DNA from: Chryseobacterium sp. SORGH_AS_0447
GTDB lineage: Bacteria; Bacteroidota; Bacteroidia; Flavobacteriales; Weeksellaceae
Direction: 5' to 3'
Length of the DNA: 64,000 bases
Assembly: GCF_030818695.1 (NCBI RefSeq)
Contig: NZ_JAUTAR010000001.1
Location: forward strand, 3,962,501-4,026,500
Shown: positions 1 to 64,000 of the stretch, piece after piece
Layout of the letters: every line of letters begins with the position of its first letter
Numbering within the stretch: the first letter of the stretch is position 1
The notes under the pieces: generated by a model
The model's database searches: none
Seen by the model: only the letters and a program-made list of their open reading frames with translations
Told to the model about the DNA's origin: nothing
Translations under genes and position numbers: made by a program

Positions 1-1718
1 GAATCCTGCCATTTCACACCATCCATGGAATAGCGGTACGGTGGAGTTCCGCCTTTTACATTGACGGTAACCGTATTGTTTTTAATATCCACATCAGAGA
101 TTACAGGCTCTTCGGAGGCATATACTTTTACGGTCTGTGTGGCGATACATTCTCCGGTTTTCAGTTTTACCCAGTAGGTACCTACCGCTACATTGCTGAT
201 GGTCTGCGTAGTGGCCCCCGTGCTCCATTCATAAGCGGTAAATCCGGGACCTGCATCCAGTATCGTTTTATCTTCGATACAGATAATTTTATCTTTTAAA
301 ACCGGCGAATAGACCGGCGGAATAACGATCAGGTTAACTTTTGCAATGGCATAACAACCGTTGGTATCGGTTACTTTTACATACACGACGCTGTTTGGAG
401 CGATGTAATTCAAAAAGCCAATAATTTCATTGCTTCCAGACTGTGCATCGGCCAGCGATTTATAATATTTTTTCGGCAGCGTCTGTGAAGTTACGGCTGC
501 AGTTGATAAATTAAACAAAGCCACAGAAGGCGTAACTTCGATAGCACATGATCTCAAGGTAGCTTCCGTCACTACGATTGCAGGATAAAATTTCAGCGTA
601 ATCTGCGCGACAGCCGTACAGCCGTACTGAGAAGTCACTTTTACATAAACTGTCCCTTCAGCGGATACAAAAGCATTGGCCGGAACGATCGGGTTGGTTC
701 CCGCATTGAGATCAGCCATCGACTGGTAATATTGCTTGGTCGCTGTAGGATCACTGAACACGGCCGCCGAAGTAAGATCAAACGTTGCGGTTCCGGCGTT
801 ATTGTTGTTACAGCTGAACAGGGTCACATTATTCACGGAAATATTTCCGTATTTAAATTTGAATGCGCCTACCTGCCTGCATGAATTGATCGGATTGTTC
901 GGATTGGAAGGATCCTGATAATGCACACTGTAATAATAGGTTGTGGTCGTACTCACCGTGATCGGTGTTAAGATAGGATTGGCTCCTGATAGTGCATCGT
1001 TCTGTGAGCTGTGATAACTGATCTGAAAATTCGTATTTCCATTTAAAATTCCTGCTGATAAAGTATTGAAATTAAAAACCGTCGGGTTCTGGCAGATAAT
1101 GATTTCTCTGGGATTCGCAGGATTTGCAGCCGGTGTTCCCGGCGGAATGAAGGGCTGCGTCTGTATCGCAGGATCCGTAAACGGAGAAGCCAGTGTTGCC
1201 GTGCCGCCCCAGGTTAAAGAAAAGGGTGCCATCGTCGGATTGGTAACATCTACCCAGTTATCGATATATAGGTAATAGGTCTGTCCCGGGAGTACATTAA
1301 GATATTGACAGTATGGCGTAAGAGAACCCCCAGCTGCACTTGTAATGGTACTGGTCATATTCATTCCGGTTGAGGCTCCCACCCCGATCACCGTTGCCGC
1401 GTTACACCGTATCGGTGTCCCTAAACTTCCGCAGCTAACATTCGGTCCGTAGATCGCCCAGTCGTAATCCGCATCAGAAGAGTTAGGCACGAGATCAAAG
1501 GTAAGGGTACCGCCGGTCGCAATGGTAAATTTATACCAGATGGAATTATGTTCACCGGTAGAAAGGCAGCCGCCAAGGTTTTCATTAACGGCACCAATGC
1601 CCATTGGAGAATAGGTAATATTTGAGTTTCCGCAAACGGAAAGCGCCGTGGCACAGTCTGCCTGAGCAAAGAGGATATGGGAAACAACAAAGAAAAGAAG
1701 TAATAGAGTTTTCTTCAT
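1..1718 (-). CDS. T9SS-exported multidomain surface/secreted protein, N-terminal part (3' end beyond window)
   Basis: An uninterrupted minus-strand frame enters from position 1 and its first ATG is at 1718. It starts with a Sec signal peptide (MKKTLLLLLFFVV...LFAQ, cleavage after FAQ). About 130 residues follow of the cysteine-containing N-terminal domain common in flavobacterial T9SS proteins (ADCATALSVCGN, then SIWYKFT, DYDWAIYGPN, YYLYIDNW). Ig-like/PKD-like repeats come next, each with PTVFNF, VYVKVT and ATFDLTSAAV strings, ending in TYWVKLKTGECIATQTVKV. Proteins of this build usually end in a type B T9SS sorting domain, which would lie outside the window. Role inferred: secreted adhesin or surface component. 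Exact function is not recognisable. Confidence 0.85.
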   Translation of the reverse strand, partial: MKKTLLLLFFVVSHILFAQADCATALSVCGNSNITYSPMGIGAVNENLGGCLSTGEHNSIWYKFTIATGGTLTFDLVPNSSDADYDWAIYGPNVSCGSLGTPIRCNAATVIGVGASTGMNMTSTITSAAGGSLTPYCQYLNVLPGQTYYLYIDNWVDVTNPTMAPFSLTWGGTATLASPFTDPAIQTQPFIPPGTPAANPANPREIIICQNPTVFNFNTLSAGILNGNTNFQISYHSSQNDALSGANPILTPITVSTTTTYYYSVHYQDPSNPNNPINSCRQVGAFKFKYGNISVNNVTLFSCNNNNAGTATFDLTSAAVFSDPTATKQYYQSMADLNAGTNPIVPANAFVSAEGTVYVKVTSQYGCTAVAQITLKFYPAIVVTEATLRSCAIEVTPSVALFNLSTAAVTSQTLPKKYYKSLADAQSGSNEIIGFLNYIAPNSVVYVKVTDTNGCYAIAKVNLIVIPPVYSPVLKDKIICIEDKTILDAGPGFTAYEWSTGATTQTISNVAVGTYWVKLKTGECIATQTVKVYASEEPVISDVDIKNNTVTVNVKGGTPPYRYSMDGVKWQD

Positions 1719-1853
1719 ATCATTCGGAGTTTTTGATTATTGTTAAAAGAGATCATTTATCGCCTTTCAAATATAAACAATTCAAATTAAAATACACTAA
1801 ATTAACACGAATACTTCAATAAATACCACGAAAAAATATGATTATTATAACAT

Positions 1854-2651
1854 TTATTTAATGCTTGTAATATTTCCACAAAGATTATCCAGATGGAAGA
1901 TTTTATGGAACGGGCTTTTTACCTGCTGCAGATGTTCCTGATCCTGAATAAAAGTATATCGTGACGCAATGGAATTCATATCCGAAACAATCACCAGCCA
2001 GCATTCATCCACTGAGGTATCGTAGTATGGGAATTTCTCGTTTTTCTTTTCAATGAGCTCCACGATTTTCTCAGAGCACAGCTCATCAAACAGGCCCATA
2101 TTGTATTCATACGTAATAAAAACATTTCTGCGGTGGGAAGATTTCCTGACGCTCTTCACATTTCCGACAGGCTTTCCCCTTTTAATGCTTTTATAAATAT
2201 TAAGGATGATTTCTTGTTGGTTTTCCAGGGTATCCAGCCTGATGCTGGAGTGGAATTCCAAAAAATAAACACCACGATATTTCGTAGTGTCTTCCTGTTC
2301 CAATACTATTTCTGCCTGACGGAAAATCTTGTTGAGATTGCTTTCCATTTTTTTCATTTCAAGATGATTGATCACCTCGGTAAGCTCGATCCCGATTTTT
2401 TTATTATTAAATTTTGCAATGAAATCCGGGCTCTCACAGGTCAAATCTTCGAACTTAACTTCAGGAAAATGATGCATAAAAGAATTGAGCAATAAAATTT
2501 CGGCTTTCTTTTTGTACTTTTCCCGGTCGTGAAGCGGGGAAGCATCTATGGTACGGTGATATTTCTCGATCGGCCTTTTTTTTAAATGCCGGTTCAGATA
2601 GTATAAACTTAGATTTTTAATTAAATCTTCATCAGAAAATGTCTTTTTCAT
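1854..2651 (-). CDS. Hypothetical protein with PD-(D/E)XK-like nuclease signature
   Basis: 265 aa, no signal peptide, highly charged and lysine-rich. Residues about 80-105 read ESPDFIAKFNNKKIGIELTEV. A PD, then a beta-turn-beta spacing, then an E-x-T is the arrangement seen in restriction-endonuclease-like (PD-(D/E)XK) folds. No second domain is visible. It is divergent from the glucan phosphorylase-like gene at 2852 and is not in an operon. Family not recognised beyond the fold suggestion. Function could be a stand-alone nuclease or a degenerate restriction-like protein. The nuclease reading rests on one motif only. Confidence 0.6.
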   Translation of the reverse strand: MKKTFSDEDLIKNLSLYYLNRHLKKRPIEKYHRTIDASPLHDREKYKKKAEILLLNSFMHHFPEVKFEDLTCESPDFIAKFNNKKIGIELTEVINHLEMKKMESNLNKIFRQAEIVLEQEDTTKYRGVYFLEFHSSIRLDTLENQQEIILNIYKSIKRGKPVGNVKSVRKSSHRRNVFITYEYNMGLFDELCSEKIVELIEKKNEKFPYYDTSVDECWLVIVSDMNSIASRYTFIQDQEHLQQVKSPFHKIFHLDNLCGNITSIK

Positions 2652-2816
2652 GTGCTTAAAATATTATTGTTATGGAACACATAAAACTCCCGGTTTCAGA
2701 TCATGAAGTTTTGATTATCAAAAAATTACTTAATAAAGGTAAAGAAAAAAATTATTCGAAATACACTTCAGATTTAATTTATAAAATAATTAATATAAAG
2801 TTTATCTTCATAATGA

Positions 2817-2824
2817 TACCTTTG
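2817..2824 (+). promoter_or_regulatory. Promoter -7 element for glucan phosphorylase-like gene
   Basis: TACCTTTG matches the Bacteroidota -7 consensus TAnnTTTG. It lies 27 bp upstream of the ATG at 2852, giving a short leader. Confidence 0.6.
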
Positions 2825-2851
2825 CCTCTTCACTTATAAACTGTTAAATGC

Positions 2852-4513
2852 ATGGATTTTAAAAATTTTAAAGTACCCTTTGAGGTAAATCCGCAATATT
2901 CTAAAAAAGTAGCCTATTTCTCAATGGAATTTGCCATTGAGCAGGTATTGAAAATATATTCCGGAGGACTTGGATTTCTGGCAGGCTCACATATGAGAAG
3001 CGCCTATAACCTGAAACAGGATCTTATCGGGATAGGGATTCTCTGGAAGTTCGGCTATTACGATCAGGCCAGAAACCATGACCAGACTTTGCAGCCGACC
3101 TGGACGAAAAAAATGTACAGTTTCCTGAAGGATACGAACATCAAGTTCCAGATTGAAATCCACAGTGCACCGGTTTGGGTAAAAGTATGGTATCTCGATC
3201 CTGAAATTTTCCATACGGCACCGATGTTTTTCCTTTCCACGGATGTTCCTGAGAACGATCATGTTTCAAAAACCATCTGCCACAAACTTTATGATGCCAA
3301 TGAAGCGACGAAGCTGGCACAATACATTTTGCTTGGAAAAGGCGGCGCCCAGCTGTTGGACGAGCTGAACATCGAAAGGGATGTCTATCATCTGAATGAA
3401 GCCCACGGACTTCCTGCAGCCTTTCATTTACTAAAAAAATACAACGGTAATCTGAATAGGGTTAAAGAAAAACTTGTTTTCACCACCCATACTCCGGAAG
3501 AAGCAGGAAATGAAAAGCACAATTTAAGACTCTGCCATGACATGTCTTATTTTTCAGGTTTAACCATGCAGGAGGTGAAGCATATCGAAGGCTCGGACGA
3601 CGACCGTTTCAACCATTCGTTATGCGCCCTGAGAATGGCAAGGGAAGCTAACGGCGTTTCTCAGCTTCACGGCGACGTATCCAGGAAGATGTGGAGCAAA
3701 TATCCGGGAATCTGTGAAATCACTTCGGTTACGAATGCACAGGAATTTAAATACTGGGCAGACCAACCGCTGTATAAAGCCAAAGACGACAATGACGAAA
3801 CGGCTTTCGATGAACGTAAAAAGCATTTGAAGAAAAAACTCTTTAAGATTGTAGCCGACCAAACCGGAAATTTATTTGATCCGAATATTTTCACTATTGT
3901 CTGGGCCAGAAGGTTTGCCGGATACAAACGCGCCGATCTTCTTCTGCACGATAAGAACCGTTTTTATAAATTATTGAACCATCCTAAGTATCCGATCCAA
4001 ATGATCTGGGCCGGAAAACCTTATCCGATGGATTATTCGGCAATTTCCACTTTCAATTCCCTGGTGGAAGAAAGCAAAAACAATAAACACCTCGCGGTAC
4101 TTACAGGCTATGAGCTTTCTCTGAGCAAATCCCTGAAACAAGGCTCTGATCTGTGGCTGAATAACCCCAGAGTACCGAGAGAAGCCTCCGGAACTTCAGG
4201 AATGACAGCGGCCATGAACGGTTCGGTAAATCTTTCCACAGATGACGGATGGATTCCCGAATTTGCCAAACATGGTGAAAATTCCTTTGTGGTACCTAAA
4301 TGTGATTACGAAAACATGAGCGTTTATGAACAGGATAATTATGATCTGAATAAATTATACGAAATCCTTGAAAATGAAATTCTGCCTGCTTATTATGACC
4401 AGCCAGATCAATGGAGAAAAATCCAGTACAATTCGATGAACGATGTGAAAGATCAGTTCAACAGTGACCGAATGGCGGATGAATATTACAGGCTGCTTTA
4501 TAATCAGCAGTAA
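2852..4513 (+). CDS. Alpha-glucan phosphorylase-like protein (GT35) lacking the PLP lysine
   Basis: 553 aa, the length of the short (GlgP/TIGR02094-type) glucan phosphorylases. Family landmarks in order are YFSMEF and IYSGGLGFLAGSH near the N-terminus, NEAHGLPAAF, FTTHTPEEAGNEKH, WARRFAGYKRADLLL and EASGTSGMTAAMNGSVN. In active phosphorylases the last block reads GTSGMK or GTGNMK and its lysine binds pyridoxal phosphate. Here codon ACA gives Thr452. Phosphorolysis by the normal mechanism is therefore doubtful, and a different glycosyl-transfer or regulatory role is possible. Own promoter upstream, strong hairpin downstream; monocistronic. Substrate unknown, presumably alpha-1,4-glucan in the cytoplasm. 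Confidence 0.85.
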   Translation: MDFKNFKVPFEVNPQYSKKVAYFSMEFAIEQVLKIYSGGLGFLAGSHMRSAYNLKQDLIGIGILWKFGYYDQARNHDQTLQPTWTKKMYSFLKDTNIKFQIEIHSAPVWVKVWYLDPEIFHTAPMFFLSTDVPENDHVSKTICHKLYDANEATKLAQYILLGKGGAQLLDELNIERDVYHLNEAHGLPAAFHLLKKYNGNLNRVKEKLVFTTHTPEEAGNEKHNLRLCHDMSYFSGLTMQEVKHIEGSDDDRFNHSLCALRMAREANGVSQLHGDVSRKMWSKYPGICEITSVTNAQEFKYWADQPLYKAKDDNDETAFDERKKHLKKKLFKIVADQTGNLFDPNIFTIVWARRFAGYKRADLLLHDKNRFYKLLNHPKYPIQMIWAGKPYPMDYSAISTFNSLVEESKNNKHLAVLTGYELSLSKSLKQGSDLWLNNPRVPREASGTSGMTAAMNGSVNLSTDDGWIPEFAKHGENSFVVPKCDYENMSVYEQDNYDLNKLYEILENEILPAYYDQPDQWRKIQYNSMNDVKDQFNSDRMADEYYRLLYNQQ

Positions 4514-4532
4514 GAAAAGCAACATTTACAGC

Positions 4533-4577
4533 AATATAAGAACCAGCGGAGCCTTTGGCTCCGCTGGTTCTTATATT
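4533..4577. terminator. Bidirectional hairpin terminator
   Basis: Perfect 21-bp inverted repeat (arms 4533-4553 and 4557-4577) with a 3-nt loop just after the glucan phosphorylase-like gene. No long T tract follows, but the A/T-rich ends of the arms are usual for terminators of this group. Confidence 0.7.
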
Positions 4578-4772
4578 GAAAATACCTAATATACTTCTGG
4601 AAATGGTTTATATCTTCAACAAATAATATTTGTCTTGATATTTTCGAAAACGAACTCTAACGGATTAACTTTTTTATTAAAAGTTATCCATTCTAACTAC
4701 TCCTCAATTTATTTGTACTCTATAAAAAAAAGCTGCTTTACATACGTAAAACAAATTTTTAAAAATCATTGA

Positions 4773-4958
4773 TTAATCTTTTTTCTTTTTAGGCACTTTT
4801 AAGCCTTTTTCTTTTGCTTCGGAAATACCGATGGCTACGGCCTGTTTCCTGCTTTTTACTTTCTCGCCGGAAGAAGATTTCAATTTTCCTTCCTTGAATT
4901 CGTGCATTACCTTTCCTACTTTGTCCTGAGCCTTTTCTGAATATTTGGTCTTGCTCAT
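4773..4958 (-). CDS. DUF6496-type small basic protein
   Basis: 61 aa, about one third Lys/Arg. The pattern MSKTKYSEKAQDKVGKVMHE..KS..GEKVKSRKQAVAIGISEAKEKG matches small proteins annotated DUF6496, often found beside stress genes. It has a predicted helix-turn-helix-like KQAVAIGISEA segment and a basic tail (KVPKKKKD), so nucleic-acid binding is plausible but unproven. The next gene upstream on the same strand (4971-5444) is 12 bp away, so the two are probably co-transcribed. Confidence 0.75.
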   Translation of the reverse strand: MSKTKYSEKAQDKVGKVMHEFKEGKLKSSSGEKVKSRKQAVAIGISEAKEKGLKVPKKKKD

Positions 4959-4970
4959 GATATTATTGTT

Positions 4971-5444
4971 TTAAGATTTTGACATAGAAACACCAATCTC
5001 GTAAACGTGAGCCTGTTTCAGATACTTTGACCGTTCTCTTGAAGTTACCGACTCAAAATGGCCGTTTTTAATGACTACGATCGGGTCTTCGGCATTTTCA
5101 ATTTCGAAATTGGCCAGGTACCGCTCATCCGGTGGTGACTGTAACTGTTTTGCTTTGATCTTCTGCAATTCATCTGCATATTCTCTGAAGCCGGGATCTG
5201 AAGAGTGGATAAATTTGTATTCATCTCCCGCATCTACATAATAATGCAGCTTTTTCTCCAATAATCCGCCTTCACTGGTAATGGCCGGATTATCATTTCC
5301 ATCCCTGAATCCTACTTCCACCAATTTTCCACCTTTCTCCTGTGCATAGCTTTCAGCATCTTCATAGCTTGAAAATCCGGTGTATATAATCTGATCCTCG
5401 AATTCGTATCGGTTCAGTTCCTGGTCGTAAGCATTCTTTTCCAT
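4971..5444 (-). CDS. Hypothetical protein
   Basis: 157 aa, acidic, soluble, no signal peptide or membrane segment. Residues 20-45 (YTGFSSYEDAESYAQEKGGKLVEVGFRDG) and a later KNGHFESV strand suggest a small alpha/beta protein. I do not recognise the family. It starts at an ATG whose leader faces the DPP IV gene (divergent) and is followed closely by the DUF6496 gene, so it probably heads a two-gene unit. Confidence 0.65.
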   Translation of the reverse strand: MEKNAYDQELNRYEFEDQIIYTGFSSYEDAESYAQEKGGKLVEVGFRDGNDNPAITSEGGLLEKKLHYYVDAGDEYKFIHSSDPGFREYADELQKIKAKQLQSPPDERYLANFEIENAEDPIVVIKNGHFESVTSRERSKYLKQAHVYEIGVSMSKS

Positions 5445-5538
5445 AATTATTATTTGATTTTGTTGTTTTTAAATATATTCAATTCTTTTGCCAAAGAACT
5501 TGTCACAAAATGCTTTTTTTCGACACTTATAAAATTAT

Positions 5539-5546
5539 TATATTTG
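5539..5546 (+). promoter_or_regulatory. Promoter -7 element for DPP IV gene
   Basis: TATATTTG, 18 bp before the ATG at 5565. Its position decides against the longer reading from 5454, because transcription would start after that codon. Confidence 0.7.
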
Positions 5547-5564
5547 AATTCTTTAAAATTAGAA

Positions 5565-7694
5565 ATGAAAAAATTCTTACTTACCCTTACAGTAGCTGCA
5601 GCATTTCAAAGCTTATCTGCTCAGGAAATCACTTTAGATAAAATATATTCAGGATATTACCGTGGAAAAGGTATTGCCGGAATTACATCTATGAAAAACG
5701 GTGAAAACTATCTGGTGATCGAACAGGGCGGCATCGCCAAATATTCCTACAAAACCTCCCAGAAAGAGGGAAATATTGTAGACGGACGTTTTGAAAGCTA
5801 TGAGTTTTCGGATGACGAATCCAAAATCCTTCTGCTGAAAGAAAGCCAGCCGATTTACAGGCATTCTTTTTTAGGCACATTCGAGGTAAAAGACCTGAAA
5901 TCAGGAAAAGTAACCAGCCTAAATAACGGGAATACCGTACAGGAACCGAGATTCTCTCCTGATGCTAGCAAAGTTGCTTTTATTGCAGACAATAACCTGT
6001 TCTACCAGGATCTGAATAGCGGTAAAATCACCCAGATCACCACCGATGGAAAGAAGAATGCTATCCTGAACGGTCTGGCAGACTGGGTATATGAAGAAGA
6101 GTTCGGACATGCAAGACAGTATGAATGGACGAAGAATTCCGATGCCATTGTTTTTGTAAAATCTGATGAAAGCCAGGTTCCGGAAATTTATATCCCGATT
6201 TACGGGAAAACGCTGTATCCTACGGAAATGCGTTACAAATATCCTAAGGCAGGAGAAAAAAATTCTGTTGTTTCGGCACAGTTATACCGTTTGGACAACG
6301 GGAAAACGATTCCGCTGAATCTGGGATCATTTAAAAATTACTACATCCCCAATGTATTCCAGACCGCCAAAGCGGATGAAATCGTCCTGATTACTTCCGA
6401 GAGAATCCAGAATGCTTCCGATGTATTAAAAGTGAATACCAAAACCGGAGCGGTTCAGAAATTATTTACAGAGACCGATGAGAAGTGGATCGATACCGAC
6501 AGCCCAACCCTTGAATTCCTGGAGGACGATTCTTTCCTTTGGGCATCCGAAAGAGACGGGAATCGACATTTATATTGGTATGACAAGGATGGAAAACTGA
6601 AAAAACAGGTAACGAAAGGCAATTGGGAAGTAACTGATTATTACGGCTACAATCCGAAATCCAAAGAGATTTACGTTCAGACGACCGAAAAAGGAAGCAT
6701 CAACAAAGTGATTTCCAAAGTAAATATCGAAAACGGTAAATCCCAGCTGATCTCTAACGCGGAAGGAAATAATTCCGCCAATTTCAGCAAAAACTACAAT
6801 TACTTCATTGAAACGTCTTCCACTGCTGCAAAACCGTATACTTTTGTCTTAAAGGACGGAAACGGAAAAACCGTAAAAGAGCTTCAGAACAATGAGGCAC
6901 AGCTTCAGAAACTGAAGGCCGACAACTTTGTGGATAAAGAGTTCATCACCATTCCAAACGGAGCCGGAGACCAGATGAATGCCTGGATTATTAAGCCTAA
7001 AAACTTTGATAAAAATAAAAAATATCCGCTCTTTATGTTCCAGTATTCAGGCCCGGGTTCCCAGCAGGTTTCCAATTCCTGGGATAACGGAAACGGGATC
7101 TGGTTTGAAATGCTGGCGCAAAAAGGTTATGTGGTTGCTTGTGTAGACGGCCGTGGAACCGGGTATAAGGGAGCGAAATTCAAGAAAGTTACCTATATGG
7201 ATCTTGGTAAATATGAGATTGAAGACCAGATTACCGCTGCCAAATGGTTCGGGAACCAATCGTACATCGATAAAACCAGAATCGGAATGTTTGGATGGAG
7301 CTTCGGAGGATATATGACCAGCCTTGCCATGACCAAAGGTGCTGATGTCTTCAAAATGGGAATCGCGGTTGCACCGGTTACGAACTGGAGATATTACGAT
7401 TCCGTTTATACGGAAAGATTCATGAGAACGCCTCAGGAGAACCCGGACGGCTACGATAAAAACTCCCCGACCGAATACGCGAATTTACTGAAAGGGAAAT
7501 TCCTGCTGATCCACGGTACGGCTGATGACAACGTGCATTTCCAGAATTCCATGGAGTTTTCGGAAGCCTTGATCCAGAACAAAAAACAGTTCGACTTCAT
7601 GGCCTATCCGGATAAAAACCACGGCATTTACGGCGGCCAGACCAGACCTCAACTGTATCAGAAAATGACTGATTTTATTCTGGAGAATCTGTAG
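5565..7694 (+). CDS. Dipeptidyl-peptidase IV, S9B family, exported
   Basis: 709 aa from ATG 5565: signal peptide MKKFLLTLTVAAAFQSLSAQ, then the DPP IV beta-propeller and a C-terminal alpha/beta hydrolase. DWVYEEEFGHARQYEW carries the paired glutamates that anchor the substrate amino terminus. The catalytic triad is visible: Ser579 in GWSFGGY, Asp in GTADDNVHF, His in DKNHGIYGG. It releases X-Pro/X-Ala dipeptides in the periplasm. That fits the neighbouring peptide transporters at 8.4-14.5 kb, which could import the products. The ORF is open upstream to 5454, but a promoter box and the signal peptide favour this start. Confidence 0.93.
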   Translation: MKKFLLTLTVAAAFQSLSAQEITLDKIYSGYYRGKGIAGITSMKNGENYLVIEQGGIAKYSYKTSQKEGNIVDGRFESYEFSDDESKILLLKESQPIYRHSFLGTFEVKDLKSGKVTSLNNGNTVQEPRFSPDASKVAFIADNNLFYQDLNSGKITQITTDGKKNAILNGLADWVYEEEFGHARQYEWTKNSDAIVFVKSDESQVPEIYIPIYGKTLYPTEMRYKYPKAGEKNSVVSAQLYRLDNGKTIPLNLGSFKNYYIPNVFQTAKADEIVLITSERIQNASDVLKVNTKTGAVQKLFTETDEKWIDTDSPTLEFLEDDSFLWASERDGNRHLYWYDKDGKLKKQVTKGNWEVTDYYGYNPKSKEIYVQTTEKGSINKVISKVNIENGKSQLISNAEGNNSANFSKNYNYFIETSSTAAKPYTFVLKDGNGKTVKELQNNEAQLQKLKADNFVDKEFITIPNGAGDQMNAWIIKPKNFDKNKKYPLFMFQYSGPGSQQVSNSWDNGNGIWFEMLAQKGYVVACVDGRGTGYKGAKFKKVTYMDLGKYEIEDQITAAKWFGNQSYIDKTRIGMFGWSFGGYMTSLAMTKGADVFKMGIAVAPVTNWRYYDSVYTERFMRTPQENPDGYDKNSPTEYANLLKGKFLLIHGTADDNVHFQNSMEFSEALIQNKKQFDFMAYPDKNHGIYGGQTRPQLYQKMTDFILENL

Positions 7695-7710
7695 TTTAGA
7701 AAGTATATAT

Positions 7711-7745
7711 AAAATCGTTGTTAGATGCTAACAACGATTTTTATT
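7711..7745 (+). terminator. Terminator after DPP IV gene
   Basis: 14-bp perfect stem (7711-7724 with 7728-7741), 3-nt loop, followed by a T-rich run. The AAAA/TTTT ends make it usable from both strands, so it also ends the toxin-antitoxin unit. Confidence 0.8.
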
Positions 7746-7928
7746 TTAATAGATATGATAACTTCTGTTGTGAATAATAGTGATGAGAAAAATTTTACTA
7801 GTTATCTCCTTGTAAATTAAAGAATTATTTTCAAATCTTTCGACTTCCTTCATAGTCCAGTTTTCCAATAGGTAATCAATTACTTTTATGTAATTTTCAA
7901 ATGTTTCTTCAGACCAGATGATTTCCAT
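7746..7928 (-). pseudogene. ParE/RelE-type toxin with internal in-frame deletion
   Basis: 60 aa, versus roughly 95-100 for the family. The N-terminus (MEIIWSEETFENYIKVIDYLLENWTMKEVERFENN) is a normal ParE/RelE start. The end (SLIYKEITSKIFLITIIHNRSYHIY) matches the last two beta-strands of such toxins. The middle helix and two strands, about 35-40 residues, are missing without a frame change. It starts 2 bp after the antitoxin stop. Probably inactive. Family assignment is by pattern memory; the deletion is inferred from length and the joined halves. Confidence 0.7.
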
Positions 7929-7930
7929 GA

Positions 7931-8185
7931 TTATTTTTTTGAATTAATATAATCCTGTATTCTATTTATGGCCGTATCGTGATTTAATGTTCTCCCTTTT
8001 TTAACATCTTCAAGCCCCTGTTTCACAGATTCTATTTGATGATCAAATAAATTTTCCGCCCAATCTTCAGAATGAACTTTACCGTATTTCGATTTTAAAA
8101 AGTCGATATAATCATTTACCTGCTCAAAAAGTTCTTTAGGAAGCGATTCGAGATTTTTATTTATTTCTTTTACTGTAATCTGCAT
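7931..8185 (-). CDS. Antitoxin of ParE/RelE-type module
   Basis: 84 aa. The N-terminal half (LESLPKELFEQVNDYIDFLKSKYG) resembles DUF2281/Phd-like antitoxin dimerisation segments. The C-terminal half (SVKQGLEDVKKGRTLNHDTAINRIQDYI) is the usual toxin-neutralising tail. First gene of a two-gene unit with the damaged toxin immediately downstream; the antitoxin itself looks complete. Confidence 0.75.
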   Translation of the reverse strand: MQITVKEINKNLESLPKELFEQVNDYIDFLKSKYGKVHSEDWAENLFDHQIESVKQGLEDVKKGRTLNHDTAINRIQDYINSKK

Positions 8186-8345
8186 TTCTCCTATTATTTT
8201 AATTCAAAGTTAAATAATCTCTTTCAAATTGTTCAATGAAATCTGCAAAATCAATTTTAATAGTATTTTTAAGCAGTTGTATTTCTGAACAATACAAGGA
8301 TATCGATTCAAAGTTAATAAAATCCGATTATTATTTTTAAAATTC

Positions 8346-8353
8346 TATATTTG
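8346..8353 (+). promoter_or_regulatory. Promoter -7 element for first POT transporter
   Basis: TATATTTG. The predicted start of transcription falls about at 8360, so the TTG there cannot be the start codon and ATG 8375 is preferred. Confidence 0.7.
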
Positions 8354-8374
8354 TGAAATTTGAAATTTGAACCT

Positions 8375-10030
8375 ATGAAGACTAAACATCCTAAGGGATT
8401 GCCTTTCCTCTTCTTTACGGAAATGTGGGAACGTTTCGGTTACTACCTGATTCTTGGAATTTTTGTACTGTATGTCATCGAACCGGCCGGTATCAAAGGC
8501 GGTCTCGGGCTTCCCGATAAAACGGCAGACGATATTTTCGGGACTTACATTGCACTTACCTATCTTACGCCTTTTATCGGTGGTTTTCTCGCTGACCGGG
8601 TATTGGGTTATATCAAATCCATCTATATCGGAGGGGTCCTCATGGCTGCCGGATATATCGGGATGGGTGTTTTCAAAGACCTGACGTTATTTTATTCTTC
8701 ATTAGCATTAATTATTATTGGGAACGGTTTCTTCAAACCAACCATTTCTACCCTCCTCGGAAACCTGTATTCTGAAGAACCTTATAAAGCCAATAAAGAT
8801 TCCGGATACAATATTTTCTATATGGGGATTAATATCGGGGCTTTTATCTGCAATATTATCGCAGCCTTTATGCGGAATAAATTCGGCTGGGGAGAAGCAT
8901 TTATTACAGCCGGGGTAGGTATGCTTGTCGGACTGGTAATTTTTACCATCGGCAGAAAGCACTATCTTCATGCTGCCCAGATGAAGCCCGTACAGGAAGG
9001 TGATACCAAGCTTTCTGAAATTTTGTTGAAGGTTTTCCTACCTGCTATCATTGCCGGAGCAATCGGCTGGGTGATTCCCGGGAATATTTTCGGAAGTGAT
9101 AATACGGATGCCTTCATTTTCGCCTGTGTCCCGGTGATCTATTTTTATGGGTCCCTTTATTTTAAAGCAAAACCGGAAGAAAAATCCTCTATCGGAGCTT
9201 TATTATCTGTTTTTATGATCAGCATGTTTTTCTGGGCGGTCTTCAAGCAGAATGGTACTGCCTTAACAAGATGGGCCAATTATTATACGGATAGAAGCGT
9301 TCCCGCTTCAATGGAAAAACCGCTGGAAGATATTTACATGGTTGAACGAAAAAGTTATGAAGACAAAGAAGTTCCTGTATACAACGATCAATATCAGTCC
9401 CAAAAGGATGAAGACGGAAAAACCATTAAGACAACAGGAAAAGATATCTACTTTAAAAATATTTCAGATCTGGATCGCAAATCTCTGGGAGGCACAGGCT
9501 CAAATGAAGTTTATCTATACAACACCGAATTATTTCAGTCGATCAATCCGTTTTGGGTAATTGCGCTGACACCCGTAGTGGTTGGTTTCTGGGCCTTTTT
9601 AAGAAGGCGTGGAAAAGAACCTCTGACACCTACAAAAATTGTCCTCGGACTTTTTATTTCCGCATTATCCTGTCTGGTTATGGTATTAGCCGTTTGGGCC
9701 GGAGACAATGGTGCGGTAAAAGTTTCGCCATGGTGGCTGGTAGCGAGTTATGGAGTGATCACCGTAGGAGAATTATGTCTATCGCCGATGGGGTTATCCT
9801 TTGTTTCAAAACTTTCTCCTGCAAGAATTACGGCCCTGATGATGGGTGGTTTCTTCCTGGCCAACTCAGTCGGAAACAAGCTTTCAGGAATTCTGGCCAG
9901 TACCTGGTACAATTACGATAATAAAATAAATTATTTCCTGGTCAATTTCGCATTGCTAATATTTGCTACTCTTTTAGGACTTTCCATGCTGAAAAGACTG
10001 AATAGAATCATGAAAGAAAAAGGACATTAA
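8375..10030 (+). CDS. POT/PTR2 family proton-dependent di/tripeptide transporter (copy 1)
   Basis: 551 aa, MFS fold with about 12-14 membrane helices. The POT signature is clear: FFTEMWERFGYY (ExxER motif on helix 1 for proton coupling), GNGFFKPTISTLLG and NIFYMGINIGAF. GELCLSPMGLSFVSKLSP lies in the C-terminal half. A hydrophilic stretch around residues 320-370 (YEDKEVPVYNDQYQSQKDEDGK) is the periplasmic insert seen in bacterial members. Imports small peptides with protons across the inner membrane. Own promoter and terminator. It is the first of three such genes here. Confidence 0.92.
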   Translation: MKTKHPKGLPFLFFTEMWERFGYYLILGIFVLYVIEPAGIKGGLGLPDKTADDIFGTYIALTYLTPFIGGFLADRVLGYIKSIYIGGVLMAAGYIGMGVFKDLTLFYSSLALIIIGNGFFKPTISTLLGNLYSEEPYKANKDSGYNIFYMGINIGAFICNIIAAFMRNKFGWGEAFITAGVGMLVGLVIFTIGRKHYLHAAQMKPVQEGDTKLSEILLKVFLPAIIAGAIGWVIPGNIFGSDNTDAFIFACVPVIYFYGSLYFKAKPEEKSSIGALLSVFMISMFFWAVFKQNGTALTRWANYYTDRSVPASMEKPLEDIYMVERKSYEDKEVPVYNDQYQSQKDEDGKTIKTTGKDIYFKNISDLDRKSLGGTGSNEVYLYNTELFQSINPFWVIALTPVVVGFWAFLRRRGKEPLTPTKIVLGLFISALSCLVMVLAVWAGDNGAVKVSPWWLVASYGVITVGELCLSPMGLSFVSKLSPARITALMMGGFFLANSVGNKLSGILASTWYNYDNKINYFLVNFALLIFATLLGLSMLKRLNRIMKEKGH

Positions 10031-10054
10031 TTATACTCCTTAAATAAGAAAATC

Positions 10055-10085
10055 AAGCTGCAGAAATATCCTGCAGCTTTTTTAT
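10055..10085 (+). terminator. Terminator after POT copy 1
   Basis: AAGCTGCAG stem (10055-10063 with 10071-10079), 7-nt loop, then a T run. Confidence 0.8.
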
Positions 10086-10104
10086 TAATTATAAAATTAA
10101 AACC

Positions 10105-10134
10105 TTGCTGAAAACACAAAAAAAACTATATTTG
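10105..10134 (+). promoter_or_regulatory. Promoter for second POT transporter
   Basis: TTG at 10105 and TATATTTG at 10127-10134 are separated by 19 bp, the consensus -33/-7 spacing of Bacteroidota. ATG follows 29 bp later. Confidence 0.75.
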
Positions 10135-10163
10135 TCAGTCTTAACAAAAATTAACAATAGAAA

Positions 10164-11918
10164 ATGGATAATATTGATGCATTAAGTCCGAAACAGGATG
10201 AATTTGTAGAGAATAAAGGTTCCAGACATCCAAAAGGATTATGGGTTCTTTTCGGAACCGAAATGTGGGAGCGTTTCAATTTTTATGGGATGAGAGCCCT
10301 TCTGACGCTCTTCATGGTAAATTCCTTATTGATTAAAGAAGCAGATGCAGCAATCATCTATGGCGGATTTTTAGCTTTGTGTTATCTTACGCCGCTTTTG
10401 GGTGGATTTATTGCTGATAAATACATTGGTAACAGAAATGCCATCTTAATCGGCGGATCTTTAATGGCCATCGGTCAGTTTCTGCTTTTCATCAGTGCTT
10501 CAACATTTTCCGGAAGCATAGACAGTGCAAAAACATTTATGTGGCTGGCTTTATTCATTATCATTTTCGGTAACGGATTCTTTAAGCCGAACATCTCTTC
10601 GATGGTGGGAAGCCTTTATCCAAAGCAGGAAAAATCAAAGCTGGATTCGGCATTTACCATTTTCTATATGGGGATCAACATTGGGGCATTCCTGGGTCAG
10701 TTTATCTGTCCGTATGTAGGGGATGTAAAAGATGCTGCTACAGGCGTAAGAGACATCTTCGCTTTCAAATGGGGATTCCTGGCAGCTTCAATTGCTATGG
10801 TGATCGGTACCATCACGTTCTTTATCCTTAAAAATAAATATGTAGTAACTCCGGAAGGAAGACCGATCGGAGGATTACCAAAACATAATACAAGTGCTGA
10901 TTTTGAAGAAGGTGAAACCCAGACCGCTAAGTTCTCAGGAACGGCATTGGGAATTACCGGAGGATTATTTGTAATCTTATTCTTTGCTTTCAGATATCTT
11001 CTTGTGGGAGAATTCGGATTTAAGGCCGTGGAAATGGGACAACTGATCAAAGGAATTATTTATCCTTTCATTTATGCAGCCGGTATTTCATTGGCATTCC
11101 TGATCATGAGCTCTGCCGAAAATAAAGTGGAAAGACAGAGAATCTGGGTAATCTATATCGTATCGTTCTTTATTATTTTCTTCTGGGCTGCTTTCGAGCA
11201 GGCAGGTTCTTCATTAACTTTTATTGCCGATAACCAGACCGACAGGAATATCCTGGGATGGAATATGCCGCCTTCAATGGTTCAGATCTTCAACGGTATT
11301 TTCGTAGTGGTATTGGCCGTTCCTTTCAGTTTGATCTGGGATAAACTGAGAGCAAAAGGAAAAGAACCGGTATCCCCTATGAAGCAGGCAATGGGTCTTG
11401 CCCTGATTGCTTTAAGCTACTTCATTATTGCTCATAACGTAAAAGATCTTGGAAATTCAGGATTATTGGCCATCAAATGGTTAATGCTGTTATATTTCAT
11501 CCAAACCTGTGGTGAGCTTTGTCTTTCTCCGATCGGGTTATCTTTAGTAGGTAAACTGGCTCCGAAAAGATTCGCTTCATTGCTTTACGGGGTATTCTTC
11601 ATCTCCAATGCTGCCGGATACGCTTTGGCAGGTTCATTGGGAGCACTGATTCCTGCTACGGGAGATAAGTTTTCCAAAGCACAGGAAATCGGGGTAAATC
11701 TTCAGGACGTTCTGGATAAAAAAGTAACTCTGAACCCTGAACAGGTTGCCGCCTTTGAAAAGGCACAGCTACCATTGGAAAATCCGACTTTTGCAGGATT
11801 CGAAATCCATAACCTGTTTGAATTCTTTATGGTATTCGTGGTGCTTTGTGGGATTGCAGCGGTTATTCTGGCTTTAATTTCACCGATTTTAAAGAAAATG
11901 ATGCACGGTGTAAACTAA
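10164..11918 (+). CDS. POT/PTR2 family peptide transporter (copy 2)
   Basis: 584 aa, about 12-14 membrane helices. Signatures are GTEMWERFNFYGMRALL, GNGFFKPNISSMVG, FTIFYMGINIGAFLGQ and CGELCLSPIGLSLVGKLAPKRF. It is longer than copies 1 and 3 through a hydrophilic segment near residues 230-255 and another near 500-550. Proton-coupled import of di/tripeptides at the inner membrane. Own promoter and terminator, so separately expressed from the other copies. Confidence 0.92.
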   Translation: MDNIDALSPKQDEFVENKGSRHPKGLWVLFGTEMWERFNFYGMRALLTLFMVNSLLIKEADAAIIYGGFLALCYLTPLLGGFIADKYIGNRNAILIGGSLMAIGQFLLFISASTFSGSIDSAKTFMWLALFIIIFGNGFFKPNISSMVGSLYPKQEKSKLDSAFTIFYMGINIGAFLGQFICPYVGDVKDAATGVRDIFAFKWGFLAASIAMVIGTITFFILKNKYVVTPEGRPIGGLPKHNTSADFEEGETQTAKFSGTALGITGGLFVILFFAFRYLLVGEFGFKAVEMGQLIKGIIYPFIYAAGISLAFLIMSSAENKVERQRIWVIYIVSFFIIFFWAAFEQAGSSLTFIADNQTDRNILGWNMPPSMVQIFNGIFVVVLAVPFSLIWDKLRAKGKEPVSPMKQAMGLALIALSYFIIAHNVKDLGNSGLLAIKWLMLLYFIQTCGELCLSPIGLSLVGKLAPKRFASLLYGVFFISNAAGYALAGSLGALIPATGDKFSKAQEIGVNLQDVLDKKVTLNPEQVAAFEKAQLPLENPTFAGFEIHNLFEFFMVFVVLCGIAAVILALISPILKKMMHGVN

Positions 11919-11943
11919 TCTGCATTAAAATAAAATATATTGT

Positions 11944-11976
11944 AAACCTCTGCTAAGTCAGAGGTTTTTTTTATTT
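11944..11976 (+). terminator. Terminator after POT copy 2
   Basis: AAACCTCTG stem (11944-11952 with 11959-11967), 6-nt loop, eight or more T. Confidence 0.85.
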
Positions 11977-11983
11977 TCGTAGG

Positions 11984-12979
11984 ATGGAAATTTCTGAGGA
12001 CGTTTTATTCCAGTCGATAAAGGAGATGGTGATCCAGTCGCGCGAGAAAGTATTCCGCATGGCCAATTCTACCCTGCTTTTTACCTACTGGCAAATCGGG
12101 AAACTGATTGTTGAAGAGGAGCAGAAAGGAAAAGAGCGCGCTGCATATGGAAAATACACCTTAAAAAATCTTTCCAAAAAACTGACGCTGGAATTCGGGA
12201 AAGGGTTTGACTATACCAATCTTTCCAATATGCGTAAGTTTTTTATTGCATTTCCAATTGTTGACGCATTGCGTCAACAATTGAGTTGGACACACTATCG
12301 ATTATTAATAAAGCTTAGTGATTCAGAAAAAATCGACTACTATATCAACGAATCCATTCAGAACAACTGGAATTCCAGAGATTTAAAGCGCCAGATCAAT
12401 TCTTTGGCTTATGAAAGGGTAATCGAACCACAAAAGAGTCCTGCAGAAACAATTCAGAATGTATTGAAAGACCCTTATATTTTTGAATTCCTCGGACTGA
12501 AACCGGATGAGAAGATTTCCGAAAAAGACCTTGAAACCGCCATCATCGATCATATTCAAAAATTTTTACTCGAATTCGGAAAAGGTTTTGCTTTCGTAGC
12601 ACGGCAACAGCATATCGTTACTGATACTTCCGATTTTTATATCGATCTTGTCTTTTACAATTACATCCTGAAATGTTTCGTCATTATCGATCTTAAAACC
12701 GGTGAACTTTCCCATCAGGACATCGGCCAGATTGATATGTACGTAAGAATGTACGATGACCTGAAGCGCGGGGAAGGCGATAATCCTACCATCGGCATTT
12801 TGTTATGTTCTGAAAAAGATGAAACTATTGTAAAATATTCCGTGCTGAATGATAAGAATAATCTTTTTGCCAGCAAATACCTTTTATACCTTCCGAAAGA
12901 AGAGGAACTGAAACAGCTTATCGATCAGGACCGCATCCGTTTCGAACTGGATCAGGATGACCATCCAACTTTTAATTAA
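11984..12979 (+). CDS. DUF1016 (YhcG-type) PD-(D/E)XK nuclease domain protein
   Basis: 331 aa. The N-terminal DUF1016_N helical domain runs about residues 10-150 (STLLFTYWQIGKLIVEEEQKG, NLSNMRKFF, QLSWTHYRLL). A C-terminal PD-(D/E)XK domain follows: FGKGFAFVARQQHI, DFYIDLVFYN (acidic residue) and CFVIIDLKTG (D-x-K), then QIDMYVRMYDD and GILLCSEKDE. The family is often found near mobile or restriction loci; its substrate is unknown. The gene sits alone between two POT genes, 7 bp after a terminator, with only a weak possible -7 (TATTTTCG) upstream. Its position looks like an inserted cassette. A 29-bp palindrome lies inside it (see 12255). Confidence 0.88.
   Translation: MEISEDVLFQSIKEMVIQSREKVFRMANSTLLFTYWQIGKLIVEEEQKGKERAAYGKYTLKNLSKKLTLEFGKGFDYTNLSNMRKFFIAFPIVDALRQQLSWTHYRLLIKLSDSEKIDYYINESIQNNWNSRDLKRQINSLAYERVIEPQKSPAETIQNVLKDPYIFEFLGLKPDEKISEKDLETAIIDHIQKFLLEFGKGFAFVARQQHIVTDTSDFYIDLVFYNYILKCFVIIDLKTGELSHQDIGQIDMYVRMYDDLKRGEGDNPTIGILLCSEKDETIVKYSVLNDKNNLFASKYLLYLPKEEELKQLIDQDRIRFELDQDDHPTFN
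12255..12283. repeat. Perfect 14-bp-arm palindrome inside the DUF1016 gene
   Basis: Arms 12255-12268 and 12270-12283 (CAATTGTTGACGCA and its exact complement) flank one base. It encodes IVDALRQQLSW, a conserved stretch of the family, so it is part of the coding sequence and not an interruption. Confidence 0.85.
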
Positions 12980-12997
12980 AAATTCCATCATACAACT

Positions 12998-14509
12998 ATG
13001 AATTTAACTTTAAACGAAATACAGAATTTTAAAGGAAAATACCCAAGACAGATCTGGAGCCTTTTCTTTTCTGAAATGTGGGAACGTTTCTGTTTCTACG
13101 GAATGAGGGGAATGCTGGTCTTCTTTATGATTTCCCAGCTTAATTTTCACGAAAGTGAAGCCAATCTTCAATACGGTGCCACCCAGGCTTTTGTATATGC
13201 CTTTACTTTTATCGGAGGCTTATTTGCCGATAAAATTTTAGGATTCAGGAAATCGCTTTTCTGGGGTGGGCTTCTGATGATTGTCGGAAGCTTGATTCTT
13301 GCAGCCGATCCTCACAAATTTTTCTTCTTAGGTATTGCGTTTACTGTTGTTGGTACCGGTTTCTTTAAACCCAATATTTCATCGATGGTCGGCCAGCTGT
13401 ATAAGCCGAATGATTCAAGGGCAGACGCAGGATTCTCACTTTTTTATGCAGGAATTAATCTTGGTGCTTTGTTGGGAGGTTATCTTTGTATAGCTATCGG
13501 CAAAGGTGAAATTTTAGCCAAAATCATTCCGGAAGCTTTACGGTGGAATGTTGCTTTTGGACTGGCAGCTATTGTAATGGTAATAAGCCTAATCAATTTT
13601 CTTTTTACTCAAAAAATGCTGGGACCCATCGGGCTGCAGCCGGGACATCCTGATAACGAAACCAAATCCGTTCCTATGCCGAAATGGTTTGAATATGGAG
13701 TCTATGCCTTATCGCTGATTTTTGTTCCGATAATTATGATCATGGTAGCTAAAACAGAGTATACCGATTATTTCATGTGGACTGTAGGACCCCTGACTTT
13801 AATTTATTTGTTTTACGAAATGTCTAAAGTGACACCTTCGGAACGCAAAAAACTTTGGGCCGCCCTGGTTTTCATTCTGTTTTCTATTTTATTCTGGGGA
13901 ATTTACGAGCAGAGCGGAGGTTCTTTAAGTATTTTCGCTGCTAAAAATTTAAATAAAGATTTATTAGGCCTGGATCCGAACGGTGTCAATAATTCAGGAG
14001 GAGCCTTTTTTATTATTTTCCTTGCCCCATTAATCGGGCTGTTATGGATCTGGCTGAATAAAAGAAAAATCGAACCCAATACAATTATCAAGTTCGGACT
14101 AGGATTTATATTCCTTGGCTTAGGATATTATATTTTATTTGCTACCAGATTCTTTGCAGATCTCCAGGGCATTACTTCACTGAATTTTTTCACCATTGCA
14201 TTACTGGTGATTACATTGGGGGAACTTTGCCTTTCTCCTATCGGTTTGTCGATTATGACAAAACTATCCACCAAAAACCTTCAGGGAATGATGATGGGAA
14301 TGTGGTTCCTGGCTTCCGCCTACGGTCAGTATGTTGCAGGAATCATCGGAGCAGGGCTTGCTACGGCAAAAGAGGGTTCCACCAATTATGATTCACTGAT
14401 TACGTATACTGATGGTTATAAGCAATTGGGACTATACGCCGTTATTGCCGGTGTTGTATTAATAATGATTTCTCCTTTTGTAAAAAAATTAATGCAGGAT
14501 GTGAAATAA
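12998..14509 (+). CDS. POT/PTR2 family peptide transporter (copy 3)
   Basis: 503 aa, about 12 membrane helices, the shortest of the three. Signatures are FFSEMWERFCFYGMRGML, GTGFFKPNISSMVGQLY, FSLFYAGINLGALLGG and LGELCLSPIGLSIMTKLS. Imports small peptides with protons. It begins 18 bp after the DUF1016 gene with no obvious terminator between, so it may be read through from there. The thioredoxin-like gene follows after 39 bp. Confidence 0.92.
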   Translation: MNLTLNEIQNFKGKYPRQIWSLFFSEMWERFCFYGMRGMLVFFMISQLNFHESEANLQYGATQAFVYAFTFIGGLFADKILGFRKSLFWGGLLMIVGSLILAADPHKFFFLGIAFTVVGTGFFKPNISSMVGQLYKPNDSRADAGFSLFYAGINLGALLGGYLCIAIGKGEILAKIIPEALRWNVAFGLAAIVMVISLINFLFTQKMLGPIGLQPGHPDNETKSVPMPKWFEYGVYALSLIFVPIIMIMVAKTEYTDYFMWTVGPLTLIYLFYEMSKVTPSERKKLWAALVFILFSILFWGIYEQSGGSLSIFAAKNLNKDLLGLDPNGVNNSGGAFFIIFLAPLIGLLWIWLNKRKIEPNTIIKFGLGFIFLGLGYYILFATRFFADLQGITSLNFFTIALLVITLGELCLSPIGLSIMTKLSTKNLQGMMMGMWFLASAYGQYVAGIIGAGLATAKEGSTNYDSLITYTDGYKQLGLYAVIAGVVLIMISPFVKKLMQDVK

Positions 14510-14548
14510 AACTGACTAAATGCTTACTTTTACTTAAAATACCAAATC

Positions 14549-15082
14549 ATGAAGAAGGTGATAAGCATACTCTGCCTGTTTTTGATGACGTTCAGCTTTG
14601 CGCAGGTAAAGTGGATGACGATTGAAGAGGCCCTGAAAGCACAAAAAGAAAATCCTAAAAAGATACTGATCGATTTTTACGCAGATTGGTGCGGCCCATG
14701 CAAGATCATGGATAAAAAAACGTACGGTCATCAGGTGATTGCCGATATTTTAAATGAAAATTACTATCCGGTAAAATTTAATGCAGAAGAAAAGAAAACC
14801 GTTGAGATCTTCGGCAGAAAGTTTTCCAATGAAAATAAGGAACATAAAAAAGGAAGAAATTCACTGCACGGATTTACCCAGTATATGAATGTCGCCGCTG
14901 TTCCGAGCACGGTATTCCTGGATGAAAACGGAGGTCCGATTACGATCTTACAGGGCGAGTTGTCCGCAAAGGAACTGGAACCCTACCTTGAATTTATTTC
15001 CAAAGACCTCTTCAAAAAAATACGTTCCCGGGAGCAGTGGGAAGATTACCAGAAGAAATTTAAATCAAAAATAAAAGATTAA
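14549..15082 (+). CDS. Exported thioredoxin-fold protein
   Basis: 177 aa: signal peptide MKKVISILCLFLMTFSFAQ, then a thioredoxin fold with the active site DFYADWCGPCKIMDK (residues about 47-60) and the cis-proline loop AAVPSTVFLDE. The spacing between the two is enlarged by a lysine-rich segment (FSNENKEHKKGRNS). Likely a periplasmic dithiol-disulfide reductase or thioredoxin-like chaperone. Specific partner unknown. Follows POT copy 3 closely and ends at a terminator. Confidence 0.88.
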   Translation: MKKVISILCLFLMTFSFAQVKWMTIEEALKAQKENPKKILIDFYADWCGPCKIMDKKTYGHQVIADILNENYYPVKFNAEEKKTVEIFGRKFSNENKEHKKGRNSLHGFTQYMNVAAVPSTVFLDENGGPITILQGELSAKELEPYLEFISKDLFKKIRSREQWEDYQKKFKSKIKD

Positions 15083-15089
15083 TCTTACA

Positions 15090-15117
15090 AAGACTTTCAG
15101 ACCCGAAAGTCTTTTTT
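15090..15117 (+). terminator. Terminator between thioredoxin-like gene and recG
   Basis: AAGACTTTC stem (15090-15098 with 15105-15113), 6-nt loop, then T tract. Confidence 0.8.
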
Positions 15118-15155
15118 AATTTCTAATTTTTCCCGAAATTCGTGGCTCTCTAAAA

Positions 15156-17240
15156 ATGACGTTAGAAACTTCCATAGAATACGTAAAAGGAATTGGTCCC
15201 GAAAAAGCCAAGCTCATCAAAAGTGTGCTGGGAATTTCTACGGTGGAAGATCTCCTGAATTTTTTCCCTATCCGTTATCTCGATAAAAGCAAGGTGCATA
15301 AAATTGCCCAGCTGGGAGAGCTTTCAACAGATGTTCAGCTGAAAGGGCGAATTACCAACATTCAGGAAATACAGACCGGAAAGACCAAACGACTTTCAGC
15401 CAAATTTAATGACGATACCGGTTCTATGGATCTCGTCTGGTTCCAGTATTCGAAATGGCTGAAAGAGCAGCTTCCGGTAAATAAAGAAGTCTATATTTTC
15501 GGGAAGATCAATGTTTTCAACCACCAGTTTTCCATGCCGCACCCGGAAATTGAGATTGAGGAAAAAAAAGATACGGAAAAACGGCTGCGACCAATCTATC
15601 CGAGTTCGGAAAAGTTAACCAAGCGAGGACTGAATCAAAGGTTTTTTCAGGTGGTTATTAAAAATATCTGTAAGGAAATCCCAAATCTTATTTATGAGAA
15701 CTTTCCGGATTACCTGATGAAAGCTTTTAAGTTTTTATCGAAACAGCATACCTATCTCAACATCCATTTCCCAAAAGATATGGAACATTTCGAAATGGCT
15801 AATTACCGTTTGAAATTTGAGGAATCTTTCTTTTTCCAGCTAGGATTCGGTTTGAAGAAACTACATCATAAAACCCATACCGCCGGGAATCCTTTTCCGG
15901 TAATCGGAGATTATTTCAATGATTTTTACGAAAACCATCTGCCGTTTGAATTGACGGGAGCCCAGAAAAGAGTACTGAAAGAAATCCGCATGGATATGAA
16001 GCGTCCGATCCAGATGAACAGATTGCTGCAGGGAGACGTAGGTTCGGGAAAAACGATGGTAGCCCTCCTTACGATGCTGATTGCCAAAGATAACGGTTTC
16101 CAAAGCTGCATCATGGCGCCGACTGAAATTCTGGCCCAGCAGCACTATAATGGAATAAAAGAACTTCTGGAAAATACGGAAGTTAGCGTCAGGCTTTTAA
16201 CAGGGTCCAGCAAAAAATCCGAACGCAATGTTATTCATGAAGAGCTGGAAAACGGCGAGCTTTCGATCCTTGTGGGAACTCATGCGATTCTGGAAGATAA
16301 GGTTAAATTTAAAAATCTGGGACTTGCTATTATCGATGAGCAGCACCGTTTCGGCGTAGCACAGCGGGCAAAACTCTGGGCTAAAAATAAAATTCCGCCG
16401 CATATCCTCGTGATGACTGCCACTCCTATTCCACGGACTTTGGCCATGAGCTTTTACTCAGACCTTGATGTTTCCGTGATTGATGAGCTTCCTATCGGAC
16501 GAAAACCGATCATTACCGCTCACAGAAGAGAAAAAGACCGGGCATATGTCTACAATTTCTGCCGGGAAGAGATTCAGAAAGGGCGGCAAGTATATTTTGT
16601 GTACCCTCTGATCGAAGAATCAGAAACATTGGATTACAGAAACCTGATGGAAGGAATGGAAAATATCATGGATAATTTTTCGAAATACAATGTAACGATG
16701 CTTCACGGGAAAATGAAACCTGATGAAAAAGATGCGGCAATGACGTACTTCGCTTCCGGCAATGCCCAGATCATGGTGGCGACTACCGTGATTGAAGTGG
16801 GAGTTAATGTCCCGAATGCTTCGGTAATGGTGATTGAAAGCTCGGAGAGATTCGGACTTTCACAGCTTCACCAGCTGCGTGGACGTGTGGGGCGTGGTGC
16901 GGAGCAAAGCTATTGTATTCTGATGACTTCGGATAAATTATCTAAAGACAGCAGAACCCGCATCAAAACTATGGTGGAAAGTACCGATGGCTTTAAAATC
17001 TCTGAAGTGGACATGCAGCTTCGGGGTCCCGGAGACATCCTGGGAACGCAGCAAAGCGGTATTGTCGATTTTAAAAAGCTGGATCTGGTAAACGATTCGG
17101 CCATTATCAGGACGACGAAGAATACCGTAGAAAAAATTCTGGAAGCCGACCCTTTACTTACCAAACCGGACAATCAAATCATTAAAAATTATTACCTGAG
17201 GAATTATAAAGGTAAAAACAAATGGAGTAAAATCTCATAA
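15156..17240 (+). CDS. recG: ATP-dependent DNA helicase RecG
   Basis: 694 aa, full family length. The N-terminal wedge/OB region includes YVKGIGPEKAKLI and the RITNIQEIQTG OB strand. Helicase motifs are LLQGDVGSGKT (I), IMAPTEILAQQH (Ia), IIDEQHRFGVAQRAKLW (II, DEQH), MTATPIPRTLAM (III), HGKMKPDEKD, ATTVIEVGVNVPNA and HQLRGRVGRG (VI). Unwinds and remodels stalled replication forks and Holliday junctions. Single gene following a terminator; start chosen at the first ATG, which gives the usual N-terminus. Confidence 0.96.
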   Translation: MTLETSIEYVKGIGPEKAKLIKSVLGISTVEDLLNFFPIRYLDKSKVHKIAQLGELSTDVQLKGRITNIQEIQTGKTKRLSAKFNDDTGSMDLVWFQYSKWLKEQLPVNKEVYIFGKINVFNHQFSMPHPEIEIEEKKDTEKRLRPIYPSSEKLTKRGLNQRFFQVVIKNICKEIPNLIYENFPDYLMKAFKFLSKQHTYLNIHFPKDMEHFEMANYRLKFEESFFFQLGFGLKKLHHKTHTAGNPFPVIGDYFNDFYENHLPFELTGAQKRVLKEIRMDMKRPIQMNRLLQGDVGSGKTMVALLTMLIAKDNGFQSCIMAPTEILAQQHYNGIKELLENTEVSVRLLTGSSKKSERNVIHEELENGELSILVGTHAILEDKVKFKNLGLAIIDEQHRFGVAQRAKLWAKNKIPPHILVMTATPIPRTLAMSFYSDLDVSVIDELPIGRKPIITAHRREKDRAYVYNFCREEIQKGRQVYFVYPLIEESETLDYRNLMEGMENIMDNFSKYNVTMLHGKMKPDEKDAAMTYFASGNAQIMVATTVIEVGVNVPNASVMVIESSERFGLSQLHQLRGRVGRGAEQSYCILMTSDKLSKDSRTRIKTMVESTDGFKISEVDMQLRGPGDILGTQQSGIVDFKKLDLVNDSAIIRTTKNTVEKILEADPLLTKPDNQIIKNYYLRNYKGKNKWSKIS

Positions 17241-17697
17241 AAAAACCGCACAAAGACATAATCTTTATGCGGTCCCCCTTATAAAACTGTTATTTGAAGA
17301 AATTACTTTACTTCGATGATAATTACTTTAATATTTTGTGATTTGGTTTGAAAATATTTATTTTAATGTGATTGGTTTACGATTTCATAAATAAAAAAAC
17401 AAAATGAATTATCTTCCAACTTGTTATTATAAAAACTAACTGATATTTCGCCGAAAGGTTAATGAAACGAATAACGCCTTCCGACTCCATTTAAGTTTTC
17501 ATGATTGTACCGTTTTGTTTAAAGATCTCCTGCGCTTTCTAATTGGAAATTCTATAATTCATTTTGTTCAAATTAACATTGTGATTTATATAAGCAGTTT
17601 CGCGAACGAAACCAATTTCTTACTATACACTCTGAAGCAAAAATTCTAAAATATTCTGCTGCTTTCCGGTAATAATTATCACCATTATGTGAATATT
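17238..17697 (-). ncRNA. Leftward promoter-terminator unit of about 460 nt, no intact ORF
   Basis: A minus-strand -7 box TATCTTTG lies at 17704-17711. A good minus-strand terminator (stem 17245-17273 with a T run after it) closes the unit. Between them no ORF exceeds about 50 codons. One frame reads KAQEIFKQNGTIMKT, stop, then MESEGVIRFINLS (about 17440-17550). This resembles the start of AbiEi-type antitoxin domains (...IFK.NGGIMRTSEA..GV..R) and may be a decayed gene. Either a small RNA or a pseudogene with its promoter kept. Confidence 0.4.
17245..17273 (-). terminator. Minus-strand terminator facing recG end
   Basis: On the minus strand, a 12-bp stem with one mismatch (ACCGCATAAAGA with TCTTTGTGCGGT) around TTATG, followed by seven T. 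It can also serve recG from the other side. Confidence 0.75.
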
Positions 17698-17703
17698 ATA
17701 GTA

Positions 17704-17711
17704 CAAAGATA
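17704..17711 (-). promoter_or_regulatory. Minus-strand -7 promoter element
   Basis: CAAAGATA on the plus strand is TATCTTTG on the minus strand, matching TAnnTTTG, and points to the unit ending at 17238. Confidence 0.5.
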
Positions 17712-17759
17712 GTATAATAATTTTAACTTCAAAATAATTAATCGATTTTTTTCACTCTT

Positions 17760-18046
17760 GCATGATAAATTTATTTTTGTTCAGTTCTGGTACATGATAT
17801 TTCCGATTAACCATCATGATCTCCACAAAATTTTTCCTATATCTATATAATGATCAGCATGTTGCAAAACGGTAAAGATATTTTGAAAGATCGCCTTTTT
17901 TTTATTTTTTAATACTCCGAGGCTTGCTAACGAATGGGTAGGAATCTATTTCACAAATATTTTCATCCTATACCTTTTACCTTCAATATTTAAGATAAAT
18001 AGTATAATCCCGTTTAGTAATAAACTAGAGGTAACTGACCACAGAG
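17760..18046. other. AT-rich gene-free stretch
   Basis: No coding frame, tRNA or strong hairpin seen between the two small minus-strand transcription units. Confidence 0.5.
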
Positions 18047-18172
18047 CAAAAAAACTCCTGCATTATTGATAAATACAGGAATTTAAACACTAAGGATGAA
18101 AAAAATATACTGATAAAAAGCTAAAAAGCTTAGCACCAAGCATATGAATGTATTGTTTTACGTGATTTGGTT
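18047..18172 (-). ncRNA. Candidate small RNA (about 125 nt) with own promoter and terminator
   Basis: A minus-strand -7 box TATATTTG (18179-18186) precedes it. It ends in a hairpin TCCTGTATT/AATGCAGGA (one G-U pair, 18056-18080) and seven T. Inside is GCTAAGCTTTTTAGC, and a 17-codon frame MLGAKLFSFLSVYFFHP is possible. No known family recognised. Confidence 0.45.
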
Positions 18173-18178
18173 CTGAAG

Positions 18179-18186
18179 CAAATATA
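18179..18186 (-). promoter_or_regulatory. Promoter -7 element of the 18-kb small RNA unit
   Basis: TATATTTG on the minus strand. Confidence 0.5.
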
Positions 18187-18225
18187 CAAATTTATAAATC
18201 ACTTTTAATAGAATTATAAAAAATT

Positions 18226-18750
18226 TTATAAAAATTTTTTATCTGTTTGATTTTCAATAGGTAATTGCATTAGATAATCGTCCATTACAAAACCGTTGCC
18301 GATATCGAAAACCCCTTTGTCATATACGCTGAAGCCTTGGGATTCGTAGAAATTCCTCGCCGGATTATATTTGTTAACGTTCAGAATAATTCTTTCATCA
18401 CCATATTCGGCCACTTTCTCCTTCAAAAATTCAAGACCATACTTCCCTATGCCCTTTCCTTTGCTTTCCGGAACCAGATAAATCCTGTGGAGTTTTGTCG
18501 TCCTTTCCTCATAGTCGTTTTCATATCCGATAAAGCCTGCAAATACACCATCACTTTCATCCTTAATTAAATAATAATGATACCGAGGATTCTGCAGCTG
18601 TTCTGCAATTTCTGATGCAGAATACATCGTGGAAAGCATATATTCCATCTGTTCACCGGACAGAATTTCTGCATATGCATTTTCCCATGATCTTCTGGCG
18701 AGATCCTGAATAGCCGGAATATCTTTTTCTGTCGCTTTTACCATTTCCAT
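18226..18750 (-). CDS. GNAT family N-acetyltransferase
   Basis: 174 aa from ATG 18750. GNAT fold: VKATEKDIPAIQDLARRSWENAY (strand 1/helix 1), FAGFIGY (strand 4), LHRIYLVPESKGKGIGKYGLEFL (acetyl-CoA loop RxxGxG-like, residues about 100-120), NKYNPARNFYESQGF (motif B). Closest in build to small-molecule or ribosomal-protein N-acetyltransferases; the substrate is not predictable. The frame is open to 18792, but a minus-strand TATTTTTG box at 18771-18778 makes the inner ATG the likely start. Confidence 0.85.
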   Translation of the reverse strand: MEMVKATEKDIPAIQDLARRSWENAYAEILSGEQMEYMLSTMYSASEIAEQLQNPRYHYYLIKDESDGVFAGFIGYENDYEERTTKLHRIYLVPESKGKGIGKYGLEFLKEKVAEYGDERIILNVNKYNPARNFYESQGFSVYDKGVFDIGNGFVMDDYLMQLPIENQTDKKFL

Positions 18751-18770
18751 AATTCCAATGATTTTAAATT

Positions 18771-18778
18771 CAAAAATA
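18771..18778 (-). promoter_or_regulatory. Promoter -7 element for GNAT gene
   Basis: TATTTTTG on the minus strand, 21 bp upstream of ATG 18750. Confidence 0.5.
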
Positions 18779-18850
18779 AAGGTGAAAAGCATTCAACCTT
18801 TCACCTTTTTATCATACAATTTTTAGTCTGGTACCAAACTGAAATTTCTT

Positions 18851-19723
18851 TTAAATGTTTGCCATTTCGGCTTTTATTTTAGCATAAAGGTTTTCAGAAG
18901 CAGGAACCAACGGCAATCGCAAATAATTTTTAACGATCCCTTTTTCCGTTAGAACCGCTTTAATTCCACATGGGTTTCCTTCTGCAAAAATAAGTCTCGT
19001 AATGTCTACCAGCTTATTGTGGATTTCGTATGCTTCATTTACCTTACCGTCAAAAGCCAGCTGAACCATCGTCGAAAACTCTTTCGGATAAGCCTGGGCA
19101 ATTACTGAAATTACTCCGTTTCCTCCGGCCAGTGTTACCGGAAGTGTATATTCGTCATCTCCGGATACCAGATTAAAGCCTTCCGGTTTCTTTCTTAAAA
19201 TATCAAAATACTGAAGAATATTCGGTGCCGCTTCTTTAATCAGGAACAAATTCGGGAATTCGTTTGCCAGGCGTAAAGTGGTTTCCGCTTCAATATTCTG
19301 CCCTGTTCTCGAAGGAACATTATAGATGATAATATTCTTGCCTGTGGAAGCCAATGCTTTATAATGCTGATACAGGCCTTCCTGATTGGGTTTGTTGTAG
19401 TATGGAGATACAGAAAGTACAGCTTCAAACGCCGATAAGTCTGTTTCTTCGATCTGTTTCTTTACTTCAAGAGTATTGTTTCCGCCAATTCCCAACACCA
19501 GGGGAACGCGTTTACTATTAACTTTAATGATATGCTCAATTACCTGCTTCTTCTCTTCAGCAGAAAGCGTTGCCGCCTCCGCTGTAGTTCCCAGCACTAC
19601 TAAATAATTGGTTCCGTTTTCGATGTTATAATCCACTAATCTGGTGAGACTGTCGAAATCTACGGATAAATCTTCATTAAAGGGTGTTACCAGCGCAACA
19701 CCTACTCCTTTTAAAATGCTCAT
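18851..19723 (-). CDS. dapA: 4-hydroxy-tetrahydrodipicolinate synthase
   Basis: 290 aa TIM barrel. It condenses pyruvate with aspartate semialdehyde in lysine/diaminopimelate synthesis, cytoplasm. Active-site residues visible: Thr46-Thr47 (VLGTTAEAATL), Tyr109 (SPYYNKP), Tyr134 (IIYNVPSRTG) and the Schiff-base Lys163 (LFLIKEAAPN). The usual GTTGES loop reads GTTAEA here. Single gene on the minus strand. Confidence 0.94.
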   Translation of the reverse strand: MSILKGVGVALVTPFNEDLSVDFDSLTRLVDYNIENGTNYLVVLGTTAEAATLSAEEKKQVIEHIIKVNSKRVPLVLGIGGNNTLEVKKQIEETDLSAFEAVLSVSPYYNKPNQEGLYQHYKALASTGKNIIIYNVPSRTGQNIEAETTLRLANEFPNLFLIKEAAPNILQYFDILRKKPEGFNLVSGDDEYTLPVTLAGGNGVISVIAQAYPKEFSTMVQLAFDGKVNEAYEIHNKLVDITRLIFAEGNPCGIKAVLTEKGIVKNYLRLPLVPASENLYAKIKAEMANI

Positions 19724-19805
19724 CTGTTAGAATTAATTTTCGCCAAATTTAATAATTTACGGTAAGAATTTCTAATAATTACTAATGTTTTATTATACAT
19801 ATAAT

Positions 19806-19813
19806 TATATTTG
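19806..19813 (+). promoter_or_regulatory. Promoter -7 element for the nucleotidase-porZ-recO operon
   Basis: TATATTTG on the plus strand, 75 bp before ATG 19888. No later promoter is visible before recO. Confidence 0.55.
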
Positions 19814-19887
19814 CATATACTAAAAGACAGAATGAAACCGCCCCGGAAAAATCTGCGGCGGACATCTGTAACGATAATCTGCTGTAT

Positions 19888-20655
19888 ATGAAAAATAAAT
19901 TCTTGTTATTAGGAATTGCCCTGGCTGCACTATCCGGCTGTAAGACGGCTTCATCAGCCTCTTCCATGCATCTTGGAAAAGTGGAGATCCGGAAGAATAT
20001 TTCTATTAATAATGAGCTAAAGAATGATGAGGAGTTTGTAAAAACAATTGCCCCCTATAAACAGAAGCTGGACAAGGAAATGAACCAGAAGATCTCCCAT
20101 ACCAATGTGGATCTTACAAAACAGGGCGACAATAGTAACCTAGGTAATCTTTTAGCAGATTATACCTTCGACGGGGCTGATGAATGGGCAAAAAAAAATC
20201 TGCAGAAAAATGTAGATGCAGCGCTGATCAATATCGGCGGGATCCGTACAACCATCGGTAAAGGCGATATTCTACTGAAAAGCGTATTTGAAGTAATGCC
20301 TTTTGAAAATGAAGTGATTATCGTAAAAATGAAAGGCACCGATCTTCAGGGGCTTTTCGATTATTATGCAGAACATCAGGTAAATAATCCGGTTTCTCAT
20401 TTATATATTGAAACCAACAACGGACAGCTTACCAAAACGCTGGTTAATGGAAAAGCAGTATATCCTGATCAGGAATATTACATTGCCACATCTGATTACC
20501 TGGCTTTAGGCGGGGATAATATGAAATTTTTCTCCAAAGGACAGATGATCCCGACGGGAATTAAATTAAGGGATCTTTTTATCGATTATTTCAGAAAAAG
20601 TCCTGAGGTGGTTCCCAATACAGATGTTCGTTTAAATTTTATCGGTAAGAAATAA
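19888..20655 (+). CDS. 5'-nucleotidase C-terminal domain lipoprotein
   Basis: 255 aa. Lipoprotein signal MKNKFLLLGIALAALSGCKT with the lipobox Cys at about 18. The rest is the substrate-binding C-terminal domain of UshA-type 5'-nucleotidases: NSNLGNLLADY, ALINIGGIRTTI (the N-x-G-x-R block), MPFENEVIIVKMKG, YYIATSDYLALGGDN. It has no metallophosphatase domain of its own. That domain is encoded by the next gene, whose ATG overlaps this stop by one base. Together they would form a two-subunit nucleotidase in the envelope. Confidence 0.88.
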   Translation: MKNKFLLLGIALAALSGCKTASSASSMHLGKVEIRKNISINNELKNDEEFVKTIAPYKQKLDKEMNQKISHTNVDLTKQGDNSNLGNLLADYTFDGADEWAKKNLQKNVDAALINIGGIRTTIGKGDILLKSVFEVMPFENEVIIVKMKGTDLQGLFDYYAEHQVNNPVSHLYIETNNGQLTKTLVNGKAVYPDQEYYIATSDYLALGGDNMKFFSKGQMIPTGIKLRDLFIDYFRKSPEVVPNTDVRLNFIGKK

Positions 20656-21605
20656 TGGATAGAAAAAGTTTTTTAAAAGCAATAGGTGGCGGAACTCTGG
20701 CAATGGCTTTGGCTCCGAATATGATGATGGCGGAAGAGCTGAAGATCATCGATCTTAAATCCGCAAATAAACTGACCATTCTTCATACCAATGACCAGCA
20801 CAGCAGAATAGAACCTTTTGATGAAAGCTATACCAAAAATCCCAACCAGGGAGGTTTTGCCAGAAGGGCCAGCCTGATCCAGCAGATCAGAAGCCAGGAG
20901 CCGAATCTTCTGCTTTTGGATTCCGGGGATATTTTTCAGGGAACGCCTTATTTCAACTTTTTCGGAGGAGAACTGGAATTTAAGCTGATGTCCATGATGA
21001 AGTACGACGCTTCCACCATGGGAAATCATGATTTTGACAACGGCCTGAACGGATTCTTAAAAGTACTTCCGAACGCTCAATTCCCTTTTATCTGTTCCAA
21101 CTACGATTTTAAAAACACCGTATTGGATGGTAAAACTTCACTTTATAAGATCTTCAATAAAAACGGAATCAAGGTAGGAATTTTTGGAGTAGGAATTCAA
21201 CTGGAGGGGCTCGTAGGGAAAAAGCAGTATGGAGAAACCGTATATTCGGATCCGGTAGAGGTAGCACAACATTATTCCGATTTCCTTAAAAACGAACAGA
21301 AATGTGATCTTGTGATCTGCCTTTCACACATCGGCTACGATTACAAAGACGAACCCAATAAAATAAGCGATAAGATTCTGGCTTCCAAAACGGAAAATAT
21401 AGATCTTATTCTTGGCGGCCATACCCATACTTTTTTACCGGAACCCCAGACGTTTACCAACAGAGCAGGTAAAAATGTTCTGGTAAACCAGGTAGGATGG
21501 GCAGGGCTTCTACTGGGCAGGATCGATTTCTTTTTTGATTCAGATAAAAACATAAACCATATTTCCTGGAACAACCAGGTCATTGACAGCAGCATAATAG
21601 CATAA
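20655..21605 (+). CDS. 5'-nucleotidase metallophosphatase subunit (UshA N-domain)
   Basis: 316 aa. N-terminal export signal MDRKSFLKAIGGGTLAMALAPNMMMAEE, Tat-like in shape but with DRK and no RR pair. Metallophosphatase motifs: TILHTNDQHSRI (D-x-H), LLLDSGDIFQG (GD), TMGNHDFDNG (GNHD), LSHIGYDYK, LGGHTHTFL (GHTH). Hydrolyses nucleotide 5'-phosphates or related esters with two metal ions. The substrate-binding domain is the upstream gene. PorZ starts 2 bp downstream. Confidence 0.9.
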   Translation: MDRKSFLKAIGGGTLAMALAPNMMMAEELKIIDLKSANKLTILHTNDQHSRIEPFDESYTKNPNQGGFARRASLIQQIRSQEPNLLLLDSGDIFQGTPYFNFFGGELEFKLMSMMKYDASTMGNHDFDNGLNGFLKVLPNAQFPFICSNYDFKNTVLDGKTSLYKIFNKNGIKVGIFGVGIQLEGLVGKKQYGETVYSDPVEVAQHYSDFLKNEQKCDLVICLSHIGYDYKDEPNKISDKILASKTENIDLILGGHTHTFLPEPQTFTNRAGKNVLVNQVGWAGLLLGRIDFFFDSDKNINHISWNNQVIDSSIIA

Positions 21606-21607
21606 GC

Positions 21608-23893
21608 ATGAAAAAACTCTCTTTAATTTCTCTTGGTATTTTAGCATCCCTGCACGTTGCAAATGCACAGACCATTTCTTCAAAAAAATGGGCCGACTTA
21701 TTTTCTTACAATAATGTCCTGGCCATGAAGGAAGATAATGGAAAAATAGTTGCAGCAGCAGAAAGCGGAATTTTTTATTATACCATTTCCACAGGCGAAA
21801 TTACCAAGCTGTCCAAAGCGAACGGCCTGCATGAAGTTAAGATTTCAGCTTTTGATTATAATCCCCAAACCAAAATCGGTCTGGTGGGCTATCAGAATGG
21901 ATCCATGGATGTAATTACTCCTGACGGCGTTACTTATGTGGTGGATATTCCTATTGCAACAGGATATAACGGGAGCAAAAAAATCAACCATATTTCCATT
22001 ACGGGAGACCTGGCTGTAATTTCTGTGGGATATGGGGTTTCTATTTTCGATTTAAAGAAAAAAGAGTTTAAAGATTCGGCATTTTTCTTATCAGGGGGTG
22101 TCTATGAAGCCAGTAATGAAGCAACAATCTTCGGAACAAAGGCCTATTCCGTTACCAATACAGGCTTAAAAAGCCATGAGATGAATACCACCTTCCCAGT
22201 TTATACTACATGGACAACGGAAATGGCAGGTTCATTCAAACATATTGATTCAGAAGGGGTGTTAAGTTTTTCATCTGCCAATACTGCTTATGTATCAAAT
22301 GGCGGAGCTCCGACGCAGATTGCGCAGTCCTTTACGGATGTACATGATGTGGTAGTAACTGCCGGCAATATCGTCGTTACCGATCTCACCAGAGTCTATA
22401 CCTTCAATACCAACGGAACATTTAATAATAATGTTACTTTCGGAGAAGAATGCAATACGGCCATTAAGGTCGGGAGCAGTGTGTATGGAGGAAGCATCAT
22501 GTCGGGGATAAAAAACGAAGGCGGAAATTCTTTCAGACCGGACGGACCCTATTTAAATTTTGCTTACAAACTGAGTGTTTATGGCGATAACCAGATTTTG
22601 GTTTCCACAGGAGCAAGGGAAAGCAGGTTCAATACTGCCGTTTCTAATTTAAAAAACCCTGGGTTCTACTATTTTAATGGAATGGAATGGATCCATCCTA
22701 CTTATTTTAAACCCAATACCAATATATTTAACGTACTGGATGTAGTCTCTGATCCGGTAAATCCAAACGATGTATTTTTCACCAATTATATGCTTGACGG
22801 AACCCGAGGCGTATATAAGATGAAATATGATCCGGGCAGTAAAGATTTTGTATTTAATAAAAGATATAATCTTGGAACAGATGACGGTTCTGCGAGACGT
22901 CCTGTCGGACTGACATTTGATGACGTAAATAACCTGTTTGTAACCATCGCATTTTCTAATGACGGACCTTCATTCGGGCCATATACCGCAGTTGGCGCTT
23001 ATGACAGGGCAACCGATGATTTCCTGATCAGAAACACTACTCAAAGTTTCGGGGTAGCACAAAAACCTCTTTATTATGAAGGGCTCCTTTGGATCCCAAC
23101 TCCGAGGGTTAATAACTTCATTGCATACGACGCAAAAAAAACCGTTAATACGTCTGATGATAAAGATTATATATTAACACAGGCAAACGGCTTTGCCCCA
23201 ACTTCCGGAGGTACCATCTCCGTAGCCATCGATAAATCCGGTGATGCGTGGATCGGCGGTGATATCGGATTACGAGTATTGCCGAATGCAGTGACTGCAG
23301 TAAAGACACCTGCAACCGCTAAAGTAGAGCCAATCATCATTGAGCAGAACGGATTAGGAGAAGAACTTTTCAGGGACGGACAGATCTTACAGATCGAAGT
23401 GGATGCCGGAGACCACAAATGGGTTTCTGTAGACGGCGGAGGTGTTTATTACCTATCTGCAGACGGCCAGCAGACCATTAAGCATTTCACCAAAGAAAAT
23501 TCTCCGCTTCCTACCAATACCATTACCGATATAAAAGTTGACAGGAAAACCGGGAAAGTTTATTTTGCTTCCTATGACGGAATTGTAACGTATCAGGGGG
23601 ATGTTTCGGATGTAACTTCGGATTTCGGAAATGTTCTTGTCTATCCCAACCCGGTGGTGTATTCCAATTTTAAGGGGAAAGTTACCATCAAAGGACTGGC
23701 GGAAGTTACCAACATCAGAATCGCTGACGCTACAGGAAATGTAGTTCATTCGGCAGTAGCAAGAGGAGGATATTATGAATGGGATCTTAATAATCAGCGG
23801 GGACAGCGCGTCGCTTCCGGGGTTTATTTCGTGTTGATGACCAATGAGGACGGCAGTGATAAAGCAACGGCAAAGATCGCTGTGGTAAATTAA
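21608..23893 (+). CDS. porZ: Type IX secretion system protein PorZ
   Basis: 761 aa: signal peptide (MKKLSLISLGILASLHVANAQ), then SSKKWADLFSYNNVLAMKEDNGKIVAAAESGIFYY, which is the PorZ start. Two or three beta-propeller modules follow (GLWIPTPR, DAWIGGDIGLRV, HKWVSVDGGGVYYL, KVYFASYDGIVTYQG). The C-terminal T9SS sorting domain is VYPNPVVYSNFKGKVTIKGLAEVTNIRI..GVYFVLMTN. PorZ sits at the cell surface and delivers anionic LPS for attachment of T9SS cargo. The porZ-recO order is common in the phylum. Cargo encoded in this window: 1-1718 and 45310. Confidence 0.9.
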   Translation: MKKLSLISLGILASLHVANAQTISSKKWADLFSYNNVLAMKEDNGKIVAAAESGIFYYTISTGEITKLSKANGLHEVKISAFDYNPQTKIGLVGYQNGSMDVITPDGVTYVVDIPIATGYNGSKKINHISITGDLAVISVGYGVSIFDLKKKEFKDSAFFLSGGVYEASNEATIFGTKAYSVTNTGLKSHEMNTTFPVYTTWTTEMAGSFKHIDSEGVLSFSSANTAYVSNGGAPTQIAQSFTDVHDVVVTAGNIVVTDLTRVYTFNTNGTFNNNVTFGEECNTAIKVGSSVYGGSIMSGIKNEGGNSFRPDGPYLNFAYKLSVYGDNQILVSTGARESRFNTAVSNLKNPGFYYFNGMEWIHPTYFKPNTNIFNVLDVVSDPVNPNDVFFTNYMLDGTRGVYKMKYDPGSKDFVFNKRYNLGTDDGSARRPVGLTFDDVNNLFVTIAFSNDGPSFGPYTAVGAYDRATDDFLIRNTTQSFGVAQKPLYYEGLLWIPTPRVNNFIAYDAKKTVNTSDDKDYILTQANGFAPTSGGTISVAIDKSGDAWIGGDIGLRVLPNAVTAVKTPATAKVEPIIIEQNGLGEELFRDGQILQIEVDAGDHKWVSVDGGGVYYLSADGQQTIKHFTKENSPLPTNTITDIKVDRKTGKVYFASYDGIVTYQGDVSDVTSDFGNVLVYPNPVVYSNFKGKVTIKGLAEVTNIRIADATGNVVHSAVARGGYYEWDLNNQRGQRVASGVYFVLMTNEDGSDKATAKIAVVN

Positions 23894-24580
23894 ATGAATT
23901 CACAGAACGGATTTTTATTATCTTATATAAAATATGGTGAAAACGATGCCGTGCTGCATTGTTTTACTGAAGAAGACGGGTTTCAGTCTTATTTTTTAAA
24001 AGGAATTTATACCAAGAAAAATAAGAAAAAGGCCCTTCTTCTGCCATTGAGCAAACTCAGCTTTTCTTTAAACCCGCTGAAAGGAAACGGGATCCAGACG
24101 ATTTCAAAATTTGAGATGGTCAAAAGCAACGATATCTACATGGATATCCGGTGCAATACCGTGGTGTTTTTTATTTCAGATTTCCTGAATCAGAATTTGA
24201 GGCATGAAAATAAAAACCATACGATTTTTTTCTGTCTGGAGGAATTTATCGACGAGCTGCAGAACCGGAATTACCAGTCGCACCTTATTTTTTTAGTCAA
24301 AATCCTGAAAATTCAAGGGGTGGCACCACTTATCGGTAGCGGCATCTACCTTGACCCGGAAACCGGAACATTTACTTCCGAAAGCATGCACCAGCTGTTT
24401 ACTGCGGAAATTTCTGAGGTATGGAAAAGTATCCTTACGGCAGAAACTCCCTACCATACAAGAATTCCTTCCCGGTTACGGAAAGACTTTTTAGACAGCA
24501 TCCTTGTCTATTATCATTATCATATCACCGAATTTAAGATTCCTACATCCCTAGAGGTAATCCAGCAGATCTTTGAGTGA
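23894..24580 (+). CDS. recO: DNA repair protein RecO
   Basis: 228 aa. N-terminal OB fold (NGFLLSYIKYGENDAVLHCFTEEDGFQSYFLKGI), then the helical C-terminal part (HLIFLVKILKIQGVAPLIG). It helps RecR load RecA on single-stranded DNA in the RecFOR pathway. The Cys4 zinc site of some RecO proteins is not present. Its ATG directly abuts the porZ stop codon, so translation is probably coupled. Confidence 0.9.
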   Translation: MNSQNGFLLSYIKYGENDAVLHCFTEEDGFQSYFLKGIYTKKNKKKALLLPLSKLSFSLNPLKGNGIQTISKFEMVKSNDIYMDIRCNTVVFFISDFLNQNLRHENKNHTIFFCLEEFIDELQNRNYQSHLIFLVKILKIQGVAPLIGSGIYLDPETGTFTSESMHQLFTAEISEVWKSILTAETPYHTRIPSRLRKDFLDSILVYYHYHITEFKIPTSLEVIQQIFE

Positions 24581-24597
24581 GACCGTTTACTAATATT

Positions 24598-27264
24598 TTA
24601 CTTCTTTTCCGGTGCTGATTTTTCCGGCATTTCGGTTTCAGATTCTGCGATTTGTTTTTTGGAAAATCTTGGCATCAGGATTTTAGCAATCAGCCCGGTC
24701 CAGCCTGTTTGATGCGAGGCTCCTACCCCACGGCCGTTATCTCCGTGAAAGTATTCGTAAAACAGGATATAATCCTTAAAATCCGGATCTGTCTGAAATC
24801 TTGGATACTGTCCGTTAAAAGGCCTTTTACCATTTTCATCCATTAAAAACAATCCGGATAATCTTTTGCTTAAAGCATCCGCAATTTCATCCAGGTTTGA
24901 ATATTTTCCGCTTCCGGTAGGAAATTCCACCAGAAAATCCGGGCTGTAATAGAAGAAAAAGCGCTGCAGGCTTTCGATGATTAAAAAATTAATCGGAAAC
25001 CAGATCGGTCCGCGCCAGTTGCTGTTGCCGCCGAACAGTCCGCTGTCACTTTCAGCAGGAGTATATTTTACAGTGTAGTCCGTTCCGTTCAGTTGTAACG
25101 TATAAGGGTTTTCTTCGTATTCTTTGGACAAGGCCCGAACGCCGAAGTCGCTTAAAAACTGGTTTGGATCCAGCATTCTGCTCAGCAGTCTTTTTAATCG
25201 GTGTCCACGTAGCAGGGAAAGCAAGTGCTTGGAATCGTCGCCTTTCACATCCCAATGGGATACCAATGCCGCCAGTTCCGGTTTGTTTTCCAATACCCAG
25301 TTCATTCTTGCTTTAAAATTAGGCAACTTTTCAATCATTTCATCATCGATCACCTCAACGGCAAACATCGGAATCAGGCCGACGATCGTCCGCAATTTCA
25401 GATACATATGGCTGCCGTCGTTTGAAGCAATGGCATCGTAGAAGAATTCATCCTGCTCATCCCAAAGGCTGAAACATTCATCGCCCATATTGTCGAGGGA
25501 ATTCGCAATCGCAAGGAAATGCTCGAAGAACTTCATGGCCATTTCTTCGTAGATGTTGTTGTAAAGTGCCAACTCAAGGGCTATCCTCATCATATTGAGG
25601 GCAAACATGGCCATCCAGCTTGTTCCGTCGGATTGTTCCAGATGTTCTCCGTTCGGAAGCGGCGCATTCCGGTCGAAAGCACCGATGTTATCAAGCCCGA
25701 GAAATCCGCCTTCGAAGATATTGTTACCGTTTTTATCTTTTTTATTTACCCACCACGTAAAATTCATCAGCAGCTTCTGGAACGCACTTTCCAGGAATTC
25801 AAGATCGGGCTTTTCCTTCAGGTATTCATCAATTTTAAAAACCCGGAATACTGCCCAGGCGTGAACCGGTGGATTAACGTCGCTGAAATCCCATTCATAG
25901 GCCGGAAGCTGTCCGTTCGGATGCATATACCATTCAAAAAGGAATAGTTTCAGCTGATGCTTGGCAAAATCCGGATCAATCAGTGAAAAGCTGATGGTAT
26001 GAAAAGCCAGATCCCAGGTTGCATACCAGGGGTACTCCCATTTATCAGGCATTGAAATAATATGCTCGTTGTTGAGGTGTTTCCAACCGGAATTTCGGAT
26101 CTGTACCCGCGATTTCGGCGGTGGAATCTCGGCTGGGTCTCCTTTCAGCCATTTTTCCACATTGTAATGATAAAACATTTTGTTCCACAGCATTCCGGCA
26201 AAGGCCTGCCGCTGGACAAGCTTTTCATCATCGCTTTGTATTCCGCACTGAATGTCGGTGTAAAATTCATCAGCTTCCTGCTGCCTTGAAGTAAAAACAG
26301 CATCAAAATCTGCAAAAGGCTGTTGTAAGTCTTTATCGGCTAGCCTGAATTCAAAAACTTTGGTCTCTTTGGCTTTAAAGTTTTCATCGATAAAAAATGC
26401 GGCTTTTGTTCCGAAATCTTTAGGATTAACTGCCTGTGAATTGCCGTTGATCACAAAATCGTTGATGCCGTCTTTGGTATATTTGGACGTATTAGGCGAC
26501 TCGTAAAGTCTTTCGTTATTGGTTTCATTATCACAAAACAATACTTTTTCAGACTGCTTTGCGTAAAGATTTTTAATTTCGAGATCTTTGTGGTTGATTT
26601 TAATGAGGGTAGCCTCCTCAGCATTCATCTGCGGTTTATAACCGTCATAGCCCCAGTTCCAGGTGTTCCGGAACCATACGGTAGGCAGTATGACCAGCGG
26701 CGCTTCCTGTTCGGATTTGTTAACGATAGTCAGCTTTATCAGAATATCGTTCTGACCTTCTTTGGCATATTCTATAAAAATATCGAAGTATTCGTTCCGG
26801 TCAAAAATTCCAGTGTCGATTAGTTCATATTCAGGTTCCTGCTTGTTGCGTTGGGCATTTGTGCGGATCAGGTCCTCATACGGAAAAGCATTCTGGGGAT
26901 ATTTATATAACATTTTCATGTAAGAATGCGTGGGTGTGGCATCCAGGTAATAAAAGTATTCCTTCACATCTTCCCCGTGATTCCCCTGCTTGTTGGAAAG
27001 TCCGAAGAACCGTTCTTTCACTATTTTATCCTGCTTGTTCCAGAATCCGACGGAGAAAACCAGCTTCTGAAGGTCGTCACAGATCCCGCAAATCCCTTCT
27101 TCCCCCCAACGGTAGGTTTTGGCTTCCGCAATATCGTGATTGGTGTAATTCCAGGCTTTGCCGTCCGGGCTGTAATCTTCCCGCACCGTACCCCATTCGC
27201 GGTTGCTGACATAAGGGCCCCATTTTTTCCAGGTAACGTCGGATAATCTTTCTTTTTCTTTCAT
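24598..27264 (-). CDS. GH63-like (MGH1-like) glucosidase, cytoplasmic
   Basis: 888 aa, no signal peptide. (alpha/alpha)6-type glycosidase of the mannosyl-oligosaccharide glucosidase/MGH1-like family. Blocks seen: WGPYVSNREWGTVREDYSPDGKAWNY near the N-terminus, WLKGDPAEIPPPKSR, MPDKWEYPWYATWDLAFHTISFSLIDPDFAK (likely acid region), EQSDGTSWMAMFALNMMRIALEL, NWRGPIWFPINFLIIESLQRF, GANHQ-like GVGASHQTGWTGLIAKI. Likely releases glucose from an alpha-glucoside. The SDR at 27506 is upstream on the same strand and could oxidise the glucose. Exact substrate unknown. Confidence 0.85.
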   Translation of the reverse strand: MKEKERLSDVTWKKWGPYVSNREWGTVREDYSPDGKAWNYTNHDIAEAKTYRWGEEGICGICDDLQKLVFSVGFWNKQDKIVKERFFGLSNKQGNHGEDVKEYFYYLDATPTHSYMKMLYKYPQNAFPYEDLIRTNAQRNKQEPEYELIDTGIFDRNEYFDIFIEYAKEGQNDILIKLTIVNKSEQEAPLVILPTVWFRNTWNWGYDGYKPQMNAEEATLIKINHKDLEIKNLYAKQSEKVLFCDNETNNERLYESPNTSKYTKDGINDFVINGNSQAVNPKDFGTKAAFFIDENFKAKETKVFEFRLADKDLQQPFADFDAVFTSRQQEADEFYTDIQCGIQSDDEKLVQRQAFAGMLWNKMFYHYNVEKWLKGDPAEIPPPKSRVQIRNSGWKHLNNEHIISMPDKWEYPWYATWDLAFHTISFSLIDPDFAKHQLKLFLFEWYMHPNGQLPAYEWDFSDVNPPVHAWAVFRVFKIDEYLKEKPDLEFLESAFQKLLMNFTWWVNKKDKNGNNIFEGGFLGLDNIGAFDRNAPLPNGEHLEQSDGTSWMAMFALNMMRIALELALYNNIYEEMAMKFFEHFLAIANSLDNMGDECFSLWDEQDEFFYDAIASNDGSHMYLKLRTIVGLIPMFAVEVIDDEMIEKLPNFKARMNWVLENKPELAALVSHWDVKGDDSKHLLSLLRGHRLKRLLSRMLDPNQFLSDFGVRALSKEYEENPYTLQLNGTDYTVKYTPAESDSGLFGGNSNWRGPIWFPINFLIIESLQRFFFYYSPDFLVEFPTGSGKYSNLDEIADALSKRLSGLFLMDENGKRPFNGQYPRFQTDPDFKDYILFYEYFHGDNGRGVGASHQTGWTGLIAKILMPRFSKKQIAESETEMPEKSAPEKK

Positions 27265-27407
27265 GCGTCAGAGGATGAATGATATTTATAATTGATGAAT
27301 GATGATTGATAAATGATGAGATGAAAGCTTTTTTAGTCTGGATATAAAAGTCACGCTTTATTTCATTTGATTTAAAATACTGCCGGTCCTGCTTTAACTG
27401 GAATGCG

Positions 27408-27505
27408 CCCCAGATTGAGCGGCCTGTCTGAGCTCTTTTTGTAAGCTCGGAAAAGCCCGGGGACAAAAAAGCGAGTAGCGAAAGCCGGAAATGTGCGTCC
27501 TAAGC
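27408..27505. repeat. Dispersed noncoding element, family A, copy 1
   Basis: GCCCCAGATTGAGCGGCCTG, then a stem (TTTTTGTAAGCTCGG.../...GGACAAAAAAG), then GTAGCGAAAGCCGGAAATG. Matches copies at 55063 and 58910 in layout: a GCCCCGATT-like head, an AACGGCATCCTTTTT-like block, an AAAAAAGAT block and GCGGAAAGCCGG. It lies between the SDR and glucosidase genes. Confidence 0.55.
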
Positions 27506-28315
27506 TTATCCGCCAGTTGAAAAACTTTCAAAAGTCGTCATTCCGCCATCAACGAAAATGCTGGCCCCGGTAATGTAATCGGAAAGGTCGCTGGCTAAAA
27601 ACACCGCCAGATTTCCGATATCCTGCGGCTGCCCGATCCTGTTGTAAGGAATCAGGGTCATCAGCGCGTTTAAAGCTTCCGGCGTACTCCATGCACTTTT
27701 GTTGATCGGAGTCTGTATCGCACCCGGACAGATGGAATTAACACGGATTTTGTCGGCTCCGTATTCTTGGGCTAATGTCTGCATCAGCATCCGAATGGCT
27801 CCTTTGCTGGCCGCATAGTTGGCATGTCCTGCCCATGGAATCACTTCATGCACCGAACTGATGTGAATGATTTTTCCGCAGGCTACTGAACGTGACGTAT
27901 CGATCCCACGGCGAAGGAATTCTTTAATGGCTTCCCTTGCGCATAAGAACTGTCCTGTAAGATTGATTCCGATAACGGTATTCCACTGGTCTAGGGTCAT
28001 TTCCGTGAATTTCGCATCTTTCTGGACACCGGCATTGTTTACGAGAATATCGACTGTTCCGAACTGTGAAACGACTTCACTGAACATTTTGATGACCTCA
28101 TCTTCTTTGGAGACATCGCACTGCCAGGTAATTCCGCTTCCTCCGGCATCGGTAATTTCTTTTAAAACCGCCTGAGCGTCACTTAATGAATGTTCTGAAG
28201 AATGGTTGACAATAACTGTGGCACCGGCCGAACCCAATGATTTTGCAATTCCTGAACCGATTCCGCTGGAGGCTCCTGTAACGACAGCCACCTGATTGTG
28301 AAGAGAGATTTCCAT
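27506..28315 (-). CDS. Glucose 1-dehydrogenase-like short-chain dehydrogenase (SDR)
   Basis: 269 aa Rossmann SDR. Cofactor site VVTGASSGIGSGIAKSL, acidic/NADP discriminator HSSEHS, NNAGVQKD, catalytic Ser in IHISSVHEVIPW, YAASKGA (Tyr-x-x-x-Lys), and ICPGAIQTPI. Matches the glucose 1-dehydrogenase subgroup by length and C-terminus (YITGASIFVDGGMT). Probably oxidises glucose to gluconolactone. Upstream of the GH63-like gene on the same strand with a 241-bp gap containing a repeat. Confidence 0.85.
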   Translation of the reverse strand: MEISLHNQVAVVTGASSGIGSGIAKSLGSAGATVIVNHSSEHSLSDAQAVLKEITDAGGSGITWQCDVSKEDEVIKMFSEVVSQFGTVDILVNNAGVQKDAKFTEMTLDQWNTVIGINLTGQFLCAREAIKEFLRRGIDTSRSVACGKIIHISSVHEVIPWAGHANYAASKGAIRMLMQTLAQEYGADKIRVNSICPGAIQTPINKSAWSTPEALNALMTLIPYNRIGQPQDIGNLAVFLASDLSDYITGASIFVDGGMTTFESFSTGG

Positions 28316-28319
28316 GTTT

Positions 28320-28758
28320 TATTATTTGATGTTACCCAAATTTAGCAGAAAGTTTCACGCCAAACCCGAAAAATAGGGATTAAAATTTATTAAAGTTTTG
28401 TAAATAGCGATTCATTTGAGGTGAATGGTAAATTTTCATGGGTGAATTTATTCGATTATTGATTTGATTGATGTTTGTTATGATTGTTGGAATGCGCAAG
28501 AGCGCAAGGGTACTGAATAATTATGCCGCTGTAAGACGCAAGGAATTTGACGCTGTCAAATTTGTATATCGCTAATACTAACGGTAAATTTTTAATCTTA
28601 TTAAAACTAAGCAATATTCAATTTTATCAGAGATAAAATCTTTGCGTCTTAAAACGTTCTGCATTTTAAAAGATTTGCGCCTTGGCGTTTTCAAACAATT
28701 CTATATTTGTAATTCACCATTGACCATTCACTTGCGAAGCAAAATTCACCTATCGGTT
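28320..28758. other. Gene-free intergenic stretch
   Basis: Holds the family B repeat and ATTCACC-type short repeats (28711-28750). No coding frame. A plus-strand TATATTTG at 28701 leads to no gene. Confidence 0.6.
28492..28697. repeat. Dispersed imperfect palindromic element, family B, copy 1
   Basis: About 205 bp. Shares AAGACGCAAGGAATTTGACG, TATATCGCTNATNCT, TCAATTTTATCANAGATAAA and the end GCGCCNTNGCGTTTTCNAAC with 38600-38805. AAGACGCAA (28533) and TTGCGTCTT (28642) are inverted, as are GCGCAAG-like ends near the borders. Confidence 0.75.
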
Positions 28759-29232
28759 TTAGATACTTTTAAACATTAGATACTGCGGACCGGTTCTGCC
28801 GATTCTTGTTTTGCCCTCATATTGGTAACCCACTTTTGTATAAAGTTCATAAGCAGAGATATTATTCTGGTTAACCGCAAGAACGATTTCATGGCAGTTT
28901 TCAAAATTCTTACGAACAAAATCATCCACCTGAATCATTGCTGCCCTTCCGATTCCTTTTCCCTGCATTTCAGGATGAACCGATAACGACCGTAGCAAAA
29001 CCGAATTCTGATTTTCGGTAAACTCCATTTTATCTCCGCCGAAATCCAGTGTGAAAAATCCAGCGGGGATTCCATTCATGAAAATTGTCACCGGAAATTC
29101 AAGCCCGGTATCGCGGTCGGCTATTCTTTTCAGTGCATTGGCAGCAGAGGATGTATATTGCAGCTGATTTTCATCCAATGCATAATTGACACCGGAAAAA
29201 TCTTCTTCTGTAAAAAATTGCAGGCTCACCAT
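28759..29232 (-). CDS. GNAT family N-acetyltransferase
   Basis: 157 aa GNAT. FPVTIFMNGIPAGFFTLDFG, LLRSLSVHPEMQGKGIGRAAM (acetyl-CoA binding, residues about 85-105), NQNNISAYELYTKVGY (motif B) and a C-terminal GPQYLM strand. Substrate unknown. It starts 3 bp after the DUF1684 gene's stop on the same strand, so the two are likely co-transcribed. Confidence 0.85.
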   Translation of the reverse strand: MVSLQFFTEEDFSGVNYALDENQLQYTSSAANALKRIADRDTGLEFPVTIFMNGIPAGFFTLDFGGDKMEFTENQNSVLLRSLSVHPEMQGKGIGRAAMIQVDDFVRKNFENCHEIVLAVNQNNISAYELYTKVGYQYEGKTRIGRTGPQYLMFKSI

Positions 29233-29235
29233 CGC

Positions 29236-29850
29236 TTAATGATGATAGATGTCTTCATACATTACTCCGGCACGGATTTCCACCGGCAGCCTGTTTTCTT
29301 CGGGCACAATCGGACAATTATAATCGTACGCATTGTAGGCACAGTATGGCTGATAGGATTTGTTGAAGTCCAGAATAATGGTATTGCCTTTGGGAATGGT
29401 TAAATCCATATATTTTCCACCGCCGTAAGTTTCCTTTCCATTCGTAGTATCGCGGAACGGCAGAAACAGATAATTCCGGTATTTCTCCTGTTTTATCAGA
29501 TCCAGGCTTTGGTATACAGTCAGGGTGTACGGTTTTCCATCCAGTGTAAAAGTGGCTTTCCCATATTCCTGATAAGCTTTTGTTTTCCCGGAAGAAGTCG
29601 GCAGATCAAAAGGTTGTGCATTTTCCGTCCTGGTAAATTCTGCCACAACCCTGTATTTCAGATTAACCGGAAAGAAAGGATGTGCTTTGAAATTGGTAAA
29701 ATTATCGCCTCTCAAAGGAGTTTCTTTCGGATTCCGGTATTCGGCATTCAGTTCCCGCTGAAACTTCTTTATTTCAGATTCTTCTTTGGAAATCTTCTGT
29801 GATAGAAAGAATACAGGCAACAGTAAGAAAAGCAATAGGTATTTTTTCAT
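29236..29850 (-). CDS. DUF1684 family exported protein
   Basis: 204 aa: signal peptide (MKKYLLLFLLLPVFFLSQ), then the DUF1684 pattern LRGDNFTNFKAHPFFPVNLKYRVVAEF, YGKATFTLDGK, FLPFRDTTNGKETYGGGKYMDL and the signature PYCAYNAYDYNCPIVPEENRLPVEIRAG near the C-terminus. Biochemical role of the family not established to my knowledge. Envelope location inferred. First gene of a pair with the GNAT at 28759. Confidence 0.85.
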   Translation of the reverse strand: MKKYLLLFLLLPVFFLSQKISKEESEIKKFQRELNAEYRNPKETPLRGDNFTNFKAHPFFPVNLKYRVVAEFTRTENAQPFDLPTSSGKTKAYQEYGKATFTLDGKPYTLTVYQSLDLIKQEKYRNYLFLPFRDTTNGKETYGGGKYMDLTIPKGNTIILDFNKSYQPYCAYNAYDYNCPIVPEENRLPVEIRAGVMYEDIYHH

Positions 29851-29889
29851 GGGATGTGAAGTGGATTAAAGAAGTTAGCTGGTGGTAAT

Positions 29890-30294
29890 CTAGATATAAG
29901 ATTCTGAAATTTTTACCCGGTAAATGTCGGATGAGTTCCTTTTGATGGACTCTACAAAAAAGCCGCCTTCTTCAGGAATAACTTCTTTCAGATCGAAACT
30001 TTTACAATCTTTGGGTAAACCCGAAAAAACGAGTGTAAACCAGAAATCCCTCATGAACGGAACCGGTGTCCAGTTCGGGTAAATGGTAATGTTTTCAGCA
30101 TGAATGAGCCCGCTGCGATGTTCCGACTGGTTATCGAAAAGATAAGTCGACTGCCAGATCCTGATAAGATTTCCCAAAAACGGCGAAGCGGGAAAACAGC
30201 AATGCACAATTACCTGCTGTTCCTCTTCCACTTTTGTCTGAAGGGACTCCAAGAGTTCTTTGACGATGACGGGTTTTACTATAGTTTCAGACAT
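29890..30294 (-). CDS. Hypothetical protein
   Basis: 134 aa soluble protein with strands IVHCCFPASPFLGNLIRIWQSTYLFD and NITIYPNWTPVPFMRDFWFTLVFSGLP. Family not recognised. No motif for catalysis. On the same strand as the DUF1684 gene, 39 bp upstream of it, so perhaps the head of that unit. Confidence 0.6.
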   Translation of the reverse strand: MSETIVKPVIVKELLESLQTKVEEEQQVIVHCCFPASPFLGNLIRIWQSTYLFDNQSEHRSGLIHAENITIYPNWTPVPFMRDFWFTLVFSGLPKDCKSFDLKEVIPEEGGFFVESIKRNSSDIYRVKISESYI

Positions 30295-30297
30295 GGA

Positions 30298-30411
30298 TGA
30301 TGGATGATGGGTAATGGGTAATGAGCAATGAGTAATGGTGAATGGTCAATTGTGAATTGTGAATTAAAAAATTGACATTTGCAAAATAATTGACCATTTA
30401 CCATTCACATT
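30298..30411. repeat. ATGGTGAATGGTCAAT-type degenerate short repeats
   Basis: Runs of GATGATGG, GGTAATGAG, AATGGTGAATGGTCAATTG and an inverted TTGACCATTTACCATTCAC. Similar strings recur at 27290, 28711, 38555, 38856, 48820 and 61370. Confidence 0.6.
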
Positions 30412-31914
30412 TTAATATTCGAGTTCTAATTTTTCCTTCGAGTAGTTTCTTACTTTTTGGGTAAGTTCCGGATTGCCGGCTAATTTCTGGCCATACGACG
30501 GTACCATTTCCAGTAATTTTTCTTTCCATTCGCCGTGAAGCTTTTCAGGGAAACATTTTTCAAGAACATCCAGCATGGCATACACCGCGGTTGATGCTCC
30601 CGGAGAAGCTCCCAAGAGGGAAGCAATCGTTCCTTTTTTATTGACCACCACCTCAGTTCCGAATTCCAGCTTTCCACCTTCTTTCTCGTCTTTTTTGATA
30701 ACCTGTACCCGTTGGCCGGCCACTTTCAGTTCCCAGTCCTCTTCTTTGGCATCTTTAATGAATTCCCTTAGATGCTGCAGTCGCTGGGCCTTGTTCATGG
30801 CCACCTGCTGGATAAGGTATTTCGTTAAAGGAATGTTGTGCCACCATGCTCCGAAAAGCGAACGTATGTTTTTGAAATTCACACTTTCCGGCAGATCCAG
30901 ATAGCTTCCTTCTTTTAAAAATTTGGTGGAAAATCCTGCAAACGGCCCGAACAGCAATGCTTTTTCGCCGTCGATGATCCGGAGATCAAGATGGGGAACC
31001 GACATGGGTGGCGCTCCCACCGTAGCCTGCGTATATACTTTTGCCTGGTGCTTTTCCACAAGCTCCTGGTTGTGGCTTACGAGCCATTGTCCTGAAACCG
31101 GGAAGCCACCATATCCTTCGCTTTCTTTGATGTCCGAGCTGTCCAGTAATGACAGTGCATACCCTCCGGCGCCGATGAATACAAAATCGGCTTCTACCTC
31201 CTGCTTATGATTGTTGATCCTGTCTTTTACTTTCATTTCCCAGGTTCCGTCTGTCTTAGGATCGATGTCTTTTACTTCATGGTATAAAAATACTTCTACG
31301 TTGGAATCTTCTACCAAGTGCCTTCCCATTTTTCTGGTAAGTGTACCGAAATTTACGTCGGTTCCCATATCCATTTTGGTAGCAGCCATTACTTCCGACT
31401 GATTTCTTTTGTGCATTACCAAAGGAATCCATTCTCTCAGTTTATCATGGTCTGTGGTAAATTCCATTCCCTGGAAAAGAACCGATTCAGACATTTTATC
31501 ATGCCTTTTTTTCAGGTATTCGGCATCTTTCTCTCCAAATACCAGGCTCATATGCGGGCAGGAATTGATGAAATCTTTAGGATTCCGAATATACTCTTTC
31601 GAAACAAGGTAGGCCCAAAACTGCTTGGATATTTCAAACTGTTCTGCAATGCTTTCCGCTTTGGATATATCAACAGAACCGTCAGGCTGTTCAGGGGTAT
31701 AATTGAGCTCACAAAACGCAGAATGTCCTGTCCCTGCATTGTTCCAGGCGGCGGTGCTTTCTTTGGCAAACCGGCCTAATCTTTCAAAAATGGCAATTTC
31801 AAGATCCGGATCAAATTCATGGAGTAATGTGGCTAGGGTAGCACTCATGATGCCCCCTCCAATCAGAACCACATCGTATTTTGGTTTGGGTGTTCTGCTG
31901 ATAAGTTGTGACAT
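30412..31914 (-). CDS. mqo: Malate:quinone oxidoreductase
   Basis: 500 aa, full family length. FAD-binding N-terminus YDVVLIGGGIMSATLATLLHEFDP, then NNAGTGHSAFCELNYTP (family signature), VFIGAGGYALSLLDSS, FPVSGQWLVSHN, GAPPMSVPHLDLRIIDGEKALLFGPFAGFSTKFL, and LLGASPGASTAVYAMLDVLEKCFP near the end. Peripheral membrane flavoprotein that oxidises malate to oxaloacetate and reduces quinone in the TCA cycle. Single gene. Confidence 0.96.
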   Translation of the reverse strand: MSQLISRTPKPKYDVVLIGGGIMSATLATLLHEFDPDLEIAIFERLGRFAKESTAAWNNAGTGHSAFCELNYTPEQPDGSVDISKAESIAEQFEISKQFWAYLVSKEYIRNPKDFINSCPHMSLVFGEKDAEYLKKRHDKMSESVLFQGMEFTTDHDKLREWIPLVMHKRNQSEVMAATKMDMGTDVNFGTLTRKMGRHLVEDSNVEVFLYHEVKDIDPKTDGTWEMKVKDRINNHKQEVEADFVFIGAGGYALSLLDSSDIKESEGYGGFPVSGQWLVSHNQELVEKHQAKVYTQATVGAPPMSVPHLDLRIIDGEKALLFGPFAGFSTKFLKEGSYLDLPESVNFKNIRSLFGAWWHNIPLTKYLIQQVAMNKAQRLQHLREFIKDAKEEDWELKVAGQRVQVIKKDEKEGGKLEFGTEVVVNKKGTIASLLGASPGASTAVYAMLDVLEKCFPEKLHGEWKEKLLEMVPSYGQKLAGNPELTQKVRNYSKEKLELEY

Positions 31915-31924
31915 AAAACTAAAT

Positions 31925-32233
31925 TTTACATCAAATTTCGGGAAAAGTTTTAATAAATGGTATGACTTTGCTGATTTTAACAGCTGTTTTTCCCGATGAA
32001 AACTAAGTTTTTAATATGCTATCAATTGTAATGGAAATTATCGATTATCAGCTATTGAAACGATTAATCATTATCAGATATTTAAAACTTATCCTATCAG
32101 ATTGTTTTTCATGGGGTTATCCGATAATGATGTATTCTTCGTCGGTCTGCGCGATGCTGTTTAATACCGCACCTTGTGGCTTTATGAAGATTTTTTAATT
32201 TATGATTTAAAGAGGTATGAAATGATCACTCAT
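31925..32233. other. Intergenic stretch with possible gene remnant
   Basis: No intact gene. On the minus strand, directly after gpsA, MSDHFIPL is followed by stops, and then an open stretch IFIKPQGAVLNSIAQTDEEY ends at a stop (about 32126-32200). It could be the 3' end of a decayed gene. Confidence 0.3.
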
Positions 32234-33271
32234 TTAATCTAATTTGGCCGTGAGTTTTTTGAACTGTTTTTCTGCATTTTTACCTTCATACAAAATACTG
32301 TAAATGGTATCGACAATCGGGAGCTTTAAGCCTTTTTCTTTTGATGTCTTGTAAATGGAATCAGCAGCGTAATAGCCTTCCGCCACCATGTTCATCGACT
32401 GGATCGCAGATTTTACCGTGTATCCTTTTCCGATAAGATTTCCAAGATTCCTGTTTCGTGAAAAAAGTGAGTAGGCAGTTACCAGTAAATCCCCGAGATA
32501 AGCGCTTTCATTCACATCTCTTGGCGCTTCGTAGATCGCTTCCAGGAAGGTTTCCATTTCACGGATGGCATTGGAAACGAAAACTGCCGTGAAGTTGTCT
32601 CCGTATCCCAGTCCGCTGGCGATACCGGCACCGATGGCAAAAATATTCTTCAGGATGGCACTGTATTCATTCCCTAAAATATCTTTGCTGGAATGCATTT
32701 TTATAAAATCAGAGTTGAACATCGTCACCAATTTGGCAGATACCTCCTCTTCCACTGTAGCCACCGTTAGATACGAAAGCCTTTCCATAGCAACCTCTTC
32801 TGCGTGACAGGGCCCTGCGATCACGGCCTGGTTTCGGAAGCCGATTTTGAATTCGTCTCTCAGGTAATGTGCGACAACGTCGTTCACTTTAGGAATGATC
32901 CCTTTAATGGCGGAAACAAAGATTTTGTTTTTGCAGTCACACGTCATTTTGTCCATGGTATCGGAAAGGTAAATGGATGGCGTGGCTAGCACGACTACTT
33001 CACAGGCTGAAACCAATTCGTTGATATCGGTCGTCAGCTTCAAATTTTTAAGGTTAAAATTTACCGCAGTGAGATAGGTTGGGTTATGGCCTCTTTGCTC
33101 GATGGCCCCTTTTACATATTCGTTTCTTACGCACCAATGGACCACTTTACAGTTTTCCACCAGCATTTTCACAATAGCCGTAGCGAAACTCCCGCTTCCT
33201 ACAACTCCCACCGGGACATCGTTTTTGCTTTTTTTCGGATTCGATTCTGTATCGGTTTTCTTTTTAGCCAT
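32234..33271 (-). CDS. gpsA: Glycerol-3-phosphate dehydrogenase [NAD(P)+]
   Basis: 345 aa from ATG 33271. NAD(P) site VGVVGSGSFATAIVKML, then VVLATPSIYLSDTM, FVSAIKGI, VIAGPCHAEEVA (GPxxAEE), catalytic Lys in EYSAILKNIFAIGAGIASGLGYGDNF, and NLGNLIGKGY. Reduces dihydroxyacetone phosphate to sn-glycerol 3-phosphate for phospholipid synthesis. A short charged N-terminal extension (AKKKTDTESNPKKSK) precedes the Rossmann fold. The frame is open to 33331, but the -7 box at 33290-33297 lies inside that part, so the inner start is preferred. Confidence 0.93.
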   Translation of the reverse strand: MAKKKTDTESNPKKSKNDVPVGVVGSGSFATAIVKMLVENCKVVHWCVRNEYVKGAIEQRGHNPTYLTAVNFNLKNLKLTTDINELVSACEVVVLATPSIYLSDTMDKMTCDCKNKIFVSAIKGIIPKVNDVVAHYLRDEFKIGFRNQAVIAGPCHAEEVAMERLSYLTVATVEEEVSAKLVTMFNSDFIKMHSSKDILGNEYSAILKNIFAIGAGIASGLGYGDNFTAVFVSNAIREMETFLEAIYEAPRDVNESAYLGDLLVTAYSLFSRNRNLGNLIGKGYTVKSAIQSMNMVAEGYYAADSIYKTSKEKGLKLPIVDTIYSILYEGKNAEKQFKKLTAKLD

Positions 33272-33289
33272 AATAGAAAATGTGAATTG

Positions 33290-33297
33290 CAAATATA
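33290..33297 (-). promoter_or_regulatory. Promoter -7 element for gpsA
   Basis: TATATTTG on the minus strand, about 19 bp before ATG 33271. Decides the gpsA start. Confidence 0.65.
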
Positions 33298-33451
33298 TTA
33301 AAACAAAGATGGAAGAAAAATGTTTAGACACATGATAAAACCCACTTTTATGTTAAATTAACACTTCTGCACAATTAAATAGCTAAACAGCCGTTAATTA
33401 CGGATATGCCTAAACTTATGTTAAAAATAAGCCGTAAAGTTTATTTTTAAT

Positions 33452-33459
33452 TAAATTTG
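33452..33459 (+). promoter_or_regulatory. Promoter -7 element for the M23 peptidase
   Basis: TAAATTTG, 40 bp before ATG 33500. Confidence 0.55.
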
Positions 33460-33499
33460 CAGGCTTAAAACCGTTTTGTAACTTACCAAGAGAAGAAAA

Positions 33500-34507
33500 A
33501 TGAAGAGATTTCTGAGCCGTAAAAAGAACGTAAATGTACTTTTAGGGGTGCTTTTATTAGTAGTTTTTGCACAAGGGATTTTCATTGCGAAGCTGTATTC
33601 CGAGAAGGATAACAGAAACTATGAAGTAAACCTTGTAAAGATAAACACTGAAAAGGACAGTGTGGATTACTTAAGAATGAAGACCGATCTTACTTTAGTG
33701 GATCAGACCGTAGCAGAGCTGAATTCTTTCCTGAAATCCAAAGACGTGCCGAGCGAAAAGGTAACCATCCTTAGCAAAGACAGCATTTCAAATTCTATTT
33801 ACCTGGCCAAGCAGGCCAACCGATACAGCCAGTATTTAATGGACCTTCAGAAGAAACTTTTGCAGGTTCCGCTGGGAATGCCTACCGAAGGGTATATTTC
33901 ATCCAACTTCGGAATTCGTAAAAATCCGATCCCCTTTAAAACCGTTTTTGCCGCCGTACAAACAGGCAGTACAAAACCTGCAGCTGTTGCAGCCGCTGCT
34001 CCGGAAGTGAAAGCTGAACCCGTGGAAAAAACCATTGAGGTAACCGACAGCTACGGAAACAAAAGGGAGGTAAAAGTAATGGTGACTCCTAAAGCTGCTG
34101 CTCCGGCTCCGGCGGCCAATACTTCGGCAAAAGCAGTTGCTGCCAATACCTATAAGCCGGCCGAGAAAAACAATCCTCCTGCAGAAGCCGACCAGATGCA
34201 GTTCCATAAAGGGCTGGATATTGCCGTTGCGTTCGGTTCGGATGTCGTGGCTACGGCTGCGGGAACCGTGATTTTCTCCGGGCAAAAAGGCGGTTACGGA
34301 AATTGTGTCATCGTATCCCACGGAAACGGATTGGCAACGCTGTACGGGCATTTGTCGCAACTGGTGGCGAAAGTAAATGATAAAGTGAAGGTAGGACAGG
34401 TCATTGCCAAGTCTGGAAATTCAGGACGTTCTACAGGACCGCACCTGCATTATGAAGTACACAAAAACAATACGCCGGTCAACCCGAGATTGTTTATGAA
34501 TCTGTAA
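33500..34507 (+). CDS. Membrane-anchored M23 (LytM) peptidase with Ala/Pro-rich insert
   Basis: 335 aa. Basic N-terminus, one membrane segment (VNVLLGVLLLVVFAQGIFIAKLY), a coiled-coil-like part to about 110, then the M23 start YISSNFGIRKNPIPF. An insert of some 110 residues rich in A, P, K and E (VAAAAPEVKAEPVEKT..., PKAAAPAPAANTSAKAVAAN) separates it from QFHKGLDIAVAFG, whose H and D bind zinc. HLHYEVH near the C-terminus supplies the second His pair. Likely a periplasmic peptidoglycan endopeptidase or an envelope scaffold. Own promoter and terminator. Confidence 0.88.
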   Translation: MKRFLSRKKNVNVLLGVLLLVVFAQGIFIAKLYSEKDNRNYEVNLVKINTEKDSVDYLRMKTDLTLVDQTVAELNSFLKSKDVPSEKVTILSKDSISNSIYLAKQANRYSQYLMDLQKKLLQVPLGMPTEGYISSNFGIRKNPIPFKTVFAAVQTGSTKPAAVAAAAPEVKAEPVEKTIEVTDSYGNKREVKVMVTPKAAAPAPAANTSAKAVAANTYKPAEKNNPPAEADQMQFHKGLDIAVAFGSDVVATAAGTVIFSGQKGGYGNCVIVSHGNGLATLYGHLSQLVAKVNDKVKVGQVIAKSGNSGRSTGPHLHYEVHKNNTPVNPRLFMNL

Positions 34508-34553
34508 CAGGCTGATAGCAATTGGCTGCTGGCTTCAGTACCGTGATAAAAAT

Positions 34554-34586
34554 AAATAGGATGCTTTTGGGCATCCTATTTTTATT
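34554..34586 (+). terminator. Terminator after M23 peptidase gene
   Basis: AAATAGGATGC stem (34554-34564 with 34571-34581), 6-nt loop, T-rich tail. Confidence 0.85.
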
Positions 34587-34636
34587 ATAAACAAAGCTGC
34601 ATGGGCAGCGTTGGAATTCTCTTTAATGAAACTGAA

Positions 34637-35287
34637 TTAATACGCTGCTGTAAAACGCTCGCGGATATGGTTGTTCTGCTCTAGTTCATCCACCAGGACT
34701 ACTGCTACATCTTCCACGGAAAGAACGCTTCGGCCGTTTTCATCAAATACCGGATTTTCCAATGCGGTTCTGTATTTTCCGGTTCTTACGCCTGCGGTTC
34801 CCTGGTGCATTTCAATCGCCGGGCTGAAGAAAGTCCAGTCCAATGTATTGTTTTCTTTAATTTTATTCAGGTAATCTCTTGCTGCGGTAGCGCCGGGTTT
34901 GATGTCGGCCGGGAAATCCGGACCGTCTACCAGCTGATTTCCGTCGATGTACAGGCTTCCTGCTCCGCCAACGGTAATAAATCTTTTAACCCCTGATTTT
35001 TCCACTGCTTTTTCGATATTTACTGAACCGTTCAGGAAGTCATCATACAGGTTCGGGTTGGTCCATCCTGCATTGAATGCGTTAATCACCGCATCAGTTC
35101 CTTTCAAGGCTTCTGCCAGTTCATCCACATTATTCACATCAACGCTTTTGGCTGTTACTTTATCGTTCTGCTGAACTTTTGAAGCATCTCTTACGATAGC
35201 TTCTACTTCATACCCTCTGTTGGTTAATTCATTCACTAATGGTTTTCCCACAAATCCTGTTGCTCCGATTACGGCTACTTTTTTCAT
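34637..35287 (-). CDS. NAD(P)-binding oxidoreductase/epimerase-like protein (atypical SDR)
   Basis: 216 aa. GATGFVGKPLVNELTNRG dinucleotide-binding loop, AIVRDASKV, GTDAVINAFNAGW, VKRFITVGGAGSLYIDG, WTFFSPAIEM. This is the NmrA/BVR-like atypical SDR group acting on redox or flavin-type substrates, or sensing NAD(P)H. Downstream of an Rrf2 regulator gene and separated from it by an operator-like palindrome, so probably its target. Start ATG 35287 gives the canonical MKKVAVIGATG; the frame is open further up but lacks sense there. Confidence 0.85.
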   Translation of the reverse strand: MKKVAVIGATGFVGKPLVNELTNRGYEVEAIVRDASKVQQNDKVTAKSVDVNNVDELAEALKGTDAVINAFNAGWTNPNLYDDFLNGSVNIEKAVEKSGVKRFITVGGAGSLYIDGNQLVDGPDFPADIKPGATAARDYLNKIKENNTLDWTFFSPAIEMHQGTAGVRTGKYRTALENPVFDENGRSVLSVEDVAVVLVDELEQNNHIRERFTAAY

Positions 35288-35308
35288 AGTAATTTTATTT
35301 AAATTAAT

Positions 35309-35327
35309 TGTAATAATTATTGTTACA
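35309..35327. promoter_or_regulatory. Operator-like palindrome, site 1 (upstream of oxidoreductase)
   Basis: TGTAATAATTATTGTTACA; 16 of 19 bases match site 2 when site 2 is read on the other strand. Lies 22 bp upstream of the oxidoreductase ATG. Confidence 0.65.
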
Positions 35328-35345
35328 TTTATAGTCAAAAAAATT

Positions 35346-35756
35346 TTATCCGAACTGATCGCGAAATTCTTTCAGGGATTTGTTGCCCAAAAAATTGATC
35401 ACCAACTGATCGGTTTCGGAAAATAACGTATTTAAATGAGCATTGATATCTTTTCCGACAGGACACGCCGGATTCGGATTGCTGTTTTTTTTACCCAGCA
35501 CTTCCGTGTTCTTTACCGCAAGATAAATCTCGGAAATACTGATTACATCTGCATTTTTTGCCAATTGGCTCCCTCCTTCTTTTCCCTGTCTGCTGACAAT
35601 TAATCCCGCTTCCCGCAGTACACTCAATTCTTTACGGACAATAACCGGATTAATGCTGATGCTTCCTGCGATCCATTCGGAAGTAAGCCAATCCTGGGGA
35701 CTTTCCGCCAATAAGGTCATAATATGTACTGCCGTGGCAAATCTTGTATTATTCAT
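35346..35756 (-). CDS. Rrf2 family transcriptional regulator
   Basis: 136 aa. Winged helix: FATAVHIMTLLAESPQDWLTSEWIAGSISINPVIVRKELSVLREAGLIVSRQGKEGGSQLAK, the Rrf2 recognition helix and wing. The sensor loop has one cysteine (NPNPACPVGKDI), as in YwnA/single-Cys Rrf2 proteins that sense electrophiles or oxidants, and not the three Cys of IscR. Its own promoter carries site 2, so autoregulation is likely. Gene order regulator then oxidoreductase, minus strand. Confidence 0.88.
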   Translation of the reverse strand: MNNTRFATAVHIMTLLAESPQDWLTSEWIAGSISINPVIVRKELSVLREAGLIVSRQGKEGGSQLAKNADVISISEIYLAVKNTEVLGKKNSNPNPACPVGKDINAHLNTLFSETDQLVINFLGNKSLKEFRDQFG

Positions 35757-35769
35757 TGTAATTACAGGG

Positions 35770-35810
35770 CAAAGATAAATAAAATATTTAATGTAACAAA
35801 TTTTATTACA
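35770..35810 (-). promoter_or_regulatory. Promoter of the Rrf2 gene with operator-like palindrome, site 2
   Basis: Minus-strand TTTG and TATCTTTG (35770-35777) are spaced 19 bp. The palindrome TGTAACAAATTTTATTACA (35792-35810) overlaps the -33 TTTG, the expected place for a repressor. Confidence 0.7.
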
Positions 35811-35821
35811 ATTAAATTTTA

Positions 35822-36010
35822 TTAAAGAATAAGGCGATCAAGATCCAGCAACAGATAATTAATATTCTGGTTAATGGTTCGTGTAGCCGACTGCATCTGG
35901 TTGAGCATGGCCGCCCGGTTATGAAGATCATCGGACCGGTAAAAGCCGCCGTCGCTGAAAATAACAGAATGATCCGCTTTCTCTTTGTCATCATCGAACT
36001 GGTAATGCAG
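35822..36010 (-). pseudogene. Out-of-frame 3' end of the lipoprotein gene
   Basis: Continuing 36773-35991 in a shifted minus-strand frame gives about 60 coding-like residues without a stop: VWLHYQFDDDKEKADHSVIF, SDGGFYRSDDLHNRAAMLNQ, MQSATRTINQNINYLLLDLD, ending at TAA 35822. Removing one A in the ATGAAAGAG stretch (about 36023-36031) would fuse it to the upstream protein. This looks like a single-base frameshift or the original C-terminus. Confidence 0.55.
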
Positions 36011-36773
36011 CCAAACGCTCTTTCATGCTGGAAATAATAGACTGTCTTTCTTTGTTCGAAAATCTTCTCTCGGTGTACATGTACCAGATAAACGGCGGGA
36101 AATTCGGGGATTGCAGCTTTCCTCTCCAGACATCCCGCAGCAGGTTTCTCTGGTGGATAAATTCCACTCTTTTTCCTTTCGGATTGAGGGTGGCAAGTCC
36201 GAAACCGGCTCCCAGGCCACCTCCGCCGATATCGATTGCGCTGCTCCAGGCACCATCTTTCACAATTCCTCCGGCGATGGAGGCAGCAGCCCCTGCAACG
36301 ATAGAATAGAGAATAAGTTTATTGTTTCTGGAATCGTTGAGGTTATCCACATAATTTCCGATCTGCGCTACCCGTTCCCCTTCACAGTCGAACTCTGCCG
36401 CCACCGCATCCAGTTCGGTGAGGGCAATCGTAATTTTACTGTTGATCTTGCTTTTCAGCTGTAAAACTTTTACCTGGGATTCCAACGAAGAATCTTTTTT
36501 AAGCTCCATGATTTCATGAACCTCATCAAGATTATCAAGCGCATTAAGAATCAATATGCTCTGGTCGGAAAAATTACCTTTCAGTTCCTTATTGGCTGCA
36601 ATAATGGAATCCGAGTTGTATGAAGGCAGTTTATTGGAGTAGTTATATTTAAAGGGCGCTTTGCAGTAGCTGTCCCTCAGGGTAAGGATATTCTGCCTGA
36701 TGGCCTGGTTCTTTTTTGAAACACAGGAAGCCAGCAGAAAGATCGCGGGTAAAAAGTACAGTAGTTTTTTCAT
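35991..36773 (-). CDS. Hypothetical lipoprotein, probably frameshifted near its end
   Basis: 260 aa from ATG 36773. Lipoprotein signal MKKLLYFLPAIFLLASC, then a helical, soluble region (residues 20-150). A glycine-rich hydrophobic stretch follows (LILYSIVAGAAASIAGGIVKDGAWSSAIDIGGGGLGAGFGLATL), resembling a membrane-inserting or glycine-zipper segment. Family not recognised. The last residues (LAALPVR) end just where another frame takes over with coding-like sequence, so the annotated C-terminus may be a frameshift product. Confidence 0.6.
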   Translation of the reverse strand: MKKLLYFLPAIFLLASCVSKKNQAIRQNILTLRDSYCKAPFKYNYSNKLPSYNSDSIIAANKELKGNFSDQSILILNALDNLDEVHEIMELKKDSSLESQVKVLQLKSKINSKITIALTELDAVAAEFDCEGERVAQIGNYVDNLNDSRNNKLILYSIVAGAAASIAGGIVKDGAWSSAIDIGGGGLGAGFGLATLNPKGKRVEFIHQRNLLRDVWRGKLQSPNFPPFIWYMYTERRFSNKERQSIISSMKERLAALPVR

Positions 36774-36835
36774 GCTGTATTTTAAAGATGAATCCATGTT
36801 TCTTCACAGTGAGACACTAAAATACATAAATAAAA

Positions 36836-36864
36836 AAATTTACCCGGAGTCCGGGTAAATTTTT
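36836..36864. terminator. Bidirectional hairpin terminator after FKBP gene
   Basis: Perfect 12-bp arms (AAATTTACCCGG, 36836-36847 and 36851-36862) with a 3-nt loop and A/T tracts both sides. Confidence 0.85.
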
Positions 36865-36883
36865 AAGCTATTTTTAAGGAAAT

Positions 36884-37318
36884 TTATTTAATATCCAGTA
36901 ATTCCACTTCAAAAACCAGCGTGGAGTTCGGGCCGATCTCCTTGCTGATCTGCTGATCTCCATAAGCCAGATGCGGAGGGATGATCAGTCTCCATTTGCT
37001 TCCTACCGGCATCAGCTGAAGGGCTTCCGTCCAGCCTTTAATCACTTTATTCAAAGGAAAGGAAGCCGGCGTTCCTCTTTTTACAGAGCTGTCGAACACT
37101 TTCCCGGTAATCGTCGTTCCGTGGTAATGGCATTTTACGGTAGATCTTGGTCCGGGTTTCGGCCCGTCGCCTTCCGTGATGATCTCATATTGCAATCCGC
37201 TAGGCAGCTCAACAACACTTTCTCTCTTGCCGTATTCCGCCATGTATTCCTGACCGTCTTTCAGGTTCTTTTCAGCCTGCTCTTTTTTACGTTTAAATAA
37301 CATATCTGCTACGCCCAT
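36884..37318 (-). CDS. FKBP-type peptidyl-prolyl isomerase
   Basis: 144 aa. A short basic N-terminus (LFKRKKEQAEKNLKDGQEYMAEYG) is followed by one FKBP domain: LPSGLQYEIITEGDGPKPGPRSTVKCHYHGT, GKVFDSSVKRGTPASFPLNKVIKGWTEAL, MPVGSKWRLIIPPHLAYGDQ, STLVFEVELLDI. Aromatic pocket residues Tyr, Phe, Trp are kept. No signal peptide, so cytoplasmic, unlike the usual exported FkpA type. Single gene. Confidence 0.92.
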   Translation of the reverse strand: MGVADMLFKRKKEQAEKNLKDGQEYMAEYGKRESVVELPSGLQYEIITEGDGPKPGPRSTVKCHYHGTTITGKVFDSSVKRGTPASFPLNKVIKGWTEALQLMPVGSKWRLIIPPHLAYGDQQISKEIGPNSTLVFEVELLDIK

Positions 37319-37544
37319 AATTAAATTTTTTACAAAGATAAGATTTTAAGGCGGGATGAAGGAAGCCCAGTGATTGAAGTTTTACTTCATCATCAATATC
37401 AAAAGCATTTAGAAATTTTATTTCTATAATTTCAACTTTCTGATAATCAATCTATAATTTTTACACCCGAAAAGTTCAGATATGTTTAATACTGTGTTAA
37501 CCTGTTTGCGGAAAGTTGGCGTTATAATTGGACTTAAAAACTAA

Positions 37545-38546
37545 ATGCCAAGTCCATTAAAATATAATAAGAGGTTTGATAAGCTGACTGATGAGGAACA
37601 GGAACTCCTTGAAATCAACAAAAAAAGCATTGCCGATTTTGTAGAGCAGTCGTCTTCCGTGAGTGACGTTAACTACGCAACCCGAAATGCTCATGCGAAA
37701 ACCTATGCCGTCGCAATAGCCGAACTGGTAATTGATCAGCATATTCCTGAAATGCTGCAGCCGTTTTTTGATAAAGAAAGATATGATCTTACCATACGCT
37801 TCTCCAATGCCCATCCGAAAATTATAAGAGGAAAGAAGGATATTCCGGCTTACGGCTTTGCTGTAAAGATCAAAGATGAGAACGGAACTCTGCTGGCTAA
37901 TTTCCCTTTGGTAAATTTCCCGCTGTTCCCGATTAATTCCGTGGGTACCTTTCTGAAACTTTTCACTTCGGTGAATCGTTTTTTCGTAAAAAAATGGAGT
38001 TCATTCTCCCTGATGATGCAGATTATTAAAGTTATCCCTTCAACTTTTACAGGCTCATTTATAAAGAATATCATTAAGCTCTGGAGGAAAAGAAATGATT
38101 TTTTCCTGTCTTTTGACTATCATTCGGTGGGTGCTTACCGTTTAGGAGATTATATGATGAAAATTAAGCTGAAGCCACAATCCGTATCTAAAAATTTCGG
38201 AAAACGGCTGAAAGTAAAAGATGCCCTAGAAAGTTATCTGAACACGGAAAATTTTACTGCCGATGTCCTGATCCAGCTTTGTTACGACCTGAAAGATCAG
38301 CCCGTCAATCAGCTGAATGTGGAATGGAAGAACTCTCCTTTCGTAAAAATCGGGGAGATTAACATTGACAAAAACAACCTTCTTGATCCGTATGCCTGTG
38401 AAAACGAAATGCTTTCCTTCAATCCTTTCGAGAGCAAAATGTTCTTCCAGCCTGTCGGAAAACTGCAGAAACTCCGTGAGGATGCTTACAAGGTTTCGAT
38501 GCAGACGAGACTGAAGATCAACAAGCTGCTGAAATATGATAAATGA
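37545..38546 (+). CDS. Catalase-fold heme protein (catalase-related), cytoplasmic
   Basis: 333 aa, smaller than true catalases (about 480+). NYATRNAHAKTYAV carries the distal histidine motif. IRFSNAHPKIIRGKKDIPAYGFAVKIKDENG matches the catalase VRFS...RGFAVKF block. SFDYHSVGAYRLGDYMMKIKLKP and the ENEMLSFNPFESK...PVGKLQKLREDAYKVS tail match catalase-related/allene-oxide-synthase-like proteins. Likely a heme enzyme acting on peroxides or hydroperoxides; the fold assignment is from patterns. No classic catalase proximal Tyr block RLFSY is seen. Single gene. Confidence 0.6.
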   Translation: MPSPLKYNKRFDKLTDEEQELLEINKKSIADFVEQSSSVSDVNYATRNAHAKTYAVAIAELVIDQHIPEMLQPFFDKERYDLTIRFSNAHPKIIRGKKDIPAYGFAVKIKDENGTLLANFPLVNFPLFPINSVGTFLKLFTSVNRFFVKKWSSFSLMMQIIKVIPSTFTGSFIKNIIKLWRKRNDFFLSFDYHSVGAYRLGDYMMKIKLKPQSVSKNFGKRLKVKDALESYLNTENFTADVLIQLCYDLKDQPVNQLNVEWKNSPFVKIGEINIDKNNLLDPYACENEMLSFNPFESKMFFQPVGKLQKLREDAYKVSMQTRLKINKLLKYDK

Positions 38547-38938
38547 GAGGTGAATTTTGCTTCGAAAGTGAATGGTGAATTATATGATACGGATGCTGTT
38601 GGCAAGGGCCGACAGGAATAAAGAAAAGGCAACGTTTAAAGACGCAAGGAATTTGACGTTTTAAATTTTTATATCGCTGATGCTGGTTATAAAACTTTTA
38701 TTCCTTAAAAAATAAGCAGTCCTCAATTTTATCAAAGATAAAATCCTTGCGGCTTTTTATGCAAAGTATTTTGAGCCCTTTTGCGCCCTTGCGTTTTCGA
38801 ACAAAGATCACAAGCATCAATTAAAATTGACAAGCGCAGCGAATCCACCCGCAGGAATTGACCATTCACCATTCATCATTCACCAACAAAAAAGGCTCTA
38901 CGCATGGTAAAGCCTTCTATTTTTATCGATTGAATGAA
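38547..38938. other. Gene-free intergenic stretch
   Basis: Apart from the family B repeat and ACCATTCACCATTCATCATT-like strings (38856-38885), nothing recognisable. Confidence 0.6.
38600..38805. repeat. Dispersed imperfect palindromic element, family B, copy 2
   Basis: Matches 28492-28697 over its length: AAGACGCAAGGAATTTGACG, ATATCGCTGATGCTGG, TCAATTTTATCAAAGATAAA, TTGCGCCCTTGCGTTTTCGA. Flanked by ATTGACCATTCACC strings, as copy 1 is. Confidence 0.75.
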
Positions 38939-39991
38939 TTATTCTTCGATTTTTTCTTTCTCGTCGTCATCATCTTCCTTTTTGTCAGGGAAGATCAGGG
39001 AAAGGATAACGGAGATTACAAGAACCCCTCCTACGATTCCCAATGACACCGGAGACGGAATATGAATCCAGGGAGCGATCAGCATTTTAACCCCGATGAA
39101 TGTCAGGATTACGGCCAACCCGTAAGGCAGCTTGCTGAACATATGGATAAAATTCGCCAACAGAAAATACAGGGACCGCAATCCTAAAATCGCGAAAATA
39201 TTCGAAGTATACAGGATAAACGGATCATTGGAGATGGCAAAAATTGCCGGAATGGAATCTACCGCGAAAAGAACATCGGTAAATTCGATAACTGCTACAA
39301 CTACCAAAAGCGGCGTTGCCATTTTTACTCCGTTCTGAATCGTGAAAAATTTATCCCCAACGTAGTTATCAGAAACTTTCCAGAATCTTTTGATCAGTCG
39401 GGCTCCGGCCGTATTGCTGTAATCTTCATCTTCGTCATCATCGCCGCCACCCCAGGATTTGATTCCCGCGTAAACGAGGAAAATCCCGAACAAAGCCATC
39501 ACAATGTTGATCTTTACCGGATGTCCGAAAATATTCATCTCCGGCAGGTAGGTAAGATTAATCAATCCCACGCCTGCAAAGATAAAGACGGCTCTGAAGA
39601 TCAGTGCTCCGATAATTCCCCAGAACAGCACCTTGTGGTGAAGATACTTCGGAACTTTAAAGAATCCAAAAACCAGGATGAATACGAATAAATTATCGAC
39701 CGAAAGTGCCTTCTCGATCCAGTAGGCCGCCTGGTACTGGGTGAATTTTTCCACAGCCAGCGCATGGCTTCCGGGTCCTAAGTCCGAGTTGTACACCCAG
39801 TAAACCACACCCGAAAACACCATGGACAGCGAGATCCATACAATTGACCAGATCGTGGCTTCTTTAGAAGAAACCTCATGACTTTTTTTATTGAAAACCC
39901 CTAAGTCGAGGAGCAACATGATAACTACCGTTACCGCAAATCCCCAAACCAGACCGGGATGAAGATCTAAAATACTAGTATTTTGTCCCAC
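38939..39991 (-). CDS. terC: TerC family integral membrane protein
   Basis: 350 aa, nine or so membrane helices. TerC hallmarks: LDLGVFNKKSHEVSSKEA, YWIEKALSVDNLFVFILVF, EFTDVLFAVDSIPAIFAISNDPFILYTSNIFAILGLRSLYF. Acidic loop GGGDDDEDEDYS in the middle and acidic tail DKKEDDDDEKEKIEE suggest divalent-metal handling. Last gene of the ter operon. Membrane component of the tellurium/stress complex; TerC proteins are also implicated in manganese export. Confidence 0.93.
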   Translation of the reverse strand: MGQNTSILDLHPGLVWGFAVTVVIMLLLDLGVFNKKSHEVSSKEATIWSIVWISLSMVFSGVVYWVYNSDLGPGSHALAVEKFTQYQAAYWIEKALSVDNLFVFILVFGFFKVPKYLHHKVLFWGIIGALIFRAVFIFAGVGLINLTYLPEMNIFGHPVKINIVMALFGIFLVYAGIKSWGGGDDDEDEDYSNTAGARLIKRFWKVSDNYVGDKFFTIQNGVKMATPLLVVVAVIEFTDVLFAVDSIPAIFAISNDPFILYTSNIFAILGLRSLYFLLANFIHMFSKLPYGLAVILTFIGVKMLIAPWIHIPSPVSLGIVGGVLVISVILSLIFPDKKEDDDDEKEKIEE

Positions 39992-40086
39992 TTTTACTAT
40001 GTGTTGTTATATGATAAAAGCAATAGCTGAAAACAGATATTGCCATTCATTGATTATTATTAAGATTCGACAGAATTCTGCCTATT

Positions 40087-40698
40087 CTATAAATATTTCT
40101 GCTTTACGGTTTCAATGGTTTCCTGCAGCTTTCGGTCAGCTGTCGGATCTCCGATCGCGTTGAATTTCCATTCTCCGTTTCTCTTGTAAAAAACACCCAT
40201 TACCATAGCGACATGGCCTTTGAATGAAGCATCGTTTGCAATATCATATTTGGCGAAAACTTCTCTTACATTCGTTGGCGTTCCTTCATAAATCCTGATG
40301 GATGCGAAAGGAATTGTCCCGAAGTCCTGACCTTTGTAGCTGTTCAGCACCAATGCCACGTGTTCTACATTAGCATCCAGATTGCCGAAATCTACGGTGA
40401 TCACTTCATTATCCAGTCCGTCGTTCCCGTTTACGTCACCGGTTAAGTCATCCCCGCTGTGTCTTACGGCACCATTTTTAGACTTCAGGTTCCCGAAATA
40501 GATTACTTCGGTAGCATTTTTATTCGCGTCATATAAAATACAGCTTCCGTCAAGGTCTACTGCTTCTCTGGTAACACCACCGAAAAATCCTTTTTTCTCG
40601 ATTGCTCCCCAGTTGATCCCGACACAAGCCTGTGAAAGCGTGGTTCCGTTTTCTTTGGTAAGATTTATTCTCTGACCTTTTTGTAAGTTAATAGCCAT
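40087..40698 (-). CDS. TerD-domain calcium-binding stress protein (copy 1)
   Basis: 203 aa TerD fold: AINLQKGQRINLTKENG start, VDLDGSCILYD (first acidic Ca2+ loop), VRHSGDDLTGDVNGNDGLDNEVITVDF (second Ca2+ loop), VALVLNSYKGQDFGTIPFASIRIYEG, FYKRNGEWKFNAIG. Cytoplasmic, expected to bind two Ca2+ and associate with TerC at the membrane. About 45% like the copy at 42912 by eye over the conserved blocks. Confidence 0.92.
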   Translation of the reverse strand: MAINLQKGQRINLTKENGTTLSQACVGINWGAIEKKGFFGGVTREAVDLDGSCILYDANKNATEVIYFGNLKSKNGAVRHSGDDLTGDVNGNDGLDNEVITVDFGNLDANVEHVALVLNSYKGQDFGTIPFASIRIYEGTPTNVREVFAKYDIANDASFKGHVAMVMGVFYKRNGEWKFNAIGDPTADRKLQETIETVKQKYL

Positions 40699-40768
40699 CT
40701 TTTTATGTTTAGTATTGTTAATCTGTTTTTTGCGAAACCATCAAAGTGAATTGATTTTTAGTTTTGCT

Positions 40769-41719
40769 TTAGTTGTTATTTAAATTTAAATTCAGCATTG
40801 CGCGGAGAATGTTGGTCTCTTCATTAATGTCGAACATTTTACTCATGATGTCGGTGTTTTCAAGATTTTTAATGTAATCTTTCAGCACGCTTATCACCTG
40901 ATCGGGCAATATTCTCTTCCTTTCGTTCATTGTTTCTTCCAGCTGTTCGTTTTTTCTTTTGAGCTGATAAACAATGGTTCCCTGGTTTGATTCGTTTGGG
41001 CTGATGTCAAGCTTTTCCAGTTTTTTCGGATCTGCCAGATACATTCTCCTTCCTTCGATATCAAAGATAAAGTAATCATCAGACTGGAAAATCCTGAACA
41101 GCTCATATTCGTTTCCGGAAATCTGATAACCGCATACGAACCGTACTTTAAAATTCTGAATATTGAGCCTTCCCAGCAGCTTCCTTTCGATCCGGTATTC
41201 CTGATACTGATAGGCCGGAAAGTTTCCGGATTTCAGCAGCTCTTCATCCACTCCTGATCTGTAGAACTCGGCAGCATATTTTCTATAAAAATAGAGCACA
41301 TGGTCCCAGTTCAGCCGGAATTTGTCTTCCGTAAGATCGTTGTACAGGCTTTTCAGCTGATTGGAAAAAATACCGCTGTACATCTTCCGTTCGGTTTCAA
41401 AACCGTCTTCGTGCTTTTCTTCAAAACCGGAAATGTACCTGCTGTTGACCTCCATTTCATTAATCACCGCCAGCATGTCGTTTTCCTTCTGTCTTTTAAT
41501 CTTGGTTAAAAGTTCGATCAGGCTGTCGGTGAACTGAAGGTGGAAAAGTTCGAGCTTGCTGTAATCCAGTCCTTTGTTTTCCTGAAAAAGATTGTGGATA
41601 ATATCCGTCTTAATGTAGATGGAAATGATATCGACATTTTCAAAAAAATTTGCGAGAAGTTTAAGTTTCGTTAATCTTCTCTTGCTCTGGGACATAATAT
41701 TTACAGCATCGTCATTCAC
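40769..41719 (-). CDS. ter-operon protein of unknown function
   Basis: 316 aa, mostly helical with an N-terminal coiled-coil-like half (SQSKRRLTKLKLLANFFENVDII, LLTKIKRQKENDMLAVINEM) and a beta-containing middle (VRFVCGYQISGNEYELFRIFQSDDYFIFDIEGRRMYL). A further coiled coil lies near residues 245-265. No family name recognised. The 41719 start is GTG; ATG 41695 (MSQSKRRL) is equally possible. Sits between telA-like and terD-like genes, all same strand, so part of the ter complex by context. Confidence 0.75.
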   Translation of the reverse strand: MNDDAVNIMSQSKRRLTKLKLLANFFENVDIISIYIKTDIIHNLFQENKGLDYSKLELFHLQFTDSLIELLTKIKRQKENDMLAVINEMEVNSRYISGFEEKHEDGFETERKMYSGIFSNQLKSLYNDLTEDKFRLNWDHVLYFYRKYAAEFYRSGVDEELLKSGNFPAYQYQEYRIERKLLGRLNIQNFKVRFVCGYQISGNEYELFRIFQSDDYFIFDIEGRRMYLADPKKLEKLDISPNESNQGTIVYQLKRKNEQLEETMNERKRILPDQVISVLKDYIKNLENTDIMSKMFDINEETNILRAMLNLNLNNN

Positions 41720-41732
41720 CTTATTCGTGCGA

Positions 41733-42905
41733 TTATCCTCTTACGTTTGCTTTTAGTTCGTGTTCCAGGGTCATCAGATCCTGATCCAGCTTTCTTCTTC
41801 CTTCCGCACCCTGCTTCTGGATTTGTTTTACTTCATTTAAAGTATTGATCAGCTTAGCTGTTGTTTCTCTTAATACATCTACTGAAACGATGGTCTGTTC
41901 GTTCGCCCTTGCTACGTTTACGGAATTCTGCCCCAGACGTTCAGCATTTTTCCTTAAGATTTCTTCAGTAGTTGCGGAAACTTTCTGCTGGATCTCGATG
42001 CTCTGCTGCTGTCTGTACATCGCCACTGCCAATGAAAGCTGATTTTTCCAAAGCGGCAATGTTGTCGTAAGGATGGTCTGTGCTTTTTCGGCAATCGAAA
42101 CGTTGTTGTTCTGAACCAGCCTGATCTGCGGAAGCGACTGCATCATGATCAGACGAACCACTTTCAGGTCTGCCAGTCTTCGGTCCAGTCTTGCGATAAA
42201 ATCTCTTTTGTCGGCAATCTGATAATCCTGGAATTCCTGCGGATTGGCTTCCATGTGGGCCAATTCGGCTCCTGCTTTTTCCATTCTCAAGTTCCCGATG
42301 ATCACAAGCTCTTCAATCTGCTTGATGGCATTCACATTGCTTTCGAAAATCGTCTGCAGCACGGCATTATCCTTAGTGGAAGTAATGATCCCCGCGTTTA
42401 CTTTATAAGCAATCTGATCGATGTTGTTGATGATCTTATCGTATTTGGCAAATAAATTCTCGATCTGCGTCATCACGCTTTTCATGAAAGGCAATTTGCT
42501 CAGAAAGCTTTTGAATTTATTCTGGTTTAATTCTTCAACATCTACGTAATTCAGCTCGACCAATAGATTATTGATCAGCTCCCCTACTTCCCCGGAATTC
42601 GATCTTCTTACATTTCCTAAGAAACTGTCACTCTGGTTGGATAAGGTTCTCTGTAGATCGGCTCCAAAATTAACGATGGATCCGGGATTGGTTTCATCGA
42701 TCGAATCTGCAAGGGTTTCGTACTTCTGGCGTTCTGCCGATTTAAGCTGGGTAAGGTTTACATTTCCGTCCCGGTCTACAAGAGGAGCAGGCGGCGTACT
42801 TGGTGTCGCCATGCTTGGCGGCGGTGCCATCGGCGTAGGTTCGAATGTCTTTAAAGGCTCGATGGATCCAAGCGGATCTATAGGTTGATTTTCCTGATTG
42901 TCCAT
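41733..42905 (-). CDS. Toxic anion resistance protein (TelA/KlaA family)
   Basis: 390 aa. Proline-rich N-terminus (PTPMAPPPSMATPSTPPAP), then the TelA helical core: VNFGADLQRTLSNQSDSFLGNVRRSNSGEVGELINNLLVELNYVD, LMLRKLE-like FLARLDRRLADLKVVRLIMMQSLPQIRLVQNNN, TTLPLWKNQLSLAVAMYRQQ, EIQQKVSATTEEILRKNAERLGQNSVNVAR. The family accompanies TerD genes in tellurite and stress operons. Cytoplasmic, likely membrane-associated through the ter complex. Confidence 0.9.
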   Translation of the reverse strand: MDNQENQPIDPLGSIEPLKTFEPTPMAPPPSMATPSTPPAPLVDRDGNVNLTQLKSAERQKYETLADSIDETNPGSIVNFGADLQRTLSNQSDSFLGNVRRSNSGEVGELINNLLVELNYVDVEELNQNKFKSFLSKLPFMKSVMTQIENLFAKYDKIINNIDQIAYKVNAGIITSTKDNAVLQTIFESNVNAIKQIEELVIIGNLRMEKAGAELAHMEANPQEFQDYQIADKRDFIARLDRRLADLKVVRLIMMQSLPQIRLVQNNNVSIAEKAQTILTTTLPLWKNQLSLAVAMYRQQQSIEIQQKVSATTEEILRKNAERLGQNSVNVARANEQTIVSVDVLRETTAKLINTLNEVKQIQKQGAEGRRKLDQDLMTLEHELKANVRG

Positions 42906-42911
42906 GGTAAA

Positions 42912-43466
42912 TTATTGATAGATTGCTACAAATTTTTCAAGGCCTTCCCTTTGTCCGGAACCTACGGCTTCAAACTTCCACTCTCCGTTTCTGTTGTAGA
43001 TTCTTCCGAATTCCACTGCAGTTTCAATGGAGAAATCTTCATCCAGTTCGTATTTCAGAATTTCCTCGTTGGTATCGGTATTGAAGATTCTGATAAATGA
43101 GTTTCTTACCTGTCCGAAGTTCTGTCTTCTGGCATCCGCTTCGTGGATCGTCACCACTACGGTGATTTCTTTTACGGCAGGATCAATTTTGGTTAAATCG
43201 ATTTTAATCTGCTCATCATCCCCGTTTCCGTCTCCTGTCAGGTTATCTCCTGAGTGGATCACCGCTTTATCCGGAGATTCCAGGTTGTTGTAAAAAATAA
43301 AGTGGTTATCGGAAACCAGTTTTTTGTTTTCGCCTAATAAAAATAAGGAAGCATCCAGATCGAAAGCCGTTCCGGTAGAAGTATTATTGGTATCCCATCC
43401 TAAACCTACGGTGAATTTCGGTGCATTTATATTTTCTCTCTGTCCTTTCTGTAAGTTAATAGCCAT
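42912..43466 (-). CDS. TerD-domain calcium-binding stress protein (copy 2)
   Basis: 184 aa: AINLQKGQRENINAPKFTVGLGWDTN, FDLDASLFLLGENKKLV, VIHSGDNLTGDGNGDDEQIKIDL (Ca2+ site), RQNFGQVRNSFIRIFN, RIYNRNGEWKFEAVGSG. The closest match is the TerZ/TerD group. Its start overlaps the end of the phosphoribosyltransferase gene by 11 bp and telA-like begins 6 bp after, so translation is tightly coupled. Confidence 0.92.
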   Translation of the reverse strand: MAINLQKGQRENINAPKFTVGLGWDTNNTSTGTAFDLDASLFLLGENKKLVSDNHFIFYNNLESPDKAVIHSGDNLTGDGNGDDEQIKIDLTKIDPAVKEITVVVTIHEADARRQNFGQVRNSFIRIFNTDTNEEILKYELDEDFSIETAVEFGRIYNRNGEWKFEAVGSGQREGLEKFVAIYQ

Positions 43467-44280
43467 AATATAATTCGGTTTGTGTTAAAGTGTTTATATT
43501 GTTTTCGTATTCTTTTATTAAATGATAATTGTTGCTGATGGCCAGCTCCAGAAGATGATCCATCTGCTCCTTTTTTACTTTAGACGTAAGATACTCAAAA
43601 TTACCTGAATCCAGGCCTAAAATATATTTTACGATTCTTGTATTGAACTGAAAATCCGGTTTTACCATTACTTCTGCAATATGCTCTACATTTTTCACCG
43701 CATAGTAATTGAAATAGTTTTCAATTTTAGGGTCCAGGTCAAAGTTCATCAGTTCCGCATAATACATGAATAAAAAATCGGCTTCCACCTGGTATTCATC
43801 CAGTATTTTATTTACAGTAAACTCGTGGCTTCCCGTAATTTTAATATCATCTATAAAAATACAAAGTTTTCCCCGAAGAAAATCTTTATCCAGGTAATAA
43901 GTATCGTTGGCTATTAAATTTTTACGGTCTTCAAAGCTCAGATTCCCATAATCTGTCGTATAGGTATGATTCCTGTTGATTTTTGAGAGAATGCTGGATC
44001 TTTTTCCCTTTTTAAACAAATAAAAATCGAGATGCTTTTTAAAGTAAAAACACAGGAAGTTGGAAGCGGTAGGAATCGCCATATATGGGCTTGGCAGGAC
44101 CACGATGTCTTTATCGGTAGCTAAAACAGATTCATGTCCGGAAATAAATCCTTCAAACAGTTCTTTTGCAAATTTCTCAGCATAGGATGTATCGCCATAT
44201 TTGAAAAAGCTGTATTCCTCCGGCGAAAAGGTAAATTCTTCCCCCGAATGGATGTGGTGTAAGCTGTATCTCTTGTTCAT
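43456..44280 (-). CDS. Phosphoribosyltransferase-like protein of the ter operon
   Basis: 274 aa. PRTase motif LCIFIDDIKITGSHEFTV (residues about 138-155, the PRPP loop) with an N-terminal part holding VLATDKDIVVLPSPYMAIPTASNFLCFYF. Ter operons often carry PRTases and HAD hydrolases thought to make or modify a nucleotide-like compound. The substrate is unknown. Overlaps terD copy 2 and starts 2 bp after the HAD gene. Confidence 0.8.
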   Translation of the reverse strand: MNKRYSLHHIHSGEEFTFSPEEYSFFKYGDTSYAEKFAKELFEGFISGHESVLATDKDIVVLPSPYMAIPTASNFLCFYFKKHLDFYLFKKGKRSSILSKINRNHTYTTDYGNLSFEDRKNLIANDTYYLDKDFLRGKLCIFIDDIKITGSHEFTVNKILDEYQVEADFLFMYYAELMNFDLDPKIENYFNYYAVKNVEHIAEVMVKPDFQFNTRIVKYILGLDSGNFEYLTSKVKKEQMDHLLELAISNNYHLIKEYENNINTLTQTELYYGY

Positions 44281-44282
44281 AT

Positions 44283-44957
44283 TTATATTTTGTGGGTAAG
44301 TAAGTGTGCGCTGAAACCGAAATCCGTAGCCCCTTTGTAATCCGCCAGCGGATTATCGCCGATGTGGAGAATCTGCTTCAGGTCCAGTTCAGGGTTTTTA
44401 ATTAAATTTTTCACTTCCTGAAAGATTTTAGGATCCGGTTTGGAACAGTTGATTTCATCGGAATAGATATGGAAATCGATATACTGATCGAGATTTTCAC
44501 TGATCAGGAATTTCCTCATTGTTTTTCCTTTGATAAATCCTGTGTTACTCAGGATATTAATGGTTTTCCCTTGATTTTTAATTTCATCAAAAAACTGGTG
44601 CAGGTTTTCAAAGATCACAACGGGCCTGTATTCCAGGAATAAATCTTCGCTTTTCTGGTAAAACTCATTCAGCTGATCTTTACGGATTGTTTTTAAATCT
44701 ATTTCCAGGGCATGTAAAATCAGTAAGTAAATTTCAAAAGTATCTACATTCCCGCCGATAACTTCATTAATCGAGTTACAAAGGTCATCATAATACTTTA
44801 CGACTTTAGCCACTTCATCAACTGGTTTTTTCACCTCAAAAAACGAGGCGAACAGCTCCACTCTTTTTGCTTTAAATTCAGGGTGAGATTTTATTAAGGT
44901 AAGCCACAGGTCAAAAGAAAAATGGGAGTGACTGTGGATGTCTATATCTGTTTTCAA
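44283..44957 (-). CDS. HAD superfamily hydrolase of the ter operon
   Basis: 224 aa. Motif I FSFDLWLTLIK (nucleophile Asp; the second acidic residue of DxD is Trp, as in dehalogenase-like members), motif II ILSNTGFIKG (Ser/Thr), motif III SKPDPKIFQE (Lys), motif IV ILHIGDNPLADYKGA. Cap helices between I and II. Probably a phosphatase acting on the product of the neighbouring PRTase. First gene of the seven-gene ter operon. Confidence 0.85.
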   Translation of the reverse strand: MKTDIDIHSHSHFSFDLWLTLIKSHPEFKAKRVELFASFFEVKKPVDEVAKVVKYYDDLCNSINEVIGGNVDTFEIYLLILHALEIDLKTIRKDQLNEFYQKSEDLFLEYRPVVIFENLHQFFDEIKNQGKTINILSNTGFIKGKTMRKFLISENLDQYIDFHIYSDEINCSKPDPKIFQEVKNLIKNPELDLKQILHIGDNPLADYKGATDFGFSAHLLTHKI

Positions 44958-45280
44958 AATGTTACAAGTTAAAATTCATTTAGCTTTTCCTGAAAAAGAT
45001 CAATGGGATCATGCTTTTTCATCATTAGTTTTTAAAGAATTGTTCCAATTCTCCCCAAAGATAGAATTTTCTGTGTTATCCTGTTTTTTTTTTAAGAATA
45101 TTTAAGATAATTACAAAGCCACTGCTTGTCTTATCCTTCACGTTTCGCCAACAATTAAATAATATTGATAATTGAAAATTATATTTAATTTAATATTTAT
45201 TATCTAATTACTAGACATTAAAATTAGATAAATTATATAATTAATACCACAACCACTCTATTTTTTACATTTTTTATTTT
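44958..45280. other. AT-rich divergent intergenic region
   Basis: Separates the ter operon (leftward) from the LamG gene (rightward). I see no clear -7 box for ter and no RNA gene. Confidence 0.5.
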
Positions 45281-45288
45281 TATATTTG
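45281..45288 (+). promoter_or_regulatory. Promoter -7 element for LamG gene
   Basis: TATATTTG, 22 bp before ATG 45310. Confidence 0.65.
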
Positions 45289-45309
45289 AACTTTAAAAAT
45301 TGAAAAACT

Positions 45310-46248
45310 ATGAAGAAAATTTATCTTTTAGCCTGTGCTCTTATCGCAGGACTCTCTCACGCGCAAACCCCAGCATATGTTCCTGCTTCAGGATTAGTTG
45401 CCTGGTGGGGATTCGGCGGAAATGCCAATGATTCCAGCGGAAATAACAACAACCTTACCGTAAATGGGGCAACACTTACCGCCGACAGGAATGGAAATGC
45501 GAATTCCGCTTATTCATTCGACGGAACCAGCAGCTACCTTACTAACAGTGCTTTGTCCTTCGCTTTTTCTCAATCGGGATCACACAGTATTTCTTTCTGG
45601 ATATCCAGAACAGGAACCTCTGACGGGGTAGCAATGATGAGTGGATCTAATGCTTCTGCCAATTTTATCTGGCTCATCCAATCGGATACTTCTAAAATCG
45701 TTTACGGTACCAACAAGCAGGGAGCATCCTGGACGTGGGTAAACAGTCCGGTCTATACGGCAGGCGGCCAATGGGATCATTATGTTGCCGTATACAACAA
45801 CAAGAACATGACGCTTTATAAAAACGGTGTATCGGTAGGAACCAATACCAATACCTATACCGGAACTACCCAGGCTACTTTGCCTATTTATATCGGAAGA
45901 GCCATCAGCGGCGGTTATATCGCGGCCAAAATAGACGATGTAGGGATATGGAACCGAGCGCTTTCTACCAGTGAAATCAACCAGCTTTACAGCTCTACCC
46001 TTTCTACCAAGGAAGTAAAAACACAATCGGTTTCCGGCAGCATCGCTCCGAATCCGGCCAAAGATCATATCGAGCTTCATGTCCCGATCAAAGGATCGAA
46101 AGATTACACCATCACCGATGCCAATGGCAGGCTTTTATCCAAAGGACAGGTTGCTGACAAAGAGAAAATCAATGTATCGGAACTTTCCAAGGGAATTTAC
46201 TTTTTAGAAATTGAAGGCGTAAAAACGCTGAAGTTTATTAAAGAATAA
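45310..46248 (+). CDS. LamG-domain protein exported by T9SS
   Basis: 312 aa. Signal peptide MKKIYLLACALIAGLSHAQ, then a laminin-G-like jelly roll: LVAWWGFGGNANDSSGNNNN, AYSFDGTSSYL, SISFWISRTG, WDHYVAVYNNKNMTLYKNG, IDDVGIWNRALSTSEINQLY. The C-terminal type A sorting domain is IAPNPAKDHIELHVP..YTITDANGRLLSKG..VSELSKGIYFLEIEG. Secreted or surface-bound by T9SS. Ligand unknown, perhaps carbohydrate. Own promoter. Confidence 0.88.
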   Translation: MKKIYLLACALIAGLSHAQTPAYVPASGLVAWWGFGGNANDSSGNNNNLTVNGATLTADRNGNANSAYSFDGTSSYLTNSALSFAFSQSGSHSISFWISRTGTSDGVAMMSGSNASANFIWLIQSDTSKIVYGTNKQGASWTWVNSPVYTAGGQWDHYVAVYNNKNMTLYKNGVSVGTNTNTYTGTTQATLPIYIGRAISGGYIAAKIDDVGIWNRALSTSEINQLYSSTLSTKEVKTQSVSGSIAPNPAKDHIELHVPIKGSKDYTITDANGRLLSKGQVADKEKINVSELSKGIYFLEIEGVKTLKFIKE

Positions 46249-46336
46249 GTCTGACAATCAATATATTCTGCCGTCCTGTTATATAGGGCGGTTTTTTATT
46301 TTGGCAGCCCTACTATCAAAAAAATTAAAATTCTTT

Positions 46337-46366
46337 TTTGGTTTCTTAAAAATTTTATTAATTTCG
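46337..46366 (+). promoter_or_regulatory. Promoter of the leader peptide/EF-G paralogue unit
   Basis: TTTG ending at 46340 and TAATTTCG at 46359-46366, 18 bp apart. Transcription would begin about 15 bp before the leader ATG. Confidence 0.55.
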
Positions 46367-46387
46367 CAACCGGTTAACAATCAATAC

Positions 46388-46474
46388 ATGTCAACAAAAA
46401 TGATAAATATTATTACTTTAAGCAATCCTATCAGAGCGGTGTACTTTGGTAGCACTGAATATTTATCTGAATAA
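46388..46474 (+). CDS. Putative 28-aa regulatory leader peptide
   Basis: ATG 46388 to TAA 46472-46474, product MSTKMINIITLSNPIRAVYF followed by GSTEYLSE. It lies just after a promoter, is followed by an intrinsic terminator at 46507-46536, and then by an EF-G paralogue. This is the layout of translation attenuators that sense stalled ribosomes. Too short for database-style prediction and I know no homologue; the argument is position and architecture. Confidence 0.55.
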   Translation: MSTKMINIITLSNPIRAVYFGSTEYLSE

Positions 46475-46506
46475 CGATCGACCTTTATACAACAAAAAAT
46501 ATAACG

Positions 46507-46537
46507 AAGGCCTATCTGTTCAGATAGGTCTTTTTTG
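46507..46537 (+). terminator. Attenuator-like terminator between leader and EF-G gene
   Basis: GGCCTATCTG/CAGATAGGTC hairpin (about 46509-46530) followed by six T. It is 158 bp upstream of the EF-G paralogue ATG, so expression of that gene must read through it or use another promoter. Confidence 0.8.
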
Positions 46538-46694
46538 CTACCCTACTTTCAGCCCATACCAAAAAGAAGCTGCCTGAAATTTTAACGAAAAAAAACAGAT
46601 TTTATTCTTACGGATATCCAAGTAAGAACAGGGAATTGCTGTGCCTTCCCGTTAACAATGCAGCTTAATCAACCAACTATTAAAAACAAATAAA

Positions 46695-48761
46695 ATGAAA
46701 TACAACACACGAAATATAGGGATTATAGCACACGTCGATGCAGGAAAAACAACATTAACGGAACGATTGCTTTATTACACAGGAATGATTCATAAAATAG
46801 GCAATGTAGACGAAGGAAATACTACCATGGATAAAGATATCCAGGAGAAAAACCGCGGGATTACCATTTCTTCGGCTGCCATTTCTACCCAATGGAAAAA
46901 GGAGGATGATCTTTTCAGTATTAATATTATTGATACGCCGGGACACATTGATTTTGCTGTCGAAGTAGAGCGTTCTTTGCGGGTACTGGACAGTGTAGTA
47001 GCCGTCTTCTGTGCTTCTTCGGGAGTTCAGCCCCAAACGGAAAACGTATGGTTCCAGGCCGAAAAGCATGGGATTTCGAAGATCTGTTTCATCAATAAAA
47101 TGGACAGGATCGGGGCCGATTTCTTTAGTGTAGTGAATGAAATCAGGACCAAGTTAAATGCTGTTCCTCTGGTTCTGCAAATTCCGATCGGTTCAGAGGA
47201 CCGCTTCGAAGGCGTTATTGATCTGATTACACAGAAGGCGCTTTACTGGATTGATGAAAATGGGGAAACCATTGTAGAAAAAGAGATCCCTGAAAATTAT
47301 CTGGCAGAGACAGGTGAATTCAGAGTAAAGTTAATGGAAACCCTGGCAGAATCGGATGATGTTTTCTTCGAGGCTTTCTTAGATGCAGAAAATACAGTAA
47401 CTGAAAAAATGCTCGTTGATGCTGTAACCCGGACCTGCCAATCCGGATCTTTGGTTCCCGTGTTATGCGGTTCGGCTTTCAAGAACAAAGGGGTTCAGCC
47501 TTTGCTGGATGCGGTTGTGACTTATCTTCCGGCCCCGGATCAACTAGCCCGGATCAAAGCAAAAGATACCAAAACAGAAAGAACTGTCGAACTGGAAAGA
47601 AATGAGGAAGAAGTGTTTTCGGGATTGGTTTTCAAAGTGGTGATCGACAAACACATGGGCAAGCTGGCCATGCTGAGGATCTATTCGGGAAGCATACAGT
47701 CCGGTGATGCGGTACAGAATGTAAGAACAGGTGATAGCTTCCGGATTTCGAGGATCCTTCAGATACAGTCGGACAAAACTTTACCGGTAGAAAAAGGAAG
47801 AGCGGGCGATATTGTTGCATTAACGGGAATAAAAGATGCCAAAACCGGCGACTCCCTGTCATCTTTGGCATGTCCGGTCCTGCTTGAATCGATTACGATC
47901 CCGGATCCGGTGATCCGTGTTTCGATTGAGCCGAAAACGAATGCCGATGAAAAATCGTTCGGCATCGTACTGGCAAAAATTCAGGAAGAAGATCCTTCTT
48001 TGGTAGTGGAAAGAGACCGGCAAACCGGGGAAACTCTTCTGAGTGGCCTGGGAGAGCTGCATCTGGAAGTAACGCTGGAAAAAATCCGCCTCAACCACGG
48101 GATTGAAATCAATCAGGGAGAACCTAAGGTTTCTTACCGGGAAATTTTAACGGAAACCCGAAAGCACCGCGAAAAGCTCTCTAAGCAGAATGGCGGAAGC
48201 GGACAGTTTGCGGATATTACGTTTGAGATCGGTCCCCGCGAAAATAATGAGCCCGGCCTGGAATTTATTAACCGGATTAAAGGCGGTGTGATTCCGGGAG
48301 AATTCATCCCGTCCGTGGAAAAAGGATTCCGGGAAGCAATGGAAAACGGACCGATCGGTGGAAATCCGCTGGAAAGCATGAAAGTCGTGCTGCTGGACGG
48401 TTCGGCACACAGCAATGATTCAAATGCCCAGGATTTCGAGATTGCTGCAAAAGACGGTTTCCGAGCCATTGGAAATTCATGCAGGCCAAAATTAATGGAG
48501 CCTATCATGCAGGTAGAAATCCAGACCATTGAAGAATATACCGGTGTTGTGACAGCGGACCTCAACAAACGCAGAGGAATCATTACTTCTATTGATGATA
48601 AATCAGGAAGAAAGATCTTTACCGCCGAAGTTCCGCTGGCTTCTACTTTCGGATATATTTCCGATCTGAGAACCCTGGCGAGCGGCAGAGCTACGATCAG
48701 CATGAAATTTTCGCACTATGCTTTGGTGCCTGATTTCATCGCCAATACTTTAATAACCTAA
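46695..48761 (+). CDS. Elongation factor G paralogue (EF-G2-like translational GTPase)
   Basis: 688 aa. GTPase motifs: NIGIIAHVDAGKTTLTERLLYYTG (G1), RGITISSAA (G2), IIDTPGHIDF (G3), FINKMDRIGADF (G4), GSAFKNKGVQPLLDA (G5). Domains II-V follow with LSGLGELHLEV, VSYREILTET, GGSGQFADITFEI and RRGIITSIDD. Divergent from housekeeping EF-G. Bacteroidota often carry a second EF-G used in starvation; others in this superfamily protect ribosomes from antibiotics. The leader peptide and terminator suggest expression tied to translation status. Confidence 0.88.
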   Translation: MKYNTRNIGIIAHVDAGKTTLTERLLYYTGMIHKIGNVDEGNTTMDKDIQEKNRGITISSAAISTQWKKEDDLFSINIIDTPGHIDFAVEVERSLRVLDSVVAVFCASSGVQPQTENVWFQAEKHGISKICFINKMDRIGADFFSVVNEIRTKLNAVPLVLQIPIGSEDRFEGVIDLITQKALYWIDENGETIVEKEIPENYLAETGEFRVKLMETLAESDDVFFEAFLDAENTVTEKMLVDAVTRTCQSGSLVPVLCGSAFKNKGVQPLLDAVVTYLPAPDQLARIKAKDTKTERTVELERNEEEVFSGLVFKVVIDKHMGKLAMLRIYSGSIQSGDAVQNVRTGDSFRISRILQIQSDKTLPVEKGRAGDIVALTGIKDAKTGDSLSSLACPVLLESITIPDPVIRVSIEPKTNADEKSFGIVLAKIQEEDPSLVVERDRQTGETLLSGLGELHLEVTLEKIRLNHGIEINQGEPKVSYREILTETRKHREKLSKQNGGSGQFADITFEIGPRENNEPGLEFINRIKGGVIPGEFIPSVEKGFREAMENGPIGGNPLESMKVVLLDGSAHSNDSNAQDFEIAAKDGFRAIGNSCRPKLMEPIMQVEIQTIEEYTGVVTADLNKRRGIITSIDDKSGRKIFTAEVPLASTFGYISDLRTLASGRATISMKFSHYALVPDFIANTLIT

Positions 48762-48765
48762 AAAA

Positions 48766-48808
48766 CGAGGGCTGTAAATTTATTTTGCAGTCCTTGTTGG
48801 GTTTTTAT
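48766..48808 (+). terminator. Imperfect hairpin after EF-G paralogue
   Basis: AACGAGGGCTG with CAGTCCTTGTT (several G-U pairs) and a following T run. Confidence 0.5.
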
Positions 48809-48814
48809 GGGTGA

Positions 48815-48966
48815 ATGGTTATGGTGAATTGTCAATGGTGAATGGTGAATTTTTCTCCACGGATTTAAGATATTTATCGGAAAAGCGTACTGATTCACTC
48901 TTACAAATGGAATTTTTATACAAAATATAATCAGCTTCCAGCACCCATCTTCCGGCATCCAGCCTC
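48815..48966. repeat. Short degenerate repeats
   Basis: GGTGAATGGTTATGGTGAATTGTCAATGGTGAATGGTGAAT at 48812-48850 and CAGCTTCCAGCACCCATCTTCCGGCATCCAGCC at 48931-48963. The second string recurs inverted or direct near 60415, 60495 and 60775. Confidence 0.6.
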
Positions 48967-50505
48967 TCACTTCTCCGGCATCACCTTATACGTCGGATCC
49001 TCCTGAATATTCACATCTATTACGGCTTCGGCATTTTTCAGCATTTTCCGGCAGTCTTCGCTGAGGTGTTTCAAATGCAATACTTTATTGTACTGAGTGT
49101 ATCTTTTGGATAATTTATCCAATGCATCGATGGCGCTCATATCAACAATCCGGCTTTCCTTAAAATCGATTACGGTCTGCTCCGGATCATTCACGGGATC
49201 AAATTTATCGGTAAAGGCAGTAACTGAGCCAAAGAACAAGGGACCGAAAATCTCGTAATGTTTAATTCCGTTTTCGTCTATATGCTTTCTTGCGCGGATT
49301 CTTTTGGCATTATCCCAGGCAAAAACCAGAGCAGAAATCACTACCCCTACCAGAACGGCTAATGCCAGGTTATGTAACACTATCGTGACTAAAGCGACCG
49401 TCATTCCGACAAAAATATCGGATTTCGGCATTTTGTTGATAATGCTGATGGAAACCCACTGAAAGGTACTGATCGCTACCATCGTCATCACTCCTACCAA
49501 CGCCGCCATCGGGATCTTTTCAATAAACGGGGCTCCCACCAAAATAATGATCAGGATGGTAACGGAAGCGATAATTCCCGAAAGCCTGGCTCTTGAACCG
49601 GCATTTAAATTCACAAGCGTTTGCGCCACCATGGCACAGCCGCCCATTCCTCCGAAGAATCCATTGGTGATGTTGGCTAAGCCCTGAGCTATTGATTCTT
49701 TATTGGCATTCCCTTTTGAGTTGGTGATTTCATCCACCATCGATAAAGTTAAAAGCGATTCGATTAGTCCTACCCCGGCCATAATCAGGGCGTAAGGAAA
49801 AATAATCTGTAACGTTTCCAGGGAAAAAGGAATTCCCGGAATATGAAAATGAGGCAGGCTTCCGCTGATGCTTGCGATATCGGATACGGTTTTGGTATTG
49901 ATGCCAAATCCGACGACCACTGCAAAGACAATTATGATCGCGACCAGAGAGGCCGGAACCGCTATGGTAATTTTAGGGAAAAAGTAAACGATAGCAATCG
50001 TTAAAGCAACAAGTCCCGACATGATATATAAAGGCGACCCCTGAAGCCATCCCGTAATGCCATCGGCACCGGTAATTTTAAACTGTTCCACCTGCGCCAT
50101 GAAAATAATAACGGCCAGACCATTCAGAAAACCGTACATTACGGGCTGCGGAATAAGGCGTACAAATTTCCCCCATTTAAAGATCCCGACGAGCATTTGG
50201 AGAACGCCTGCCAGCAGGACGGTAGCAAAGAGATATTCCACGCCGTGGGTTTTGATCAGAGCTATTAAGACAACAATGGTTGCTCCTGCACCACCGGAAA
50301 CCATTCCGGGACGGCCTCCGAAAACTGCGGTAACGAGCCCCATCATAAAAGCGGCATATAATCCGGTAAGAGGAGAAAGCCCGGCAAGAATAGCAAAGGA
50401 AAGTGACTCGGGAATCATGGTCATGGCCACGGTAAGGCCCGCCAGCAATTCATTTTTGTAGTTGATTTTCTTTGAAAAGTCGAATAAAGCGATGGTATTT
50501 TTCAT
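48967..50505 (-). CDS. SulP family anion transporter with STAS domain
   Basis: 512 aa. About 12-14 membrane helices with the SulP signature LAGLTVAMTMIPESLSFAILAGLSPLTGLYAAFMMGLV, GGRPGMVSGGAGATIVV, NITNGFFGGMGGCAMVAQTLVNL. The C-terminal STAS domain is KHYEIFGPLFFGSVTAFTDKFDP..VIDFKESRIVDMSAIDALDKLSKRY. Transports sulfate, bicarbonate or a carboxylate; specificity not readable. Start ATG 50505: the frame opens with TTG at 50514, but that codon overlaps the -7 box, so it is excluded. Confidence 0.9.
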   Translation of the reverse strand: MKNTIALFDFSKKINYKNELLAGLTVAMTMIPESLSFAILAGLSPLTGLYAAFMMGLVTAVFGGRPGMVSGGAGATIVVLIALIKTHGVEYLFATVLLAGVLQMLVGIFKWGKFVRLIPQPVMYGFLNGLAVIIFMAQVEQFKITGADGITGWLQGSPLYIMSGLVALTIAIVYFFPKITIAVPASLVAIIIVFAVVVGFGINTKTVSDIASISGSLPHFHIPGIPFSLETLQIIFPYALIMAGVGLIESLLTLSMVDEITNSKGNANKESIAQGLANITNGFFGGMGGCAMVAQTLVNLNAGSRARLSGIIASVTILIIILVGAPFIEKIPMAALVGVMTMVAISTFQWVSISIINKMPKSDIFVGMTVALVTIVLHNLALAVLVGVVISALVFAWDNAKRIRARKHIDENGIKHYEIFGPLFFGSVTAFTDKFDPVNDPEQTVIDFKESRIVDMSAIDALDKLSKRYTQYNKVLHLKHLSEDCRKMLKNAEAVIDVNIQEDPTYKVMPEK

Positions 50506-50511
50506 GCGCTG

Positions 50512-50519
50512 CAAAGGTA
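50512..50519 (-). promoter_or_regulatory. Promoter -7 element of the SulP gene
   Basis: TACCTTTG on the minus strand, only 6-7 bp from ATG 50505, implying a leaderless or nearly leaderless mRNA. Confidence 0.5.
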
Positions 50520-50521
50520 GG

Positions 50522-51269
50522 GGTAAGATTTATTCCGTACAATCTTTTCGATGATCACTCGTTATTTAATTATCTTTATATTGATAAGATATTTATTAAT
50601 TTAAAACTTTGCAGGTTATTATTAAATTGTCGTTGACGGTATTCTTATTAGCAATATTAAATCTATTGCCAACCCTATGTGGGCTTATTATAAAAACTTT
50701 GTCAGTAACCTTTTAATTCTCTTAAGCTCGATTCATTGTATGCAAAGTGGAGCTAAGTGAAATATTCTAATCAGGCGAATTAAAAATTTGCTAAATAAGC
50801 ATTGTGGCACCACATTTTTTTCACTAAATGAAGATAATTTTACATCATTTTTAACATTTTTTCACATTTAAATAAATTTCCTATTTATTTTTTTTGAGAA
50901 AATATATAATTTTTTTCTATATTTGAATTTGTAAAGAAACATAGTGCACGGAAAAAATTTAAGGAAGCATATCTTATTATCCATACTTTAAAAAAGTTGG
51001 AAAACGTATGTTTTTTTAGGGCAAATTAATGATGGATAGGAATGGAACTCGGATCATTGCCAAACAGAGTAACATGCAAATTTCTTTATGATTCAAAAAT
51101 ACAGATTGTTTCTGGCCGTTATTTTGGCAACTGAAATCTGATTTTGTTGTATTTATTACACTTCATAATTTTCCATCAACCTTTTTTAAAGCCAGCTAAA
51201 AGAAATGAAAATAACATAACCTTGCGGTTTAAAATTGAAATTTATAACACCTAGATTGATTAATAAATA
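50522..51269. other. AT-rich 750-bp intergenic region
   Basis: Contains a plus-strand promoter at 50918 and therefore a 5' leader of about 340 nt before the HTH gene at 51270. No ORF over about 20 codons is convincing (MMDRNGTRIIAKQSN... at 51029 is possible). No tRNA or known riboswitch recognised. Confidence 0.5.
50918..50925 (+). promoter_or_regulatory. Promoter -7 element upstream of HTH pair
   Basis: TATATTTG with a TTTG 21 bp upstream. Confidence 0.5.
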
Positions 51270-51686
51270 ATGTTGTACAAAGAAATACATATCGGAAAGT
51301 TCATTCAGGAAAGAGTTAATGAACTGGAAATGAGCTTAGAAAGAGTATGCAGCTTCCTGAAAAAAGATGAAGAGGCCGTTGAAAAAATGTTTGAAAGCAA
51401 ATCTCTGGATACGGATCTTCTGTTGAGATGCTCGAAGTTACTGGAATATGATTTTTTCAGAATTTACAGTTCTCACCTGATCCTTTATTCTCCGCCTTCT
51501 GCAGTGGATAAGACGAAAAATCCAAAGTCCGATAAGATCCCTTATTTCAGGAAAAACATTTATACCCAGGAAATTAAGGATTTCATTATCGGAAAGATAC
51601 AGTCCGGCGAAATGACGCACAGTGAGATTATTGAAGAATATTCGATTCCTAAAAGCACCCTGCACAGGTGGCTTCAAAAAATTTAA
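51270..51686 (+). CDS. HTH (transposase-OrfA-like) DNA-binding protein
   Basis: 138 aa. The N-terminal 70 residues (IHIGKFIQERVNELEMSLERVCSFLKKDEEAVEKMFESKSLDTDLLLRCSKLLEYDFFRIYSSHLILYSPP) look like a Cro/XRE-style helix-turn-helix seen in many Chryseobacterium proteins labelled transposase. The C-terminus (GEMTHSEIIEEYSIPKSTLHRWLQKI) is a second, transposase-type HTH. No catalytic DDE domain, so probably a regulator descended from a transposase subunit. Followed 13 bp later by a second such gene. Confidence 0.7.
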   Translation: MLYKEIHIGKFIQERVNELEMSLERVCSFLKKDEEAVEKMFESKSLDTDLLLRCSKLLEYDFFRIYSSHLILYSPPSAVDKTKNPKSDKIPYFRKNIYTQEIKDFIIGKIQSGEMTHSEIIEEYSIPKSTLHRWLQKI

Positions 51687-51699
51687 ATTCTGAAAGAAA

Positions 51700-52047
51700 A
51701 TGATGCGACCCAATTACACAAAGATTTATCGTGATATGCTGAAGGAAAGGAATCCGGAAAAACTGGAAGATCCTAAAGTACAGCGCCTTATAAAGAATTT
51801 AAAAACAACGGAAGATATTCTTAAGTTTAATGACCTGGTTTTCGAATCGTCTAAGGAAAGTTTGCGAAACAACCAGAAACTGAAGACTTATGATAAGAAA
51901 ACCATGCTTAAGCTTCTTCAATATCAGGAAAAACACGGCCTTTCTACGAATTATATGTCTAAAAAATATAAGATAAGCAGAACGACCATCGCCAAATGGA
52001 AAAAAACTTTTGAAGAAGAATATCAGAAAATAACGTCTAAAAAATAA
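51700..52047 (+). CDS. HTH (transposase-OrfA-like) DNA-binding protein, partner
   Basis: 115 aa. Helical N-terminal half (NYTKIYRDMLKERNPEKLEDPKVQRLIKNLKTTEDILKFNDLVF), then the HTH MLKLLQYQEKHGLSTNYMSKKYKISRTTIAKWKKTFEEEYQK. Basic, without a nuclease domain. Co-transcribed with 51270 and convergent with the RNA array; a regulatory link to the array is possible but not shown. Confidence 0.7.
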   Translation: MMRPNYTKIYRDMLKERNPEKLEDPKVQRLIKNLKTTEDILKFNDLVFESSKESLRNNQKLKTYDKKTMLKLLQYQEKHGLSTNYMSKKYKISRTTIAKWKKTFEEEYQKITSKK

Positions 52048-52069
52048 CTGAGAGGTCTATACCTATAAG

Positions 52070-52101
52070 AAAATCCGGTGCATTTATTTTCACCGGATTT
52101 T
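52070..52101. terminator. Bidirectional terminator between HTH pair and RNA array
   Basis: AAAATCCGGTG (52070-52080) and its complement (52091-52101) around a 10-nt loop, A/T tracts at both ends. It can stop the HTH mRNA and the leftward RNA array. Confidence 0.8.
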
Positions 52102-52207
52102 TGTATAAAGGGAATGGGCGGGAAAAGAAAAACAGCGGGGCATCGTTGTGCCGGAATCGAACCGGATAGCCTTGCAGAAGTGATCTGCTGCGCTATTCTT
52201 CCCCTTC

Positions 52208-52243
52208 AAATGGTAACGAAGCATCTTTTCCCTACGACACTTT
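52208..52243 (-). ncRNA. Array unit 12 (minimal, degenerate closing stem)
   Basis: GTGTCG, 13 nt, CTTCG directly followed by TTACC (T-A pair). No insert. It is followed by a hairpin (ATAGC/GCTAT and GCAGA/TCTGC) and a T-arm-like CCGG-TTCGATT-CCGG at 52148-52165. Confidence 0.55.
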
Positions 52244-52256
52244 ATGTTTAAAAAAA

Positions 52257-52406
52257 CAAGGCAACATCCGAAAAGCGTATGTGCGTGCTCTAACCAACTG
52301 AGCTACTTTTCCTATTGAAATTTTGTGTTTTTGATTGTGGAAAAGGCGGGACTCGAACCCGCGACCCCGTCGTGATGAGCGAAGTAACACTATTCTACGG
52401 CACTTG
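52257..52406 (-). ncRNA. Array unit 11: permuted tRNA-like RNA
   Basis: Closing stem CAAG-t-GC with GC-CTTG. Insert: T-arm GCGGG-TTCGAGT-CCCGC, acceptor CTTTTCC with GGAAAAG (7 bp perfect) joined by a 25-nt loop, D-arm GCTC-AGTTGGTTA-GAGC. The clearest tRNA mimic. Confidence 0.8.
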
Positions 52407-52417
52407 TTTATTTGATG

Positions 52418-52642
52418 CAGATAAGGTAAAAAGCGGAAAAGGGATGCTCTTTTCAGAGCGTCGCTCTTACCCGTTTCCGGGCAGGGAGCGGGCAATTCTA
52501 CATCTGCGGGAGACTTACGCTTTCTTACGAAAACTTTTGCCCGGTTGGTTTTCAACCCAACTTCACCAGTTCGGTCGCCCGAATTACGCTACCTTAGGAC
52601 CGTTATATTTACGAAGTACCCTTTTTCTACGACACTTATCTG
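52418..52642 (-). ncRNA. Array unit 10: 23S rRNA-fragment mimic
   Basis: Closing stem CAGATAAG-t-GT with AC-CTTATCTG (10 bp). Insert begins AAAT then ATAACGGTCCTAAGGTAGCG (52587-52606), identical to the universal 23S rRNA H69-H71 sequence, and continues with several GC-rich hairpins. Longest unit, 225 nt. Confidence 0.8.
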
Positions 52643-52656
52643 TAATTTTTAATTAA

Positions 52657-52765
52657 AAAGAGGCAACAGACGGGAAAACCTTTATATAAACCGTTCAGGT
52701 TTATTCTGGAGTCGAACCAACATCATAAGATTAACCGAAGTAGGTTTTCTCTGACGGCACTCTTT
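52657..52765 (-). ncRNA. Array unit 9: tRNA-like RNA without clear D-arm
   Basis: Closing stem AAAGAG-t-GC with GC-CTCTTT. T-arm-like TTGG-TTCGACT-CCAG, then ATAAACC with GGTTTAT (7 bp) closed by TGAAC. Confidence 0.7.
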
Positions 52766-52770
52766 GGTTT

Positions 52771-52903
52771 ATATCAGGGTAACTTTTCGTACAGACACTT
52801 ACGGCTTACGTCCTACTCTTTAGACGACTGTTTTTCACAGGCAGGATCGGAACCTGCATCTTAAGCCTGGAACGAAGTATTTCTGTACTACGACACCCGA
52901 TAT
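52771..52903 (-). ncRNA. Array unit 8: permuted tRNA-like RNA
   Basis: Closing stem ATATCGGG-t-GT with AC-CCTGATAT. T-arm GCAGG-TTCCGAT-CCTGC, acceptor CTGT/ACAG closed by GAAAA, D-arm CGTC-TAAAGAGTAG-GACG. Confidence 0.75.
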
Positions 52904-52919
52904 GAATTTATATTGTAAT

Positions 52920-53044
52920 AAGAGGCAAAAAGCGAAAAAGCAGACATGCACCTGATCCCTACTTTTATTCGGGAAATTGCACCTGTTCATAGATTTCTGA
53001 GGTCTATATTTTATCCGAAGTAAGCCTTTTCTACGGCACTCTTT
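52920..53044 (-). ncRNA. Array unit 7: divergent insert
   Basis: Closing stem AAGAG-t-GC with GC-CTCTT. Insert has the hairpin ATAGA/TCTAT, then TCCC/GGGA around GAATAAAAGTA, with CAGGTGCA repeated on both sides; only distantly tRNA-like. Confidence 0.6.
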
Positions 53045-53051
53045 TGTTTTT

Positions 53052-53194
53052 AAATCAAGGTAATAATGATAGAATCTTCCGTTCATCTGCTCTACCGGCT
53101 GAGCTACATCCCGCTTACAACAGGGATGGCAGGAATCGAACCTGCGACCCAATGGTTAAATATCGAAGTATGATTCTAAAACGACACTTAATTT
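53052..53194 (-). ncRNA. Array unit 6: permuted tRNA-like RNA
   Basis: Closing stem AAATTAAG-t-GT with AC-CTTGATTT (one G-U). T-arm GCAGG-TTCGATT-CCTGC, acceptor CATCCC/GGGATG closed by a 10-nt loop, D-arm GCTC-AGCCGGTA-GAGC. Confidence 0.8.
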
Positions 53195-53221
53195 TTATAC
53201 TTTTTGTATATTTTTCTAAAA

Positions 53222-53342
53222 TTACAAGGCAAAGAGTAATAAAAGCTGTCTTAAAAACGTCTAGCCACTCGACCACACCTTCCGGCGAAAGGATTTGAAC
53301 CTTTGTAAAAATCGAAGTAACTTTTATTTACGGCACTTGTAA
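53222..53342 (-). ncRNA. Array unit 5: permuted tRNA-like RNA
   Basis: Closing stem TTACAAG-t-GC with GC-CTTGTAA (9 bp). T-arm AAAGG-TTCAAAT-CCTTT, acceptor CGCC/GGTG closed by a GGAA tetraloop, D-arm GTC-GAGTGGCTA-GAC (Ser/Leu-like). Confidence 0.8.
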
Positions 53343-53351
53343 GTAATGGTA

Positions 53352-53422
53352 AACCGAGCAAAATTCAGGAAGAGGCTTTTTTCAATTTGGATTCGAAGGA
53401 ACTCTTTCGTACGGCATCGGTT
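53352..53422 (-). ncRNA. Array unit 4: short unit
   Basis: Closing stem AACCGA-t-GC with GC-TCGGTT; CG-N13-CTTCG present. Insert of about 30 nt, no tRNA features. Confidence 0.6.
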
Positions 53423-53465
53423 GTTTTAAGTTTTTATGGTTATTGTTTTAAAGTTGTTGCTTTAG

Positions 53466-53483
53466 TGCGCATTTTTTACGCCG
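53466..53483 (-). promoter_or_regulatory. Degenerate second copy of the array promoter element
   Basis: CGGCGTAAAAAATGCGCA, 2 bp shorter than the others. Followed on the minus strand by AACCATAAAAACTTAAAA as at the main promoter (AACCATGAAAACTTAAAA), but no -7 box at the right distance. Looks like an internal duplication of the array start. Confidence 0.55.
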
Positions 53484-53498
53484 TTGAATGTATTTAAA

Positions 53499-53585
53499 AA
53501 ACCAAGTAACAGGTTATAAAAGTTTTTGAATTCAGTTCAAATTAAAAGTTTGACGATGGAACTCTTATGATAACGACATTGGTTT
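53499..53585 (-). ncRNA. Array unit 3: short unit
   Basis: Closing stem AAACCAA-t-GT with AC-TTGGTTT (9 bp); the conserved CTTCG reads CATCG. No tRNA features. Confidence 0.55.
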
Positions 53586-53588
53586 ATT

Positions 53589-53664
53589 CAAACAGGGCGA
53601 TGCAGCGAAAAGACTCTTATTCAAGTGGAAATCGAAGGAATTTTTTTCTTACGGCACCGGTTAG
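53589..53664 (-). ncRNA. Array unit 2: short unit
   Basis: Closing stem AACCGG-t-GC with GC-CCTGTT (one mismatch). Insert begins like unit 4 (TTCCACTTGAA versus ATCCAAATTGAA). Confidence 0.5.
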
Positions 53665-53671
53665 TTTTTTT

Positions 53672-53797
53672 AAGCAAGGTAAAAAGCAGACAGAGACTTA
53701 TCGGCAGAGCGATACCCTTACGCCATTCCTTAAAGGAAACAGGATTCGAACCTGTATTGCTGCCCCCTGAAGTAACTCTGTTTTACGACACTTGCTT
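53672..53797 (-). ncRNA. Array unit 1: permuted tRNA-like RNA
   Basis: Closing stem AAGCAAG-t-GT with AC-CTTGCTT. T-arm ACAGG-TTCGAAT-CCTGT, acceptor TTCCTT/AAGGAA with a minimal loop, D-arm GCG-TAAGGGTAT-CGC. Confidence 0.75.
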
Positions 53798-53832
53798 TTT
53801 TAAGTTTTCATGGTTGTTGTTATTTGTTGAAG

Positions 53833-53869
53833 CAAAATTATACGGTTAGTGCGCATTGTTTTTACGCAG
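53833..53869 (-). promoter_or_regulatory. Promoter of the RNA array with shared 20-bp element
   Basis: On the minus strand: CTGCGTAAAAACAATGCGCA (53850-53869), 9 bp, TAATTTTG (53833-53840). Same element and same 9-bp spacing occur upstream of the TROVE gene and the second RNA. Confidence 0.8.
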
Positions 53870-53890
53870 TTGAAATTATTTTTATTTTTT

Positions 53891-54547
53891 TTATTTCAAT
53901 CCGGAAATTATTTCTGAAATACCTTCTGCATCTTTAATGTTCATCCTGGTTAAAATATTCAAAATTTTATTCTTAAAGTGTATAGGATGACTTCTTACTC
54001 TTTCAAATCCATATTTTAATTCAGTTTCACTAATCCTCAAAACAGGTTTTATATCTATGGAATTGTCCAAACTTACTTCAGTATAATCTGAAAACAGGAT
54101 TTCCTCATTTTCTTTTTTATAGAAAATCCAAGGATGTCCAATTTCCAGAATTTTCCATTCGTCTGAAGGATTTTTAAAAATTTTTTCCCATTCTGAAATA
54201 TCCCTTAAATCTCCACAACATGTGGGTTTGATTAAGATTTTTTCATCCTTCATTAGAACAATACCTCCATTAAAAGGCACCATTATATTTTCAGGGCCTT
54301 CCATATCTGCTTGTTCTAAAAGCTCGATTAAAATAATTTGTAAATTTTCATCATCAATAGTTTCTGTGTCAATAAAACAAGAGCCTTTTTCGACGCTATC
54401 CAAATCCAAATTAAGCAATGTCTGAGACTTTATCCATGCCTGAAACCAATCTTCAGGACTTTGATGATCAGAAATTTCCGATATATCGAAGTCTTCTTTC
54501 GGATATTTTAAAGGAGAAACTTCGATGACATTAATAAACCGAATCAT
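53891..54547 (-). CDS. Hypothetical protein, AT-rich
   Basis: 218 aa, acidic, no signal peptide. IFVPFNGGIVL-like strand (NIMVPFNGGIVLMKDEKILIKPTCCGDLRDISEWEKIF) recalls immunity-protein folds where CCGDL precedes a Trp, but I do not recognise the family. Codon use is clearly richer in A/T than in neighbouring genes, which hints at transfer. It sits between the TROVE gene and the RNA array, on the same strand. Confidence 0.65.
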   Translation of the reverse strand: MIRFINVIEVSPLKYPKEDFDISEISDHQSPEDWFQAWIKSQTLLNLDLDSVEKGSCFIDTETIDDENLQIILIELLEQADMEGPENIMVPFNGGIVLMKDEKILIKPTCCGDLRDISEWEKIFKNPSDEWKILEIGHPWIFYKKENEEILFSDYTEVSLDNSIDIKPVLRISETELKYGFERVRSHPIHFKNKILNILTRMNIKDAEGISEIISGLK

Positions 54548-54575
54548 GGTTGCAAAATTTTTATTATTATAAATG

Positions 54576-54611
54576 GTGCCTGTTACAGCACCACTTTTTA
54601 ATTATTTCCAC
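54576..54611. repeat. Direct repeat, copy 1 (end of TROVE gene duplicated)
   Basis: About 36 bp matching 55193-55229 apart from one missing T and one substitution. Extends with weaker similarity to about 54626. In the TROVE frame it reads like VEIIKK-VVL, the TROVE C-terminus. Confidence 0.75.
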
Positions 54612-54820
54612 CGGGTATTCCGGTATTTTTTCCAGTTTCTCTGAAACTTATACTGCTTTGCATTCACTGTTTCAATGCCGTGCGGAAAGCACCAGGAACA
54701 CCCCATTTCTATTCCATATATAATCCGGGAAATTCGGACATTTGAGATTTTCTGTGGAAAATGAATTAATCCGTATTCATTAACTCCAAAAGCTTTTTTT
54801 AATGATTTACATTTTTTCAT
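54602..54820 (-). CDS. Small Cys/Trp-containing hypothetical protein
   Basis: 72 aa, strongly basic: LKKAFGVNEYGLIHFPQKISNVRISRII, GCSWCFPHGIETVNAK, RNWKKYRNTRWK. The CSWCFPHG block with two Cys and one His could bind metal. I have a weak memory of similar small proteins in this phylum but no name. Its last codons lie in the duplicated TROVE 3' end. A 9-bp-arm inverted repeat precedes the ATG. Confidence 0.6.
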   Translation of the reverse strand: MKKCKSLKKAFGVNEYGLIHFPQKISNVRISRIIYGIEMGCSWCFPHGIETVNAKQYKFQRNWKKYRNTRWK

Positions 54821-54822
54821 AA

Positions 54823-54845
54823 GTATTGAGTATTTAACTCAATAC
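54823..54845. repeat. Inverted repeat upstream of the 72-aa gene
   Basis: GTATTGAGT and ACTCAATAC around ATTTA, directly 5' of ATG 54820. Possible operator or 5' UTR hairpin. Confidence 0.6.
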
Positions 54846-54849
54846 AATG

Positions 54850-55190
54850 CTCCTTTAAGAAATGGTTTATAATAATTCATGATTCCTTATTATTTGTAAT
54901 TATAAAAATATTTTAAGTTCAGATCAATTTATCTAGTCATTTTACGTTGAAACAAAGAACCCAAAAGTTCAAGGCTTGAAAACTCCGGCTAAAAATTCTA
55001 AACTTGCGTAAATCTAATACTTGGTTTTCGTTTTTTACCATTGGGTCTTTCCTAGCCCCGATTGCAACGGCATCCTTTTTCTGCAAGGGCTTTAAAAAAA
55101 AGCGCCGGCGAAAAAGATACAGTGGAAAGCGGGATCAGGCTCCTGAAAAAATCTATGGTAGGCATACATCATTCATCACCCATTTAAAAG
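54850..55190. other. Gene-free stretch containing a family A repeat
   Basis: No convincing frame on either strand. Holds the dispersed element at 55053-55140. Confidence 0.55.
55053..55140. repeat. Dispersed noncoding element, family A, copy 2
   Basis: TAGCCCCGATTGCAACGGCA, TCCTTTTT, a short stem, AAAAAGATACAGTGGAAAGC then GGGATCAGG. The most complete copy. Confidence 0.65.
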
Positions 55191-55192
55191 CA

Positions 55193-55229
55193 GTGCCTGT
55201 TACAGCACCACTTTTTTAATCATTTCCAC
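55193..55229. repeat. Direct repeat, copy 2 (TROVE gene 3' end)
   Basis: Partner of 54576-54611, 617 bp apart. On the minus strand GTGGTGC-tgtaaca-GGCACTGC followed by TTTT also forms a terminator-like hairpin across the TROVE stop codon. Confidence 0.75.
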
Positions 55230-56717
55230 GGCTGATTTCCGGTCTTCCAGGGCATTCAGGACATCGAAAATTTTATCGGACCAACCTGCGATCAGGTAAA
55301 CGTCATTTTTTCTGACATCCAACGGCTGTTTTCCGTAGCCCGCCAGGTCAAAAATATAGAGTTTTGTCTCCGGATTGAATCTTTTATACTGATTCCAGGA
55401 ATCTTCAAAAGAATTCCGCGTTACGTTGCTGTTCCACAGCTGGGTATCGGTGAAGAGCATTACTTTATTTACTTTTTCTCTTCTGTTCAGCAGATCTTCG
55501 ATCACGAGGTAACCGTTGGTAGAGTATCCTACTTCACCTTCCCTTTTGTAGAAGGCATCCACATTTCTCAGAATTCCGTTTTTAGGCATCGGAACCCGTT
55601 TCCAGGTGTCACCGAACATTCCGGAGATGACGTTTTTGCACTGTGACTGCAGCATCATCGACATCAGCAGGCCAATATCGTACAACAGTACTTTGGATTT
55701 CGGAGAAACCGGCTGCTGCATCGATCCCGATACGTCGGCCGCAATAACCAAGGAAGTATCAAAACCAAAACCTTTGATGTTTTTGGCACTTACCGTCACC
55801 GCATCTTCTAATGCTGCAAGAACAGACGAAAGATAAGGTGAATCGATGGTTTTCAGTTCCCTGTACGCCGCCAGGAACCTGAACGGCAGCTGCTTTGAAT
55901 TTCGTACCGCTTTTTCATCTGACAGATACCTGCATACTTTCTCCATCGCCTGAGAAGAAACATTTGCTTCCAGAATATTTCTCAGGTTCCTCAGGGTCGC
56001 CATATATCCCAGCTTGTTGCTGAAAACCAGTTCTTCCCATTTGTTTTTAAAAGCTGCTTTTCTTTCAGCCTCATCGGCAAATTTGGTTTGTCCCAAGACG
56101 GAAAGTTCTACTTCCCATGTATAAGGGGTTTCCAGCGAGTCGTTTACGATTTTATTGAAAATAGCCTGCTGGCTTTCATCTTTTGCTTTCGGGTGAACGA
56201 GAAACAGCGCATCTTTCAGGGTAACCTCCGCTTTCCTGTTGTATTTGGCAAACTGGTATTCGTCAAATTTATTGAAAGATTTTACCAAACCTTTCTGAAT
56301 TTGCTTTGAAAGTTTATTCAGCTTTTTCAGATCCGTTCTTTCATTGGCCATCTGGTAATACGCCAGCAATTCGGTGATTTCATCCGCTCTCTGGATGACG
56401 CCGTCAACGGTTCTGCTTACGAGGTCGGTACCTGAAGCTTTCTTAGCCAATTCGGTCGTCAATACCAAAGGAATGGAACGCAAGTACATATTTTTTCTGG
56501 CATAAACCGCCAGTTTGGCTACGAATTCCGGATCGTTCTTCCGGATCAGGGATTGTATTCTGGCCAGCCTTTCATTTCCTTTTTCATAGGTGGTATTTGA
56601 TAATCCTGTTGTTACAACAGCACTGTACAGCTCTTCTGCCGGCGTCATGGTATAGGCTTTGGCACCTTCGTAGTTCGTTACTACATTATCCGATTTTCTT
56701 AAAAAATTAAATTTCAT
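55200..56717 (-). CDS. TROVE-domain protein, Ro60/Rsr orthologue
   Basis: 505 aa from ATG 56717 (an ATG at 56741 is also in frame). The N-terminal TROVE HEAT-repeat ring (about residues 15-310) starts NYEGAKAYTMTPAEELYSAVVTTGL. Typical parts are LAVYARKNMYLRSIPLVLTTELAK and LGYMATLRNLRNILEANVSS. The C-terminal von Willebrand A domain has an intact MIDAS: D328-V-S330-G-S332, T400, D424 (LFTDTQLW). Ro proteins form a ring that binds misfolded RNA ends and Y RNAs and can guide exonucleases such as PNPase. Its promoter carries the same 20-bp element as the two tRNA-like RNA loci, so those RNAs are the likely Y-RNA partners. Confidence 0.93.
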   Translation of the reverse strand: MKFNFLRKSDNVVTNYEGAKAYTMTPAEELYSAVVTTGLSNTTYEKGNERLARIQSLIRKNDPEFVAKLAVYARKNMYLRSIPLVLTTELAKKASGTDLVSRTVDGVIQRADEITELLAYYQMANERTDLKKLNKLSKQIQKGLVKSFNKFDEYQFAKYNRKAEVTLKDALFLVHPKAKDESQQAIFNKIVNDSLETPYTWEVELSVLGQTKFADEAERKAAFKNKWEELVFSNKLGYMATLRNLRNILEANVSSQAMEKVCRYLSDEKAVRNSKQLPFRFLAAYRELKTIDSPYLSSVLAALEDAVTVSAKNIKGFGFDTSLVIAADVSGSMQQPVSPKSKVLLYDIGLLMSMMLQSQCKNVISGMFGDTWKRVPMPKNGILRNVDAFYKREGEVGYSTNGYLVIEDLLNRREKVNKVMLFTDTQLWNSNVTRNSFEDSWNQYKRFNPETKLYIFDLAGYGKQPLDVRKNDVYLIAGWSDKIFDVLNALEDRKSAVEMIKKVVL

Positions 56718-56777
56718 GGTTACTGTTTTTTTGTTAAACATATCAGAGGATTATCAGTTCCTCCCTGATTTCTGATG

Positions 56778-56814
56778 CAAAGTAAGCGTGCATTTACGCA
56801 ATCTTTTTGCGCAG
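56778..56814 (-). promoter_or_regulatory. Promoter of the TROVE gene with shared 20-bp element
   Basis: Minus strand: CTGCGCAAAAAGATTGCGTA (56795-56814), 9 bp, TTACTTTG (56778-56785). The leader to ATG 56717 would be about 55 nt. Confidence 0.8.
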
Positions 56815-57019
56815 TATAATTTTTTTTGAAAAAGTTTTTATTTTTTTTGATTTAACCACTAATGACACTAATCTTTTTGCGCGAATAACACAAATGATTG
56901 GAGACAACTTGTGTAACTAAAGAATATAATTTATCTATCATTCATTTTATATAAAGGGATTGAGGATTTAAAATTTTTGAAGATGCATTTTATAGCTTTG
57001 TTTCATTCAAATAATAGCA

Positions 57020-57484
57020 ATGATTAAAGGATTATACGAAACCCACATTCAGGTAAGCGACCTGGAATATGCGATTGAATTTTATACCGTCGTTCTGGGA
57101 TTGGAACTGGCGCACCGGGATGAAGCCCGCCCGATTGCCTTTTTATGGATCGGGAAAAACAAAGAATCCATGCTGGGATTGTGGGAACAGAAAGAAAATC
57201 TGCAGACGCGGCATTTTGCTTTTACCGTTGATCAGGAAGACCTTCTGAATCACTCTGTTGAATTTTTAAAAAATAAAGATCTGAAACCTTATAACTTCCT
57301 GGAAGACGGAAGCGAGAAGCCCATGGTTTTTGCCTGGATGCCTGCTCTGGCAGTCTATTTTAAAGATCCGGACGGAAACCAGCTGGAATTTATATCTATT
57401 CTGGAAGGTGAAGGGCGGCCGGAACTGGGAGTGGTTTCATATGAGGAGTGGCAGGAGAAAAATAAAAACAGATTTAAAATTTAA
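57020..57484 (+). CDS. VOC (glyoxalase/bleomycin-resistance fold) protein
   Basis: 154 aa, two beta-alpha-beta-beta-beta modules: IKGLYETHIQVSDLEYAIEFYTVVLGLELAHRDE, then TRHFAFTVDQEDLL and VYFKDPDGNQLEFISILEGEGRPELGVVSYEEW. Metal ligands would be His (ETHIQV), His (RHFAF) and Glu (LEFIS). Function open: lactoylglutathione lyase-like, dioxygenase-like or resistance protein. Plus strand, single gene, probably unrelated to the RNA system around it. Confidence 0.85.
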   Translation: MIKGLYETHIQVSDLEYAIEFYTVVLGLELAHRDEARPIAFLWIGKNKESMLGLWEQKENLQTRHFAFTVDQEDLLNHSVEFLKNKDLKPYNFLEDGSEKPMVFAWMPALAVYFKDPDGNQLEFISILEGEGRPELGVVSYEEWQEKNKNRFKI

Positions 57485-57631
57485 ATTTGTTCCGGTTACT
57501 TACTTTTGATTTTATTAATCGGATTGGCATCCGATTCCAGTGTAAACCGTCCCTGCGTAACTCTTTTGATTTTAAAACAAGACAGGCTTTGCTTTCGCAA
57601 AACCCGCCTCTATAATAACAGTTACTAGTTT

Positions 57632-58729
57632 TTATTTTGTGAAGATCTCTTTCAGCTGAGAAACAATGTTGCTGTTTCCGGAAACGGTAATATCTCCAAT
57701 TTTGTCGGCGATTTTTTCCATATATTCCATTTCCTTCAGTTTCCAGAGTACTTCGTTCTCTTCCATCAGCTTTGCCGTATTCAGCAGGCTTCTGGTAGAC
57801 GCGGTTTCTTCCCGTCTCATAATGCTGTTGGCCTGGGCCTTTTTCTCTGCAATCAAAACCTGGTTCATGATGTCCTTCATTTCCCCTGTTAAGATTACAT
57901 CTCTTATTCCCGCATCAGAAGCTTTCAAGCCCAATTCATCGGCCTTGCTGCCCAAATTTCCAAGAATTTCTTTTCCTACGGAATCTTTTTTCAACAGCAG
58001 TTCGTCCAATGTTAGAGCCCCGACGAATTCACGTAAAGCCAACTGCATCAGAATATATAATTGCTTATCATATTCTTTGTTCTCCATCAGTGCTTTCTGA
58101 ATATTTGCCACCTGAAAACGTACATAAAAATTGATCCTGAGCATAGCTTTATCTTTGGTCAATAGTTCCTGACCGGCGATTTCCATCTGCTGCATCCTGG
58201 TATCAATCGATTTTACTTCTATGGAAGTTTCGTTGTTCCAGAAGTAATACGTTCCTGCCTCCAGAATTCTGTTTAACTTTCCGTCAATCAGCAAAAGACC
58301 TTTGTATTGATTGGTGATTACGAATTTTCTTATAAAATTTTTCAGTTTCATATTTTCCAGAATCGTTCTGGGAATCTTTTCTGTAATTTCCACTTTCGTT
58401 AAGTCTGCTTTCTGAAATTCCCTGTTTAAAATTCCTTTCCAGAAAGCATATTGCCCGACCTGCAGAACTTCTTTAAAAATTCCGTTTTCGTATACCAATA
58501 CTATTTCCCCATCTTTTACCTCCACGACTTCGAGCATGGATTTCAGGTTTTCGTTTTTCAATAAGAGATTAAGATCGGCACCTGACTTGAACAAAGCTTT
58601 CATATCATACACCTCCACCGATTTATTTCCGAAAATCCAGAAACTGCCTTCTTTAAGAATATCGGTTAAGTTTCCGTTCCTGAAAACCAACCCCCGCTCA
58701 TATGCTTTAATCTGTACATTTTTTATCAT
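57632..58729 (-). CDS. Slipin (SPFH/Band 7 protein)
   Basis: 365 aa from ATG 58729. Starts MIKNVQIKAYERGLVFRNGNL, with two repeated beta modules (about 10-90 and 130-200), then the SPFH core (SIDTRMQQMEIAGQELLTKDKAMLRINFYVRFQV) and REFVGALTLDELLLKKDSVGKEI. The coiled-coil tail is MNQVLIAEKKAQANSIMRREETASTRSLLNTAKLMEENEVLWKLKEME. Lacks the N-terminal membrane hairpin of typical slipins. Slipins occur in RtcR-type RNA-repair operons next to Ro proteins, which fits the location. Longer frame to 58861 disfavoured because it adds low-quality sequence. Confidence 0.85.
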   Translation of the reverse strand: MIKNVQIKAYERGLVFRNGNLTDILKEGSFWIFGNKSVEVYDMKALFKSGADLNLLLKNENLKSMLEVVEVKDGEIVLVYENGIFKEVLQVGQYAFWKGILNREFQKADLTKVEITEKIPRTILENMKLKNFIRKFVITNQYKGLLLIDGKLNRILEAGTYYFWNNETSIEVKSIDTRMQQMEIAGQELLTKDKAMLRINFYVRFQVANIQKALMENKEYDKQLYILMQLALREFVGALTLDELLLKKDSVGKEILGNLGSKADELGLKASDAGIRDVILTGEMKDIMNQVLIAEKKAQANSIMRREETASTRSLLNTAKLMEENEVLWKLKEMEYMEKIADKIGDITVSGNSNIVSQLKEIFTK

Positions 58730-58904
58730 GACTATATTTTTAATGGTTATCATTTTAATTAAAAAGTAAATCCGGAATCTCTTCTTCCAAAAACGGCGGA
58801 AGAAAAGCCATTCTGAAAAATTCATAAATCTCAGCATCTTATTTTCGAAATCATTTCTCAATGTTCAGATTTTGGCCGTGTCCCTTGCCCTGGCTTAACC
58901 AACA

Positions 58905-58985
58905 ACCCGGGTCGCTACGTTCACTGCTATCTTTTTTGCAGGCAAAAAAGGATATCCGTTATCATCGCTCACGGAGAAAACCGTC
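58905..58985. repeat. Dispersed noncoding element, family A, copy 3 (inverted)
   Basis: Read on the minus strand: GATAACGGATATCCTTTTTT, GCCTGCAAAAAAGATAGCAG, TGAACGTAGCGACCCGGG. Same block order as 55053-55140. Confidence 0.55.
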
Positions 58986-59088
58986 CTTTTTAGAAAACTC
59001 ATTCAAGAATGATTGATCTTCGTATCTATTTCATTTTCAGAAAAATATCTTTTCTCACAGGCTTTTTCAAAATGTTGATTTGACAACT

Positions 59089-59109
59089 GAAAAAATCCCG
59101 GATTTTTTC
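59089..59109. terminator. Bidirectional hairpin
   Basis: GAAAAAATCC and its complement around one base, 21 bp in all; A/T-rich arms act as T tract in both directions. Second stop behind the RNA at 59140. Confidence 0.6.
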
Positions 59110-59139
59110 CGAATATTTTTAATGAGAATATTCAAACTC

Positions 59140-59168
59140 GAAAAAAAAATAGATTTTGAGTCTATTTT
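59140..59168 (-). terminator. Terminator of the second RNA
   Basis: Minus strand AATAGA-ctcaaaa-TCTATT followed by eight or nine T. Confidence 0.85.
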
Positions 59169-59495
59169 CAACTACAGTTATTGTGTAGTACTCTAACCAA
59201 CTGAGCTACCTCATCCGAAACGAGGGTGGGAGTCGAACCCACGCATAAAAATCTATTGTTCTACCATTTGAACTACATCCCCATTCAGGAGATAGAAGGA
59301 CTCGAACCTTCAACCCATAGAGCCGTAAGATTTTTCTGGCTAAATCTCTGAAACCTTCAGGTCAAGCTGAACAGAACGAAATCATGTTCCTCAACAAATT
59401 CTTCTGCAATGGTGTTATCCAGAAACACTCAACAAGACCTGCCTGATATTTTGACTAAAATCCGTTTTTCAAAATTTTAGTGTTGTTTTGTTTTG
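59140..59495 (-). ncRNA. Second Ro-associated RNA: two tandem permuted tRNA-like modules
   Basis: Minus-strand transcript about 355 nt from the shared-element promoter at 59502-59538 to a terminator at 59140-59168. Its 3' half holds module 1: T-arm GAAGG-TTCGAGT-CCTTC, acceptor TATCTCC/GGGGATG (7 bp) closed by TGAAT, D-arm GTTC-AAATGGTA-GAAC. Module 2 follows: T-arm GTGGG-TTCGACT-CCCAC, acceptor CCTCGT/ATGAGG closed by TTCGG, D-arm GCTC-AGTTGGTTA-GAGT, then hairpin CTACA-CAATAAC-TGTAG. The 5' half has hairpins CTAAAAT/ATTTTAG, GTGTT/AACAC with a 7-nt loop, and a long-range CAGGTC/GACCTG pair. Not a normal tRNA gene: the T-arm precedes the D-arm. Confidence 0.8.
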
Positions 59496-59501
59496 ATGAT
59501 G

Positions 59502-59538
59502 CAAAGTAAGACAACCTGTGCGTAATGTTTTTGCGTAG
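59502..59538 (-). promoter_or_regulatory. Promoter of the second RNA with shared 20-bp element
   Basis: Minus strand CTACGCAAAAACATTACGCA (59519-59538), 9 bp, TTACTTTG (59502-59509), then CATCA as at the TROVE promoter. Confidence 0.8.
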
Positions 59539-59565
59539 TAAAAATTTTTATTTTTCCCGCCGGAT

Positions 59566-59680
59566 GTTACCGTATTTCACCCTTTCAGGGCTTGGATTAA
59601 CTGTGCTTTTTGATGACATCGGGCTATACCCGATGCTGGTGTATGTCGCCCTTTCAGGGCTGACGATTATTCCTTTTATT
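59566..59680. repeat. REP-like palindromic repeat units
   Basis: CACCCTTTCAGGGCTTGGAT and CGCCCTTTCAGGGCTGACGA (two units, inner palindrome CCCTTTCAGGG-like) with CATCGGGCTATACCCGATGCTGGTGTATGT-type sequence between. Common Bacteroidota REP-type layout; no transposase here. Confidence 0.65.
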
Positions 59681-59839
59681 TAGACATCTCTTACGATCAG
59701 CTTTGCTTTTATTGAAAATCGTAAAAAAAACTCCCTTTAAAAAGAGAGTTCAATTATATCGATATATACATAAATTGCTCCATTGACAAAGTCACATTGT
59801 TATATCGTTACATTATTAGATTGCTACATTATTCCCAGT

Positions 59840-60388
59840 TTACCTTTTCAGGCACCAATGCAGAATTTTGGCAATATTCCTGGCGTCATCTATACCACGG
59901 TGGTGGGTACCCTCCAGCGTAAGGTTCAGTTCGCCCAGCGCACGGGCCATGCCGACACTTTTACGGACGGTCGGATGCAATTCCCCAAATAAGGTTTTCA
60001 CATTGATGTGGTCGTCGTTCAACGGATAATCCACCCTGAACCTTTTGGCCTGGTTCTGAAGCATTTTCAGGTCGTAGTTTCCATAGCTGGCCCACGTCAG
60101 CTCTTCGGAATCGTATTCCGCTCTTAGGATATCCAGGGCATCTTCCAGTAAAATGCCTTCGTCATCAAGCATCTGCTGGGTAATGGAAGTCAGTTCCGTA
60201 CAGAACGGGCTTACTTTTGAAAATTGAGGCTTTACCAAAATGCCTTCGCTACGTAAAACCTTACCGGTTGCGGCGTCCATAAGGCATACCCCGATTTCGA
60301 TGATTTCACTTTCCTGACCTCTCGGCGGCCGGTCGTTCCAGCACGTTGCTTCAAGGTCTATAATTAATATGTTGTCTGTTGTTTTCAT
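59840..60388 (-). CDS. DEDDh 3'-5' exonuclease, ERI-1/KapD-like (copy 1)
   Basis: 182 aa. ILIIDLEATCW (ExoI D-x-E), EIIEIGVCLMDAATG, WASYGNYDLKML (ExoII D), THHRGIDDARNIAKIL (ExoIII H-x4-D). The order and the LEATCW string are those of ERI-1-like exonucleases that trim RNA 3' ends. Cytoplasmic. Paralogue at 60802. By location and family a candidate RNA-trimming partner of the TROVE/tRNA-like RNA locus, but DNA substrates cannot be excluded. Confidence 0.9.
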   Translation of the reverse strand: MKTTDNILIIDLEATCWNDRPPRGQESEIIEIGVCLMDAATGKVLRSEGILVKPQFSKVSPFCTELTSITQQMLDDEGILLEDALDILRAEYDSEELTWASYGNYDLKMLQNQAKRFRVDYPLNDDHINVKTLFGELHPTVRKSVGMARALGELNLTLEGTHHRGIDDARNIAKILHWCLKR

Positions 60389-60801
60389 TTGTTTAAAATT
60401 TGATTGTTTAGCTGGAAGATGGATGATGGAAGCGGGATGTTCGTGTGTTTTAAAACTTCCCGTTTTTCATATCCTAGTTCCTCCAGATTGATTGGCTGGA
60501 AGATGGGTGATGGAAGCTGGATGTTTGAGTATGCTACACAACTTCCAGGTTACCATATCCAGATTCAGCTAGATTATTTGTTGAAACTGGAAGCCAAGCT
60601 GATGGATGAATGATTACTTTGAAAATCCGGTTTTTTTTAAACCAAATACCATACTGAATATCACATGAAAGGATGAGTGGGATAAATTAAATACCGTAAA
60701 AACTTCCAATATCCAACGTCTTACTTTCCTTTGCTGCTGAAGACTGGACCTCATTCCACACTGCTATAACTTCCAGCATCCATCACCCATCTTCCCACCT
60801 T
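60389..60801. other. Gene-free stretch between the exonuclease genes
   Basis: Only the tandem repeat and its inverted relative; a 69-codon frame at 60404 is made of the repeat and is not considered a gene. Confidence 0.6.
60407..60575. repeat. Tandem 84-bp repeat (two copies)
   Basis: GCTGGAAGATGGATGATGGA at 60411 recurs as GCTGGAAGATGGGTGATGGA at 60495, with AACTTCC..., CATATCC and CCAGATT blocks kept. Inverted relatives (CTTCCAGCATCCATCACCCA) at 60771 and at 48931. Confidence 0.7.
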
Positions 60802-61347
60802 TTATCTCAGCATTTCCCTTAAAATCCGGGCGGCATTATAGGCATCGTCGGCTCCGCTGTGGTGGTTGCCTTCGAAGTCCATGTTCAGGGCCTTCAGGGC
60901 TCTTTTCAGGCCCATTATTTTATAAAGGCCGTTGTAGGCTTTGAACTGATGCATGATGTTGATGTAATTTCCGGAAAAGGGGTTTTCGATGCCGAGGTAA
61001 TCACACTGTTCCACGATCTGCTCTTTGTCAAAAGCTCCGAATCCGGCCCAGGCGATCGATGCAGGATGGTATTCTTCCCTGATCTTTTCACAGGCTTCCT
61101 CGAAATAGATTCCTCTTTCTTCGATCAGCTTCGGGGTAATCCCTGTAAGATCCGTGCAGAACCTGTTGATTTTGGATCTTTCCGGAATGACATAAATGCT
61201 CTGCTTTTTGGAAATTTCGCGGGTGGTCCTGTTCAGTTCGCAAATTCCTATTTCTATAATATCGGTTTTCTGGCCGGGTGGGATTTTATCGTATTCCCAA
61301 CACGTCGCTTCCAGATCGATAACGATTATTTCGTTGGTTGTTTTCAT
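60802..61347 (-). CDS. DEDDh 3'-5' exonuclease, ERI-1/KapD-like (copy 2)
   Basis: 181 aa from ATG 61347: IIVIDLEATCWEYDKIPPGQKTDIIEIGICEL (ExoI), WAGFGAFDKEQIV (ExoII), NHHSGADDAYNAARIL (ExoIII). Clear paralogue of the upstream-lying copy with the same length and MKTT start; the pair likely arose by duplication with the repeat-filled spacer between. The frame is open to 61401, but the extra residues (HPSPRIHPPALHTT) are repeat-derived. Expected activity: 3'-5' trimming of RNA or DNA. Confidence 0.9.
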   Translation of the reverse strand: MKTTNEIIVIDLEATCWEYDKIPPGQKTDIIEIGICELNRTTREISKKQSIYVIPERSKINRFCTDLTGITPKLIEERGIYFEEACEKIREEYHPASIAWAGFGAFDKEQIVEQCDYLGIENPFSGNYINIMHQFKAYNGLYKIMGLKRALKALNMDFEGNHHSGADDAYNAARILREMLR

Positions 61348-61497
61348 TGTTGTATGTAAGGCCGGAGGATGGATGCGGGGTGAGGGATGTTTTTCTCTCA
61401 CACCCGTTTTCCGACCTTTTTATAAATTGTTGTTTACTATTTTATGAATAATGCCGAAAGTTTTGCAGTATGCTGTAAGACCGGCATCAGTTCCATT

Positions 61498-62061
61498 TTA
61501 ATTTCTAGCGGCAAACGGCGGAGTCCACTTTTTCCGGGCCATCACTGCTTTCACTTCTTCGTAGGAAACGGGATAGAAGTTATGGCAATCGACGCCCACA
61601 TCAAAACTTAACGCCGCTTCATCATCCGGCAGTGTTCCTTGCGAATGACCGTAGAGCTGCCAAGTGCCACGATGGGAACCGTTCCAGGTCCGCATGGCGT
61701 AATGGAAAAGAATGATTTTCTGTTTGCCATTGCTGTTTTCAGGTTCATCGATCCTCAGCTCGTGATAATCCCGAATGGAATCAAATCTCTTCGGATAGGT
61801 TAAGGCCGCTCCTTCATGGTTGCCCTTAATCAGGTGGATATTTCCATTCAGACGGTCCAGAACTGCTCTGGTAAAATCAGGCTTGCCTAAGCTGATGTCT
61901 CCCAGGTGATAAACCGTATCTCCGGGACTTATTTTTTCATTCCATCTTCTGATAAGTTCTTCGTTCATCTGTTCCAGAGACTCAAAAGGTCTTTCGGAGA
62001 ATCTGATGATATTTTCATGACCGAAATGATGGTCTGCTGTAAAAAATATATTGGGTTTCAT
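61498..62061 (-). CDS. Calcineurin-like metallophosphoesterase
   Basis: 187 aa. IFFTADHHFGHENIIRF (D-x-H), TVYHLGDISLG (GD), HLIKGNHEG (GNHE), ILFHYAMRTWNG (H) and QLYGHSQGTLP (GH-x-H degenerate to GHSQG). Belongs to small cytosolic phosphoesterases of unknown substrate; phosphodiesterase or nucleotide phosphatase activity is expected. Lies in a same-strand run with the exonucleases, nucleoside hydrolase-like and MBL genes. Confidence 0.88.
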   Translation of the reverse strand: MKPNIFFTADHHFGHENIIRFSERPFESLEQMNEELIRRWNEKISPGDTVYHLGDISLGKPDFTRAVLDRLNGNIHLIKGNHEGAALTYPKRFDSIRDYHELRIDEPENSNGKQKIILFHYAMRTWNGSHRGTWQLYGHSQGTLPDDEAALSFDVGVDCHNFYPVSYEEVKAVMARKKWTPPFAARN

Positions 62062-62163
62062 TTTTTTTAATTGTTTTTTCTTATAAGTTTAATACTATTA
62101 TTAGTCTCATTAGAATAAATTTTAAGAGTTTATTGCTCTAAAAACTTATACATTTTTAGGAGT

Positions 62164-63033
62164 CTAAGGTTTAATTAACATCCAAAGATCTTTCAGATCA
62201 GGAATGAATGTTGTTATCAGTGAAGAACTTTTTCCAAGATTTTCTTCCGCTTTCCATGATCCCCATTCGCCACGGGTTCTGTAAGGAATAACCTCTGCCC
62301 AGATCGCTTTGGAAGGATCAATAGCCAGTAAAGCGGCTACCGTATCATGAAGTGCTTTCTCTTTCATTTCTACTGCTTTCAAAAAAAGATCCAGCCCTTT
62401 ATTATAGTTTCTGAACGGGATCAACATTTCCGCATCAATTTTAGTAAAAACCGCCGCATGGCAGACATTTTTACTGATCAAACGTCTTTCGGCTATCGGG
62501 ATTGAAAACAGTTTTTCAGCAGCCAGAGGATTTCCGTTCAGATTAAAAGTTGCGCAGGTTGTTTTCCCGTCAAATTTTTCCAGCCGGTGTTCTTTCGGAA
62601 CGACATTGTCCCCTGCAAAACCTCCTTGGCAAAACCAGCGGTCGAAGAAGATCCCGGTTTCAGATAAAGCATACGGGTTTGTAAGTGCTGCCCCTGTCAA
62701 CAGCGTACTATCTGGAAACTGACGAAGAGTGTCGGTCATAATATCGACCGCAGAACCATCTGCTTCCGAATCTTTAAAACCTCCGACCCAATCCCGATGA
62801 AATCCTGAAACACGCTGGGCATCAGACTTAGGAGAACCGGCTCCGATACGAATATCTTCACGGTCCAGAATAGTAAGGATCTTTCTTACGAAACCGATCT
62901 GATCCGTCCCTCCCGGATGTACGGAAACACTTGCAAGATGGACCCTGGGATGCGTTGCTAAAATTGCAAGCGTCATGGCATCATCGGGATCCGCTGTTTC
63001 CATATCAAAATGAAAAGGTATTTTAAGTTGCAT
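62164..63033 (-). CDS. Nucleoside hydrolase-like protein
   Basis: 289 aa. The N-terminal metal motif HFDMETADPDDAMTLAILATHP is the DxDxxxDD calcium site of inosine-uridine nucleoside hydrolases in altered form. Other blocks: VSVHPGG, IRIGAGSP, STLLTGAALTNPYAL (NLAL-type block), NVCHAAVFTKID, LHDTVAALLAIDP (family His/Asp near the end). Would cleave N-glycosidic bonds of nucleosides or a related ribosyl substrate. Follows the MBL-fold gene by 44 bp on the same strand. Confidence 0.85.
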   Translation of the reverse strand: MQLKIPFHFDMETADPDDAMTLAILATHPRVHLASVSVHPGGTDQIGFVRKILTILDREDIRIGAGSPKSDAQRVSGFHRDWVGGFKDSEADGSAVDIMTDTLRQFPDSTLLTGAALTNPYALSETGIFFDRWFCQGGFAGDNVVPKEHRLEKFDGKTTCATFNLNGNPLAAEKLFSIPIAERRLISKNVCHAAVFTKIDAEMLIPFRNYNKGLDLFLKAVEMKEKALHDTVAALLAIDPSKAIWAEVIPYRTRGEWGSWKAEENLGKSSSLITTFIPDLKDLWMLIKP

Positions 63034-63077
63034 AATTCAATTTTTAGTTATTAGTTTCTGCTTTAAAATTGTTCTAA

Positions 63078-64000
63078 TTAATCTTTGAACGCCTTGTAAA
63101 AAGCAGTTTCAATTTCAAGCCTGTCGTTTTCCGTATACCTTCTTGAAAAATGGACAGGAATGGCTTCTTTTACTTTACAAGCTTTCATAATCGATCCGGA
63201 AGCAGAAGCGAAACTGTGATGGTTCAATCTTGCAAATTCCTGATCTTCATCTTTATAAAAGGTTTCGATGTACACCAGATCCGCGCCGCTGAAAACCGTC
63301 TTTATTTTTTCATAGTTGCCTTCCTCTGCCGCATGATCCATGATCACACCGAGTTTATAACCCTCATTCCGGGTCAGCAGATGGAATAATTCCGAAGCTT
63401 TGTAAACCGTTCCTTCTATTTCAATCGCTTTATTGGTTTCATTCTTTTCAAAAGCATTCTTCAGTTCGCTGATCCATTTTCCTTTTTTGAATTCAGAAAC
63501 GTTTTCATTAAAACTCACTGAATCTTTTCCCTTAAATAGGTAAGCAATGGAATCCGTTTTATGATCCAGAATAGCGAAATCGACTGTTACATATTCATCT
63601 TCAAAAAGAAAATCCTGTGTTTTTACCTCTTCAAGATTCCAATGCGGCGGACGGATTTTATACACGTTAATTTCTTCGGGTGAAACGATTTCGCGGATTT
63701 CATATTCGATGGCGTTTTCGTCGATCAGGTTCCAAGTGTAGGATTTTAACCTTGCTTCAATTTGTTGATGAATATTTTCCGGTCCGCAGATCACCACTTT
63801 TTCCCCGCTTCCGATCTGGTGTCTGAAAATGCCGTCAAAGTTTGAAAAATGGTCAATGTGGGTATGACTGATAAATACCGCCGATACCGATTGCACTTCT
63901 TTTACCGTCAACAAACTCGCTTCACCACAATCGCACAGATAATGCTTTGCTGAATTCGGGACTTTTATTAATATGCTGATGTCTTCTTTAAAAAGACTTT
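63078..64000 (-). CDS. Metallo-beta-lactamase-fold protein, RNase Z-like (5' end beyond window)
   Basis: The frame stays open to 64000, so the N-terminus is outside. Visible part: DISILIKVPNSAKHYLCDCGEASLL, then the zinc motif FISHTHIDHFSNFDGIFRHQIG, VVICGPENIHQQIEAR, GVIMDHAAEEGN and ADLVYIETFYKD..ARLNHHSFASASGSIMKACKVKEAIPVHFSRRY. The LCDCGE/HTHIDH layout and the C-terminal HHSFA...HFSRRY match the RNase Z (ElaC) group of MBL proteins, which process tRNA 3' ends. It lacks parts of the canonical exosite in what I can see, so a divergent family member. Confidence 0.75.
   Translation of the reverse strand, partial: SLFKEDISILIKVPNSAKHYLCDCGEASLLTVKEVQSVSAVFISHTHIDHFSNFDGIFRHQIGSGEKVVICGPENIHQQIEARLKSYTWNLIDENAIEYEIREIVSPEEINVYKIRPPHWNLEEVKTQDFLFEDEYVTVDFAILDHKTDSIAYLFKGKDSVSFNENVSEFKKGKWISELKNAFEKNETNKAIEIEGTVYKASELFHLLTRNEGYKLGVIMDHAAEEGNYEKIKTVFSGADLVYIETFYKDEDQEFARLNHHSFASASGSIMKACKVKEAIPVHFSRRYTENDRLEIETAFYKAFKD

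Follow-up and report, generated by a model that had tools for sequence, protein, structure and literature searches.

A Ro60 gene in Chryseobacterium sp. SORGH_AS_0447 (GTDB: Bacteria; Bacteroidota; Bacteroidia; Flavobacteriales; Weeksellaceae) is followed downstream by an array of twelve predicted small-RNA units, all on the minus strand, which share one closing stem and carry different heads, among them tRNA-like modules and a segment of 23S rRNA. Bacterial Y RNAs encoded beside Ro60 are known, and known bacterial Ro loci have one or a few of them. The window, that is, the whole stretch of DNA analyzed, comprises 64,000 nt (GCF_030818695.1, NZ_JAUTAR010000001.1, positions 3,962,501-4,026,500, forward strand). 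Our preferred explanation, to which we give about an even chance, is that the twelve Y-RNA-like units serve the Ro60 ring as interchangeable adaptors that recruit RNA-acting enzymes to it or gate it. This explanation is favored by co-occurrence, covariation, a conserved repertoire, a shared operator-like motif and the precedent of YrlA. An earlier note on this DNA had proposed a Ro-linked, Y-RNA-like array of different RNA mimics on one stem, and our data support that proposal.

The gene product is a genuine TROVE/Ro60 protein. It matches Pfam TROVE with an E-value of 4.6e-29, and the vWA_Ro60 model gives 21.6 bits, under its cut-off of 27.7. The AF2 model has a pLDDT of 81, and all 13 of its PDB matches below 1e-3 in Foldseek are Ro60/TROVE entries, including 9kop, 9l5y, 1yvp, 2i91 and 2nvo. 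D335, S337, S339 and D431 are invariant in alignments of relatives, and T407 is invariant in one alignment and nearly so in a second; we take these to be MIDAS-type residues. The protein combines, on this assumption, a TROVE ring with a vWA domain bearing such residues, as expected of a family member. The NCBIfam equivalog for Rsr (NF041674) scores 27.6 bits (E 9.5e-7) against a curated cut-off of 900 bits, which places the protein as a Ro60 relative outside the narrow Rsr model.

A search allowing up to two mismatches located twelve GTGYCG-N-CTTCG cores on the minus strand, and adjoining units are separated by about 8 nt. Under a strict rule, which demands a core with at most one mismatch, TTRC downstream and then a closing stem of at least 4 bp, the minus strand of the array has 11 cores, 10 of which pass; the plus strand yields no unit, the remainder of the window one, and 1000 shuffles of the array a mean of 0.01 and a maximum of 2. 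U2 passes only by pairing with a 3' end that belongs to U3, U3 itself is missed because of its core mismatches despite the good stem, and U12 fails by having UUCC in place of UURC. The stem common to the units consists of 7 bp, a bulged U, G-Y/R-C, an internal loop, a second stem and ACUUCG. It covaries: 97.2% of the cells are paired, double changes occur in 18 of 30 pairs, and the covariation score was reached by none of 500 shuffles. Moreover, T-A or C-G accounts for the Y-R pair, which played no part in selecting units, in 337 of 371 of them. Both the twelve-unit array at the TROVE gene and the architecture described for it beforehand (stem, bulged T, GYCG, CTTCG, TTRC) are thus confirmed, the former by core search, strict rule and shuffles, the latter also by covariation.

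The plus-strand core had been said to recall the Ro-binding stem of animal Y RNAs. We reject this reading, because it is the minus strand that carries the tRNA and 23S modules in sense orientation and on which the stem forms; at least four closing pairs were found in none of 32 opposite-strand cores. An array of tRNA genes was also considered and dropped, as ARAGORN finds no tRNA gene within the window.

Features of the Ro60 locus and its RNA array (window coordinates)
Feature	Coordinates	Strand	Basis
Palindromic operator-like motif TGCGCA-N7-TGCGTA, upstream of TROVE	56795..56813	-	motif search, 61/61 loci
TROVE/Ro60 (Rsr-like) protein, 513 aa	55200..56741	-	Pfam, alignments, AF2, Foldseek
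ORF, 218 aa, between TROVE and array	53891..54547	-	Pfam/NCBIfam scan, locus comparison
Second operator copy, upstream of U1	53850..53868	-	motif search
U1, class 4: T arm + hairpin	53664..53797	-	core search, classes, tRNA comparison
U2, class 5 first half: short unit	53586..53663	-	core search, classes, strict rule
U3, class 5 second half: closing stem good, core with two mismatches	53424..53585	-	core search, classes
U4, class 3: short unit, no tRNA module	53343..53423	-	core search, classes
U5, class 9: T arm + D-like arm	53194..53342	-	core search, tRNA comparison
U6, class 0: permuted tRNA elbow (T arm, acceptor, D arm)	53046..53193	-	Rfam, core search, tRNA comparison
U7, class 6: structured insert	52903..53045	-	core search, classes
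U8, class 7: T arm (deviant loop) + tRNA-Glu-like D arm	52767..52902	-	core search, tRNA comparison
U9, class 1: T arm + stem	52642..52766	-	core search, tRNA comparison
U10, class 8: 23S rRNA segment	52410..52641	-	comparison with host 23S
U11, class 0: permuted tRNA elbow	52247..52409	-	Rfam, core search, tRNA comparison
U12, class 2 by position and likeness (unclustered)	52110..52246	-	core search, tRNA comparison
Hairpin with A/T runs on either side, probably a bidirectional terminator of the array	52072..52099		sequence

A T arm is present in seven of the twelve units (U1, U5, U6, U8 with its deviant loop, U9, U11 and U12), and that of U5 is identical to tRNA-Arg(tct) at 20 of 21 positions. 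The D arm of U11 is identical to that of a tRNA-Met (21/21), and the D arm of U8 matches tRNA-Glu at 18 of 22 positions, a result reached by none of 100 shuffles; for U5 and U1, matching to D arms gave nothing significant. By eye, the D-like arm of U5 resembles Ser/Leu, again without a significant match. The claim that at least six inserts are permuted tRNA modules therefore holds for the T arms, whereas a T arm and a D arm in permuted order are supported only for U6, U11 and U8. U12 aligns best with that half of tRNA-Arg(acg) which comprises the anticodon arm and the T arm, partly via the T arm, and may be an exception in having an anticodon-arm module.

The single rRNA-fragment insert that had been noted is indeed found in U10, where 31 of 33 nt are identical to positions 1795-1827 of the host 23S, with 33 of 33 in two relatives. 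This segment presumably corresponds to H69-H71. Beyond the 33 nt, the U10 insert has no significant likeness to 23S, and look-alikes of H35 and domain IV picked out by eye were dropped because their alignment scores lie within those of shuffles. A 16S, 23S or 5S origin was also discarded for the other classes, for which matches were only marginal (E 0.003-0.044), and U7 and the short units gave only marginal matches to known RNAs.

The array and the Ro60 gene occur together. Within the order, the class-0 RNA model and TROVE match the same 25 of 296 genomes and neither is found in the other 271; within the genus, the RNA is present in 102 of 102 genomes with the orthologous TROVE and in 1 of 46 without it, the lone genome being 73% complete (all plain genome counts). 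This is the opposite of arrays being equally common without TROVE genes, the outcome named beforehand as counting against the proposal. We take the weak RNA-model matches in TROVE-less genomes (best E 7.5e-7) to be neighboring tRNA genes. Among loci from named records, 79 of 80 have at least two strict units downstream of TROVE, and in the exception (L241) the sequence stops about 200 nt past the gene. In genome G045, what looks like a single deletion has left an initial part of TROVE fused to the last unit, and both are lost. Common-stem units occur in Chryseobacterium, Epilithonimonas, Flavobacterium and Pedobacter, and outside the order units lie downstream in 13 of 13 loci whose TROVE has at least 51% identity. 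Strict units were found in none of six phylum loci with TROVE of 22-31% identity and in 1 of 11 viral-labelled loci (L159), though four others are 43-54% identical; the scaffold is thus a property of a single Ro60 lineage. T-arm motifs in the viral loci L160, L163 and L165 were rejected as array units, since they lie mostly within ordinary tRNA genes.

The operator-like motif precedes TROVE in every one of the 61 loci, each of which has a second site between TROVE and the last unit; the motif gives 155 matches versus 8 in shuffled sequence. Upstream of TROVE, TTACTTTGC, which we take to be a flavobacterial -7-like element, starts 9 nt after the motif. The 218-aa ORF has no Pfam or NCBIfam match and has relatives in 24 of 80 loci, so it is likely optional cargo. 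Upstream on the same strand lie genes of RNA-repair type, encoding an Rnl2 RNA ligase, an RNase Z-like protein and two DEDD exonucleases.

We hypothesize that the array is transcribed as one or a few precursors and then processed into units, which Ro60 likely binds through the common closing stem. The heads that resemble tRNA and rRNA would bring different RNA-acting enzymes to Ro60 or act as a gate for its ring, and the docking proteins would be the normal binders of the mimicked RNA, such as tRNA-modifying enzymes, PNPase and H69-H71 binders. A single ring would thereby acquire several specificities for decaying or repairing RNA under stress. According to PMC8394870 and PMC4726728, the YrlA stem holds Rsr, the YrlA head is a substrate of DusA and TruB, and a Y RNA tethers PNPase. 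In RYPER, the assembly of Ro60, Y RNA and PNPase, this tethering is the task of the Y RNA head. Natural variation offers about eight Y RNA head classes, besides short headless units, on one stem, and many head classes imply a partner.

Both "decoy" and "exchangeable specificity module" are possible readings of the units as sequences. As decoys, RNAs that resemble tRNA elbows and 23S H69-H71 would be stabilized by Ro60 and absorb toxins, RNases or phage factors directed against these elements. We consider this unlikely. The mimics of translation RNAs are diversified, U10 is near-identical to host 23S, RNA-repair-type genes lie upstream, and a competitive-inhibitor idea for YrlA is voiced in PMC7790460. 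However, the anticodon arm, the target of anticodon nucleases, is absent from most modules, and PMC7790460 reports that no YrlA fragments were detected in Salmonella with the anticodon nuclease active. These two observations also fail to support the suggestion that the units are sensors of tRNA-cutting RNases. In addition, decoys would require an additional reason for co-inheritance with Ro60, and PADLOC gives no TROVE match, for which reason a defense-system label was dropped; it does match the two DEDD proteins to a generic CRISPR-associated DEDDh model.

The units of 61 loci fall into ten main classes, which recur in a largely constant order. It is conceivable, but quite improbable in our view, that one or two tRNA-like units are active and the rest serve Ro60 as redundant ligands whose heads drift. 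Class 0 alone is near-universal by the strict rule (58 of 61 loci, with both window copies, U6 and U11, detected), followed by class 2 in 47 and class 1 in 44 loci, class 8 is found in 13, and several classes come and go, as redundancy would predict. Against drift, each class retains its sequence and structure from one species to the next (mean pairwise identity 0.68-0.87), the order of the classes is retained as well, and class 8 is present again in the distant relative L284.

The main role of the heads might instead be that of substrates or sinks for enzymes that modify tRNA and rRNA; Ro60 RNPs would then give a readout of modification or titrate it. The sites of TruB, TrmA and Dus lie on the T arm and D arm, and H69 bears RluD sites; YrlA, moreover, is the DusA and TruB substrate mentioned above (PMC8394870). 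Sequence cannot separate this possibility from the adaptor model. The possibility leaves the module-less short units unexplained, and we rate it, too, as quite improbable. A chance or selfish tRNA-derived repeat without function, suggested by the tandem arrangement and tRNA-derived sequence, is practically untenable in view of the covariation, strand specificity and co-occurrence.

The adaptor model can be extended, tentatively and with clearly less confidence, by a sister system. In the same genus, a paralogous Ro60 is accompanied by a tRNA that is not permuted and has a related stem in place of its anticodon arm, a topology inverse to that of the permuted array units; no rise in covariation was seen in this RNA (7 close sequences, covariation term +2.7). 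Perhaps a heritable library of about twelve RNA adaptors, shaped as pieces of the translation machinery (several tRNA elbow types and the 23S H69-H71 hairpin), reprograms a single Ro60 ring, and the array units may be circular permutations of a form such as that of the sister, in which a Ro-type stem stands for the anticodon arm. If true, this would be RNA-guided surveillance in which the guide acts by structural mimicry and not by base pairing. In the literature searched, we found neither a repertoire of mimics nor an rRNA mimic nor a Ro-tRNA without permutation described, and the core Y RNA papers may contain such a description.

Among known systems, YrlA (RF02553) with Rsr/Ro60 resembles the array in the features by which bacterial Y RNAs are recognized: the RNAs are encoded beside the Ro60 gene, their 5' and 3' ends pair into a conserved stem, here seen from covariation, and the head is a permuted tRNA elbow of T arm, acceptor and D arm. 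Class 0 supplies the permuted tRNA-like domain that at least one RNA per locus should have, reportedly a criterion of Chen 2014. Class-0 units score 31-42 bits against RF02553 (U6 41.1, U11 37.8), below the gathering threshold of 69, and are therefore filed as YrlA-like relatives outside that model. The array differs from YrlA loci in having twelve units, an added outer stem with a bulged U, and ACUUCG, and in heads that vary between units, one being a 23S segment.

The Salmonella rsr-yrlBA-rtcBA RNA repair operon likewise places Ro60 and Y RNAs near RNA repair enzymes (PMC7790460). RtcB, RtcA and RtcR were not found among the 15 ORFs scanned, which include the Rnl2-family ligase, the RNase Z-like protein and the DEDD exonucleases instead; where PMC7790460 describes control by RtcR, the locus here has the palindromic motif. 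Vertebrate Y RNAs, as described in PMC4726728, are also several per Ro60 and have a 7-bp lower helix, one bulged pyrimidine and an opposite-strand bulge. The comparison covered architecture; the bulge is a C in vertebrates and a U in the array, whose heads, unlike those of vertebrate Y RNAs, mimic tRNA and rRNA.

The window covers positions 3962501-4026500 of a Chryseobacterium contig. All twelve cores of its array lie on the minus strand, and each unit is predicted to fold so that its 5' and 3' ends pair with each other. From 5' to 3', a NNNCAAG-like segment is followed by one bulged U, by G-Y and CGUA, by a variable stem (~7 bp) and by ACUUCG; after the insert come the partner of the variable stem, ~5 nt, UU, R-C and CUUGNNN. 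In 61 loci (the window plus 60 regions, drawn from 102 genomes with an orthologous TROVE gene) we found 456 cores, 352 of them closed by a stem of 5 bp or more and 371 by one of 4 bp or more, vs none of the 32 opposite-strand cores with a stem of 4 bp or more. The Y-R pair, left free in the core search, was T-A in 173 of the 371 units, C-G in 164 and T-G in 17, and the remaining 17 units have no pair at this position. Among 26 diverse units of class 0, 97.2% of cells pair and double changes occur at 18 of 30 pairs. Four of five measures for these units were higher than in every one of 500 shuffles; the other, further pair types, was not clearly above them, being reached by 40 of 500. The class-0 structure also outscored every slid control. 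Gaps of less than 60 nt between neighbouring units (n = 200) have a median of 8 nt, suggesting that the units of an array likely share one precursor transcript.

Clustering sorted the 371 strict units into ten main classes, leaving one pair and four singletons; it took in ten window units and left out U12. Class 0 comprises 109 units in 58 of the 61 loci, with U6 and U11 as its window members, and its insert, or head, runs T arm, acceptor, D arm, a permuted tRNA order. The Rfam YrlA model scores its units at 31-42 bits (threshold 69). Matches to host tRNA were found for the T arms of U1 (17/18), U5 (20/21, tRNA-Arg), U6 (21/22, tRNA-Pro) and U11 (21/22, tRNA-Gly), and for the D arms of U6 (19/20, tRNA-Lys), U11 (21/21, tRNA-Met) and U8 (18/22, tRNA-Glu). 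U12 aligns with the anticodon-arm-plus-T-arm half of tRNA-Arg(acg) (0/100 shuffles), partly via the T arm. Comparison with known RNAs gave only marginal matches for class 6 (U7) and for classes 3 and 5, whose units are short.

Class 8 (U10), present in 13 of the 61 loci, carries 33 nt of 23S rRNA corresponding to host positions 1795-1827, which we take to lie at H69-H71 in E. coli numbering. The segment is 31/33 identical in the window, and both L037 and L051 reach 33/33; outside it, alignment revealed no significant likeness of class 8 to 23S. When the whole array was searched against its own genome, setting aside the self-match and one internal leader-region repeat (5.3e-7), the four 23S genes matched at 1.9e-6, followed by tRNA genes. 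A class-8-like unit is also found in L284, a record labelled Limnohabitans MAG whose TROVE is 68% identical.

Judged by its sequence and predicted structure, the 513-aa ORF encodes a Ro60. MIDAS-type residues are conserved in alignments, and the AF2 model (pLDDT 81, pTM 0.73) has 13 PDB matches below 1e-3, every one a Ro60/TROVE entry; the best are 9kop (TROVE domain) and 9l5y (Ro60, Thermus phage phiLo), followed by 1yvp (Ro autoantigen with RNA). Among Chryseobacterium records, identity to this protein reaches 94%. Its score against the NCBIfam Rsr equivalog, 27.6 bits, is far below the cut-off of 900 bits.

The earlier note had linked the array to the TROVE gene, and raw genome and locus counts, kinship ignored, bear this out. 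An orthologous TROVE (E <1e-40) occurs in 102 of 148 genus genomes (in G038 no more than a fragment at a contig). Each of these 102 has a strong class-0 RNA match (E <=1.7e-16); of the other 46, one has the RNA. Of the 46, 40 lack a TROVE match, 20 of them listed as such and 20 deduced by elimination, and 6 have distant or broken ones. In the single positive, G123, the RNA sits on a 5.6-kb contig of an assembly 73% complete in 600 contigs; G133, with a distant TROVE only, gives an intermediate match (9.1e-10). Across the order (296 genomes), class-0 RNA (E <=1e-9) and TROVE occur in the identical 25 genomes, which belong to 3 of 90 genera. In 79 of 80 named-record loci, a set that overlaps the foregoing one, two or more strict units lie downstream of TROVE; the sequence of the exception, L241, stops ~200 nt past TROVE. 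In G045 an apparent deletion runs from within TROVE into the last unit. Across the phylum, TROVE occurs in 28 of 394 genomes, and 19 outside the order were taken for unit search. There, all 13 loci with TROVE at least 51% identical have 1-7 strict units downstream, mostly with several T arms, and strict units were found in none of the 6 loci with TROVE 22-31% identical; two of these six (L342, L344) have several downstream T-arm motifs not called tRNA by ARAGORN. In L338, one of the 13, strict unit(s) stand 1.5 kb from TROVE among tRNA genes. Only one of 11 viral-labelled TROVE loci (L159) has strict units. Two stray units were also seen ~20 kb from the main array of G144.

A palindrome-like motif, TRCGYA-N7-TRCGYA (a putative operator, called the operator below), precedes TROVE in every one of the 61 loci. 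It lies about 70-85 nt upstream of the start of the TROVE match (about 170 in L063), and each locus has it again somewhere from TROVE to the last unit; matches with at most one mismatch number 155 vs 8 in shuffled sequence. In the window it stands 9 nt ahead of TNAYTTTGC. Within the 64 kb it is confined to three places, preceding TROVE, the array and the free-standing tRNA-mimic RNA at ~59.1-59.5 kb. Because the motif is palindromic and counted on two strands, these give 6 matches, vs 2.2 in shuffled windows.

Several neighbouring features were observed. The free-standing RNA adjoins an SPFH/Band-7 gene, and 12 of the 80 loci hold a match to it (326-412 nt, 77-96% identity); the SPFH gene is present in the same number (12/80). 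Genes upstream of TROVE on the same strand, in the window and in L123, look like RNA processing or repair: SPFH, two RNase_T/DEDD exonucleases, a phosphoesterase, a nucleoside hydrolase, an RNase Z-like protein (214 bits vs cut-off 315), an Rnl2 RNA ligase (TIGR02307, above cut-off) and, by eye, a second ligase-like ORF. DEDD genes lie near TROVE, within the fetched flanks, in 25 of 80 loci. In L124, a tight group of odd tRNA-like genes, one called SeC by ARAGORN, adjoins an ORF Sir2-like by eye. A scan of 7 related loci also gave Flavo-1 RNA in 4.

Coordinates of the array-associated and neighbouring features (window positions unless a locus is named)
Feature	Position	Strand	Remark
Ro60 (TROVE) ORF, 513 aa	55200-56741	-	Pfam TROVE 4.6e-29
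Flavo-1 RNA (RF01705)	55050-55140	+	61.5 bits; between TROVE and array, opposite strand
Free-standing RNA, ~370 nt, two tandem permuted tRNA modules	59141-59537	-	operator upstream, terminator-like hairpin
Upstream gene set	57632-64000		same strand as TROVE
Upstream gene set, L123	5579-8385		same strand as TROVE
Two stray units, L213 (G144)	~6350-6770		
tRNA-like group, L124	1957-2497	-	
Operator, L124	3905-3923		

A second, distant TROVE, 26-30% identical across aligned parts, is accompanied by an unpermuted tRNA of ~130 nt in seven of the eight loci examined (L206, L207, L208, L209, L210, L211 and L215; absent from L203), with the operator upstream of it in the same seven. This sister RNA runs acceptor, D arm, Ro-type stem, T arm, acceptor: the anticodon arm is replaced by a stem whose bulge region is related and which carries UUACUUCG. 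Rfam tRNA matches it in three of four loci scanned (L206, L209, L210). Next comes a minimal hairpin bearing GGUUACUUCG or a close variant of it, and both RNAs lie upstream of the distant TROVE behind the shared operator. The seven sequences are too alike to give covariation support. We read the sister RNA as a circular permutation of the class-0 unit, which supports the common stem, rather than the head, as the Ro60 ligand.

In YrlA, Rsr is held by the basal stem, and DusA and TruB use the head as a substrate; PNPase is tethered by Y RNA in D. radiodurans (PMC8394870, PMC4726728). By analogy, we infer that each array unit would act as a Ro60 adaptor whose partner is chosen by its head. The main rival is that the units serve as decoys. 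Its anticodon-nuclease version is weakened because anticodon arms are missing from most modules and no YrlA fragments were detected in Salmonella with the anticodon nuclease active (PMC7790460). The literature searched describes neither a repertoire of distinct mimics nor an rRNA mimic nor the unpermuted form. Ro60 loci with several Y RNAs, and the mimicry of tRNA, are already known, reportedly from Chen 2014.
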